Source: an uncultured Pseudomonadota bacterium (GTDB lineage Bacteria > Pseudomonadota > Gammaproteobacteria > Steroidobacterales > Steroidobacteraceae). Taken from it: 40,577 bases of DNA. Position 1 is the first letter of the stretch. The number at the start of each line of letters is the position of its first letter. The position numbers and the translations under genes were made by a program. The notes under the pieces are model-generated. The model saw only the letters and a list, made by a program, of their open reading frames with translations. It did no database searches and had not been told where the DNA came from. Positions 1-40,577 of this stretch are shown here, one piece after another. The DNA lies in contig CAIOZU010000021.1 in the NCBI GenBank assembly GCA_903862885.1, positions 1-40,577 on the forward strand. The letters run 5' to 3'.

Positions 1-570
1 GCGCGCCAGCAGTCGATCCGCTGGCACCACCTCACCCACCATGCCCAGTTCATAGGCGCGCTGCGCAGATAATCGCTCACCGGCGCCCATCAAGGCCATA
101 CGAAGCACCGCCTGGATCGGCATGCGTTGACAGAGACTCACCGGCTCAAGGCCCGCCACTAAGCCCACCGCCACATGGGTGTCAAAAAACATCGCTGAGG
201 TCGCAGCAATCACCAAGTCACTGTCCGCCACAAAGTGCAGGCCACCGCCCACCGTCAACCCATTCACCGCACAGATAACGGGTTTCCAAATCCGGTTCTG
301 CAGTGACGTCCAACGAATGGACTCTAAGGTGGCCCTCTCCGCGGGGGCATTGAGTTCGGGTAGATCACGCACATCAGCACCCGTGCAAAATGCTTTTTCA
401 CCGGCTCCAGTGATAATGGCAACGATGGCCTCTGGGTCATTCCTGAAGCGTTCCCACGCCAGTGGCAGTTCGCGACTCATCACGCTGTTCACGGCATTGT
501 GCTGACGTGGCCGATTGAGGGTGAGCAGCGCAACGCCATCGGTTACCTGATAGTCCAGCGTCTCAAACAT
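1..570 (-). CDS. Enoyl-CoA hydratase/isomerase family protein (3' end cut by window)
   Basis: The minus-strand frame is open from ATG at 570 to the window edge, giving 190 codons with no stop, so the C-terminus is missing. The N-terminus reads MFETLDYQ and is followed by the crotonase strand VALLTLNRP. The oxyanion-hole segment is AFCTGADVRDL and the second one is AVNGLTVGGG. The two glutamates that catalyse hydration in rat crotonase align by eye with histidines here (GGGLHF and FFDTHVAVGL), so classical hydratase activity is doubtful. AAGGATGG lies just upstream of the start. It sits 59 nt downstream of another crotonase-fold gene on the same strand and is probably co-transcribed with it. 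The family call is firm; the reaction is unknown. Confidence 0.88.
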   Translation of the reverse strand, partial: MFETLDYQVTDGVALLTLNRPRQHNAVNSVMSRELPLAWERFRNDPEAIVAIITGAGEKAFCTGADVRDLPELNAPAERATLESIRWTSLQNRIWKPVICAVNGLTVGGGLHFVADSDLVIAATSAMFFDTHVAVGLVAGLEPVSLCQRMPIQAVLRMALMGAGERLSAQRAYELGMVGEVVPADRLLAR

Positions 571-629
571 GGAACGACCATCCTTCATCTACAGACGCAC
601 CATATCTTGGCGCGCGGTCCGCATCGGCT

Positions 630-1424
630 TCAACCACCAATGAACTTGGGCGCTTCCCGTTTCTGGAAGGCCTCTAGCGCAATTTTATGATCTTGTAACA
701 GCTGCGTCACGTTCTCATAGGCGGCAGCACGGTCAATAATTGAATTGGCGATGACTTTTAGGCCCGCATTGATGGACGCTTTGGTCCATTTAATTGAATG
801 GGTTGCGCCATTCACCAGTCGAGTCGCCATGGCCTGAACAACCGCATCCAGTTCCTCTTCCGGGACCGCTTTGGTGATTAAACCCAACTGCGCAGCATCG
901 GTGCCGGTGATCTTATCGCCTGTGAGCAAGTAGCTTTTAGCGCGCATATAGCCGATCAGTTGCGGCCAGAGCACCGCACCACCATCACCGGCCACTAAGC
1001 CGACCGACACATGGGGGTCCGCGAGGACCGCATCGGGGGTCGCATAGACGAAATCACAAAACAAGGCCAAAGAGCATCCGAGCCCAATGGCTGGACCACG
1101 CAACTTGGCAATGATCGGCTTTTCAAGATCGAGCATCGAGTTTTGCACGCGTCGATCATTGCGAATGCCTGCTGCCGTCCGCACTGGATCGCCGTGCATC
1201 GACAGCAACCAGTCGAGATCACCCCCAGCACAAAAGGCTTTACCCGCACCGGTCAGAATCACGACATCTGTTTGGTCATCCATATCAATGTCGGTAAACA
1301 CGCGCGCAAACTCTTCGTGCAGCGTGGCATTGATGGCATTTTTGACCTCAGGACGATTGATGGTCACCGTCAGTATTTTGCCCTCACGGCTAAATTGCAA
1401 TGCGCTGTAATCCTTGAAATTCAT
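630..1424 (-). CDS. Enoyl-CoA hydratase/isomerase family protein
   Basis: 264 residues, normal for a single-domain crotonase. I start it at ATG 1424 (MNFKDYSALQ), not at the upstream in-frame codon at 1502: GGAGAG lies about 10 nt before 1424, and the upstream 26 residues do not look like family sequence. Oxyanion-hole motifs are AFCAGGDLDWL and LRGPAIGLGCS. The two crotonase glutamates align with Ser (GLGCSLAL) and His (ADPHVSVGL), and an Asp appears in VAGDGG, so isomerase, lyase or another crotonase reaction is as likely as hydration. It is upstream of and probably co-transcribed with the truncated paralogue at 1-570. The pair belongs with the acyl-CoA catabolic genes of the window. Confidence 0.9.
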   Translation of the reverse strand: MNFKDYSALQFSREGKILTVTINRPEVKNAINATLHEEFARVFTDIDMDDQTDVVILTGAGKAFCAGGDLDWLLSMHGDPVRTAAGIRNDRRVQNSMLDLEKPIIAKLRGPAIGLGCSLALFCDFVYATPDAVLADPHVSVGLVAGDGGAVLWPQLIGYMRAKSYLLTGDKITGTDAAQLGLITKAVPEEELDAVVQAMATRLVNGATHSIKWTKASINAGLKVIANSIIDRAAAYENVTQLLQDHKIALEAFQKREAPKFIGG

Positions 1425-1928
1425 GTGGGTCGTCTCTCCAAATAGATAAGGTTCTGCCGCTGGCACGCGCACGGTGTCCGCGCTCAAAAAAAGCCCGTCC
1501 ATACGACACGGCGAGCTTGAAGAATGAGAGTCCTTCGACTCACCTGCAACTCACCTTAGCTTAATCGGTGGGCGGTCAGATGATGGCGATCTCTTTCACG
1601 GCGCTTTCGTGGCGACGCCGACCACATACGAGCACCTAAGTGGATTCAATCAATTGATTTATAACAAAAAATCATGAATCATGCACCCTAAGCCGCGACA
1701 CCACACTGTTCAGCGTACTCCGCCCACCTCATACCGGATCGGTGCCCGCCGGGACGTCTCAGCGACATCAAGCGAAGCACAATGCCGTTGCCCGCATACC
1801 CCCGCAAGGCTAACCTGCACTGAGAGCACGGAGTCCCACATGCGCCCCTGTACTGACGACATAGCAACGAATCAACGAATTGACCAATGGCAAGAGAACG
1901 CGCACGGGCGTAGCCTGGCTGCACGGCC
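1425..1928. other. Divergent intergenic region, about 500 bp
   Basis: The gap separates the minus-strand crotonase genes from the plus-strand crotonase at 1929, so it should hold two divergent promoters. The only distinctive stretch is an AT-rich island at about 1641-1680 containing a perfect 12-bp palindrome, a TATAAC hexamer at 1660-1665 and a doubled ATCATG just after it (from about 1671). Open frames of 80-90 codons cross the region on both strands. They overlap one another, resemble no family and have no convincing ribosome-binding site, so I treat the region as non-coding. Confidence 0.5.
1648..1659. promoter_or_regulatory. 12-bp perfect palindrome, candidate operator
   Basis: AATCAATTGATT is a perfect inverted repeat inside the AT-rich centre of a divergent intergenic region, overlapping a possible -10 element (TATAAC at 1660-1665). 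Position and symmetry suit a dimeric repressor such as the TetR proteins at 17971-19413. I did not find the same sequence upstream of the other operons, so the link is only a guess. Confidence 0.3.
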
Positions 1929-2669
1929 ATGAGCCGCGCCCCACGGGTCACCGACTATGGCACGGTGCGTCTCGAGCGACGCGACGCGGTAGCCATCGTC
2001 ACCTTAAATCGCCCAGACCGCTTAAATGCGTATACACCAGAGATGGGTGAAGACCTCGTGCGAGTCTTTCGCGAGACGGCCGCCGACCCCACAGTGGCTG
2101 CTGTGATCCTAACCGCTGAGGGACGGGTTTTTTGCGCGGGCGCTGATCGTGCTTGTCTCGCCGGTGAGCGCGGCGCCTCCGGTTTTTTACTGGGAGAGGA
2201 ACTATTTATTCAAGGTTTCGCCACTGAATTGCACGATCACCCCAAGCTCACCATCGCTGCATTCAATGGTACGGCCGTTGGCATCGGTGTGACCATGAGC
2301 CTGTGTCTTGATCTGAGGCTGGCTGCTGACAGCGCTTCTTTTAAGACAAATTTTGCTGAGCTTGGCCTCATGCCGGGCTTTGGTAGCACCGCCCTACTAC
2401 CTCATCTGCTGGGACTCAGCCGTGCCAAAAAACTCTTACTGTGTGAGGGCGTGATGGATGCGCACGCCGCTGTGCAGGCTGGATTGATTGATGAGGTGTG
2501 TGAAGCCTCACTTCTTTTAAGCCGTGCCATCGAACTGGGTATGGCCACGGCGCGCCTTCCTCGTGACGCCGTGACGGGCATTAAGCGGGCACTGAATGCA
2601 GGCGCCGCGTTAGGCTTCCACGCAGCCCTTCGCCATGAAGCGGCCAACCGCCTGCGCACCCCATCCTAA
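1929..2669 (+). CDS. Enoyl-CoA hydratase/isomerase, probable delta3,delta2-enoyl-CoA isomerase type
   Basis: 246 residues of crotonase fold. Motifs are VAIVTLNRP, the oxyanion-hole segment VFCAGADRACL and AFNGTAVGIGVTMSL. At the site of the second crotonase glutamate the sequence is KTNFAELGLMPGFGST. The Phe and the shifted Glu resemble peroxisomal ECI2-type isomerases more than hydratases. Such an enzyme would move a double bond from position 3 to 2 so that beta-oxidation can continue. No strong ribosome-binding site is visible before ATG 1929. It converges on the OYE gene with only 40 nt between stop codons. The isomerase call rests on motif reading by eye. Confidence 0.83.
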   Translation: MSRAPRVTDYGTVRLERRDAVAIVTLNRPDRLNAYTPEMGEDLVRVFRETAADPTVAAVILTAEGRVFCAGADRACLAGERGASGFLLGEELFIQGFATELHDHPKLTIAAFNGTAVGIGVTMSLCLDLRLAADSASFKTNFAELGLMPGFGSTALLPHLLGLSRAKKLLLCEGVMDAHAAVQAGLIDEVCEASLLLSRAIELGMATARLPRDAVTGIKRALNAGAALGFHAALRHEAANRLRTPS

Positions 2670-2709
2670 GCTTTTCAGCCGTATCCGTCGCTCGATCCAT
2701 CTTGTGTAC

Positions 2710-3783
2710 TCAGGCAGGCAGCACCGGATAGTCTGTGTAGCCGCGTCCATCCGGCCCGTACAGGGTGGTGGCGTCCATGGCATTGAGCGGAGCACCCACC
2801 GCAAAGCGCTTGACCAGATCGGCATTGCCAATAAAAGCACGCCCATAGACGATGGCATCGGCGCGACCACTGCTCACGGCTGCTTCGCCGCTGGCTTGAT
2901 CGAATCCCCCATTGAGCATCAACACCCCATGAAAATGCTGACGCGCAATCCCCACCAGTTGCTCCTCGGCTGGTAGCACATGAGCGTGCTGACGAAGCTC
3001 CAAGAACGACAGCCCGCGACGCTCAAACTCCGCCGCTAAATAAGCCACTAACTCGCTGGGATTCGAGTCAGCGATGTCGTTGTAGTCCACTAGCGGCGAA
3101 ATACGCACCGACACGCGGCCCGCGCCGATTTCACGGCTTGCCACATCCACTACCTCCAGCAACAACTTGGCGCGGTTGGCAATGGAGCCGCCATAGGCAT
3201 CGCTTCGGTCGTTGACACTGTCTCGCAGGAACTGATCCAGCAAGTAGCCATGGGCCGCGTGCAGCTGTATCCCATCAAAGCCCGCCTGTTTCGCGCGCCG
3301 CGTCGCCTCACCAAACAGCTTCACGATGCCAGGAATTTCGTGCGTCTCCAGTCGGCGAGGCACTTCATAAGGCTGCGCACCCAAACCTGGAATTCGGATG
3401 GTGTCATTTTGAATCGCACGATCCGTACTTGAGATCGGTTGGCTGCCCCCATTTAAAGCCGAGTGAGCTGCTCGCCCGGGGTGCCACAGCTGCACCATGA
3501 TACGTCCGCCACGACGGTGCACTTCATCCGTCACACCTCGCCAGCCCGCCACACAGGCCTCATTAAAAAGACCGCCTTCTTCCACAAAGGCACAGCCATC
3601 CGCTGCAATCATTGTCGCTTCAGTGATGATCAGACCCGCTGATGCACGCTGCGCGTAATACTCTGCCATCACTGCGCTTGGCACGTGCTTCGCGCCACCG
3701 CGAGCGCGGGTCAGCGGCGCCATCACAATACGGTTAGGTAATTCGATCAGTCCTGCCTTTAAGGGGCTAAAAAGAGAGTTCAT
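2710..3783 (-). CDS. Old Yellow Enzyme family NAD(P)H:flavin oxidoreductase (alkene reductase)
   Basis: 357 residues, a full-length TIM-barrel OYE of the NemA-like class. It starts RIVMAPLTRARG, the usual FMN-binding first strand, has the substrate-activating pair in LHAAHGYLLDQFL, then DAYGGSIANR and the C-terminal phosphate-binding AIVYGRAFIGNADL. Enzymes of this family use FMN and NAD(P)H to reduce C=C bonds conjugated to carbonyl or nitro groups in the cytoplasm. In this setting the likely job is reduction of an enone or dienoyl intermediate. ATG 3783 follows AGGA by 8 nt. It is the last gene of the long minus-strand run and follows the thioesterase after 81 nt. The family is certain; the substrate is not known. 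Confidence 0.95.
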   Translation of the reverse strand: MNSLFSPLKAGLIELPNRIVMAPLTRARGGAKHVPSAVMAEYYAQRASAGLIITEATMIAADGCAFVEEGGLFNEACVAGWRGVTDEVHRRGGRIMVQLWHPGRAAHSALNGGSQPISSTDRAIQNDTIRIPGLGAQPYEVPRRLETHEIPGIVKLFGEATRRAKQAGFDGIQLHAAHGYLLDQFLRDSVNDRSDAYGGSIANRAKLLLEVVDVASREIGAGRVSVRISPLVDYNDIADSNPSELVAYLAAEFERRGLSFLELRQHAHVLPAEEQLVGIARQHFHGVLMLNGGFDQASGEAAVSSGRADAIVYGRAFIGNADLVKRFAVGAPLNAMDATTLYGPDGRGYTDYPVLPA

Positions 3784-3792
3784 CAGTGGCGT

Positions 3793-3853
3793 CCTGTCAG
3801 TTCGTTTAGGGGTGTATTTTAGCGTACATTGACTCTTCTGGCTGACTGACAGG
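3793..3853. promoter_or_regulatory. 9-bp inverted repeat with 43-bp spacer upstream of the OYE gene
   Basis: CCTGTCAGT at 3793-3801 is the exact reverse complement of ACTGACAGG at 3845-3853. The repeat fills the gap between the thioesterase stop and the OYE start. It could be a pair of operator half-sites or a long hairpin in the mRNA. CCTGTCAG recurs in another intergenic inverted repeat at 14476-14495. Confidence 0.3.
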
Positions 3854-3864
3854 TGGGCACCCGT

Positions 3865-4260
3865 CTACACAGCGGGCCGCGCTTCGACCACAATCATGGT
3901 GGCACTGCCTCGTGCGAGTAACTGGCCTTGATCGCTGATTAACTCGCCTTCTGCATAGCAAGTGCGTCGCGTTCGGGAGATCACCCGCCCCGTGGCGATG
4001 ATACGGCCACTTTGCACTGCACTTAAAAAATTAGTCTTCAACTCCAGTGTAGGCTGGTATTGGCCGGGGCCTAACGCCGCACGGGAGACTCTCGCCATCA
4101 CCGTGTCTAGGAGGCTGAGGTACACGCCACCGTGCACCCCGCCACGCACATGCAAGTGCTGCGGCCCGATCGCCAACTCCACCACATAGGCATCGCCGAC
4201 GACTCCCTTGAGCTCCATCCCTAGTAGCGCATTAAAGCCACCTATTTCCTCACCGTTCAT
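3865..4260 (-). CDS. PaaI-type hotdog thioesterase
   Basis: 131 residues when started at ATG 4260 (MNGEEIGGFNALLG). GGAG sits 9 nt upstream of that codon, whereas the alternative starts at 4275 and 4308 have no well-placed site. The hotdog signature HVRGGVHGGVYLSLLDTVM is clear, with the HGG turn and the Asp on the central helix that serve as the active site in PaaI/4HBT enzymes. It probably hydrolyses an acyl- or aryl-CoA, releasing trapped or dead-end CoA esters from the surrounding pathway. It lies between the sulfotransferase and OYE genes on the same strand. The family call is secure; substrate unknown. Confidence 0.9.
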   Translation of the reverse strand: MNGEEIGGFNALLGMELKGVVGDAYVVELAIGPQHLHVRGGVHGGVYLSLLDTVMARVSRAALGPGQYQPTLELKTNFLSAVQSGRIIATGRVISRTRRTCYAEGELISDQGQLLARGSATMIVVEARPAV

Positions 4261-4366
4261 TACACTCTTCTCCATTCCTATTCTGGCCTGATCGAGCACC
4301 CGAGCCACCCATCATGCATGTCATACCCTGATCAGTCGATGGCAACCACGACACCCACTTGGCCTA

Positions 4367-5524
4367 TCACCTGAATCCAAAAGCCTCTCTATAGGGTGCA
4401 AAGCGCTCCCGGACCATCTCCGCCGTCAGTCCGTAGTCTTCCAAGCGATACACCTGCCGACCATAGCGTCCTGGTGGATGCGCCGCACGATAGGCGCGAA
4501 TGCGCTCCGTCGACGCCTCATCGAGTGTGTCGCCAAAGCGGCTATGGATCGAGCGAATGGCGGCCACAGGATCGCGTTGGAAATCATCGAAATGCATATC
4601 ATGAAACTGCGCCGCGTCATGCTCACGACGAAAAGCCATACTTTGCTCTAAGATGTGCGACCACATATCGAGCTGCCATCGGCCGACCGCGTACGGATCG
4701 GCATGATCACTGTAGAGGACCCGCAACCGATAAATCAACGTACACAGAGAGGGCAGTACGTCCACCGGATCCCGATGCGTTTGGACCACACAGGCGTCCG
4801 GATAAGCTCGGAAGAGCTCTGCCAGATTTCGTAGGTGTGCGGGGTACTTCAGAACCCATCGACGGTCGGGTGCAGTGGATTGCACCAATGCCAAGGCTTT
4901 TCGGTGCCAATCATAAGCAGGTGCCATGGATTGTGATCGAAACCACGCCGTATAGCTAGGTACTGCGGCCATCGAATCAAAGGTGTCATCGGTCAAGTGA
5001 TGTCGGAACAGGTGGCGACATTCCTCGGGCCCATCGGCGCGCATGTCATGCAAGGCGCGAAGACCAGGATCCAGAGCATACAGGCCGTCCAACTCGCGGC
5101 GCGCGGCCACCAGTCGCGGGTCATCGTCAGCCACCGGCCCGACGGTGCGTGGACGGGGAGAGGCGGCCATAAAGTACTCAAGTACCTGATGCCTCGGGTC
5201 TTCGGCCAATAAATCATGTAGGGCGCTGGTGCCCGTGCGCGGTAGTCCGAGCACAAATAGGGGTCTCTTCACGGTAGCAGTCAGTGCCGACGCGTGCTGC
5301 TTCCATTCCTCGATCAGGCTCAATCGCGCTGAAAGAATCCCCAACAATTCATAGCGTACCGCCATGCGCCCAAAGTCATTTAAGCGCGCTTCCTCATCGT
5401 AGGCACGCAGCAACGTCTTCAGTCCCTCGACAAAATGTGTATCACCAAAATCACTGAGCCCCGTACTCGCGGCGGCTTCTGCCATCAGCACTTGCTCAGA
5501 TCCTGCGAATAACACGGACGTCAT
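4367..5524 (-). CDS. Sulfotransferase family protein (PAPS-dependent type)
   Basis: 385 residues. The 5'-phosphosulfate-binding loop is visible as LFVLGLPRTGTSALHDLL at about residues 90-107, and the 3'-phosphate-binding segment as VVQTHRDPVDVLPSL. Both are hallmarks of the sulfotransferase superfamily, and the length matches the bacterial sulfotransf_3-type proteins. No signal peptide or membrane segment is seen, so the product is cytoplasmic. GAGGAG lies about 8-13 nt before ATG 5524. It would move sulfate from PAPS to a hydroxyl group. Why a catabolic run carries it is unclear; conjugation of an intermediate or a derived role of the fold are both possible. No PAPS-synthesis genes are nearby. 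Confidence 0.9.
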   Translation of the reverse strand: MTSVLFAGSEQVLMAEAAASTGLSDFGDTHFVEGLKTLLRAYDEEARLNDFGRMAVRYELLGILSARLSLIEEWKQHASALTATVKRPLFVLGLPRTGTSALHDLLAEDPRHQVLEYFMAASPRPRTVGPVADDDPRLVAARRELDGLYALDPGLRALHDMRADGPEECRHLFRHHLTDDTFDSMAAVPSYTAWFRSQSMAPAYDWHRKALALVQSTAPDRRWVLKYPAHLRNLAELFRAYPDACVVQTHRDPVDVLPSLCTLIYRLRVLYSDHADPYAVGRWQLDMWSHILEQSMAFRREHDAAQFHDMHFDDFQRDPVAAIRSIHSRFGDTLDEASTERIRAYRAAHPPGRYGRQVYRLEDYGLTAEMVRERFAPYREAFGFR

Positions 5525-5696
5525 GAACGCTTCTCCTCAAGCTGTAGGACACCCATCGGTGCGTGGTCTTCAACCGTCATCAATGCGGTGCATTTCTCCT
5601 AGACAGCCGCCGACGATCGGTTGACATCAACACGTTCCTTAACGACTCCCCAAAGCAGATCCTTGATTGAAAGCACTACACCCTGAGCTCGTCCGC

Positions 5697-6812
5697 TCAG
5701 ACAGAACGTCCTTGGGTCAAAAGACTCTTCAATTTGACGACCCGCGTACGGGGCTTTGGATGATCTGCTGCCTTCACCCACCGCAGTCCCATACCCCCCC
5801 GTCGATGACCCGTCGTATCAATCCAATTGGGTAATCCAGGATTTTGGTGGGAAACGATCAACGTGAACGATCTATCGGCATTATAAACAGCCGTGTGCTG
5901 ATTAATGTCCACTGGGTAGTAGCGATAGTCACCCGACTCTAGCCAGTGGTTACACAACTGGAAATTCCAGTAGTCACAGGCGGGTGGATCGGCCTCAATG
6001 ATCAGTGCCTCGTCTTCTTTCAAAACCCAATAACCCATATAGAAAAAGATATTGGGATCTCCGTGGGCTGCCTGTTTGACACCCACATCATGTTCCTGAA
6101 GCTCATTGGGATGTTTCATCCACCGCTCAGACCACTTAAGAAAGTAGTCCGCGGTACCCGCCACAAACAGCCCCGCTGATCGCAAGGACTCGGCAAAACG
6201 GTTGGGATCGAGCGGCAGCGGTGCACTTATTTGACCGACGAGTTCAATCGACAGCTTGGCGATTTCCTCGTTTTCCTTATCTAAGAAGTTTTGACGAATA
6301 ATGAGTGCTGAGGTGTCTGGATCCATGGGTAGCCAGTTGCCCGCCTTCTTCTGGTGACTGACCTGGAGAGTGAATGAGCCATCCGGACTGATCTCCAATT
6401 GGCTAGCTTCCACCAAGCCTCCGCAGCCGGATCGCCCCGGACGACCATAGTCACCATAGTACGTACCGAGGCTAAGGTAATGAATACTCCCACGTTGACC
6501 CCGGATTACATACTCACAGTCGCCCCGTAGGGCGGCCATTTGGTAGTAGCTGTCCGGATTATCCACACCAAATTTCTGAGTCTCGTGGACAGGACGATAG
6601 AGCACAGGCGCCAACGGATCAGCATACTCGACGTAACGCTCGAGGCCGCAGCGCAGCATGCGGGTGAGGTAGCGAAAGCCCTCCGCGCGCTCTAAAGGAT
6701 CGCTCTGCGATCGCTCCAACACGATCGTACCGGCTTGCTCTAACGAACGGCAAAACTCTCGCCAGGCTGTCCCATCTATAAGGCGGGTCTGTGCATCCAT
6801 ACGATCTACCAT
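5697..6812 (-). CDS. DUF1214 domain-containing protein
   Basis: 371 residues without signal peptide or membrane helix. The C-terminal half carries features I associate with DUF1214: a Trp/Tyr-rich core with YWNFQLCNHWLESGDYR, then YNADRSFTLIVSHQNPG and a GLPNWIDTTGHRRGGMGLRW segment. The N-terminal part (AWREFCRSLEQAG, FRYLTRML) is the helical lead seen in longer members. The biochemical role of the family is not established. ATG 6812 has GAGG about 12 nt upstream. It sits between the SnoaL-like and sulfotransferase genes on the same strand with gaps of about 170-230 nt, so it may have its own promoter. I do not assign a reaction. Confidence 0.8.
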   Translation of the reverse strand: MVDRMDAQTRLIDGTAWREFCRSLEQAGTIVLERSQSDPLERAEGFRYLTRMLRCGLERYVEYADPLAPVLYRPVHETQKFGVDNPDSYYQMAALRGDCEYVIRGQRGSIHYLSLGTYYGDYGRPGRSGCGGLVEASQLEISPDGSFTLQVSHQKKAGNWLPMDPDTSALIIRQNFLDKENEEIAKLSIELVGQISAPLPLDPNRFAESLRSAGLFVAGTADYFLKWSERWMKHPNELQEHDVGVKQAAHGDPNIFFYMGYWVLKEDEALIIEADPPACDYWNFQLCNHWLESGDYRYYPVDINQHTAVYNADRSFTLIVSHQNPGLPNWIDTTGHRRGGMGLRWVKAADHPKPRTRVVKLKSLLTQGRSV

Positions 6813-7043
6813 GTCGGCATTACCTCAATGAGGAGGCGACGTCTAAGTCAGACAGACTCTTGTCGTCCGAAGAGAAGGCGGCGCCTCGTGACAGAACCCA
6901 TCCCCAAGGTGCAGATAGACTCACTTGATCGCACTTAAGAGACTCTCACAACGTTGCCCACTGGGACATCCATATCCGGCTCGCATTCCAAGCCAGCACT
7001 CCAGGTGGCCGACCGTTAGTGAGGCCCCAATGCCGCGAGGCCC

Positions 7044-7493
7044 TTAAAACTTAAACGTATCTGTCAGCAGCTTAGTATCAAGATACTCCCTAAAATCAAC
7101 GATTTTAGAGTCCTTGAATTTCCATAGCTGCACATAGTGTGAGTTGTAGGGTCGGCCATCTTTTGTTTCCGCCCGACCCACCGCCTCGGTGACCACCCAA
7201 TCCCCCGCTGCCACCACATTGGTAATGGTCATCGATATCCCGGACTTCAGAGCACTCATAAACGTTTCAAAGAGGGCTTTCATCGCCGGCACGCCTTCCA
7301 GCGCCCCTGAACTCGGCGAGCTGCCATTCATCCAAAAGCGGCTGTCGGCGCTAAAGGGTGCAAAAAAATCCTCCGTATGGGCGCGAGACTCCGCTTCAAA
7401 AACCGCCTTGATCGTCTCTACATGCTGCTTCAATCGCTCCTGTTGCGCCTTCCACGCGAGAAATTGTCCGTATTCCTGTGAGTCAACTTGCAT
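7044..7493 (-). CDS. SnoaL/NTF2-like protein
   Basis: 149 residues from ATG 7493 (MQVDSQEYGQF). AGGAGTG sits ideally before that codon, so I reject the longer frame starting at 7514. After an N-terminal helix (FLAWKAQQERLKQHVETIKAVFEAE) comes the cone-shaped alpha+beta fold pattern of the NTF2 superfamily: EDFFAPFSADSRFWMNG, MTITNVVAAGDWVVTEAVGRAETKDGRPYNSHYVQLWKF and DFREYLDT. Relatives include limonene-epoxide hydrolase, SnoaL cyclase and ketosteroid isomerase, but most members are uncharacterised. It is downstream of the SDR in the same run. A role in isomerising or hydrating a cyclic intermediate is possible but not shown. Confidence 0.85.
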   Translation of the reverse strand: MQVDSQEYGQFLAWKAQQERLKQHVETIKAVFEAESRAHTEDFFAPFSADSRFWMNGSSPSSGALEGVPAMKALFETFMSALKSGISMTITNVVAAGDWVVTEAVGRAETKDGRPYNSHYVQLWKFKDSKIVDFREYLDTKLLTDTFKF

Positions 7494-7600
7494 ATTTTCA
7501 CTCCTACTGCGCATGAATAAACCAAAAAGTTTTGATCACTGTTACAGCTCCCTAAGAGCCTGTCCAGTCTGAGTCGCGCGACTCTGATGGCCGCTACGCC

Positions 7601-8470
7601 CTAACGTCGGGTAATCCGACTACCCGCTTTATGACCCGAGCTCGCTTCATCGGCTAACGCAGGGCCACTGAGGGCCTCAAGCCACGCATCCGAACCGACG
7701 ACGTCAATATCCACCGGCGCGGTTTCCAAAATGCGCGCACGCGTCGCCCGACCGCCACCGACGTGCAACACCAGTCCGGTGTACTGACAGGCCTCACTGG
7801 CAAGCCATCCGACGACGGGCGCCACTTTATCCGGCGATAACTTGTCCGCCAAACCATCCATCCGCGGTGACACAGCAGCCGCCGAGGTGTACGCAAAAGG
7901 CACCACCACATTAATTTTAATATCCGCCTCCGGCGGCACTTCTTTTGTCAGCGCCCGAGCCAAACCAATCACAGCGGCTTTGGTCGCACCATACGTCGCT
8001 AGGTCTTTTTCTCCATACAGACCGACCGATGAGGATATCAATACAATGCGTCCGTAGCCTGCCGCTCGCATCTGCTTCCATGCCGCGTGTAGGGGCAGTA
8101 GCACGCCCAGCAAATTGATATCAACTAACTGCCGCAACTCAGCAATAGAGACGTCTATGAACGACGCACGCGGTACGATCGCTGCATTACACACCAGCAC
8201 ATCAAGGCGACCGAATTCGGAGATTGCATGTGCCACCATCGCACGAGCGCCGTTCTCATCCTCTACTGAGTAACCATTAGCAACTGCTGATCCACCGCGC
8301 GCAAGGATTTCCTCAACGACCGCGTGCGCACTTGAGGGCACGCCCGCATGCTCACGATTATTGACCACCACTGCAGACCCATGGGCAGAAAGCCAAAGCG
8401 CATAGGCGCGACCCAATCCCTTACCCGCACCGGTCACCAAGGCCACACGCCTAGTGAATGTGTCGCTCAT
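7601..8470 (-). CDS. Short-chain dehydrogenase/reductase (HSD17B4-like, 3-hydroxyacyl-CoA dehydrogenase type)
   Basis: 289 residues. Classical SDR motifs are present: the cofactor loop TGAGKGLGRAY near residue 14, NNREHAG after beta-2, CNAAI, ISSSVGLYG and the catalytic YGATK. The spacing and the extended C-terminus (VVGWLASEACQYTG followed by about 60 residues) match the SDRs related to the dehydrogenase domain of peroxisomal multifunctional enzyme type 2. It probably oxidises a 3-hydroxyacyl-CoA or ring hydroxyl with NAD+. The gene starts 43 nt after the stop of the large oxidoreductase, in the same run. A paralogue of the same subtype lies at 20790. Substrate not determinable. Confidence 0.88.
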   Translation of the reverse strand: MSDTFTRRVALVTGAGKGLGRAYALWLSAHGSAVVVNNREHAGVPSSAHAVVEEILARGGSAVANGYSVEDENGARAMVAHAISEFGRLDVLVCNAAIVPRASFIDVSIAELRQLVDINLLGVLLPLHAAWKQMRAAGYGRIVLISSSVGLYGEKDLATYGATKAAVIGLARALTKEVPPEADIKINVVVPFAYTSAAAVSPRMDGLADKLSPDKVAPVVGWLASEACQYTGLVLHVGGGRATRARILETAPVDIDVVGSDAWLEALSGPALADEASSGHKAGSRITRR

Positions 8471-8513
8471 GAGGTCACTCGATAAAGGCGCTTGGGATGT
8501 AGTGTCTTAAGCA

Positions 8514-11500
8514 CTAGGCAGCGACCGACACACCATTCGGCATCGAGCGCTGTGCACTCTTAAACTGAAGAAGCAATTCCGCCTGGTTTTTCTTGACCTT
8601 CATCACGTTGCCATCTTTGACAGTATCAAAACCGCGGATTTGCTCTGGTAGCGCAGCCAATTGAACGGCCACCGCATAATTGTCAGCCGTCAATCCTACT
8701 AGCACCTCATCGATCATCCGCTCGTAGTCGGTGATCAATGTCCGCTCTAAACGACGATGCTCCGCGTAACCAAATACATCGAGCGGCGTGCCGCGCAGAC
8801 ACTTCATTTTAGCCAGGACATGAAATAAGGGCAGCATCCACACACCGAATTTTCGCTTTCTGTAGCGCCCGGTGGCGGCATCCCGACCGAGCAAGATCGG
8901 TGGCGCTAGATTGAACTCGATCTTATATCTTCCTTCAAAAGCGGCATCGAGTCGCTCCCGAAAACTTGGCTCTGTAAATAAGCGCGCCACTTCATACTCA
9001 TCTTTGTACGCCATGAGCTTAAAGTAGTATTGCGCGACCGCCTCAGACAAAGCGCCAGGCTGACCCATCAGCGTTGCCTCTCGAGCACTCACTTTGTCAA
9101 CCAGCGAGCGATAGCGCAGCGCATAAGCCGCATTCTGATACTGAGCCAGCGTCTTTACCCGAAGCAGAAAACGCTCTGATGCGTTCTTAGGCTGACGCGA
9201 GGCCTCGCGTGACTCGCTTGGTTTCGCCACCTGCTCCACGTAAGCCAGATCCTGCGCCGCAAGCCGGCCCCAGGATAAGGCAGCGCGGTTCATCTCTACT
9301 TGCACTCCGTTAAGCTCAATCGCTCGTTCAAGCGCGGCAAGGCTCACCGGCAGTAAGCCACGCTGCAGTGCATAACCTACCAAGAAGAGATTGGCAGCCA
9401 CCGCATTCCCCATGAGGGCAGTAGCCAGCGACGTGGCGGCGATAAATTCTGCTTTCTCCTCACCGGCCACGCTGAGAATCGACAGTACCATCGGTTCAGC
9501 GGACAGATTCAGATTGGGATTGGTGGCAAACGCAAACGTCGGTGCCACATGGCTATTAACGACTAAGCGGGTATGCCCACCACAAATTTTTGACAATGCA
9601 TCAAGACCCGTCGTCACCACGATGTCGGCACCCAAAATCAGTTGTGCGCCGGCCGCCCCAATTCGCGTCGCATGGATATCTGATGCCGCACGCGCTACCC
9701 GCACATGACTTGTGACCGGGCCGTTACGTTGTGCAAGGCCTGCCACATCGAGGACTGAGCAACCTTTCCCCTCTAGGTGTGCGGCGACACCAATCAGCGC
9801 GCCCACCGTCACAACGCCGGAGCCACCGATACCGGTGATTAAAATACTGTAAGGCGTATGACAGTCGGCGGTGACTGGCACGGGCAATTGGGATAATCGG
9901 CTCGACAGCTCACTGGTGCCTATGGATACGGGCTCCGAGCCACGACTGCGCGGCTTGCCACCGTACACCGTGACGAAACTTGGGCAATAGCCTTTTAAGC
10001 ACGAAAAATCTTTGTTACAGGCGGACTGGTTGATTTGCCGCTTGCGTCCAAACTCAGTCTCCACCGGTTCGATCGCAATGCAGTTGGATTGCACACTGCA
10101 ATCACCACAGCCCTCGCACACCGACTCATTGATAAAGGTACGCTGCTCTGGATCAGGTGCCGTCCCGCGCTTTCGCCGGCGACGCAACTCAGTGGCACAG
10201 GTTTGATCATAGATAATCGCCGACACCCCAGGCCACTCTCGTAACTCACGTTGCACTTGGTCGAGCGTATCGCGGTGATGTACCGTGACCCCTGGTGCAA
10301 ACTGCGAATTCCCCTGATATTTGTCCAGATCGCCACTGACGACGGCAATGCGGCCCACACCCTCCGCATGCACCTGACGGCTCAGCGCATCAACCTGCAC
10401 TTGACCTTCGACTGCCTGGCCGCCTGTCATGGCGACCGCATCATTGACTAAGATTTTGTAGGTGATGCGCACCTTAGCCGCCACCGCCGCTCGAATCGCC
10501 ATAATCCCTGAGTGGAAATACGTGCCATCCCCTAGGTTTTGAAAAATGTGCTCGGTCTTATTAAATGGCGAGATGCCAATCCAGGAAACTCCCTCGCCAC
10601 CCATTTGTGCAATGGTCAAGGTACGCCGCTCGGGCAAAAACAGCGCCATACCATGGCAACCAATCCCACCGAAAGCGACGCTGCCCTCAGGCACATTGGT
10701 CGAGGTGTTATGCGGACAGCCCGCGCAAAACGCAGGGAGTCGCATCAAGCCACCGGAAGCGGTGGGCGACTGTCCGACGGCTTGCTCTAACGCGCTCACC
10801 CGAAGTGCCAGTGCGTCATCGGCCTGCAGCGCCAGCAGGCGCCGACCGATGACGACGGCGACCGCCACGGAAACTAATTCGCCCTCCGAACTCAGCAGCG
10901 AGCGGCCCTGCTCATCAAACTTGCCGACGAGACGAGGATGGGTAGGCAGATTGTAGAGCAGCTTAGCGAACTGGTCCTCCATGACCGGTCGCTTTTCCTC
11001 GACCACCAAAAGCTCCTGCTGGTCGCGTGCAAAATCTATGGCTTTAGTGGGCTCCAGTGGCCACGGCATGGCTACCTTATAAACCGACACGCCAAGACGC
11101 TGGCAGGCCGTCTCATCGAGCCCCAATTTATCTAGTGCTTGCATTACATCGAGAAAGGCTTTACCGGACGTCACAATACCTAAGCGCCTGGTAGGACTGT
11201 CACGTACCACCCGATCTAATGCATTTTCGCGCACAAAGGCGAGCGCTGCCGGGATGCGCTGCCGATACTGACGGAGCTCCTGCATAGCGGGTGCCATGCC
11301 CCATTTGATATGTACGCCATCTCGCGGCGTCGTCGTAGGATCCGGCAAGCGGACTTGAATACGCAAAGGATCAACGGACACCGACGCACTGCTCTCAATC
11401 GTGTCAGTTACACACTTCATCCCGATCCAACAGCCAGAGAACCGTGACAACTCAAAACCATACACACCAAAATCCAAATAATCTTGAACGTTGGACGGGT

Positions 11501-12050
11501 TAAGATAAGGCATGCCAAAATGAATAAAGGCATGATCGCTTTGATGCGCAGTGGTCGAAGACTTCGCACCATGATCATCGCCAGCCAACACCAATACGCC
11601 GCCTTTCGGAGAGGCGCCGGCGTAACTACCATGCTTTAGCGCATCACCGGCCCGATCGACACCGGGTCCCTTGCCGTACCAAAGCCCAAACACGCCGTCG
11701 TACTTGGCCCCCGCCATCAGTTCGCTTTGCTGTGAGCCGGATACCGCCGTTGCGCCTAGCTCTTCATTGATGCCCGGCTGAAAATGAATGTGGTGACTTT
11801 GCAGGTGCTTGGCTGCCTGCTTAAGAGCTAAGTCATAGCCGCCTAAGGGCGATCCGGTGTATCCGGAAATAAAACCTGCCGTATTAAAACCTGCTGCTAA
11901 ATCCCGCTCCCGCTGCATCAACGGCAGTCGTACCAAGGCTTGCGAGCCGGTCAGATAGATCCGCCCGGACTGCTGGGTGTAACGATCATCTAACTGATAT
12001 GTGAGATCGACCGACTGCTCAATCGACTGCCGCTTGGAATCCAATGACAT
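8514..12050 (-). CDS. Fused indolepyruvate ferredoxin oxidoreductase family 2-oxoacid oxidoreductase
   Basis: 1178 residues, the size of the single-chain IorAB-type proteins of proteobacteria. In order: an N-terminal transketolase-like half (FISGYTGSPLGGYD), CAGCPHNTST near residue 438, a TPP-binding segment (GDGTYFHSG to NDAVAMTGGQ) at about 505-545, and a cysteine-rich iron-sulfur segment from about 643 (CEGCGDC, then CNKDFSCLKGYC). A gamma-type domain begins near 735 (ITGIGGSGVVTVGAL), followed by a C-terminal region like DUF6537. The family decarboxylates 2-oxoacids, typically arylpyruvates, to acyl-CoA with electron transfer to ferredoxin. It starts 3 nt after the VOC gene, so it is translated as part of this operon. 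The real substrate and electron acceptor are unknown; no ferredoxin gene is close. Confidence 0.93.
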   Translation of the reverse strand: MSLDSKRQSIEQSVDLTYQLDDRYTQQSGRIYLTGSQALVRLPLMQRERDLAAGFNTAGFISGYTGSPLGGYDLALKQAAKHLQSHHIHFQPGINEELGATAVSGSQQSELMAGAKYDGVFGLWYGKGPGVDRAGDALKHGSYAGASPKGGVLVLAGDDHGAKSSTTAHQSDHAFIHFGMPYLNPSNVQDYLDFGVYGFELSRFSGCWIGMKCVTDTIESSASVSVDPLRIQVRLPDPTTTPRDGVHIKWGMAPAMQELRQYRQRIPAALAFVRENALDRVVRDSPTRRLGIVTSGKAFLDVMQALDKLGLDETACQRLGVSVYKVAMPWPLEPTKAIDFARDQQELLVVEEKRPVMEDQFAKLLYNLPTHPRLVGKFDEQGRSLLSSEGELVSVAVAVVIGRRLLALQADDALALRVSALEQAVGQSPTASGGLMRLPAFCAGCPHNTSTNVPEGSVAFGGIGCHGMALFLPERRTLTIAQMGGEGVSWIGISPFNKTEHIFQNLGDGTYFHSGIMAIRAAVAAKVRITYKILVNDAVAMTGGQAVEGQVQVDALSRQVHAEGVGRIAVVSGDLDKYQGNSQFAPGVTVHHRDTLDQVQRELREWPGVSAIIYDQTCATELRRRRKRGTAPDPEQRTFINESVCEGCGDCSVQSNCIAIEPVETEFGRKRQINQSACNKDFSCLKGYCPSFVTVYGGKPRSRGSEPVSIGTSELSSRLSQLPVPVTADCHTPYSILITGIGGSGVVTVGALIGVAAHLEGKGCSVLDVAGLAQRNGPVTSHVRVARAASDIHATRIGAAGAQLILGADIVVTTGLDALSKICGGHTRLVVNSHVAPTFAFATNPNLNLSAEPMVLSILSVAGEEKAEFIAATSLATALMGNAVAANLFLVGYALQRGLLPVSLAALERAIELNGVQVEMNRAALSWGRLAAQDLAYVEQVAKPSESREASRQPKNASERFLLRVKTLAQYQNAAYALRYRSLVDKVSAREATLMGQPGALSEAVAQYYFKLMAYKDEYEVARLFTEPSFRERLDAAFEGRYKIEFNLAPPILLGRDAATGRYRKRKFGVWMLPLFHVLAKMKCLRGTPLDVFGYAEHRRLERTLITDYERMIDEVLVGLTADNYAVAVQLAALPEQIRGFDTVKDGNVMKVKKNQAELLLQFKSAQRSMPNGVSVAA

Positions 12051-12053
12051 GCC

Positions 12054-12455
12054 TTAACCTTCCTGCATGAACTCGATGGTATTGCCATCTGGGTCTTCCA
12101 CCATCGCCACCCGCACCCCCGGTCTCAGTTGGAAGGGTTTGACCGCAATACGGTAGCCGGCGATGCGACATTTCTCAGCCAGCTCGTCCATATTCTTGAC
12201 CGACAAGGTGCAGTAACGAAAGCCCGTGGCCGCGGCATAGCCACCCCCCTGAACTGCATGCTCAGGCGGCTTATCGAGGATCAATAGCTTGATCACACTG
12301 TCGCCACATTTCAGTCTTCTAACGACGCCGCCGGGAACGGGTATGGTCGCTGCCAGCTCAAGGCCCAGGGTGTCGCAATAAAAAGCGAGCGCCGCCTCGG
12401 CATTTGCTGTCACCACACCGATATCCAAGCACTGTTTACTTAATTGAATGCTCAT
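12054..12455 (-). CDS. Small VOC-superfamily (glyoxalase/bleomycin-resistance fold) protein
   Basis: 133 residues, one vicinal-oxygen-chelate unit pair. It begins with a DIGVVTANAEAALAFYCDTLGLEL segment and ends with AMVEDPDGNTIEFMQEG, where the Glu is the usual metal ligand of the last strand. The family includes glyoxalase I, methylmalonyl-CoA epimerase and fosfomycin-resistance proteins. In a CoA operon an epimerase or isomerase role is conceivable, but the usual epimerase His pattern is not clearly visible. AGG precedes ATG 12455 closely. Its stop lies 3 nt before the start of the large oxidoreductase, suggesting translational coupling and a shared pathway. Fold call firm, function open. 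Confidence 0.85.
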   Translation of the reverse strand: MSIQLSKQCLDIGVVTANAEAALAFYCDTLGLELAATIPVPGGVVRRLKCGDSVIKLLILDKPPEHAVQGGGYAAATGFRYCTLSVKNMDELAEKCRIAGYRIAVKPFQLRPGVRVAMVEDPDGNTIEFMQEG

Positions 12456-12500
12456 GTTTACCTGTCTTTATACCAATGATAATGGGTGGAGACGCGCAAG

Positions 12501-12938
12501 TTAATCGACGAGGACCCAACCGGGTATAGACACATCCGACGCGTGCTGCCTGAAAGCGACCCGCAGCTTCGCGCCGATCTTAAGACCTGCCTCATCCACA
12601 CCGGTGATGCCACCGTCTTTTGACATGAGATGGCCAATGATCCGTATATGAGGGTCCTCAGCCACCTGCGCCAACACCACCACATAGGGCAGCAGCAGCT
12701 CAAAGGCCGGCAACAACGGGGGCTGTGGCTTGGTATACGACCAGACCGTGGCGTCTCCTGACAGGGGACGCCAACGGTGATCGAGCGACTGACACTGGGG
12801 ACACATCGGTCGCGGTGGAAAACGATGCGCTTGGCAACCCGCACACTGCTGAACCACCAACTGAGAGCGCAGGGTGGCCTCCCAGAAGGGGGCATCAATC
12901 GGATCCGCCGTAAACGGCAAGGGAATCGTGTCGATCAT
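12501..12938 (-). CDS. DUF35 Zn-ribbon/OB-fold protein, partner of the adjacent thiolase-fold enzyme
   Basis: 145 residues. An N-terminal helix (DAPFWEATLRSQL) leads into a rubredoxin-like zinc ribbon with Cys32, Cys35, Cys46 and Cys49 (CAGC, CPQC), followed by an OB-fold (TVWSYTKPQ, LPYVVVLAQVAEDPHIRIIGHL). This is the full DUF35 architecture. DUF35 proteins act with thiolase-superfamily partners, for example in archaeal thiolase/HMGS complexes, BbsAB and Ltp2-ChsH2. The start codon follows the stop of the thiolase-fold gene with no gap (TAAATG), and its ribosome-binding site (GGAGA) lies inside that gene. This argues strongly for translational coupling and a 1:1 complex. Confidence 0.92.
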   Translation of the reverse strand: MIDTIPLPFTADPIDAPFWEATLRSQLVVQQCAGCQAHRFPPRPMCPQCQSLDHRWRPLSGDATVWSYTKPQPPLLPAFELLLPYVVVLAQVAEDPHIRIIGHLMSKDGGITGVDEAGLKIGAKLRVAFRQHASDVSIPGWVLVD

Positions 12939-14087
12939 TTATTTTCTCCGCAGCAGCAGCGCCCCGTTGGGCGTGCTGTCACAAGCGGTCACCAGAGAAT
13001 AGTCGACATCAGGCACTTGGGCGGTAGAGGTACCGCGTACTTGCCGAACGGCCTCAACGATTAAGTTGAGTCCGTGTAAGTACACTTCTGACAAGCTGCC
13101 GCCGGAGGTATTCACCGGTAATCGTCCACCTAAGCGTGTGCCGCCCTCAGCCACAAACTGCGCGGCTGTGCCCGGCTCACAGAACCCATAGGCTTCTAGA
13201 GAAAACCACACCAGCGGAGAAAAAGCGTCATAGAACTGGGCGACGTCTACATCGTTTGGACCACAATCCGCCTGGCGCCACAAATTAGCCGCAGTGACGC
13301 ACGAACTACTGCGCAGCGGATTCTCACCGTGCCAGTCGGTATTCACTTGATGCTGGCGATTTAAACCCTGCGAGAACGCATGGATGAAAGCGGGTCGCTG
13401 TCGCAAATCCTTCGCCCGATCTGCCCGCACCATCACCAGCGCAATCGCTCCATCGGTCTCTAAACAATTATCGAATAAACACAAAGGATCCGCGATCATG
13501 CGGGCATCCATATATTGCTGATGAGTCAGAGACCGGCTCTGCATAAATGCGAGCGGGTTTTTATGGGCATACTCACGCTGCGCGAGTGCCACATGCGCCA
13601 GCTGCTCTCTGGTCACGCCATATTCATGCATATAGCGTTGGGTAAACATCGCGCATTCATCCGCGGGACGCACTAGCCCTGAGGGTCTCGACCACTTCCA
13701 GTGGTCAGTGATGCGCTCCTGCACCCCTGCCCACACACGCGTACTGCGCGCACCGCGTTTACGCGAGCGCCACACTACCCCGACATTGGCAACCCCGGCA
13801 GCCAAAGCCACCGCCACCTGACCTACCGCGCCACAGCCTGCGCCACCGCCCCACGGCGACTGACAAAAGTAGTGCAGCTCGCCCAGCCCCACATTACGAG
13901 CGACTTCAAACTCTGGCGTGTGCTCCATCGTGAAGCTGCCTAAGGCATCCACATCGGAGGGCTTAAGACCTGCATCATCAAGCGCCAATTGGATAGCCTG
14001 ACAGGCCAACTCCAATTCACTGCCCGGCAAAGACTTGGCGAAGGAGGTTTGGCCAATGCCCACAATGGCGGTCTGATCCTTAAACAC
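12939..14087 (-). CDS. Ltp2-like thiolase-superfamily protein lacking the nucleophilic cysteine; probable retro-aldol CoA lyase
   Basis: 382 residues of SCP2-thiolase fold. The start is GTG at 14087 with GGAGGG 7 nt upstream. Aligned by eye with the neighbouring true thiolase (24147), the nucleophile Cys88 falls on Gly81 in SPWGGGAGCGAV, so Claisen cleavage by the normal mechanism is not possible unless nearby Cys85 substitutes. C-terminal motifs are AQFYDAFSPLVWFSLEAYGF (Tyr286) and VNTSGGSLSEVYLHGLN (Tyr336, His338) in place of the thiolase GHPxG loop. This pattern is what I remember of Ltp2, the aldolase that works with a DUF35 domain to cleave steroid side chains. The DUF35 gene is directly coupled downstream. 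Substrate unknown. Confidence 0.85.
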   Translation of the reverse strand: MFKDQTAIVGIGQTSFAKSLPGSELELACQAIQLALDDAGLKPSDVDALGSFTMEHTPEFEVARNVGLGELHYFCQSPWGGGAGCGAVGQVAVALAAGVANVGVVWRSRKRGARSTRVWAGVQERITDHWKWSRPSGLVRPADECAMFTQRYMHEYGVTREQLAHVALAQREYAHKNPLAFMQSRSLTHQQYMDARMIADPLCLFDNCLETDGAIALVMVRADRAKDLRQRPAFIHAFSQGLNRQHQVNTDWHGENPLRSSSCVTAANLWRQADCGPNDVDVAQFYDAFSPLVWFSLEAYGFCEPGTAAQFVAEGGTRLGGRLPVNTSGGSLSEVYLHGLNLIVEAVRQVRGTSTAQVPDVDYSLVTACDSTPNGALLLRRK

Positions 14088-14625
14088 CTACCGACCCTCC
14101 GTCAAACGCAGAATGTCCCGAGGCCCGCTCGGCACTCGTCCCGTCTCGGTGATGACCCATCGTCCCCGCCATGCAAAATACCCCCTATGAGGTGACCTAC
14201 ATTGCGGACAAAACCCACCTCAGCGCCATCTTAATAGGACCTGCACTCGTATACTACTCGCCCCCTGTAAGGCCTCAGCGACCATTAAAAATGGGGTTCC
14301 AATGGAGTCTATCCGTCACGCCCCTAGGCGCCCTCCCCTAACGGTCAGGCGTCTGGTCTCTGGATCGGATAATGATTATATTGAGTTGCATGTGAGCCGA
14401 CGAAAAGGGTTACTGGACTCGTCCGGGGGAGTCCTTATTGAGCCTCATCACAGGGGTGACACGGAGCGCATCGAGCCTGTCAGGGATCTGACGGGTGCCT
14501 CTCAACAACACCCGACGCAGGTAGACGCGTAGGCGGACAGTGAACAAGATAGCGCGCTCACGTACGCTCATCAGCGACCGTGACACGCCCGATTATTTTT
14601 CGATTAGGACAGTAGGAGTACTCGA
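14088..14625. other. Divergent intergenic region, about 540 bp
   Basis: It separates the start of the minus-strand Ltp2-like operon from the plus-strand dioxygenase gene. It holds an AT-rich patch with the interrupted palindrome ATAAT-G-ATTAT at 14369-14379, a small CCATT/AATGG hairpin at 14282-14294 and an imperfect inverted repeat at 14476-14495. A 76-codon frame at 14302-14532 has no family resemblance and is rich in Arg, Ser and Pro like an out-of-frame translation, so I do not call it. Promoters for both directions should lie here, but I see no clean sigma-70 pair. Confidence 0.5.
14476..14495. promoter_or_regulatory. Imperfect inverted repeat upstream of the extradiol dioxygenase gene
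   Basis: CCTGTCAG-GGAT-CTGACGGG pairs at 7 of 8 positions and lies about 130 bp before the dioxygenase start. The left arm is the same octamer found in the inverted repeat at 3793-3853. It may be a regulator site, but two occurrences can arise by chance. Confidence 0.28.
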
Positions 14626-15591
14626 ATGGACATCAAGGCGCTGGCTTATGTGGGATTTGGATCCACCAACCCGCTCGAGTGGCTACAGTTTGGAACCCAT
14701 GTCCTCGGCATGATGCCGGCACGGGCCGTCCCCGGTGTAGGCTGGGGACCACCCACCGTACCCCGCCCTGCCAGTGAGCAAACAGGCATCGGCACGGATG
14801 GATCGGTGTACCTCAAGATGGACGAGCGCCAGTGGCGCATCGCCGCGCACCCACACAAAAAAAATGGCGCTCTTTTGTACATGGGCATGGAGTTTGATGG
14901 ACCTGAGCCCTTCGCGACCGCCTTAAAAGAACTCAAAGACGCCCGTATCGAGGTCACCATGGGCACGGAACTCGAGGCGGCTGCCCGTGCGGTCACTGAG
15001 CTGGCTCGCATACGTGATCCCAACGGCGTGTCGATCGAATTATTTTATGGCCACACCTGTGACTACATGTTTCACTCACCCTACTACGATCATCAGTTCG
15101 TTGCCGGCCATCTGGGTGTCGGCCATATGAATCTCTTCTTACAAAAACAACCCGAGTGCTTCGAGTTCTACACCCAGGTGCTGGGTTTCCGTCTCTCGGA
15201 TTACATTAGCTTTGGTCCCGGCGTGCGTCTGCAGTTCTTACGTTGCAATCCAAGGCATCACAGCCTTGCAATCGTGGATCTGGGTGGTGTCACCGGAGTT
15301 CAGCACTTTTTAGTAGAGATGGCCGACATTGATATGGTGGGCCGCACCCTAGATAGAGCCAAGAAAGCCGGCTACAAGGTGGTCGCCGCTTTGGGCCGAC
15401 ACCGCAACGACGGCATGCTGTCCTTCTACATGCGTGGTCCCGGCGGCTTTGACGTGGAAGCAGGCTGTCAAGGCAAGCTGTTAGACGAGACCTGGAGAGC
15501 GAACGAGTTCTGTGAGGGGGACCCCTGGGGTCACGACGGCATCATCGATGCGATGGGAGAATCCTTAAAAGACATGGCGCAGCAACCATAA
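14626..15591 (+). CDS. Type I extradiol ring-cleavage dioxygenase (BphC/HsaC-like)
   Basis: 321 residues made of two VOC modules. The first runs from LAYVGFGSTNPLEW to SIELFYGH, the second from VGHMNLFLQ to GFDVEAG. The Fe(II) ligands of BphC-type enzymes are conserved: His167 in GVGHMNL, a His in RHHSLAIVD (211/212) and Glu278 in GFDVEAG. The second-shell Asp262 (GRHRNDGM) and Tyr268 are also seen. It should open a catechol ring next to the hydroxyls using O2. Compared with HsaC/BphC there is an extra loop at about residues 31-58 near the substrate side. AGGAG at 14614-14618 precedes the ATG. No meta-cleavage hydrolase is in the window, so the following step must be encoded elsewhere. Confidence 0.93.
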   Translation: MDIKALAYVGFGSTNPLEWLQFGTHVLGMMPARAVPGVGWGPPTVPRPASEQTGIGTDGSVYLKMDERQWRIAAHPHKKNGALLYMGMEFDGPEPFATALKELKDARIEVTMGTELEAAARAVTELARIRDPNGVSIELFYGHTCDYMFHSPYYDHQFVAGHLGVGHMNLFLQKQPECFEFYTQVLGFRLSDYISFGPGVRLQFLRCNPRHHSLAIVDLGGVTGVQHFLVEMADIDMVGRTLDRAKKAGYKVVAALGRHRNDGMLSFYMRGPGGFDVEAGCQGKLLDETWRANEFCEGDPWGHDGIIDAMGESLKDMAQQP

Positions 15592-15604
15592 CCGCTCGTC
15601 AGCG

Positions 15605-15628
15605 CGCGCGGCTCTCACAGACCGCGCG
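15605..15628. terminator. GC-rich hairpin between convergent genes
   Basis: CGCGCGG at 15605-15611 pairs exactly with CCGCGCG at 15622-15628 across a 10-nt loop, in the 48-bp gap between the dioxygenase and ligase stop codons. It has no T-run on either side, so it is a weak or factor-assisted terminator at best. Confidence 0.4.
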
Positions 15629-15639
15629 TCGCAGTCACT

Positions 15640-17271
15640 TCACTGTGTAGTGCCAGCCAACTGCAACGCACTGGCCATTTGCTCGCGCAGTTTAAATTTC
15701 ATGACTTTGCCGGACGGTGTCAGCGGCAAGCGATCAACGAACACAATATAACGTGGCACTTTCCAGCGCGACACGCGCTCTGAGCACCAACCACGGATAT
15801 CCTCTGGTGAGGGCGCGGACCCCGATGCCAATACAATTACCGCGCACACTTCCTCACCGTACTTTACATCCGGCACACCTACTACAGCGACCTGACTGAC
15901 ATCGGAATGTTGCAGTAGCAAGCCTTCGATTTCGATCGGTGATAGATTTTCACCCCCCCGAATGATCATGTCTTTGGAGCGGCCCACAATCGTCACAAAC
16001 CCCTGTGGATCCATGGTGGCGAGATCACCTGAATGGAGCCAGCCGTCAGCGTCAATGGTCTCGGCGGTTTGTACCGGGTCGCGATAACCCATCATGCGAC
16101 CAGGACCCTGATAGCACAGCTCCCCCCGCTCCCCATGCGGCACGATAGAACCCTTTTGATCGACTAACTTAATACTGACCCCAGGCGCGGCCACCCCACA
16201 GGTGGTGGCTTTTTTCGCGATGGGATCCCCCGCGGAGGTGCTCGAGGTGACCCCACAGGTCTCAGTTTGACCATAGCCGTTAATCAGCTGCGCACCAAAG
16301 CGTCTTTCCCATATCGGGATTAACTCAACCGGTACCTGAGCGCCGCCGATGATCAACAGCTTTAGAGCCGACAGATCACGGCGCGCAAAACTCGGATCCT
16401 CTAACATCGCGATCACCATCGTCGGTACACCAGCAAATACCCGACAACGCTCCTGCTCTAGCAGATCCAACGTCCGATCCGCCTTAAAGATTCGCACCGG
16501 TAGCGTGGTCGCGCCGATCAACGCAGCCCCCGGTGTGAAGACCCCTGAGCCGCCCACGTGGAACAGCGGAAACGCACTGCAGACTCGGTCTCCTGATTCA
16601 ATGCCATAACGTCGATGGGCATTGAGCGCCGAGGTAACGATGGCATTGTGCGAGAGCTGGGCGGCTTTCGGCTTACCCGTCGTTCCTGAGGTGTACTGAA
16701 TCATGAACAGGCTGTCAGGATCTACCACTGGGAAATCACTCGAACCCGGCACCCCGGCCATGAGCGCCCTGACACCGCTTGAAAACGAATAGATGCCTGT
16801 TAAATGGGGTAATTGTGCTGCCACTGCATCAATGATCGACCGCAGCGGCACACCACTGACCTCATCCGCATGGAAAATACAGCGCACCTGTACGACTTGC
16901 AGGGCATATAACAACTCAGCCTGCTTGTAGAGCGGATTTAAAGTCACGATGACCAAACCCGCCCGCGAGATCGCATACTCAATAAGTATCCACTCAGGAT
17001 AACTAGGGCCCCAGACGGCCACACGATCCCCCGGTTGATATCCTAAGGACAACAAACGGGCAGCCAGTATGGACGCCTGTTGATCCAGCTGCTGATAGGT
17101 CAGGCGCAGCGCCACCACCCCCGGTTCCGACGCAGAGACCACCGCCTCGCGATCAGGCCACTGTATCGCCGCCCGCCGCAGAGCCTCCGACAGCGTCATG
17201 CCTAGGCTTTGTGCCTCAGCGGACTCAGCCAGCCACACCGACCCGCGCGGATCCGGACGCAACCCACTCAT
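15640..17271 (-). CDS. Acyl/aryl-CoA ligase (AMP-forming, ANL superfamily)
   Basis: 543 residues with every core motif of the family. The P-loop-like A3 is YTSGTTGKPK at 193-202, followed by INGYGQTE, the hinge region WLHSGD and GRSKDMIIRGGENLSP, and the C-terminal catalytic lysine in LTPSGKVMKFKLRE. It makes an acyl-adenylate and then the CoA thioester in the cytoplasm, the entry step of a CoA-dependent pathway. FPLFHVGG and the overall layout resemble medium/long-chain or cyclic-acid ligases more than benzoate-CoA ligase, but the substrate cannot be read. It is a single gene transcribed convergently with the dioxygenase and divergently from the DDN-like gene. It probably activates the acid handled by the surrounding ACAD, MaoC and thiolase proteins. 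Confidence 0.95.
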   Translation of the reverse strand: MSGLRPDPRGSVWLAESAEAQSLGMTLSEALRRAAIQWPDREAVVSASEPGVVALRLTYQQLDQQASILAARLLSLGYQPGDRVAVWGPSYPEWILIEYAISRAGLVIVTLNPLYKQAELLYALQVVQVRCIFHADEVSGVPLRSIIDAVAAQLPHLTGIYSFSSGVRALMAGVPGSSDFPVVDPDSLFMIQYTSGTTGKPKAAQLSHNAIVTSALNAHRRYGIESGDRVCSAFPLFHVGGSGVFTPGAALIGATTLPVRIFKADRTLDLLEQERCRVFAGVPTMVIAMLEDPSFARRDLSALKLLIIGGAQVPVELIPIWERRFGAQLINGYGQTETCGVTSSTSAGDPIAKKATTCGVAAPGVSIKLVDQKGSIVPHGERGELCYQGPGRMMGYRDPVQTAETIDADGWLHSGDLATMDPQGFVTIVGRSKDMIIRGGENLSPIEIEGLLLQHSDVSQVAVVGVPDVKYGEEVCAVIVLASGSAPSPEDIRGWCSERVSRWKVPRYIVFVDRLPLTPSGKVMKFKLREQMASALQLAGTTQ

Positions 17272-17450
17272 CGGTTAATACGCTTGAAGCACATGCACCC
17301 TACTGTACCGTCGAGCGCACGCTACGTCATCCCTCACTTACGATCTGTCAACAAAACATCTGGCTCAAATCCCACCCTATGCAGAATTCAGTTACAGTGC
17401 CTCCCTGAGGCCCATGCCACTAACGCCCCCGCACGGAGTGCATCTCCCCC

Positions 17451-17918
17451 ATGACGACACCCAACAAACTGTCTGGTGTGCAGGCTTTCATTGCCGATCA
17501 CTTGACGCGTTATCTCGCCACCGACGGCGAGGATGGCTATTGGCTCGACGCGAGTCTCTTCGGGGGTACCGGTAAGCTACCGAGTTTGCTACTGACCACC
17601 ACCGGTCGAAGCTCCGGAAACCTCATCACCACGCCGATGATATTCAGACCCTTTGGTCCAGAGGTCAATCCTGCCTATATGGTGGTAGCCTCCAAAGGCG
17701 GTGCACCCGATGCGCCCAACTGGTACCTAAACCTGCAGGCCAATCCGCAGGTGAATGTGCAAATCAAAGCCGACAAATTTAAAGCCGCAGCACGCACGGC
17801 AAACCCGGAAGAACGGGCAGAACACTGGCCTAAACAAGTCGAGTTTTTCCCAGGCTTCGCTCGCTATCAAAGCAAAATTGAGCGAGAGATTCCGCTGGTG
17901 ATCTTAGAGCGCCTATAA
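17451..17918 (+). CDS. Deazaflavin-dependent nitroreductase (DDN) family protein
   Basis: 155 residues, a split-barrel flavin-binding fold of the DDN/F420-binding family. Characteristic blocks are LLLTTTGRSSGNLITTPMIF and MVVASKGGAPDAPNWYLNLQANPQVNVQ. The mycobacterial members use F420 to reduce quinones or nitro compounds. Many Gram-negative homologues exist for which the cofactor is unproven, and no F420 biosynthesis gene lies in the window. GGAG is 12 nt before ATG 17451. The gene stands alone on plus between the ligase and the TetR pair. It probably reduces a quinone or an unsaturated ring; cofactor and substrate are inference. Confidence 0.88.
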   Translation: MTTPNKLSGVQAFIADHLTRYLATDGEDGYWLDASLFGGTGKLPSLLLTTTGRSSGNLITTPMIFRPFGPEVNPAYMVVASKGGAPDAPNWYLNLQANPQVNVQIKADKFKAAARTANPEERAEHWPKQVEFFPGFARYQSKIEREIPLVILERL

Positions 17919-17970
17919 CAAGACGCAAATAGACTTAGCCACTCGTGCTAGACGACTTAAGCGCAAGTAC

Positions 17971-18759
17971 TTATGCAGTAAGATATTTAATGATGGCGCT
18001 CGAAAGACTGTCGATCATCTGCTCATCGGTGAGCTTAGGCGCCGGATCTTCAAGATGCGCATCAATCACTCCAACGCATAAGTAAGTCGACACATGGGTC
18101 GCGGTTTCAATATCGGCGACCTTGATCTCATCGCGATGATTCGAGAAAAATAAGTACGTAGTTGAATATAAAAACATCTCAGGCCTAAGCTGTTCTGAGT
18201 CCTGACAGACCTGAGCGGCGTCACGGGGTATGCGTCGAACGACGAATACACTCTTTTTTCTCAGTTGCAGTACTAAACGAATTAGTTCAACCATACAGTC
18301 GGCAAGTGGCCTATGCATGGCGGTCAGCATAAACTTACGGACTGGCTCGCTGTTATTGACGACTAAGGTTTCCACCAGTGCCGCTACAATCGCTTCTTTT
18401 CTAGGAAAATATTGGTAGACGGTACCTATGCTCACGCCTGCGACCTGAGCAATATGGTTAGTAGTTGCGTACTCATAGCCTTTGGTCAAAATAATAGACT
18501 CGGCCGCCTGCAAAATGCATTCGACCGTAAAGCGGGCACGCGGTTGCTTTGGAATCTTAGGCAACAAGGCCGCCGTTTCTATCTCTTGATTTGATTTACC
18601 GACTTTTGCCTTAACACGCGATTTAGTGGTTTCGACACCGGTATCGTGCAGCGTCGTCTCCACGTCCGTGGCGTGGCTTATATCGGCCACACTGAGGGGG
18701 ACGGCATCGGCGAAACGCGGTGCTTTGACTTTACGCAATTCAGACACGCCAGCAGCCAT
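17971..18759 (-). CDS. TetR family regulator with extended N-terminus
   Basis: 262 residues. About 70 low-complexity, charged residues precede a TetR DNA-binding domain whose helix-turn-helix reads HIAQVAGVSIGTVYQYFPRKEAIVAAL. The ligand domain follows (LADCMVELIRLVLQLRKKSVFVVRRIPRDA to LTDEQMIDSLSSAIIKYLT). It is a clear tandem duplicate of the gene 33 nt upstream (18793): the HTH and the C-terminal tail are nearly identical, while the N-terminal extension is unique. An internal start closer to the HTH is possible but none has a better ribosome-binding site. It is likely a repressor responding to an acyl-CoA or pathway intermediate of the flanking operons. Confidence 0.93.
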   Translation of the reverse strand: MAAGVSELRKVKAPRFADAVPLSVADISHATDVETTLHDTGVETTKSRVKAKVGKSNQEIETAALLPKIPKQPRARFTVECILQAAESIILTKGYEYATTNHIAQVAGVSIGTVYQYFPRKEAIVAALVETLVVNNSEPVRKFMLTAMHRPLADCMVELIRLVLQLRKKSVFVVRRIPRDAAQVCQDSEQLRPEMFLYSTTYLFFSNHRDEIKVADIETATHVSTYLCVGVIDAHLEDPAPKLTDEQMIDSLSSAIIKYLTA

Positions 18760-18792
18760 AAAATTTCCTAATTAACCCGCCACCATCACCCA

Positions 18793-19413
18793 CTATTTGG
18801 TCAGATACTTAATGACCGCACTCGATAAATGTTCAATCATCTGCTCATCAGTCAGCTTAGGCGTGGGATCCTCAAGATGCGCATTAATGACGCCCACGCA
18901 CAAGTACTCTGACACATACATCGCCATCTCAATATCGTCGACCTTGATTTCGTCACGATGATGGGTAAAAAAAGCATGGATAGTGGAGTATAAAAACGTT
19001 TCGGGCGTCAGTTGCTCCGACTCTTCACCTATTTTGGTTGCATCCCGAGGCAGTCGCCGAAATAGAAAAGCACTTTTTTTTCTATTTTTTAAAACCAAGC
19101 GAATGAGTTCAGGCATGCACTCTGAAAACGGCTTGTGCATCGATGCCAGTAGATACTTACGAACTGGCTCGGTGCTGTTGACCACTAAGTTTTCAAGCAG
19201 TGCCGCAACAATCGCTTCTTTACGTGGAAAGTACTGGTAGACCGTGCCAATGCTCACCCCCGCGACCTGAGCGATGTAATTGGTGGTGGCGTACTCGTAG
19301 CCTTTCTTGGAAATAATTAATTCAGCCGCCTGCAGGATGCAGTCAACCGTGACCCGCGCACGCGGTTGCGTGGGCGCCTTGCGCTTCGATGTGGTCTGTT
19401 CCAATGCCTTCAT
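18793..19413 (-). CDS. TetR family transcriptional regulator
   Basis: 206 residues, the usual TetR length. The DNA-binding part starts at PRARVTVDCILQAAELI, with the HTH YIAQVAGVSIGTVYQYFPRKE. The C-terminal ligand domain includes FLFRRLPRDATKIGEE and YLCVGVINAHLEDPTPKLT. AGGA lies about 9 nt before ATG 19413. It is the upstream member of a tandem pair with the 262-residue paralogue and is probably co-transcribed with it. An inverted repeat about 80-100 bp upstream (19495-19514) is a candidate for autoregulation. Position between the ligase and the beta-oxidation operons suggests control of the catabolic genes, but target and ligand are not shown. Confidence 0.94.
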   Translation of the reverse strand: MKALEQTTSKRKAPTQPRARVTVDCILQAAELIISKKGYEYATTNYIAQVAGVSIGTVYQYFPRKEAIVAALLENLVVNSTEPVRKYLLASMHKPFSECMPELIRLVLKNRKKSAFLFRRLPRDATKIGEESEQLTPETFLYSTIHAFFTHHRDEIKVDDIEMAMYVSEYLCVGVINAHLEDPTPKLTDEQMIEHLSSAVIKYLTK

Positions 19414-19766
19414 ATGTATCCTGGCTCCGCCCTACCGGTCGGACCGTTGGCCTATCGTCTTCAAGCGCCATCGCCATACGGCCATCAGGCAGGTTTTGAA
19501 AGCGCTGTTTCAAACGTACCACGCCAGACACTCTCCCAGTCCGCGTGGACAGCTCGAGCATGACAGATCATGTTCACTTTGTTAATAAGCTGGCACCCCG
19601 AAACGATGCTTAAAAACAACATGCTTTTTGGGAGCAGCGGGGCATCTAGGGCACTTTCAGAGCGGGGGGACGCTCGAGAAATCTTAGGCGCAGCCGGCGC
19701 TTACAGAACCTGAACGCTGACTGACCGGCGGACGCTGTGAACAGAGAACCCGCAGCGGGCGCCTTA
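19414..19766. other. Gene-free region upstream of the TetR pair, about 350 bp
   Basis: It lies between the stop of the enoyl-CoA isomerase-like gene and the first TetR gene, both on minus. It contains the TTTGAAA-N6-TTTCAAA repeat at 19495-19514. Around 19600-19635 there is a loose hairpin pairing TGCTTAAAAA with TTTTTGGGAGCA, which may end the upstream transcript or form part of a promoter. Open frames in it overlap on both strands and look non-coding. Confidence 0.5.
19495..19514. promoter_or_regulatory. Inverted repeat TTTGAAA-N6-TTTCAAA, candidate TetR operator
   Basis: Two perfect 7-bp arms separated by GCGCTG give a 20-bp symmetric site, a common size for TetR-family operators. It lies 82-101 bp before the start codon of the first TetR gene, where autoregulation would be expected. 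I did not find a second full copy in the other intergenic gaps by eye. Confidence 0.4.
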
Positions 19767-20525
19767 TTAGTCGCGGGCGGCTCGCGCGCGCTGAATCAAG
19801 GCACGGGTTTCGTCCGTCACCCAACCCGTCACACTCGCGTGTTCTGGCGACTCCATCGGCGCCTCGAAAATATCGATCAATTCTGCGCGCACCAGGGCGC
19901 GCGTCTTCTGATACGCCTGAAGGGGTAAAGCGGCGAGCTCATGGGCCAGTTCGAGCGCGCGCACGATGACCTGATCGGGAGCGGTTAACTCATCGACCAG
20001 CCCACAGGCCAGTGCTTGCTCAGATCCCAACATGAGGCCCCGCGTCAGCATCGAAGCAGCTTGGGTGCCACCCACTACGCGTGTGAGGCAGCGATAGAGG
20101 CGCTGGCCTGGATAGAGTGCCACCTTCACTTCGCTATAGCCCATATGGAAATCACCCCGCGCCATGATTCGGTGATCACACAGGATAGCGAGTACGGCTG
20201 CACCGGCCGGGCATTGGCCGGTGATCGCGACCACCACTGGAAAAGGAGATCGCACCAAGCGCTCCTGCAATGCGCGAAAGGCCAATACCAACGTGCGCAC
20301 CGACTCATCACTGTCAACGACCTCACGGATATCAAGCCCCGCCGAGAACACGCCCGGCAAACCCGATAACACCACGGCCCGAAGTCGCAGCGGATCCCTT
20401 GCTAGACCTTCAGCCACCCGCAGCGCCTCATCGAGGGCTTCGACCAAATGCCGGCTGAGCGCATTCACCGGTGGCCGCGCCAAGCGCACCTCGCGCACCA
20501 CACCATGATCAATGATCTCCAGCAT
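19767..20525 (-). CDS. Enoyl-CoA hydratase/isomerase, ECI1 (delta3,delta2-enoyl-CoA isomerase) type
   Basis: 252 residues of crotonase fold with a proline-rich opening, VRLARPPVNALS, typical of ECI1-like proteins. The oxyanion-hole segments are VFSAGLDIREV and TGQCPAGAAVLAILCDHRIM. The motif GYSEVKVALYPG aligns with the mitochondrial isomerase segment, and its Glu matches the ECI catalytic glutamate. It would shift a 3-enoyl-CoA to the 2-trans form so that unsaturated or branched chains can enter beta-oxidation. It is divergent from the SDR operon at 20790, with 264 bp between the start codons. The family is firm; the isomerase subtype is a motif-based inference. Confidence 0.86.
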   Translation of the reverse strand: MLEIIDHGVVREVRLARPPVNALSRHLVEALDEALRVAEGLARDPLRLRAVVLSGLPGVFSAGLDIREVVDSDESVRTLVLAFRALQERLVRSPFPVVVAITGQCPAGAAVLAILCDHRIMARGDFHMGYSEVKVALYPGQRLYRCLTRVVGGTQAASMLTRGLMLGSEQALACGLVDELTAPDQVIVRALELAHELAALPLQAYQKTRALVRAELIDIFEAPMESPEHASVTGWVTDETRALIQRARAARD

Positions 20526-20704
20526 GGGTCTTTACACCTCTGTCAGCCCGCCGCCTGCCTCGCTATAGTGATGACTTTGCGGCGACACGTCCAGCGCACT
20601 CGGCGCCCATGCCTACCGTTCCGACACCGGACGAACTCAATGGCCGCCCGCACCCACACGGTGCTAAAAACGCAAGCAAACTCAAGGCATTTACGGATGC
20701 ACTG

Positions 20705-20743
20705 GTTAAGTAAGCGAGTTAATTTCGAGCGCTAATCAGTGCT
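20705..20743. repeat. Three 13-bp-spaced GTTAA/GCTAA elements in a divergent promoter region
   Basis: GTTAA occurs at 20705 and 20718 and GCTAA at 20731, each exactly 13 bp apart, with partial agreement of the bases that follow. A GCACTG/CAGTGC inverted pair overlaps the array. It lies 47-85 bp before the SDR start, so a regulator-binding array is possible. The similarity is short and may be chance. Confidence 0.3.
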
Positions 20744-20789
20744 AGAGTCACCGAATCGGTCGAACGCCAACTGAAATGAGGGAACACGG

Positions 20790-21692
20790 ATGCTGACGGG
20801 AAAAGTCGTGGTGGTGACAGGTGCCGGTAATGGCGTCGGTGCAGAAATCGCTAAGCTCGCCGCCCGATATGGCGCTCAAGTGGTCGTCAATGACGCCGGC
20901 GTATCCACCGCGGGTGAAGGGCGTGACCCCACCGTGGCGAAGCGCATGGTCGCTGAGATCGTAGCCGGCGGTGGCAAGGCCATCGCCAGTGTCCGCGATG
21001 TGGCCGATTGGGACGATGCGTATGGCATCATTCAAGATGCCATTGATGCCTATGGTCGCGTCGATGCGGTCATTAATAATGCGGGCGTCGTACGCGATGC
21101 CATGTTCCATAAAATGACGAAAGAGGAATTTGACTTCGTCGACAGCGTCAATCTGCGCGGTGTCTTCTACGTGTCACGCGCCGCCGCACCTTATTTCAAG
21201 GAACAAAAAAGCGGCTGCTACGTTCATATGACCTCCACCAGCGGTCTGATCGGCAATATCGGACAAGTCAACTATGGCGCCACCAAAATGGGCGTGGTGG
21301 GTCTCTCTAAGTGCATCGCGATGGACATGAACCGCTATGGCGTCACTACTAACGTCATCGCGCCCTTTGCCTGGACGCGCATGGTCGCTACCGTCCCTGA
21401 GACACCTGAAAACCAGCGGCGCCTAGAAATGGCGCGGCGGCTAAAGCCCGAAAAAATTGCACCCATGGTAGTGGCATTGGCCAGCGATGCAGGTCGAAAC
21501 ACCACAGGCCAAATCTTCGGCGTACGCAATAACGAAATTTTTCTATTCAGCCAGCCACGTCCAATTCGTAGCGCACACACCGCCGAGGGTTGGACGCCGG
21601 AAACGGTCGTAGAACGCGTCCTCGCGTCTTTTCAGCCGAGTTATACGCCACTTGAACGCTCAAGCGACATCTTCAGCTGGGACCCCGTGTAA
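20790..21692 (+). CDS. HSD17B4-like short-chain dehydrogenase (probable 3-hydroxyacyl-CoA dehydrogenase)
   Basis: 300 residues. SDR motifs are TGAGNGVGAEIAKLAA near the start, VVNDAG, NNAGVVRDAM, HMTSTSGLIG and the catalytic YGATK. The NDAG after beta-2 and the long C-terminal tail (TGQIFGVRNNEIFLFSQPRPI) match the SDR domain of peroxisomal multifunctional enzyme 2 and its stand-alone bacterial relatives. It would oxidise a (3R)-hydroxyacyl-CoA with NAD+. It is followed 42 nt later by a MaoC hydratase-2, so the two domains that are fused in HSD17B4 are encoded here as neighbours. GAGG lies 9 nt before the ATG. It is the first gene of the plus-strand run. Confidence 0.9.
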   Translation: MLTGKVVVVTGAGNGVGAEIAKLAARYGAQVVVNDAGVSTAGEGRDPTVAKRMVAEIVAGGGKAIASVRDVADWDDAYGIIQDAIDAYGRVDAVINNAGVVRDAMFHKMTKEEFDFVDSVNLRGVFYVSRAAAPYFKEQKSGCYVHMTSTSGLIGNIGQVNYGATKMGVVGLSKCIAMDMNRYGVTTNVIAPFAWTRMVATVPETPENQRRLEMARRLKPEKIAPMVVALASDAGRNTTGQIFGVRNNEIFLFSQPRPIRSAHTAEGWTPETVVERVLASFQPSYTPLERSSDIFSWDPV

Positions 21693-21734
21693 GCCGTCGA
21701 GGCAAACTACCGGCCACTCGAGCAACCCGTCGAT

Positions 21735-22598
21735 ATGAACCTGCACGCGCTACAACACCATCAGTTCCCAAGCCAGCGCTTCACCTACAGCGTAAAGGAC
21801 ACTGCCCTTTACGCGCTCAGTGTCGGTGTGGGCGACGATCCTCTAGATCCCCACCAGCTGCGTCTGGTCTATGAAAAAACGCTGCGGGCATTGCCCACCT
21901 TCGCGTCTGTGATTGCAGTGCCAGCGCCGTGGATTCGGAACCCCGCCTTCGACGTGCACTATGAGCGACTATTACATGGTGAACAAACACTGACGATGCA
22001 CGCACCGCTGCCGGCGAATGCTGACGTGGAAGCTCACTACCGAGTAATTGCAGTCGATGACAAGGGTGCCCAGAAAGGGGCGCTGCTACATTTTGAGCGA
22101 TCCCTTTCCGAACTCGCCACCGGCGAGACCTTATGTACCGTGACATCCACCCTGTTTCTACGTGCAGACGGCGGATGCGGCAGTTTCGGCGTGCCACCGG
22201 CTGCTTGGCCAAGTGCGCCCACACACGCGTTTTCCGGCACCCCGGATTTCACTGACGAACTCACCACGACCGCCCGTGCGGCCTTACTGTACCGACTCAA
22301 TGGCGATCTTAATCCCCTCCACATTGACCCGGCAGCAGCCACGGCGGGTGGTTTCGATCGGCCCATCTTGCATGGTCTGTGTACCTATGGGATCGCGGGA
22401 TACCTGTTAGTGAGAACCGCCTGTGAGCACGACCCTAGTCGACTGCGCGTGCTTAATGTGCGCTTCAAGTCCCCCGTCTACCCAGGCGAAACCATCCGCC
22501 TAGAGGCTTGGCGCGGACCCGAGGGCATTCATTTCCAAGCCATCGTGCCGGAGCGCAATCAAGTCGTTCTCAGTAACGGCTTTGCCCGCATCCAATGA
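21735..22598 (+). CDS. MaoC-type (R)-specific 2-enoyl-CoA hydratase, double hotdog
   Basis: 287 residues, the size of the double-hotdog hydratase-2 found in HSD17B4 and steroid pathways. The C-terminal hotdog carries the hydratase-2 motif YRLNGDLNPLHIDPAAATAGGF, with Asp191, Asn193 and His196 in the catalytic positions, then PILHGLCTYG. The N-terminal hotdog (FTYSVKDTALYALSVGVGDDP) shows the usual opening of this class. It hydrates trans-2-enoyl-CoA to the (3R)-hydroxyacyl-CoA used by the SDR just upstream. The ribosome-binding site is weak, which fits coupling to the preceding gene. Function is well supported; chain type is unknown. Confidence 0.92.
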   Translation: MNLHALQHHQFPSQRFTYSVKDTALYALSVGVGDDPLDPHQLRLVYEKTLRALPTFASVIAVPAPWIRNPAFDVHYERLLHGEQTLTMHAPLPANADVEAHYRVIAVDDKGAQKGALLHFERSLSELATGETLCTVTSTLFLRADGGCGSFGVPPAAWPSAPTHAFSGTPDFTDELTTTARAALLYRLNGDLNPLHIDPAAATAGGFDRPILHGLCTYGIAGYLLVRTACEHDPSRLRVLNVRFKSPVYPGETIRLEAWRGPEGIHFQAIVPERNQVVLSNGFARIQ

Positions 22599-22687
22599 CC
22601 ACCCCGAATTTTTCACCCGCCCTATTTAATTTACTTCTTGACGCGGCCACTAATCAACTATCACAGCGCACCTGATGGAGTCATTGA

Positions 22688-24127
22688 ATGTCTGACCGTG
22701 GAATTAAATCGTATGCTGCCTACATCCCGCGGCTACGCATGGATCGTGCCGCCATCGCCGCTGCCCACGCATGGGCAATGCCCAGTTTAAAATCAGCTGG
22801 CAAAGGCGAACGCGCATTTTGTAGCTGGGATGAAGATTCGATCACCATGAGTGTCGATGCGGTACGCACGTGTCTACAAAGCCCGCTCGCTAGCTCCATC
22901 GGTTCACTGAGTTTTGCTTCTACGACCGCGCCGTTTGCCGACCTGCAAAACGCGAGCGTCATCGCGGCGGCCTCGGGATTGCGTGCGGACATCTCGTCCT
23001 CAGACGTCAGTGGCTCACTGCGCGCAGGAACATCCGCACTCATTCAGGCGCTTGAATCCGCGCAGACCACCGACTCGATGGTGGTGGCGGCTGATAACCG
23101 ACGCGCCAAACCCGCCAGCCTCCAAGAGATGCAATACGGCGCCGGCAGTACCGCTGTTCGCATCGGCACGGGCGATCTGATTGCGCGCTATTTGGGCAGC
23201 GCCAGCGCCATCAGTCAGTTTGCGGATCATTTTAGAAGCAACGGGCAATTGTACGACTATCACTGGGAAGAGCGTTGGGTTCGTGACGAAGGGTATCTTA
23301 AGATCGTACCGGAGGTCGTTGAGAGACTTTTAAAGAACAGCGGCGTATCGGCGGCCCAAGTCGATTATTTTTGTCTCGCCAGCACCATCTCGGGCGTCGC
23401 ACCGGCGGTGGCTAAGAAACTCAAGATCCGCCCCGAGGCGGTCGTTGATAAATTAGCCAGTCGCTGCGGTGACAGTGGCACGGCGCATCCTTTAATGATG
23501 CTCGCTCTGGCCCTTGAGACGGCCAAGCCCGGACAGCGCATCTTGGTCGTCGGCTTCGGAGCGGGAGCTGATGCCTTGCTGTTTGAAGCCACGGATGCGA
23601 TTGCATCCTACCGCTCGGCCGCTACGGTCAGCAGCCAAGTGGCGCGTGGCGTCACCGACAAGAGCTATAACAAACTGCTGTCGTTTAGTGGCGAGCTGGC
23701 CCTCGATTGGGGCATGCGCGCCGAGTTTGATGCAAAAACATCCCTCACCCAACTGTATCGTTCCAGCGATCAAATCATTTCTTTTATCGGCGGTCAGTGT
23801 ACGGCATGCAGTGCGATCCAATTTCCGCGCATGTCAGCCTGCGTGCGCTGCGGGTCGGATGCCCTCCTCACTCCCATCCCACTAGCCGATGAAGCGGCGA
23901 AAGTCGCCACCTTCACCGCCGACTGGCTGCAGTACTACCCCGCACCGCCGCTCTATGTGGGCTTAGTGCAATTTGACAATGGGGCGCGGACTTTAATGGA
24001 AATGGTGGACGTGGTCCCAGAGCAATTTGACGTGGGTCTCGCACTTCGCATGGTATTTAGAATCAAAGAACGAGACGGTTTACGTCACCATCATCGTTAC
24101 TTCTGGAAGGCAACGCCGGTAGGCTGA
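22688..24127 (+). CDS. HMG-CoA-synthase-like/DUF35 fusion with degenerate synthase active site
   Basis: 479 residues. Residues 1 to about 345 form a thiolase-superfamily, HMG-CoA-synthase-like domain (VAADNRRAKPASL, YGAGSTAVRIG, RCGDSGTAHPLMMLA). From about 360 follows a DUF35 unit with a zinc ribbon of Cys371, Cys374, Cys385 and Cys388 and an OB-fold (VATFTADWLQYYPAPPLYVG). Aligned by eye to HMGS, the nucleophile Cys falls on Leu111 (SLRAGTSAL) and the catalytic His on Ala231 (DYFCLASTISG), so HMGS chemistry seems lost. A good ribosome-binding site (GGAG, 8 nt) precedes the ATG. A thiolase with an intact nucleophile starts 19 nt downstream, suggesting that this protein is its DUF35-bearing partner or scaffold. 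Confidence 0.88.
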   Translation: MSDRGIKSYAAYIPRLRMDRAAIAAAHAWAMPSLKSAGKGERAFCSWDEDSITMSVDAVRTCLQSPLASSIGSLSFASTTAPFADLQNASVIAAASGLRADISSSDVSGSLRAGTSALIQALESAQTTDSMVVAADNRRAKPASLQEMQYGAGSTAVRIGTGDLIARYLGSASAISQFADHFRSNGQLYDYHWEERWVRDEGYLKIVPEVVERLLKNSGVSAAQVDYFCLASTISGVAPAVAKKLKIRPEAVVDKLASRCGDSGTAHPLMMLALALETAKPGQRILVVGFGAGADALLFEATDAIASYRSAATVSSQVARGVTDKSYNKLLSFSGELALDWGMRAEFDAKTSLTQLYRSSDQIISFIGGQCTACSAIQFPRMSACVRCGSDALLTPIPLADEAAKVATFTADWLQYYPAPPLYVGLVQFDNGARTLMEMVDVVPEQFDVGLALRMVFRIKERDGLRHHHRYFWKATPVG

Positions 24128-24146
24128 GCTCGTTTAAGGAATCATT

Positions 24147-25349
24147 ATGGCAACTGGCATTAAAGATAAAGTCGCAATCATTGGTATGGGCTGCTCCAAG
24201 TTTGGAGAGCGTTGGGATTGCGGTACAGAGCACTTATTAAATGAAGCGTTTCAGGAAGCGCTGCTCGATGCGGGTATTGAAAAAAGCCGTATCGGCGCGG
24301 CGTGGTATGGATCGGCCGTGGATCGAGTTAATGTGGGCACCTCGGCAATCCCGGCGACCACTGCGCTTCGTTTGGGTGGCATCCCTTTCACCCGCGTGGA
24401 GAACATGTGTGCGACCGGTACCGAGGCACTGCGCGGAGCCGCCTATGCGGTGGCAGCAGGCGTTGTCGACATTGCCTTAGCGATTGGTGCGGAAAAGCTC
24501 AAAGATACCGGCTACGGTGGTCTACCGATCGGCACACGCGGCACCTTAAATGACTTGGTATTACCCGCCACCTCAGCACCCGGTGGATTTGCACAATTAG
24601 CGGCGGGTTATCGGGCGCGCTACGGCGTGTCACGACAAGATCTTAAAAATGCGATGGCACGAGTCTCTTGGAAGAGCCATCAGAATGGCGCCAAGAACCC
24701 CAAGGCACATCTCCAAAAAGAAGTCGACCTAGATACCATTCTCAATGCCCCACTGATTGCTGATCCGCTCGGCATTTATGATTGCTGCGGTGTGAGCGAT
24801 GGCGCTGCCTGTGCGATCGTCACGACCCCTGAGATTGCTCGGTCTTTAGGAAAGCGGGATTTGGTCACGATCAAGGCGCTGCAACTGTCACTGAGTGCGG
24901 GGGTGGAGATCGGGACTGCCGATTGGGATGGTAGCTACGTACTTAATACCCGTATTGCTGCACAAAAAGCCTACGCTGAGGCGGGCATTCGCAACCCCCG
25001 CAAAGAAATCAGCATGATGGAGGTACACGATTGCTTCTCCATCACGGAACTGGTGACCATGGAAGACTTAGGGATCTCCCCCGATGGTGGGGCAGTTAAG
25101 GACATCATGGATGGCTTTTTCGATGCGGACGGCGGCGTGCCGTGTCAGATTGATGGCGGCCTAAAATGCTTCGGTCACCCCATCGGCGCCACCGGTCTTC
25201 GAATGGCCTATGAGAACTACCTTCAGCTGCTCGGGCGTGCGGGTAAGCGTCAGTTAAAAAATCCGGTAGTCGGTCTCAGTCACAACTTAGGTGGCGTGCC
25301 TTACAACTGCTTAGCCGCCATCGCGATCTTGGGCCTGGCAACACGTTGA
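24147..25349 (+). CDS. SCP2-type thiolase (acyl-CoA acetyltransferase)
   Basis: 400 residues with the thiolase core intact. The nucleophile is Cys88 in RVENMCATGTEALRGAA. A His lies in MEVHDCFSITEL, the C-terminal loop is LKCFGHPIGATGLRM, and SHNLGGVPYNC ends the fold. It would cleave a 3-ketoacyl-CoA with CoA. AAGGA lies 7 nt before the ATG, and the gene follows the HMGS-like/DUF35 fusion by 19 nt. DUF35-dependent thiolases (archaeal acetoacetyl-CoA thiolase complexes, BbsB) have such an organisation, so the two products probably form one enzyme. With the SDR and MaoC genes upstream this gives a complete hydration-oxidation-thiolysis set. Confidence 0.93.
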   Translation: MATGIKDKVAIIGMGCSKFGERWDCGTEHLLNEAFQEALLDAGIEKSRIGAAWYGSAVDRVNVGTSAIPATTALRLGGIPFTRVENMCATGTEALRGAAYAVAAGVVDIALAIGAEKLKDTGYGGLPIGTRGTLNDLVLPATSAPGGFAQLAAGYRARYGVSRQDLKNAMARVSWKSHQNGAKNPKAHLQKEVDLDTILNAPLIADPLGIYDCCGVSDGAACAIVTTPEIARSLGKRDLVTIKALQLSLSAGVEIGTADWDGSYVLNTRIAAQKAYAEAGIRNPRKEISMMEVHDCFSITELVTMEDLGISPDGGAVKDIMDGFFDADGGVPCQIDGGLKCFGHPIGATGLRMAYENYLQLLGRAGKRQLKNPVVGLSHNLGGVPYNCLAAIAILGLATR

Positions 25350-25409
25350 GGGACACGCATCAGAGCCTCACACCGGCATGGGGTTAATCAAGGCACAAAG
25401 AGGCGCTCA

Positions 25410-25823
25410 GTGGATGTGTTAAACGCCATGATCATCCGGGACGCCTGCCGTTACCTGCTGATGCAGCACTTGACGGCGGTCGATCGAGAGCCGACTGATG
25501 TGGAAGCGTTTGTGGGTGTGTTTGCAGATGAATTCATATGGAAGCGGCCAGGCACCCCCCACATGCGAACACCCGCTGATGGCCGCGCGTATATCGAGCG
25601 AGTGCAGGCCAAACGCCGGGGAAAAAACCCCCACGGCTTTCTGCAACGACACGGCCTAACCACCGTATGCATCGATTCCATTGATGAGCAGACGGCAAAA
25701 GGCGTCTCTTATGCCTTGATTTACACAGACCCCCAGTACAGCGGTACCCAACCCGCCCCCATGACACCGCCTGAGTCGGTGGTCGAGTACCGCGACCTCT
25801 TCAAAAAAACCCTCAAGGGCTGA
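25410..25823 (+). CDS. SnoaL/NTF2-like protein
   Basis: 137 residues starting with GTG at 25410, chosen because GAGG at 25400-25403 is well placed 6 nt upstream. ATG at 25428 is an alternative. The pattern is that of a SnoaL-like domain: helix-rich start (IIRDACRYLLMQHLTAV), DVEAFVGVFADEFIWKRPG, a helix and then the strands GVSYALIYTDPQY and ESVVEYRDLFKK. No catalytic set can be identified. It follows the thiolase by 60 nt in the same run, is the second of three such proteins in the window and shares little sequence with the others. Role unknown; a cyclase, hydrolase or isomerase step on a ring intermediate is possible. Confidence 0.8.
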   Translation: MDVLNAMIIRDACRYLLMQHLTAVDREPTDVEAFVGVFADEFIWKRPGTPHMRTPADGRAYIERVQAKRRGKNPHGFLQRHGLTTVCIDSIDEQTAKGVSYALIYTDPQYSGTQPAPMTPPESVVEYRDLFKKTLKG

Positions 25824-25826
25824 AAA

Positions 25827-25846
25827 ATTGCTCAGCATGAGGCAAT
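25827..25846 (+). terminator. Hairpin after the SnoaL-like gene
   Basis: ATTGCTCA pairs with TGAGGCAAT (one bulged G) around a GCA loop, 4 nt after the stop codon. No T-run follows, so it may attenuate or stabilise the transcript instead of ending it. In the same gap, GATCC/GGATC arms (25919-25933) form another small symmetric element. Confidence 0.3.
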
Positions 25847-26043
25847 TCATGTATTTAGGGGTGACTGGGCCTTCGTGCAGTTCAAGAACAAGCCACCGGT
25901 CTAGCGCGGTATCATAGTGATCCATAGAGGATCGCACGCAAGGCCATCGTCAAGACACATCATGAAGCATCATCCGCATCCACAATTCCTTGAGCCCATC
26001 GACTGCTGGCCATCGCAGAGCTTCACGGTGCAGAGCGTTCGGC

Positions 26044-26553
26044 ATGGCTGACTTACCTGAGCTCGTTAAAAGCTGGATAGGCAAAGCCGTCGTGGTGGTT
26101 GAGCGGACCGTCACCGTAGAAAAAGAATCATGGCTTAATTTCTGTGCAGCGATCCAAGACGGTAATCCGCTGTATTGGGATGAATCCTTTGCCCAATCGC
26201 ATACGGATCACACCATCGCTCCTTTCGCGATGCTGCCGAGTTGGGGCAGCACGCACCCTTGGTATCCCGGCAAGCAAGGCGATGGCGTCCGCGCCATGGA
26301 ATTGCATTTTATGCTGAAGGAAGCGTTGGCTTACCCAAATGGCATCGTCACCAGTGTGGAGATGACCTATCACGAGCCGGTGCGCGCGGGGGACTCGGTG
26401 CGAGTGGAACAGATTTTACGAAACGTCAGCGAGGAACGGGCGACCCGACTGGGACCCGGCCGGGATTGGACGATCGAAGTGGTTTATCGCCGGCAGGATC
26501 AGGTCCTGCTGGGCTTGGAATCTATGTCATTCCTAGGCTATCGCCGCAGCTAA
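26044..26553 (+). CDS. MaoC-like dehydratase, non-catalytic partner subunit (ChsH2-N/FAS1-DH type)
   Basis: 169 residues from ATG 26044 (MADLPELVKSW). A longer frame opening with TTG at 25990 adds 18 residues without family character, so I reject it. It is a single hotdog of the FAS1-like dehydratase type: VTVEKESWLNFCAAIQDGNPLYWDE, TIAPFAMLPSW, then MTYHEPVRAGDSVRVEQIL. At the hydratase-2 motif the catalytic His is replaced (NPLYWDE, Tyr44), so it likely lacks its own active site. The next gene, 16 nt downstream, encodes a hotdog with that motif intact. The pair mirrors the ChsH1/ChsH2 heteromeric enoyl-CoA hydratase of steroid side-chain degradation, in which the large substrate is shared by two subunits. 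Confidence 0.87.
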   Translation: MADLPELVKSWIGKAVVVVERTVTVEKESWLNFCAAIQDGNPLYWDESFAQSHTDHTIAPFAMLPSWGSTHPWYPGKQGDGVRAMELHFMLKEALAYPNGIVTSVEMTYHEPVRAGDSVRVEQILRNVSEERATRLGPGRDWTIEVVYRRQDQVLLGLESMSFLGYRRS

Positions 26554-26569
26554 GCCAACAGGATCGACC

Positions 26570-27031
26570 ATGAACCCCACCCTTGCTCTGCACGCCCGCT
26601 TACCTACCCGACGCATTGAGGTCACCACGAAGTCCATCATCATGGGCGCGGTGACGAGCCGTGATTGGGCCCCCTTGCACCATGATGTCGTGTGGGCAAA
26701 GAGCGAGGGCAATTTACCTAACATCATCATGAACAACTACACCCAAGCAGGCCTTATCAACGCCTATGTAACGGATTGGTCGGGACCCGCCGCTCGGATC
26801 GGTCGCTTGCGCTTTTCAATGCGAAGCCCCATTTGCCCGGGCGATGCCTTAGATCTATCCGGCGTCATTGAGACCATTGACCCTGAGCCTGAGCTCATCT
26901 GGGTGAGTCTTGCCATCGAGTTGACAGTCGGTGACCGACTGGCCACCCGATCCACCGTACGCGTGGCCTTACCGGTGAGCGAGCAATCGCCCTCGCTGTG
27001 GCAGCGTCGCGCCGATGCGTGGCAGCCCTAA
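26570..27031 (+). CDS. MaoC-like enoyl-CoA hydratase, catalytic partner (ChsH1-like)
   Basis: 153 residues, a single hotdog. The hydratase-2 signature is present as VTSRDWAPLHHDVVWAKSEG, with Asp32 and His37/His38, followed by NIIMNNYTQAGLINAYVTDW and the C-terminal strand MRSPICPGDALDLSG. AGGA lies 7 nt before the ATG and only 16 nt separate it from the partner hotdog gene. It would hydrate an enoyl-CoA too bulky for a double-hotdog enzyme; the product could go to the Ltp2-like lyase or to an SDR. Family and pairing are well supported; substrate is inference. Confidence 0.88.
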   Translation: MNPTLALHARLPTRRIEVTTKSIIMGAVTSRDWAPLHHDVVWAKSEGNLPNIIMNNYTQAGLINAYVTDWSGPAARIGRLRFSMRSPICPGDALDLSGVIETIDPEPELIWVSLAIELTVGDRLATRSTVRVALPVSEQSPSLWQRRADAWQP

Positions 27032-27061
27032 CCGCCAACCGGTAGGGCGACACGCCTCCCT

Positions 27062-28039
27062 ATGAAAGCCATCCTCTGTCACGCCTTTGGTCCAATCGAC
27101 ACGCTGCGCTGCGAAGACATCGATGAGCCCTTGTGTGGGCCCGGTCAAGTGCTCATCGAGGTCATGGCAGCAGGCGTTAATTTTCCTGATGCCCTGTTGG
27201 TCCGCGGTGAGTATCAAAGCAAACCGCCTCTCCCCTTCATTCCAGGCAGCGAGGTCGCAGGCTTCGTCGCAGCACTCGGTGTGGGTGTTGAAGGACTCCG
27301 TATCGGCGACCGGGTCGCTGCTTTTTGTGGAACCGGCGGCTATGCCACCCGCGCTGTGGCGCCTGCCTCTCAAGTCTTCCCGCTACCCGCCCAAGTGCCT
27401 TTCACCACCGCCGCCGGCATGGTCGTCACCTATGGCACGTCCTACCACGCACTAAAGGATCGCGCGCAGCTCGCGCCAGGTGAGCGACTGTTGGTGCTCG
27501 GTGCAGCAGGCGGCGTGGGTCTAGCCGCCGTCGAACTCGGCAAACACCTAGGCGCCTGCGTCATTGCCGCCGCGTCGACCCAATCCAAACTCGCCATCGC
27601 CACCACCCACGGGGCGGATGAAGTACTCGACTACGGAACTCACGACCTGCGCACTGAGCTCAAACGGCGCTTCCCAAAAGGGATCGATGTGGTGGTCGAC
27701 CCAGTGGGTGGCGACTACAGCGAGGCGGCGCTTCGCAGCCTCGCATGGACTGGTCGCTATCTCGTGGTGGGATTTGCTGCCGGGCGCATTCCTGCCATCC
27801 CGAGCAATCTCTTATTACTCAAAAGTGCCGCCCTCCTGGGCGTCTTGTGGGGTGCCTCGCTAAAAGCCGACCCCGTGCAACAGGCAGCCCATATGCGCAC
27901 GCTGTTCTCACTGGTGACAAACGGCTCAATCAACCCTTTAATTGAATCCGTACTGCTTTTGAGTGACGCGCCCGCAGCGCTGGCACGACTGATGTCGCGA
28001 CAAGCCACTGGCAAGATCGTATTGACGATGGGCCCTTAA
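27062..28039 (+). CDS. Zinc-independent MDR family NADPH:quinone-type oxidoreductase
   Basis: 325 residues, a medium-chain dehydrogenase/reductase of the quinone oxidoreductase class. It has the N-terminal GroES-like domain (PGQVLIEVMAAGVNFPDALLVRG) without the catalytic-zinc cysteines, PFIPGSEVAGFVAALG, the nucleotide-binding loop LVLGAAGGVGLAAVELGK near residue 140-155, and DVVVDPVGGDYSEAALR. Members reduce quinones or alpha,beta-unsaturated ketones with NADPH. No clear ribosome-binding site precedes the ATG. It is the last gene of the plus-strand run, 30 nt after the MaoC gene, and converges on the P450 gene. Confidence 0.92.
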   Translation: MKAILCHAFGPIDTLRCEDIDEPLCGPGQVLIEVMAAGVNFPDALLVRGEYQSKPPLPFIPGSEVAGFVAALGVGVEGLRIGDRVAAFCGTGGYATRAVAPASQVFPLPAQVPFTTAAGMVVTYGTSYHALKDRAQLAPGERLLVLGAAGGVGLAAVELGKHLGACVIAAASTQSKLAIATTHGADEVLDYGTHDLRTELKRRFPKGIDVVVDPVGGDYSEAALRSLAWTGRYLVVGFAAGRIPAIPSNLLLLKSAALLGVLWGASLKADPVQQAAHMRTLFSLVTNGSINPLIESVLLLSDAPAALARLMSRQATGKIVLTMGP

Positions 28040-28094
28040 GCGCCAACAACAGGGTCGCCCAGCCCGCGCGCCGGGCCGCATCGTACGATCGAGA

Positions 28095-29276
28095 CTAACG
28101 TGGCCGGAAGGTGATCGGTACGTGGCAGTAACCCTGTAGGAATTCCGTAAAGGTTCGCTGACAGCGATCTATCTGGACTTCATACTCAGGGATCGCTGCC
28201 ATGATTTCCTCAAGGATTACTCTCCCCTCCATGCGCGCCAGATGCTGTCCTAAGCACGCGTGAATGCCTGCGCCGAACGACAAGGTGCGCGCTGGCCGAC
28301 GTGAGATCTGAAACTGATCCGCATCCGGAAACTCTCGATCATCACGATTGGCAGAGGCGAAGAGAAAAATCACACTCTGCCCCGCTTTAATCTGCTGACC
28401 ATGCAACTCATGATCCTGAGTGACCCGACGTCCTAGCACATTGGTCGGCTGATCATAACGGGCGGTCTCCGCGAATGCATGTGGAATCAAGCTATGATCT
28501 GCACGAACCTCTGCGTATTGCGTGGGGTGCTTCGCCAAATAGTAAATGGTGCCCGCTGCGGTCAACGCCACGGTGTCAGAGCCTGTGATCACCAATGAAA
28601 ATATGGTGAAAAATACCTCGTCATCACTGACCAGTTGCCCATCAATGGGCGTGGTCATGAACGAATGGATATGCGTACCAGGGGGTGGCAGTGTCACGCG
28701 GAATTGACGCACCAGACCCATAATAAAAGCATGCAACTCCCCGAAGGCCTGCATGCCTTGGGGTGTCATACCTTTGATGCCAGGCTCACGGTGGAACCAG
28801 ACATCGAGTAAGGCTCGAATGTGCGTGATATCGGGGTAGGACAGACCGATGATATCCGCTATGGTGTATAGCGCGACTTTGGACGCGAAACTATAAATCT
28901 CAAGCTCGCCACGCGCCAAATGCGGTGCCATGAACTCTCGAGTGCGCTGACGAAACCGCTCCTCCAACAAGGCCGCTGCGCTTTTACCATACGGCGGATT
29001 CAATATATTGCGACGGCTGGTGTGTACGGGTGGATCCATGAACACAAACGCGGAGGGCTTAGGGCCCTCGGTGATGAGCGCATCGATCGTCGTTCCCATC
29101 GCCGCGGTATAATGGGTTCGATTCATGCTGGCCTGCATCACGTCCTCAAAGCGCGATAAAGCCCACATGTTGAGGTGTTCAACGAAGTAAGCCGGCGCTT
29201 CGTCTCGCATGCGCCGAAAGACCGGCCATGGGTTAGCCAAGAACACTTCATCATGGGGGTCGTAGTAATTAGGCAC
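28095..29276 (-). CDS. Cytochrome P450 (bacterial class I type)
   Basis: 393 residues from GTG 29276 (MPNYYDPHDEVFLANPWPVF). A TTG 75 nt further upstream would add a Cys/Arg-rich stretch unlike any P450 start, so I do not use it. The I-helix oxygen-binding motif is VITGSDTVALT, the ExxR pair is in AFAETARYDQPTNVLGRRV, and the haem loop with the cysteine thiolate is LSFGAGIHACLGQHLARMEGR. No membrane anchor, so soluble and dependent on a ferredoxin and reductase that are not adjacent. The fold and some motifs resemble CYP families acting on steroids, terpenes or fatty acids. It probably hydroxylates the substrate or a side chain. A TTGAAA-N16-CATAAT promoter lies upstream on the same strand. 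Confidence 0.93.
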   Translation of the reverse strand: MPNYYDPHDEVFLANPWPVFRRMRDEAPAYFVEHLNMWALSRFEDVMQASMNRTHYTAAMGTTIDALITEGPKPSAFVFMDPPVHTSRRNILNPPYGKSAAALLEERFRQRTREFMAPHLARGELEIYSFASKVALYTIADIIGLSYPDITHIRALLDVWFHREPGIKGMTPQGMQAFGELHAFIMGLVRQFRVTLPPPGTHIHSFMTTPIDGQLVSDDEVFFTIFSLVITGSDTVALTAAGTIYYLAKHPTQYAEVRADHSLIPHAFAETARYDQPTNVLGRRVTQDHELHGQQIKAGQSVIFLFASANRDDREFPDADQFQISRRPARTLSFGAGIHACLGQHLARMEGRVILEEIMAAIPEYEVQIDRCQRTFTEFLQGYCHVPITFRPR

Positions 29277-29445
29277 GGCGGATGTCCCGTTGAAAATAAG
29301 GGCTGCCAAACCGCCGATCGGACGGCGCCTGCAGCCGGTTGTAAAAACCAATGCAGCCAGCCCATCCTAGGGGCCCCGCCGACTCAGTTTATACTCGTTT
29401 AGGGATCCGCCTGAGCACCCAGGTTTGGTGGCGCCAGGATTTTCA

Positions 29446-29473
29446 ATTATGAATAAAAATATATATTTTTCAA
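29446..29473 (-). promoter_or_regulatory. Sigma-70-like promoter for the P450 gene
   Basis: On the minus strand TTGAAA (29473-29468) and CATAAT (29451-29446) are separated by 16 bp; each matches the consensus at 5 of 6 positions. The P450 start codon lies about 170 nt downstream, so a long leader is implied. Confidence 0.45.
29455..29470. promoter_or_regulatory. 16-bp AT palindrome overlapping the promoter
   Basis: AAAAATATATATTTTT is perfectly symmetric and sits inside the spacer of the minus-strand promoter candidate. It could be an operator, or simply bendable AT-rich DNA in a divergent promoter; AT-only palindromes arise easily by chance. Confidence 0.3.
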
Positions 29474-29668
29474 TAAGTTATGATTTAACGTCGCGTGCCC
29501 TGAGAGCCACCGCCCCAGTGCCGCGCCCGTACGACCGACGCCCACGGTACGAGTACCAACTGAGTACCCACCAACGCCATGATCAACCCAACCTGCACCC
29601 CCCTCCGAGTTGATCAAAAGCGGTGTGTGGAGAGCATCGAACTGAGACCACTGGAACGGATAGATTTT

Positions 29669-30859
29669 ATGGACTTTGATTTCAGCGCCGACGAAAAACG
29701 ATTCATCGAGGAGGTACGCGCCTTCCTCCGCGAGCAGGCCTTGCTGCCCGACGCCGCCGATGTGATGGCGCCCAATCGTGATTCTGACTCGATGCTCTCC
29801 GATACCCCCGCACGGCGGCGCTTCAACCGAGAAATGGCTAAGCGCGGCTATCTCGGCATGTCATGGCCCAAAGAATACGGGGGCAGCGAGAAGAGTGGTA
29901 TCTACGAGTATCTACTCAATGAAGAATTGGCCCGCGTCGGCGCTCCTCTCATCGGTAAAGGCATCGGCATCGTTGGCAAGACGCTGATCCGCCATGGATC
30001 AGACAAGTTAAAAACTGAGTTCTTACCCAAGATTCGCAACGCCGAGATCGAATTCGCACTCGGCTACTCAGAGCCCGGTGCAGGCTCTGATCTTGCCTCA
30101 CTTAAACTCAAAGCAGAGCGAAGTGGTGAGGGTTGGCTATTCAACGGACAAAAAATCTGGAACACCTCAGCACATTTTGCCGACTGGTATTGGCTGGCGG
30201 CACGCACTGATCCCCAAGCAGCCAAGCATAAAGGCATCAGCCTGTTTCTCGTACCGATGCATGAAAAAGGCATCACGGTCTCCGCTATCCATACACTCGG
30301 CGAACACCGCACCAATCATGTATTTCTCGATAATGTCTGGGTGCACGATGATTACCGTGTCGGGGAACTCAACAAGGGTTGGACGTATATCTCTGAAGCG
30401 CTCGACTTTGAGCGCTTTACGATTTATCCGTTCAGCCCCCTCGAGGCCAAGCTAGAACAGATGTGGAAGCATATAAAAACCACTCAACGTAATGGCCAAC
30501 GTTTGACAGCTGTCCCCGAGATACGCCGCCAAATGGCGCGCCTAGTGGCCCAAGTAGAGACCGCGAAAATGCTACAGCGCAGTGTGATTTTCTCCGCGTC
30601 TCAAGGAGGCGTTCCCACGGTGGAAGCGTCGATGTGTAAGTTATATACCACCGCGCTTTCGCAAAGACTGGCCAACACCATGATGGATATCCTCGGTGCA
30701 GATGGGCTGCTGCATAAGTCATGGCCCGATGCGCCAGACGCGGGCAAGTGGGAGTGGCTCTATCGCTCCAGTGCACTGGAGACGATTGGCGCAGGCACCT
30801 CAGAGATTCAGAAAAACATCATTGCTCGTCGCGGTCTCGGCCTACCTCTAACTAACTGA
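29669..30859 (+). CDS. Acyl-CoA dehydrogenase, probable catalytic subunit of a heteromeric ACAD (ChsE1-like)
   Basis: 396 residues from ATG 29669 (MDFDFSADEKRF), the normal ACAD start; the in-frame 29579 start adds 30 unrelated residues. FAD/substrate motifs are ALGYSEPGAGSDLASLKLKA and WNTSAHFADWYWLAART. The C-terminal ALETIGAGTSEIQKN has Ala where MCAD has its catalytic Glu. A Glu does occur in EALDFERFTIYPF, matching the helix-G catalytic site of IVD and LCAD, so this subunit looks active. The next gene encodes an ACAD without that Glu. Such pairs form alpha2beta2 enzymes in steroid degradation. It dehydrogenates an acyl-CoA at C2-C3, with electrons passing to ETF. Confidence 0.91.
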   Translation: MDFDFSADEKRFIEEVRAFLREQALLPDAADVMAPNRDSDSMLSDTPARRRFNREMAKRGYLGMSWPKEYGGSEKSGIYEYLLNEELARVGAPLIGKGIGIVGKTLIRHGSDKLKTEFLPKIRNAEIEFALGYSEPGAGSDLASLKLKAERSGEGWLFNGQKIWNTSAHFADWYWLAARTDPQAAKHKGISLFLVPMHEKGITVSAIHTLGEHRTNHVFLDNVWVHDDYRVGELNKGWTYISEALDFERFTIYPFSPLEAKLEQMWKHIKTTQRNGQRLTAVPEIRRQMARLVAQVETAKMLQRSVIFSASQGGVPTVEASMCKLYTTALSQRLANTMMDILGADGLLHKSWPDAPDAGKWEWLYRSSALETIGAGTSEIQKNIIARRGLGLPLTN

Positions 30860-30980
30860 GTGAACCAATGCACGTGATCTCTTTCTGTCAATGTCCAGCG
30901 CCTAGGGAGCTTCAAGACAGCTTCCGCGCACATCGTGCAGCACCGTGTACGTCTCGTATTTTTCTGTGGAGTCCTGTCTG

Positions 30981-32126
30981 ATGGATCTGATTTTTAGTGA
31001 AGAGCAGCAGATGCTGCGCGATATGACCCGCCGCCTATGCGAGGACTTCGTTCCACTGACTGTACTCAGACAGCTAGAGGGCACCGAGCCTGGTTACTCC
31101 GCTGATTTTTGGACAGCGCTGATCGATGCCGGCATGCCGGGACTCACCATTGCCGATGCCTTCGGCGGTTTAGGCTTAGGGGCGACCGAGACAATGATCG
31201 TTCATGAGGAGTTTGGCCGAGCACTGGCATTCTCACCCCATTTTGTAAGCTCAGTGCTCGCAGCCCACCTGATTGGGGCTGCAGGCGACACCACTCAGCG
31301 CCAGCGCTGGCTCCCCGCTATGGCCAGCGGACAGTCGATTGTCAGCGTTGGCAGTCTAGAGCCAGGAGGCGGGCATTCGCTGTCCGACATCCAATGTGCG
31401 GTAACCCGAACCGCCACCGGCTATCGCCTATCCGGCACGAAACACTTTGTGGCCTACGCGGCCCGCGCCCAGACTGCGCTGATCTTAGCCCGCGTCGGCA
31501 CCGCCTTAGACGATGTGATCGGCTTGATGGTTGATCTAAAAAGCCCAGGTGTGACCATTCAATATCAACCCAACCACGCGCGTGAAGCCGTCTATCAAGT
31601 CACCTTACACGAGGTCGATGTCCCCTTGGAGGCCGCACTCAAAGGCGGTCAACCCATAGCCGCGGAATGGCGGGACGCCATGTATACGGGGCTCATCGCA
31701 CTCGCCGCGCAAGCGGTCGGCGGTGCCGAACGGGCCCACGCGATGGCGGTGGAGTACGCCAAAGTGCGTGAAGCCTTCGGTAAACCGATCGGCTCCTTTC
31801 AGGCAATCGCTCATAGCCTAGCGGATGTCGCCGTCGACATTGAAGGCTGTCGCATGCTGGTTCGTCAGGCGGCCTGGGCAAAAGATAGAGGCTATAACTT
31901 TTACCGTTTTGCAGCGATTGCCAAGCTGCAAGCCTGCGAGATGTATCGCCGCACGGCCTCTGTGACCATCCAGGTACACGGCGGAATCGGCTTTACCAAT
32001 GATGCCGATCCCCAATTATTCTTTCGCCGCGCGAAGCAATTGCAGCTACTTCATTGGGACTCAGACTACCTCGAAGAGCGCATCATTGAGATGGCACTAA
32101 ACGAGACGTCGGAGCACAGCGCCTAG
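30981..32126 (+). CDS. Acyl-CoA dehydrogenase, probable partner subunit (ChsE2-like)
   Basis: 381 residues from ATG 30981 (MDLIFSEEQQML), preceded by GGAG at about 10 nt; the longer GTG frame from 30945 is rejected. ACAD features are SEEQQMLRDMTRRLCEDF, VREAFGKPIGSFQAIAHSLADV (FAD contact region) and the C-terminal HGGIGFTNDADPQLFFRRAKQLQLL, a motif typical of the non-catalytic subunit of heteromeric ACADs. No Glu is seen at either known catalytic position (helix G reads EWRDAMYTGLIAL). It therefore probably needs the product of 29669 to work. The genes are 121 nt apart on the same strand. It serves the same dehydrogenation step. Confidence 0.91.
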   Translation: MDLIFSEEQQMLRDMTRRLCEDFVPLTVLRQLEGTEPGYSADFWTALIDAGMPGLTIADAFGGLGLGATETMIVHEEFGRALAFSPHFVSSVLAAHLIGAAGDTTQRQRWLPAMASGQSIVSVGSLEPGGGHSLSDIQCAVTRTATGYRLSGTKHFVAYAARAQTALILARVGTALDDVIGLMVDLKSPGVTIQYQPNHAREAVYQVTLHEVDVPLEAALKGGQPIAAEWRDAMYTGLIALAAQAVGGAERAHAMAVEYAKVREAFGKPIGSFQAIAHSLADVAVDIEGCRMLVRQAAWAKDRGYNFYRFAAIAKLQACEMYRRTASVTIQVHGGIGFTNDADPQLFFRRAKQLQLLHWDSDYLEERIIEMALNETSEHSA

Positions 32127-32225
32127 CGGGCGAGGAGACAAGCCATCAAGCGTAGAGGGGTACCCAACGGTCCAAAAACCAGATACCGTTTGCTGTGATG
32201 TATCCGCCCCTCGACTGAGCCCCCT

Positions 32226-33389
32226 ATGCTGAATTCTCATGAACCTGAGCACCTGACCCTACTGCGCGATACCTTGCGACGGTTCATTGACAAGGAAATG
32301 CCGCGTGAGCTGGTCCGAAAATGGGATCGAGAGGACCATTTTCCAACGGATGTGTACCAAGGATTAGTGGAACTGGGCTTAACGGGCCTGACCGTCGCAG
32401 AGGAATACGGCGGTACGGGTCGTGACATCACCGCCATGATCATGACCATTGAGGAGCTATCGGCCCGCAGCATGGCGGTGGCCACTGGATACATCCAATC
32501 GGCCTGCTACGCCGGACTCAATATTGCCGATGTCGGCAGTGAGGTCCAACGCAACACATTACTGCCGCGTGTGGCAGCCGATGGGTTGAAATTTTCTTAC
32601 GGCTTCAGCGAACCCGACGTCGGCGCAGACATCGCAAGCGTCCGAACGACAGCGGTGCGCCGCGATGGTAAAATCATCATCAACGGACAGAAACGCTGGT
32701 GCTCTGGCGCAAAAATCGCTCAATACATCTACGCGCTGGTGAGAAGTGGCCCAGTAGAGGACCGCTACAACAACTTATCTCTGATCCTTGTCCCAACGGA
32801 CGCCCCCGGCATCACGTACCAGCCACAGGCAACACTGGGTCTACGTGGGGATGGCACCTATGATGTCAACTTCGACCAAGTGGTCGTCAGCGAAGACGAT
32901 ATTGTGGGTGGCCCAGAGGGCTGGAACGCGGGGTGGAAGAAACTGGTCGGGCCTGGCCTCAACGTAGAGAAAATTGAAGTGGCCGCCATGGCGCTTGGCA
33001 TTTCACGGGCAGCAGTCGATGACGCCTGGGCTTATGCCCAAGATCGGAAACAGTTCGGTAAGCCAATTGCCTCTATCCAGTCCATCCGACACATGCTCGC
33101 CGATGTCAAAACTAAGTGGCAGGCTTGTCATTTAATGACCTATCACGCAGCCTCTGTTGTGGAGGGGCAGCAATCCGCTGACGTTGCGACCGCAATGGCC
33201 AAGCTGTTCGTGTGCGATACCGCACGCGATGTGGTGCTGACCTGCCAACAGATCATGGGCGCTTACGGCTATGCCGATGGTTTTGACATGGAGCGGTATG
33301 TCAGGGACATTCTGGTGATGCCCATACTCGGAGGTTCCTCCGCGATACAGAAGAACAACATTGCCAATCGACTCGGACTGCCGCGCTAA
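32226..33389 (+). CDS. Acyl-CoA dehydrogenase (IVD/LCAD-type catalytic glutamate)
   Basis: 387 residues, a complete homomeric-type ACAD. Motifs are YGFSEPDVGADIASVRTTA, KRWCSGAKIAQYIYALVRSG, DRKQFGKPIASIQSIRHMLADV and the C-terminal QIMGAYGYADGFDMERYVRD. The MCAD glutamate position is Gly (PILGGSSAIQKN), but NVEKIEVAAMALGIS places a Glu at the helix-G site used by isovaleryl- and long-chain ACADs, so a branched or bulky acyl-CoA is plausible. No clear ribosome-binding site is visible before ATG 32226. It is the third ACAD in a row and probably acts on a different intermediate of the same pathway. Confidence 0.93.
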   Translation: MLNSHEPEHLTLLRDTLRRFIDKEMPRELVRKWDREDHFPTDVYQGLVELGLTGLTVAEEYGGTGRDITAMIMTIEELSARSMAVATGYIQSACYAGLNIADVGSEVQRNTLLPRVAADGLKFSYGFSEPDVGADIASVRTTAVRRDGKIIINGQKRWCSGAKIAQYIYALVRSGPVEDRYNNLSLILVPTDAPGITYQPQATLGLRGDGTYDVNFDQVVVSEDDIVGGPEGWNAGWKKLVGPGLNVEKIEVAAMALGISRAAVDDAWAYAQDRKQFGKPIASIQSIRHMLADVKTKWQACHLMTYHAASVVEGQQSADVATAMAKLFVCDTARDVVLTCQQIMGAYGYADGFDMERYVRDILVMPILGGSSAIQKNNIANRLGLPR

Positions 33390-33469
33390 CGACTTACCAG
33401 CGTGGGAATGCTTCTATACTGATACGCCTTGTAGCGACCGACGACTGAAATAGACATAAGGAGAGAAAG

Positions 33470-34183
33470 ATGCCCGCCAAACCATCACCCGCCCGCTGTC
33501 TTGTGATTACAGGGGCCAGTAAGGGCATCGGACTCGCTACCGCCACTCGCTTCGCAGACGCTGGATATCGAGTCGTCAATTTATCCCGCACGCCGACATC
33601 GGTTGCGGGCGCTATCCAGATCACCGTAGATCTCAGTGACATCGCGTCGATTGAGACCGCTGCAAACTCCCTACTTCGCGCTGTAGATGGCTTTCCGATC
33701 CTAAGCCTCGTACACAACGCCGCACTTCAAAGCATGGGCGGCATTAAAGAGGTCACCAGCGCGCAGTTGCGGGCTATGTTCGAGGTGAACGTGATCGCGC
33801 CCTCGGTTCTAAATCAGATGCTCTTACCCACCATGCAGGCTGGCTCATCGATTCTCTACATTGGGTCGACTATGAGTCACCGAGCCACCAGAAATCTCAC
33901 AGGCTACATCGCGACTAAACATGCCACGCTCGGTTTAATGCGCAGCACGTGTCAGGACTTGGCGGGCTCAGGCATCCACACCTGCTGTATTTGCCCAGGT
34001 TTTACAGAGACAGAAATGCTACGGAGCTTTGGCGGTGAGGTGCTAAAGCATCTTGCCTCATTAACCACGCAGCAGCGCATCGCCTCTACACAAGAAATTG
34101 CGAATTTAGTGCACTTTGCTGCGGAAAACCCCGTCGTGAATGGCGCCGCGCTTAATGCAGATCTTGGGTTTATTGAACCCTAG
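33470..34183 (+). CDS. Short-chain dehydrogenase/reductase
   Basis: 237 residues of classical SDR. Motifs are CLVITGASKGIGLATA, VVNLSRTP for the cofactor-specificity loop (the Arg favours NADPH), VHNAALQSMGG, the catalytic Ser in YIGSTMSH and Tyr/Lys in YIATKHATLG, then CPGFTETEM. A strong AAGGAG site precedes the ATG. Unlike the two HSD17B4-like SDRs it is a short FabG-like protein. It sits between the third ACAD and a SnoaL-like gene in one run. It probably reduces or oxidises a ketone/alcohol of a pathway intermediate; which one is not determinable. Confidence 0.92.
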   Translation: MPAKPSPARCLVITGASKGIGLATATRFADAGYRVVNLSRTPTSVAGAIQITVDLSDIASIETAANSLLRAVDGFPILSLVHNAALQSMGGIKEVTSAQLRAMFEVNVIAPSVLNQMLLPTMQAGSSILYIGSTMSHRATRNLTGYIATKHATLGLMRSTCQDLAGSGIHTCCICPGFTETEMLRSFGGEVLKHLASLTTQQRIASTQEIANLVHFAAENPVVNGAALNADLGFIEP

Positions 34184-34229
34184 GGTAAGTGAGCGTCTGC
34201 CACCCAATCACGCTACAGAGGCCAATTTT

Positions 34230-34685
34230 ATGTCAAAAGACGAACAAGAAATCACCCGTGTGCTCGGTCACTTTTCACGTGTGATAGACAGTAAAGCATG
34301 GGAGCGTTTAGAGGAGGTGTTCGCAGCCGATGTGAGTTTTCACTATGGAATAGGCGAGGACCAGCACGGCCTTGAACTGATGCGATCCCTGTTCCGTCAT
34401 TTTCTGGATCGGTGTGGGGGCACGCAGCATCTACTTGGCAGCGTGATCATCGAAGTAGATGGCCATCAAGCAGTCAGTCGCGCGTATGTGCAAGCCCGCC
34501 ATCAGCGCCGCAACGACCCGGGTGGGCCGATCTTAGATACCAGTGGCGAGTATGTCGATCGTTGGGAACGCCGGCCACAGGGCTGGCGCATCACGCGTCG
34601 GGACGCCAGTTGGTCCGTGTTTTCAGGTGACATGACCCTGCTTCCCAGCCTGTCAGAAGCAGATTACGTCAAAAATGCCGAGTGA
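34230..34685 (+). CDS. SnoaL/NTF2-like protein (ring-hydroxylating beta-subunit-like fold)
   Basis: 151 residues from ATG 34230 (MSKDEQEITRVLGHF), with AGAGG upstream; the longer frame from 34140 overlaps the SDR and is rejected. The sequence follows the SnoaL_4 pattern: EITRVLGHFSRVIDSKAWERLEEVFAADVSFHYG, GGTQHLLGSVIIEVDGHQAVSRAYVQARHQ, then YVDRWERRPQGWRITRRDASW. Members include hypothetical bacterial proteins and relatives of dioxygenase beta subunits, mostly with no known activity. No partner alpha subunit is present, so a dioxygenase role is unlikely. It ends the plus-strand ACAD run and is the third NTF2-like protein in the window. Confidence 0.86.
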   Translation: MSKDEQEITRVLGHFSRVIDSKAWERLEEVFAADVSFHYGIGEDQHGLELMRSLFRHFLDRCGGTQHLLGSVIIEVDGHQAVSRAYVQARHQRRNDPGGPILDTSGEYVDRWERRPQGWRITRRDASWSVFSGDMTLLPSLSEADYVKNAE

Positions 34686-34787
34686 ATCTAAAAACGCTTA
34701 GCTCGGAGGACTCGGCAACACGTCACTATCGCTACGCCCTACCCGCGTGATGGCGTGCCCTAGCGCCCCTTCGCATCCCTTCATAAA

Positions 34788-34813
34788 CTAGGGGCAGCTT
34801 ACGCCGCCCCTAG
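34788..34813. terminator. Bidirectional hairpin between convergent operons
   Basis: CTAGGGGC (34788-34795) pairs perfectly with GCCCCTAG (34806-34813) across a 10-nt loop. It lies between the stop of the SnoaL-like gene and the stop of the minus-strand GcvT-like gene, where a shared terminator is expected. No clean T-run follows on either strand. Confidence 0.5.
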
Positions 34814-34846
34814 GCTGGGTCTTAATAACCCATCAAAGAAAACGAC

Positions 34847-35980
34847 TCAGCCAACGGCGGTCCGCTTCTTCTTCTCTGGATCATCGAACGGCAGAGTGTG
34901 CGCGGTCGCGGGCCCCTTGACCGTCTTGCCGCGCACTTCAAGCTTGGTGCCATGAACCGCCAATGGCGTCTCGATACGCATAATCGCCATGGATTTCTTC
35001 GTCAGGCTCGAGTACATGCCAAAGGTAATTACGCCGACCTTCTTGCCCGCTGAATACACTTCATCACCTAAGTCAGCCGGCACGTTGCCATCTACTAAGA
35101 GACCGAAGATCTTGAAGCGCTCTTTGCCCTTCAAGCGCCAGTGCTGATCGGCACCCCGGAAATCCGTTTTTCCTGGGCTCACCGTGAAATCAAGGCCCAA
35201 CTCCCACAAGGAGTCGCCTGCAGGATCCTTATCAAAAGGATACATCTGCGACATATCGTAGGGATAAAACAGCAAGGAACTCTCGACGCGCAACATATCT
35301 AATGTCGAGAAGCAGGCGGGCACAATACCCATCGACTTGCCCTCGCTCAGGATGGTATCCCATACGACGCCGGCATCGGCTCCTTTGACAAAGATCTCGT
35401 AACCGCGTTCACCGGTATAACCGGTACGCGAAATCGTCACCGCACAGCCAAACAACGTCGCCGGTGTGTGATGAAAGTACTTCAAATCACGAATACCGGG
35501 CACATGCTTCGCTAGGAAATCCACAGCCACGGGCCCCTGCAAGGACAGATCGTGCAAATCATCATCGAACAATAATGACGCATTACGACCCGTCACTAAA
35601 GGCGCCAATGTCTCGTGCCCCGCTCCACTTCCATGCACGACCATCCAGGCATTTGGGCCTGTGCGATAGAGGACACAGTCCTCAATAAAGTGACCGGCGT
35701 CGCTCAGCATCGTGGCGTAGGCTGATTTACCTGGGTAGATCTTGTCAACGTTGCGGCTGGTCGCATATTGCAAGATTGCCGCGGCATGTGGACCCACTAA
35801 ATGCAGCTTCTTAAGACCCGACACATCCATCAAGCCAGCTTTGGTGCGAATCGCAACGTGATGATCAACCATATTGCTGTCATAGGTCCAAGCGGTACCC
35901 ATGCCATTCCAATCTTCAAGCTTTGATCCTAACGCGCGATGTCGGTCAGCCAAAACGGTGGTGCGCCAACTGAGTGCCAT
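34847..35980 (-). CDS. GcvT-like aminomethyltransferase, tetrahydrofolate C1 acceptor of the N-demethylase system
   Basis: 377 residues from ATG 35980 (MALSWRTTVLADRH), preceded by AAGGAGTAGGAAA; the frame from 36010 is rejected. It has the GcvT folate-binding fold: KAGLMDVSGLKKLHLVGP, ATMLSDAGHFIEDCVLYR, the diagnostic SRTGYTGERGYEIFV, and the C-terminal barrel (GVITFGMYSSLTKKSMAIMRI). In haem-dependent oxidative N-demethylases a subunit of this kind binds tetrahydrofolate and captures the formaldehyde released, giving methylene-THF. It is the last gene of the minus-strand N-demethylase operon, 59 nt after the haem subunit gene. O-demethylases of the LigM/DesA type share the fold, but the neighbours favour the N-demethylase role. 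Confidence 0.88.
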   Translation of the reverse strand: MALSWRTTVLADRHRALGSKLEDWNGMGTAWTYDSNMVDHHVAIRTKAGLMDVSGLKKLHLVGPHAAAILQYATSRNVDKIYPGKSAYATMLSDAGHFIEDCVLYRTGPNAWMVVHGSGAGHETLAPLVTGRNASLLFDDDLHDLSLQGPVAVDFLAKHVPGIRDLKYFHHTPATLFGCAVTISRTGYTGERGYEIFVKGADAGVVWDTILSEGKSMGIVPACFSTLDMLRVESSLLFYPYDMSQMYPFDKDPAGDSLWELGLDFTVSPGKTDFRGADQHWRLKGKERFKIFGLLVDGNVPADLGDEVYSAGKKVGVITFGMYSSLTKKSMAIMRIETPLAVHGTKLEVRGKTVKGPATAHTLPFDDPEKKKRTAVG

Positions 35981-36039
35981 TTTCCTACTCCTTCGATGAA
36001 AGCGCGTCACCGCGCCTATAATTGTTAAAAAACGAATCT

Positions 36040-37083
36040 TTACTCGGGCGAATTACCCGGTGTGGTCGGTGAACCATCATCTAATGGCGCCAACCAATTC
36101 ACAACATGATCTCTGTAGCGGGTCAGGCCCTTATAATCGACTAATGCCGGATGGAGATCGCGCAGTGCGCGATGCGTGCGTCGCGCCCACTTCGGGATGG
36201 TGGCCAGTTCGCGAATGCTAATCAGATAGCAACGAACGCCAAATAACACTGCGTTACTGCGTGGCAAGCGCCAAAGGCCCTGCAGCTCGACCCGCACATG
36301 GGCTTTGTCGGCGACATTGTCAGGGGTAACCGTGGCGCGATCCGAACCCCAGCGAGGATAAAATTCTGGGGAGGTGTCGAGTCTAGGATTCACTGTCATG
36401 GTCCAGTTCAGGCGCCGCACGGGCTCATTTAGCCGCAGATTAAGCAAGAACTTCAATGCGCGATCAAATACGTTGAGCTCGTGAGCCAACGGCACGGGAC
36501 CATGCCACTCCTTGAAAGTCATACCCAAGTCAAAGTCCATAGACCAGTCCGCGGGCGTGGTCACCATGCCCGCCTCCAAATACAAGTCACCATCGCGTTG
36601 ATCCATTACAACAAAATCACCCTGCGCCTGGCGAGTAATATAGTCTAGTGGCTCACGGGGCAAGGTACTGGGGTCGCCAAAAGTGAATTCATCTTTGATG
36701 CCCAGCAGCTTGTTGTGCCAAGTCCATCGATTACCATGCTTACTGAGTGAGAACTGGCCTGGATAGTCTCTGGACATGCTATCCATCAAAAGTTCCAGCA
36801 CATCCCACTGCGCACTCATCATGTGAGGTAATGCTTGATACCGGAGAGGGTCTTCTTTTAGAACAATCTCTCGATCGCGACACTCACCTATATAGTGCTC
36901 ATCCACATCAAATTGAAATTCCATGATCGATCCCTTCGGACCGGCTTCATGTGGCTCAATATTTACTGAGTACATGTACTTGTCTTCGACGAACGGCAAC
37001 GGGAATCGGCGAATCGCTGCGGGGCTATTGGAATACTTAAAATCGCCGCGAAACGTTTCATCGGTCTTAAATACTGCACTCAT
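36040..37083 (-). CDS. DUF3445 haem-dependent oxidative N-demethylase, alpha (haem) subunit
   Basis: 347 residues of the DUF3445 family, the haem-binding subunit of dimethylamine-type oxidative N-demethylases. Recognisable blocks are RRFPLPFVEDKYMYSVNIEPH, LPHMMSAQWDVLELLMDSMSRDYP, the tryptophan-rich LNWTMTVNPRLDT with FYPRWGSDRATV, and LWRLPRSNAVLFGVRCYLISIRELATIPKWA near the end. The family binds haem in a PAS-like fold and oxidises an N-methyl group with O2. GGGGA lies before ATG 37083. It is 18 nt downstream of the reductase gene. The substrate is probably dimethylamine or another small secondary methylamine, but paralogues may differ. Confidence 0.9.
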   Translation of the reverse strand: MSAVFKTDETFRGDFKYSNSPAAIRRFPLPFVEDKYMYSVNIEPHEAGPKGSIMEFQFDVDEHYIGECRDREIVLKEDPLRYQALPHMMSAQWDVLELLMDSMSRDYPGQFSLSKHGNRWTWHNKLLGIKDEFTFGDPSTLPREPLDYITRQAQGDFVVMDQRDGDLYLEAGMVTTPADWSMDFDLGMTFKEWHGPVPLAHELNVFDRALKFLLNLRLNEPVRRLNWTMTVNPRLDTSPEFYPRWGSDRATVTPDNVADKAHVRVELQGLWRLPRSNAVLFGVRCYLISIRELATIPKWARRTHRALRDLHPALVDYKGLTRYRDHVVNWLAPLDDGSPTTPGNSPE

Positions 37084-37101
37084 GAAGTTCCCCTACTCCG
37101 C

Positions 37102-38070
37102 CTACAGATCAATCACTAGTTTCTTGCCCTGCGCTCGAGACACACACGGCATGATCAGAGCACCCGACGCTTTTTCTTCGCTCGACAAGTAGTTGTCATT
37201 ATGGACTAAGACCCCATCGACCTCGAGCACCCGACATTTACATTCACCACACACGCCACCGCGACATAAATAAGGGGCGTCTATACCCGCGTCCTCAATC
37301 GCCTCCAGCAGACTCTGATCGGGCGGAACGCTGAGCGTAATATTCGATCTCTGAAGGAACACATCAAACGGCTCGCCCACCGGCGGTGCACTGAACTGCT
37401 CCCAGTGGATGTGACTGTTTGCCCAACCCGCCGCGCGCGCGCTGGCGATAACTCTATCAATCATCGGGGTCGGCCCACACACATACACATGGGTTCCAAG
37501 CGGCTGCGCGGCGACCAATCCCTCGATATCAATACGCTGATCTGCACTGTCGTGATAGATCCGCACGCGGTCGCCATGCCGTTTGACCAACCGGTCGGCA
37601 AATGCAGCGTGCTCCGGTCCACGCACTGAATAATGTAACTCGTAGTGCACCGAGCCCATCTTGAGATCCTCAAGCTGCGCAGCAATCGCGGTGATGCCCA
37701 CACCACCAGCAAACAGCACATGTTTCCTGGCAAGCTTGTCTAGCTGAAATAAGTTAACTGGGTGAGCAATCTCTAGCTGCATGCCGACAGTCACGTGATC
37801 GTGCATAAAAACCGAACCCCCGCGAGTCGGGTCAGCACGCCGCACCGCAATCTCATAGCTACTGAGGTCACTCGGCGAACTCAACAGAGAGTACGGATTT
37901 CGATGTACTCGGCTTGCGCCTTTCATCACCACAATGACATGTGAGCCACCAGAGAAAGCGGGCAGTTGAGAGCCATCGGAGGCTTTCAGCACGAAATGCT
38001 TAATCAGCGGAGTGACCTGGGTAATTGCTGTCACGGTAACTGCAAAGGTGTGACTGTGACTGCGGCTCAT
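37102..38070 (-). CDS. FMN/2Fe-2S reductase subunit of the N-demethylase (PDR/VanB family)
   Basis: 322 residues in phthalate-dioxygenase-reductase order: a flavin domain with HRNPYSLLSSP (RNPYS at 57-61), an NAD(P)H domain with FAGGVGITAIAAQLEDL and YVCGPTPMID (CGP at 198-200), and a C-terminal plant-type ferredoxin domain with Cys269, Cys274, Cys277 and Cys309 (CRGGVCGEC, MPCVSRA). It carries electrons from NAD(P)H through FMN and the cluster to the haem subunit encoded next. Its start codon overlaps the stop of the DmmA-like gene by 4 nt, showing tight translational coupling. The family is beyond doubt; assignment to the demethylase rests on context. Confidence 0.94.
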   Translation of the reverse strand: MSRSHSHTFAVTVTAITQVTPLIKHFVLKASDGSQLPAFSGGSHVIVVMKGASRVHRNPYSLLSSPSDLSSYEIAVRRADPTRGGSVFMHDHVTVGMQLEIAHPVNLFQLDKLARKHVLFAGGVGITAIAAQLEDLKMGSVHYELHYSVRGPEHAAFADRLVKRHGDRVRIYHDSADQRIDIEGLVAAQPLGTHVYVCGPTPMIDRVIASARAAGWANSHIHWEQFSAPPVGEPFDVFLQRSNITLSVPPDQSLLEAIEDAGIDAPYLCRGGVCGECKCRVLEVDGVLVHNDNYLSSEEKASGALIMPCVSRAQGKKLVIDL

Positions 38071-38678
38071 ACGAATACCTCTTCAATCGGGGGTAACTCG
38101 CCGGGCACTTCCGCGTCAATCATCACCCCCATATAAGCAGCCAGGCGTCGCGAATAGTGGTCACGCACGACCAACCAACGCTGGCAACCCACACATTGAA
38201 CAATATTCGTTGTGACATCCTCCGTCGCCGCCCGACAGTGAATGCAGTGCACCCGACGGGCGGGTGAGCCGCACTCTTCTGCTCGAATTTCATCACGGTT
38301 GAGATTAAAGCGATCAGCAATACGCATGACCAGCCCCATAAAAGCCTCAGGACCCGATACATACAGGCGTGTCCCCATGGTCGCCGCCTGCAGGATCGCC
38401 TCAAATTGAGTCAGTAAGGACGCAGAATCAGAAAACAGCCGCACTTGCTCCACGTCGGCGTTCTGCATAGCCTCGCGCATCTCAGGTGACGCACTCTTGT
38501 CGGTCACATACAACAGCTGCCGCGAGGACTTCTTGACACCGGCAAGTGCACAGTCCGCAATTAAACGAGCCAACGGCTCGGCACCAACCCCGAAACCCAC
38601 CATCAGGTGGGTACGCCCACCCAAATCCGGTGCCAGTGGCGTGTACACCGGCTTGCTTTTAATGCCCCTGATCAACAT
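38067..38678 (-). CDS. dmmA: Dimethylamine monooxygenase DmmA-like subunit
   Basis: 203 residues. The N-terminal part resembles a nucleotide-binding reductase remnant (HLMVGFGVGAEPLARLIADC, TRLYVSGPEAFMGLVMRIADRF). The C-terminus is the DmmA zinc-ribbon domain with Cys145, Cys148, Cys162 and Cys165, then VRDHYSRRLAAYMGVMIDAEVPGELPP, a signature I recognise from DmmA proteins. It is one of the subunits of dimethylamine monooxygenase (haem-dependent oxidative N-demethylase); its exact job in the complex is not clear to me. GGGAG precedes ATG 38678. It is the first enzyme gene of the operon and follows the permease gene by 40 nt. The gene name is by family resemblance. Confidence 0.85.
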   Translation of the reverse strand: MLIRGIKSKPVYTPLAPDLGGRTHLMVGFGVGAEPLARLIADCALAGVKKSSRQLLYVTDKSASPEMREAMQNADVEQVRLFSDSASLLTQFEAILQAATMGTRLYVSGPEAFMGLVMRIADRFNLNRDEIRAEECGSPARRVHCIHCRAATEDVTTNIVQCVGCQRWLVVRDHYSRRLAAYMGVMIDAEVPGELPPIEEVFV

Positions 38679-38718
38679 GTCAACATCTCCCGCACAGCGC
38701 CTAAGCGCCGGCGCTTGT

Positions 38719-40398
38719 TTAATAGACCGCTAACTGGTGAGTGACATAGACCACCACCACACCCAGCGCCAACACGACAAAAGGCCATATCCCCGCTCGG
38801 GTGAGCGCTTTACCATCCGCCTGAATTTCCAGATCTGCGATCATCTCAGGTGGGAATGAGCCCTTGTCCTGAACATAATGCCGGTAGACAAACACCGGAA
38901 CAATCAAAGCGGCGAAGCACAGACCCGCGACCAAGGTACCCGAACCATAGACATCGGCACCAAAGCCCATAAAGGCCAGATTGGCGAAGGCAAACACGGC
39001 ACCTGCCCCAAGGATGAGGGTCGGTGCGCGCCATGGGCGCTCCTGAGTGGGTCGATCCACGCGGTGCATCCAGCCGGACTGCAAGTTTAGGAAGTTAAAA
39101 ATAAGGTAGCCCACATTCGAGGCGCCCAATACAAACACATAGTCAGACATCATCAGCAGCAGCAGGTTAAATCCCAAATTCGTCATCGCCGCGTTGACCG
39201 GCGCACCATGACTATTCACCTTAGACAAGTACTTAGGCAACCAGCCATCGATAGATGCCTGATACAGCGTGCGTGAAGAACCGGCCATGGAAGTGATCAG
39301 TGCCAACACCAAGGCAATAAGCAGCATGGCAACAACCGCCACACCAATCACCTTACCACCGTGCAACATATTCGACATCACCGCAGCAACACCCATGCCG
39401 CTGTAGATCTCCGGAGACAACATACCGCTATACACTGCCGGTGTGGTGATAGCACCAGTCGCATCGATTACCGCCGGAGTCTGCAGTGTGCCCATCCCAA
39501 GGAAGCCTTGGAACGCGAAAGGCACCAGTGTAAATACCACCAAGCACAGCAGACCCGAATAGAAAATAGCTTTAAAAGTATCTACTTTAGGATTTTTAAA
39601 TTCACCCGTGTAGCACACGGCCGTTTCAAAACCGTAGGTCGTCCAAGCGGCCAGATACATGCCAGCGGCCACCACGGTAACACCTGCCATATTAAAGGTG
39701 CCATCCGCAACGGCACCTAACTTGTCGTGTACCAACGGCACTAAGGGAAACAGATTCGCCTGTACCACATCGCCGGTCACTAGCGGCACCACACCAATCA
39801 GTAGGAGCGGGATAATGGCGGACAGCCCCATGATCTTAGTAATGTTGGCGGATCGTAAAATGCCGCCATCCTGGATCCACTTAACACCCAGCAAAATCGC
39901 AGCACCCAATATAAAGGTCGCGTTAATGCGAAGAGACAAGCCCGCCTTAATAACCGACAGGTCTAATAAGGTGATATGCCAGGTGCTGATCACCGCATCC
40001 GGTGCAAAAAATGCATTCAGAATGTAGCCCGCAGCAAGCCCTGAGCCAATCGCTTGCACGGGTGACCAGGCAAACCAGTTACACCACACCGAGATAGGCG
40101 CCACTATCTTGGAATAGCGCACCCAAGCAATCGCACCATACACCGACGTGCCACCGGACTTATTTGGGAAAAGACCGGCGATCTCCGCGTAGGTAAAAGA
40201 CTGAATAAAACCCATTAAGATCGACGCGATCCAGATCACCCATGACATCTTTCCAACGGTCGCAGCGACTGCACCGATATTAAAGAGCACGAGCGGCGGT
40301 ACGCCGCTCGCTACCCAAAAGGCACCCGTCCAGTCAATTCCCCGCTCGAGTCCACTGCTTCCAGGTACCGTCTGATCACTCTTGCTTTCAGTTGTCAT
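38719..40398 (-). CDS. APC superfamily amino acid/amine permease
   Basis: 559 residues with about 12 predicted membrane helices, starting after a 20-residue charged N-terminus. The first helices read WTGAFWVASGVPPLVLFNIGAVAATVG and WVIWIASILMGFIQSFTYAEIAGLFPNKSGGTSVYGAIAWV, the typical GG and amphipathic pattern of the APC fold. TTYGFETAVCYTGEFKNPK and SSRTLYQASIDGWLPKYLSKVN are further APC landmarks. It should sit in the inner membrane. Gene order permease-DmmA-reductase-haem subunit suggests import of the methylated amine or amino acid substrate of the demethylase. Solute identity is not determinable. There is no signal peptide apart from the first helix. Confidence 0.92.
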   Translation of the reverse strand: MTTESKSDQTVPGSSGLERGIDWTGAFWVASGVPPLVLFNIGAVAATVGKMSWVIWIASILMGFIQSFTYAEIAGLFPNKSGGTSVYGAIAWVRYSKIVAPISVWCNWFAWSPVQAIGSGLAAGYILNAFFAPDAVISTWHITLLDLSVIKAGLSLRINATFILGAAILLGVKWIQDGGILRSANITKIMGLSAIIPLLLIGVVPLVTGDVVQANLFPLVPLVHDKLGAVADGTFNMAGVTVVAAGMYLAAWTTYGFETAVCYTGEFKNPKVDTFKAIFYSGLLCLVVFTLVPFAFQGFLGMGTLQTPAVIDATGAITTPAVYSGMLSPEIYSGMGVAAVMSNMLHGGKVIGVAVVAMLLIALVLALITSMAGSSRTLYQASIDGWLPKYLSKVNSHGAPVNAAMTNLGFNLLLLMMSDYVFVLGASNVGYLIFNFLNLQSGWMHRVDRPTQERPWRAPTLILGAGAVFAFANLAFMGFGADVYGSGTLVAGLCFAALIVPVFVYRHYVQDKGSFPPEMIADLEIQADGKALTRAGIWPFVVLALGVVVVYVTHQLAVY

Positions 40399-40442
40399 GC
40401 GTTATCCCCTGCCATAGAGACTCGAGCTAAAAAAATCAAAGC

Positions 40443-40577
40443 CTAGAACAATCCAATGACTTTACCCTGATCATCGATATCGATCTTGTCGGCTGATGGG
40501 ATCTTAGGCAGGCCCGGCATGGTCATCACATCGCCACACACCATCACCACAAACTCAGCACCCGCCGCCAATCGTAC
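40443..40577 (-). CDS. fhs: Formate-tetrahydrofolate ligase, C-terminal end (5' part outside the window)
   Basis: The last 44 codons before a TAG stop at 40443-40445 read [35 protein letters not shown] and VIGLF at the very end. The [18 protein letters not shown] block and the terminal GLF are diagnostic of formate-tetrahydrofolate ligase. The enzyme interconverts formate plus ATP and 10-formyl-THF. Next to a demethylase that loads C1 units onto THF, it probably works in the direction that releases formate with ATP gain, or in C1 supply. The gene is read toward the permease, 44 nt away. The gene is cut by the right window edge. Confidence 0.92.

Follow-up and report, generated by a model that had tools for sequence, protein, structure and literature searches.

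A Fused HMG-CoA-Synthase-Like and DUF35 Protein That May Complete an SCP2-Type Thiolase in an edc-Like Gene Cluster

What does a protein with the fold of HMG-CoA synthase (HMGS) do beside an intact thiolase when it has lost the residues of a synthase? The question is raised by two genes on contig CAIOZU010000021.1, which we analyzed over positions 1 to 40,577 of the forward strand; this whole stretch of 40,577 nucleotides is called the window. We consider it likely that the two gene products make up one obligate two-component CoA thiolase, in which the HMGS-like half would serve as a scaffold or substrate wall, and we infer both the complex and the thiolysis that it would carry out.

We examined the domain make-up of both proteins. 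The first open reading frame (ORF; 22688-24127, plus strand) encodes 479 amino acids. It starts with an HMGS-like domain (roughly residues 1 to 335, boundary approximate; 22688..23692, plus strand) that lacks the synthase Cys, His, and Glu, and ends with a DUF35 module of zinc ribbon and OB fold (roughly residues 356 to 479, boundary likewise approximate; 23753..24124, plus strand) with zinc cysteines Cys371, Cys374, Cys385, and Cys388. After a gap of 19 bases comes the ORF of a 400-residue SCP2-type thiolase (24147-25349, plus strand) with Cys88, H294-D-C296-F, and GH344P. In the fusion, the Pfam models ACP_syn_III_C (residues 215-294) and zf-ChsH2 (366-393) scored above cut-off and OB_ChsH2_C (404-458) marginally below it (24.9 versus 27.1 bits); at E <= 0.01, the three models matched 75, 71, and 74 of 75 relatives, respectively. 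NCBIfam models of archaeal HMG-CoA synthase did not reach their cut-offs with the fusion (174 versus 244 and 120 versus 353 bits). The thiolase passed that of PRK06157 (649 versus 403 bits) and matched the BbsB model weakly, far under its cut-off (130 versus 750 bits). The AlphaFold2 model, made for the fusion chain alone, had a mean pLDDT of 94.6 and a pTM of 0.94, and its top Foldseek matches were PhlA, a homologous chain of 9skh (CsATase according to a listing in PMC12955522), archaeal HMGS, and MucABC chains. Thus, Pfam domains, model, and fold matches agree with the initial annotation, which had described a synthase-like fold with a fused DUF35, and the thiolase that it had placed 19 bases downstream, with Cys88, is present as an intact ORF. 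A conserved antisense frame lies opposite the gene pair, and we took it to be a spurious reverse frame.

The synthase active site is gone throughout the family. Alignment with a characterized enzyme, archaeal HMGS (6esq_I), placed the nucleophile Cys at Leu111 and the catalytic His at Ala231, as the initial annotation had claimed, and the catalytic Glu, lost as well, at Thr79. We then compared 100 fusions with more than 400 aligned residues, taken from among the matches listed after removal of the duplicates L002 and L003. Position 111 was Gln in 60, Leu in 28, Thr in 5, Arg in 3, Met in 2, and Pro and Ala in 1 each; position 231 was Pro in 78, Ala in 11, Ser in 6, and another residue in five; and position 79 was Thr in 98, Val in 1, and Ala in 1. 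A synthase Cys, His, or Glu occurred at these positions in 0 of the 100. All three were also absent from the fusion of Novosphingobium sp. ES2-1, from Actinomycetota sequences (L028, L029, and L116), and from haloarchaeal ones (L114, L115, L117, and L120). One exception, which counts against a two-component thiolase, was found among the divergent to zinc-poor sequences L112 to L120, which lie outside the 100. In L112, a Sphingopyxis fusion, a His aligns with Ala231 and a Cys lies two places past position 111; there is no Cys at 111, no Glu, and none of the four zinc cysteines. An intact synthase with a displaced Cys was ruled out, because no Cys of the HMGS-like half was conserved in as many as 60 of the 100 aligned fusions. 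The zinc site is better kept, with Cys371 in 100 of 100 and Cys374, Cys385, and Cys388 in the same 90; the remaining 10, without three of four zinc cysteines, count against a two-component thiolase.

Could the HMGS-like half have a chemistry of its own, such as hydrolysis, decarboxylation, or acyl transfer, so that the pair would be bifunctional like the archaeal complex? His181 and His267 were conserved in 91 of the 100 aligned fusions, D48-E49-D50, E194, and R196 were invariant or nearly so, and E147 and R183 were conserved too. From conservation, D48-E49-D50, E194, R196, and the two histidines are candidates for an interface, for CoA contact, or for some other activity, and the histidines make another activity of this half possible. 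Gln stands in for the Cys in 60 of the 100, and a change from Cys to Gln is what makes decarboxylating KSQ domains; in L112, moreover, the synthase His position is occupied by His. Against such chemistry, no Cys is conserved, the window protein has Leu rather than Gln, and 89 of 100 fusions carry Pro or Ala where the catalytic His would be. The HMGS-like half is also less conserved than the thiolase: over 94 loci, mean pairwise identity was 0.467 for this half, 0.481 for DUF35, and 0.676 for the thiolase. We therefore regard a chemistry of its own as unlikely.

The partner thiolases, in contrast, have retained their NxC, HDCF, and GHP motifs. Cys88, His294, Cys296, and His344, corresponding to the nucleophile, the His and Cys of HDCF, and the His of GHP, were kept in 95 of 95, and nine more distant thiolases beside fusions or HMGS-like genes, haloarchaeal ones included, kept HDCF and GHP. 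PMC12329534 assigns the two cysteines of SCP2 thiolases the roles of nucleophile and proton donor. Two uncharacterized PhlC/MucC-like proteins, one from Priestia and one from Lactiplantibacillus, which we used as proxies, have YD and no HDCF. This difference points to CoA thiolysis over acyl transfer of the kind catalyzed by PhlACB.

PhlACB is among the closest known designs. In this Pseudomonas protegens enzyme (PpATase; 5m3k and 5mg5), PMC6392133 describes a PhlA without Cys and Glu, a DUF35 protein (PhlB), and a thiolase-fold PhlC with Cys88, where the substrate is contacted solely by PhlC residues and all genes of the operon have to be coexpressed; in its authors' view, PhlA and PhlB are very likely required for a folded complex. 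The suggestion in the initial annotation that no bacterial enzyme of this design had been described therefore needs correction: PhlACB has the same modules, on three chains and as an acyltransferase. As early as 2010, PhlA was described as an inactive member of the thiolase superfamily by the authors of the SSO2064 work (PMC2954200), where fusions of DUF35 to members of that superfamily were noted too. Could the window pair then be a multicomponent acyltransferase of the PhlACB/MucABC type, with A and B subunits fused, that acylates an acceptor other than CoA? By sequence and by fold, the HMGS-like half matches PhlA and the homologous 9skh chain best, and the set of three modules is shared, down to an HMGS-like part without Cys and an accompanying DUF35. 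MucABC of Streptococcus macacae (9vbo and 9vbt), a multicomponent acyltransferase by its entry title, also has a Cys-less HMGS-like subunit, although on separate chains. However, PhlACB is active without added CoA and has Tyr298 in its active-site list, whereas the window thiolase does not have a PhlC-type active site (Tyr, no HDCF), as judged by the two uncharacterized proxies and the residue list in PMC6392133. Moreover, PhlA and MucA form a separate starred clade in a quick tree, and the gene context is one of beta-oxidation. These differences make an acyltransferase rather improbable.

Other relatives share parts of the design. The archaeal complex (6esq) has the same three modules and a thiolase with HDCF, but it consists of three chains in the mevalonate pathway, and its HMGS is catalytic, with Cys114 and Glu82 (PMC6392133). 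The steroid aldolases Ltp2-ChsH2 and Sal-Shy have a thiolase fold held by DUF35, but they lack the thiolase nucleophile Cys (PMC12329534 and PMC8399759), and their DUF35 is joined to hydratases. The window itself carries an Ltp2-like gene with a DUF35 of its own. BbsAB, the benzoylsuccinyl-CoA thiolase, resembles the window pair in having a DUF35 partner; to our knowledge, it has no HMGS-like subunit.

We next asked how closely fusion and thiolase are linked across genomes. A contig scan with two peptide patterns gave at least 592 candidate stretches, at least 469 of them with a relative at E <= 1e-3, and the best 80 of these 469 were kept, so the sample leans to close relatives. Before counting, we removed L002 and L003 (same genomes as L033 and L032), the partial L017, and the weak matches L018, L019, and L021 to L023; L020 belongs to the resulting 101 loci, outside the 100 aligned fusions. 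Among the matches listed, a thiolase lay on the same strand within 250 bases in 95 of these 101 loci. Elsewhere, it was cut by a contig end in two (L091 and L109), there was no room for it in two (L020 and L053), it was 826 bases away in L094, and 1.48 kb downstream of the fusion in L089 held no thiolase; the last two loci count against a two-component thiolase. Fusion was followed by thiolase in six of six annotated plasmid regions. When neighbors were clustered over 87 loci, keeping the longer of overlapping frames, 68 thiolases and 67 fusions were obtained; adjacency was counted separately.

Genome draws made independently of fusion selection gave the same picture (thiolase model at E <= 1e-100, fusion profile at E <= 1e-60). 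The thiolase was present in 8 of 274 genomes in the first draw and in 10 of 398 in the second, and the fusion was in the same 8 and the same 10, with no orphan thiolase or orphan fusion in either draw at these limits. The draws overlap, and both contain the window's own genome. If genomes are taken as independent, chance co-occurrence comes to about 1e-15 and 4e-20, figures that overstate the strength because the genomes are related. The genes were adjacent in 17 of 19 distinct pairs, with 12 to 135 bases between matched ends. In G601, the fusion is 834 bases from a contig end and the thiolase 477 bases from the start of another contig, so this pair is probably split between the two. Two results count against an obligate pair: G465 has both genes unlinked, and 41 of 60 near relatives gave no match to the fusion.

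A residue loss common to the whole family, combined with near-constant linkage to a thiolase, is therefore not due to chance. A decayed mevalonate HMG-CoA synthase without a present role is very improbable: the synthase residues are lost and the HMG_CoA_synt_N model, which matched in 7 of 14 control genomes, found nothing in the window's own genome, but the frames are open, 32 columns are invariant among 75 aligned sequences (mostly Pseudomonadota), and pairing with the thiolase is near obligate. The initial annotation had proposed a noncatalytic half for a thiolase; the family-wide loss and the tie to an intact SCP2-type thiolase bear out its premises, and the role itself we retain as likely. 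Solved structures of homologous three-module complexes (5m3k, 6esq, and 9vbo) count in favor of a two-component thiolase. In such an enzyme, the 400-residue protein would perform the chemistry with its SCP2-type residues (Cys88 as nucleophile, the His and Cys of HDCF, and the His of GHP). The 479-residue protein would have no HMG-CoA synthase activity; its DUF35 part would dock the thiolase, and the HMGS-like part of the same chain would close off the pocket for acyl group and CoA on an outer side. A pocket walled in this way could hold a bulky 3-ketoacyl-CoA for cleavage.

Such a substrate, as the initial annotation had suggested, fits the steroid-type genes around the pair. Directly upstream lie a gene for a short-chain dehydrogenase (SDR; 20790..21692, plus strand), whose best solved match is (3R)-hydroxyacyl-CoA dehydrogenase (2et6, 8e-97) followed by 17-beta-HSD type 4, and one for a hydratase-2-like MaoC protein (21735..22598, plus strand), whose best solved matches are peroxisomal enoyl-CoA hydratase 2 and MFE-2 (7mku and 1s9c). 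Further away are genes for an IOR-family enzyme (8514..12050, minus strand), an adjoining VOC/glyoxalase-family protein (12054..12455, minus strand), a stand-alone DUF35 protein (12501..12938, minus strand) adjoining an Ltp2-like aldolase (12939..14087, minus strand), an EdcB-like extradiol dioxygenase (14626..15591, plus strand), two MaoC-type hydratases (25990..27031, plus strand), an EdcA-like cytochrome P450 (28095..29351, minus strand), and an acyl-CoA dehydrogenase (29579..30859, plus strand). The Ltp2-like protein scored over the cut-off of NCBIfam PRK07855, had Ltp2 (6ok1, 7e-92) as best solved match, and has YDAF where thiolases have HDCF. Together these make up an edc-type gene set: P450, extradiol dioxygenase, IOR-family enzyme, VOC protein, Ltp2-like aldolase with DUF35, and thiolase with an HMGS-like gene.

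We compared 32 window genes (630 to 34685) with 46 of the 49 annotated genes in a 48-kb stretch of plasmid p3 of Novosphingobium sp. ES2-1, which we take to be an estradiol degrader. Reciprocal best hits were found for 17 of the 32, a few of them outside the A/B-ring part. Identities were 61% for the acyl-CoA dehydrogenase (to ES2-1 20325), 59% for the Ltp2-like protein, 55% for an enoyl-CoA hydratase, 53% for the IOR-family protein, 45% for the thiolase, 34% and 45% for the MaoC pair, 37% for the extradiol dioxygenase, 36% for the P450, and 30% for the fusion, so several are below 40%; the low values for dioxygenase, P450, and fusion speak against our reading. The VOC gene adjoins the IOR gene in ES2-1 as well. 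For comparison, six shorter regions (17 to 19 kb) around relatives' fusions gave 2 to 7 reciprocal best hits, most of them generic; for the sister genome the number was 31. The IOR gene alone is not proof of EdcC and was rejected as such, because IORs of cluster-free relatives match equally well: four relatives with an IOR (51 to 53%) share at most one other window gene (25%) as reciprocal best hit.

The ES2-1 gene order is close to that of the edc cluster of N. tardaugens, where the "HMG-CoA synthase" EGO55_13555 adjoins the thiolase EGO55_13550 in the company of a P450, an extradiol dioxygenase, and an IOR-family enzyme; the passages of PMC7793797 that describe the cluster give EGO55_13555 no role. 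We liken EGO55_13555 to the fusion by cluster position, not by sequence, and the ES2-1 fusion, itself without synthase residues, falls in a clade other than that of the window fusion in a quick tree in which its row is a long branch. The tree thus gives no support to the window pair as an ortholog of the ES2-1 pair. The four genes from SDR and MaoC to fusion and thiolase may have been acquired as a module of their own: beyond two sister-type genomes, the tree places Sphingosinicella and others nearest to the window fusion, rather than ES2-1, and in G023, whose fusion is 68% identical, the thiolase is the only window gene with a reciprocal best hit around the fusion. Homologs of the SDR (at least 50%) were present in 19 of 86 neighborhoods and those of the MaoC protein (at least 40%) in 16 of 86, counts that include the sister genome and many short stretches.

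Elsewhere in the same genome we found two KshA_C matches (contigs C35 and C44). Contig C35 also matched the FadD3-family ligase (53%) and the ketoacid CoA transferase gene (60%) of ES2-1, the latter presumably IpdB/ScdL-like. Because these genes are of the steroid-nucleus type, the source organism probably degrades steroids, with the cluster as an edc-like upper pathway and an estrogen as putative substrate. The window pair would then probably cleave a bulky, ring-derived 3-ketoacyl-CoA. PMC12507874 gives 4-norestrogen-5(10)-en-3-oyl-CoA as the EdcC product, counts a thiolase among the A/B-ring enzymes, and reports that knockout of the thiolases AedF and AedK in Rhodococcus B50 yielded 2,3,4-trinorestrogenic acid among new metabolites. 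Tentatively, we propose the 1-oxo form of the EdcC product as the substrate; its thiolysis would release C2 and C3 as acetyl-CoA.

In the open literature, outside which most subscription papers lie, we found no paper that describes proteins of this fusion family as subunits of a thiolase. The new elements are the fusion itself, a loss of residues throughout the family next to a thiolase that keeps its own, the pairing within the same genomes, and the link to an estrogen-degradation gene; PhlACB and the published edc "HMG-CoA synthase" gene limit this novelty. The family comprises at least about 100 loci, and public records name its members HMG-CoA synthase, 3-oxoacyl-ACP synthase III C-terminal protein, OB-fold protein, or hypothetical protein. 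On balance, we lean toward a widespread and as yet unnamed class of enzyme, present in Pseudomonadota, Actinomycetota, and haloarchaea: CoA thiolases with two obligate components, whose SCP2-type active site for bulky or ring-derived 3-ketoacyl-CoAs would be completed by an HMGS pseudoenzyme fused to DUF35. One member would explain the HMG-CoA synthase gene of estrogen degradation. If the fusion is a noncatalytic thiolase half, such record names mislead pathway reconstruction. The edc gene of estrogen breakdown would gain a testable role, and a catabolic thiolase would have retained the HMGS fold in a structural role, alongside the use of this fold in the PhlACB acyltransferase.

Among the matches listed, 60 of the 100 relatives in the family alignment carry Gln at the synthase Cys position of the fusion protein. 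Replacement of Cys by Gln is a known feature of decarboxylating KSQ domains. The partner His, however, is absent in the relatives. The synthase Cys is also missing, by alignment, from the proteins of four haloarchaeal loci (L114, L115, L117, and L120). On the plasmids bearing the first three, the thiolase gene precedes the fusion gene, and on the L120 plasmid, the HMGS-like and OB-fold parts are encoded by two separate genes.

Three of the four zinc Cys residues are lost and only Cys371 is kept in 10 of the 100 fusions among the matches listed (loci L077, L081, L085, L087, L089, L091, L092, L100, L101, and L111). The Sphingopyxis fusion (L112), which is not one of the 100, lacks all four and has a His that aligns with the catalytic His of the synthase; it still adjoins a thiolase with the HDCF motif. 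Among the matches listed, L089 is the sole case in 101 fusion loci where no thiolase was detected despite downstream room.

The window holds another DUF35/thiolase-fold system about 9 kb from the fusion/thiolase pair, at 12054-14087 on the minus strand, made up of an Ltp2-like protein with a DUF35 of its own, plus a VOC gene. Close to the position of the thiolase nucleophile, this Ltp2-like protein shows a Cys in place of the Ser of Ltp2 (6ok1). Also on the minus strand, two genes, one of the sulfotransferase family and one for a DUF1214 protein, lie within the cluster (4367-6812), both without a reciprocal best hit in the edc-type stretch of Novosphingobium sp. ES2-1 plasmid p3. At 34847-38678 (minus strand), the combination of aminomethyltransferase-like, heme-dependent oxidative N-demethylase-like, and two DmmA-like genes suggests a separate methylamine-type oxidation operon.
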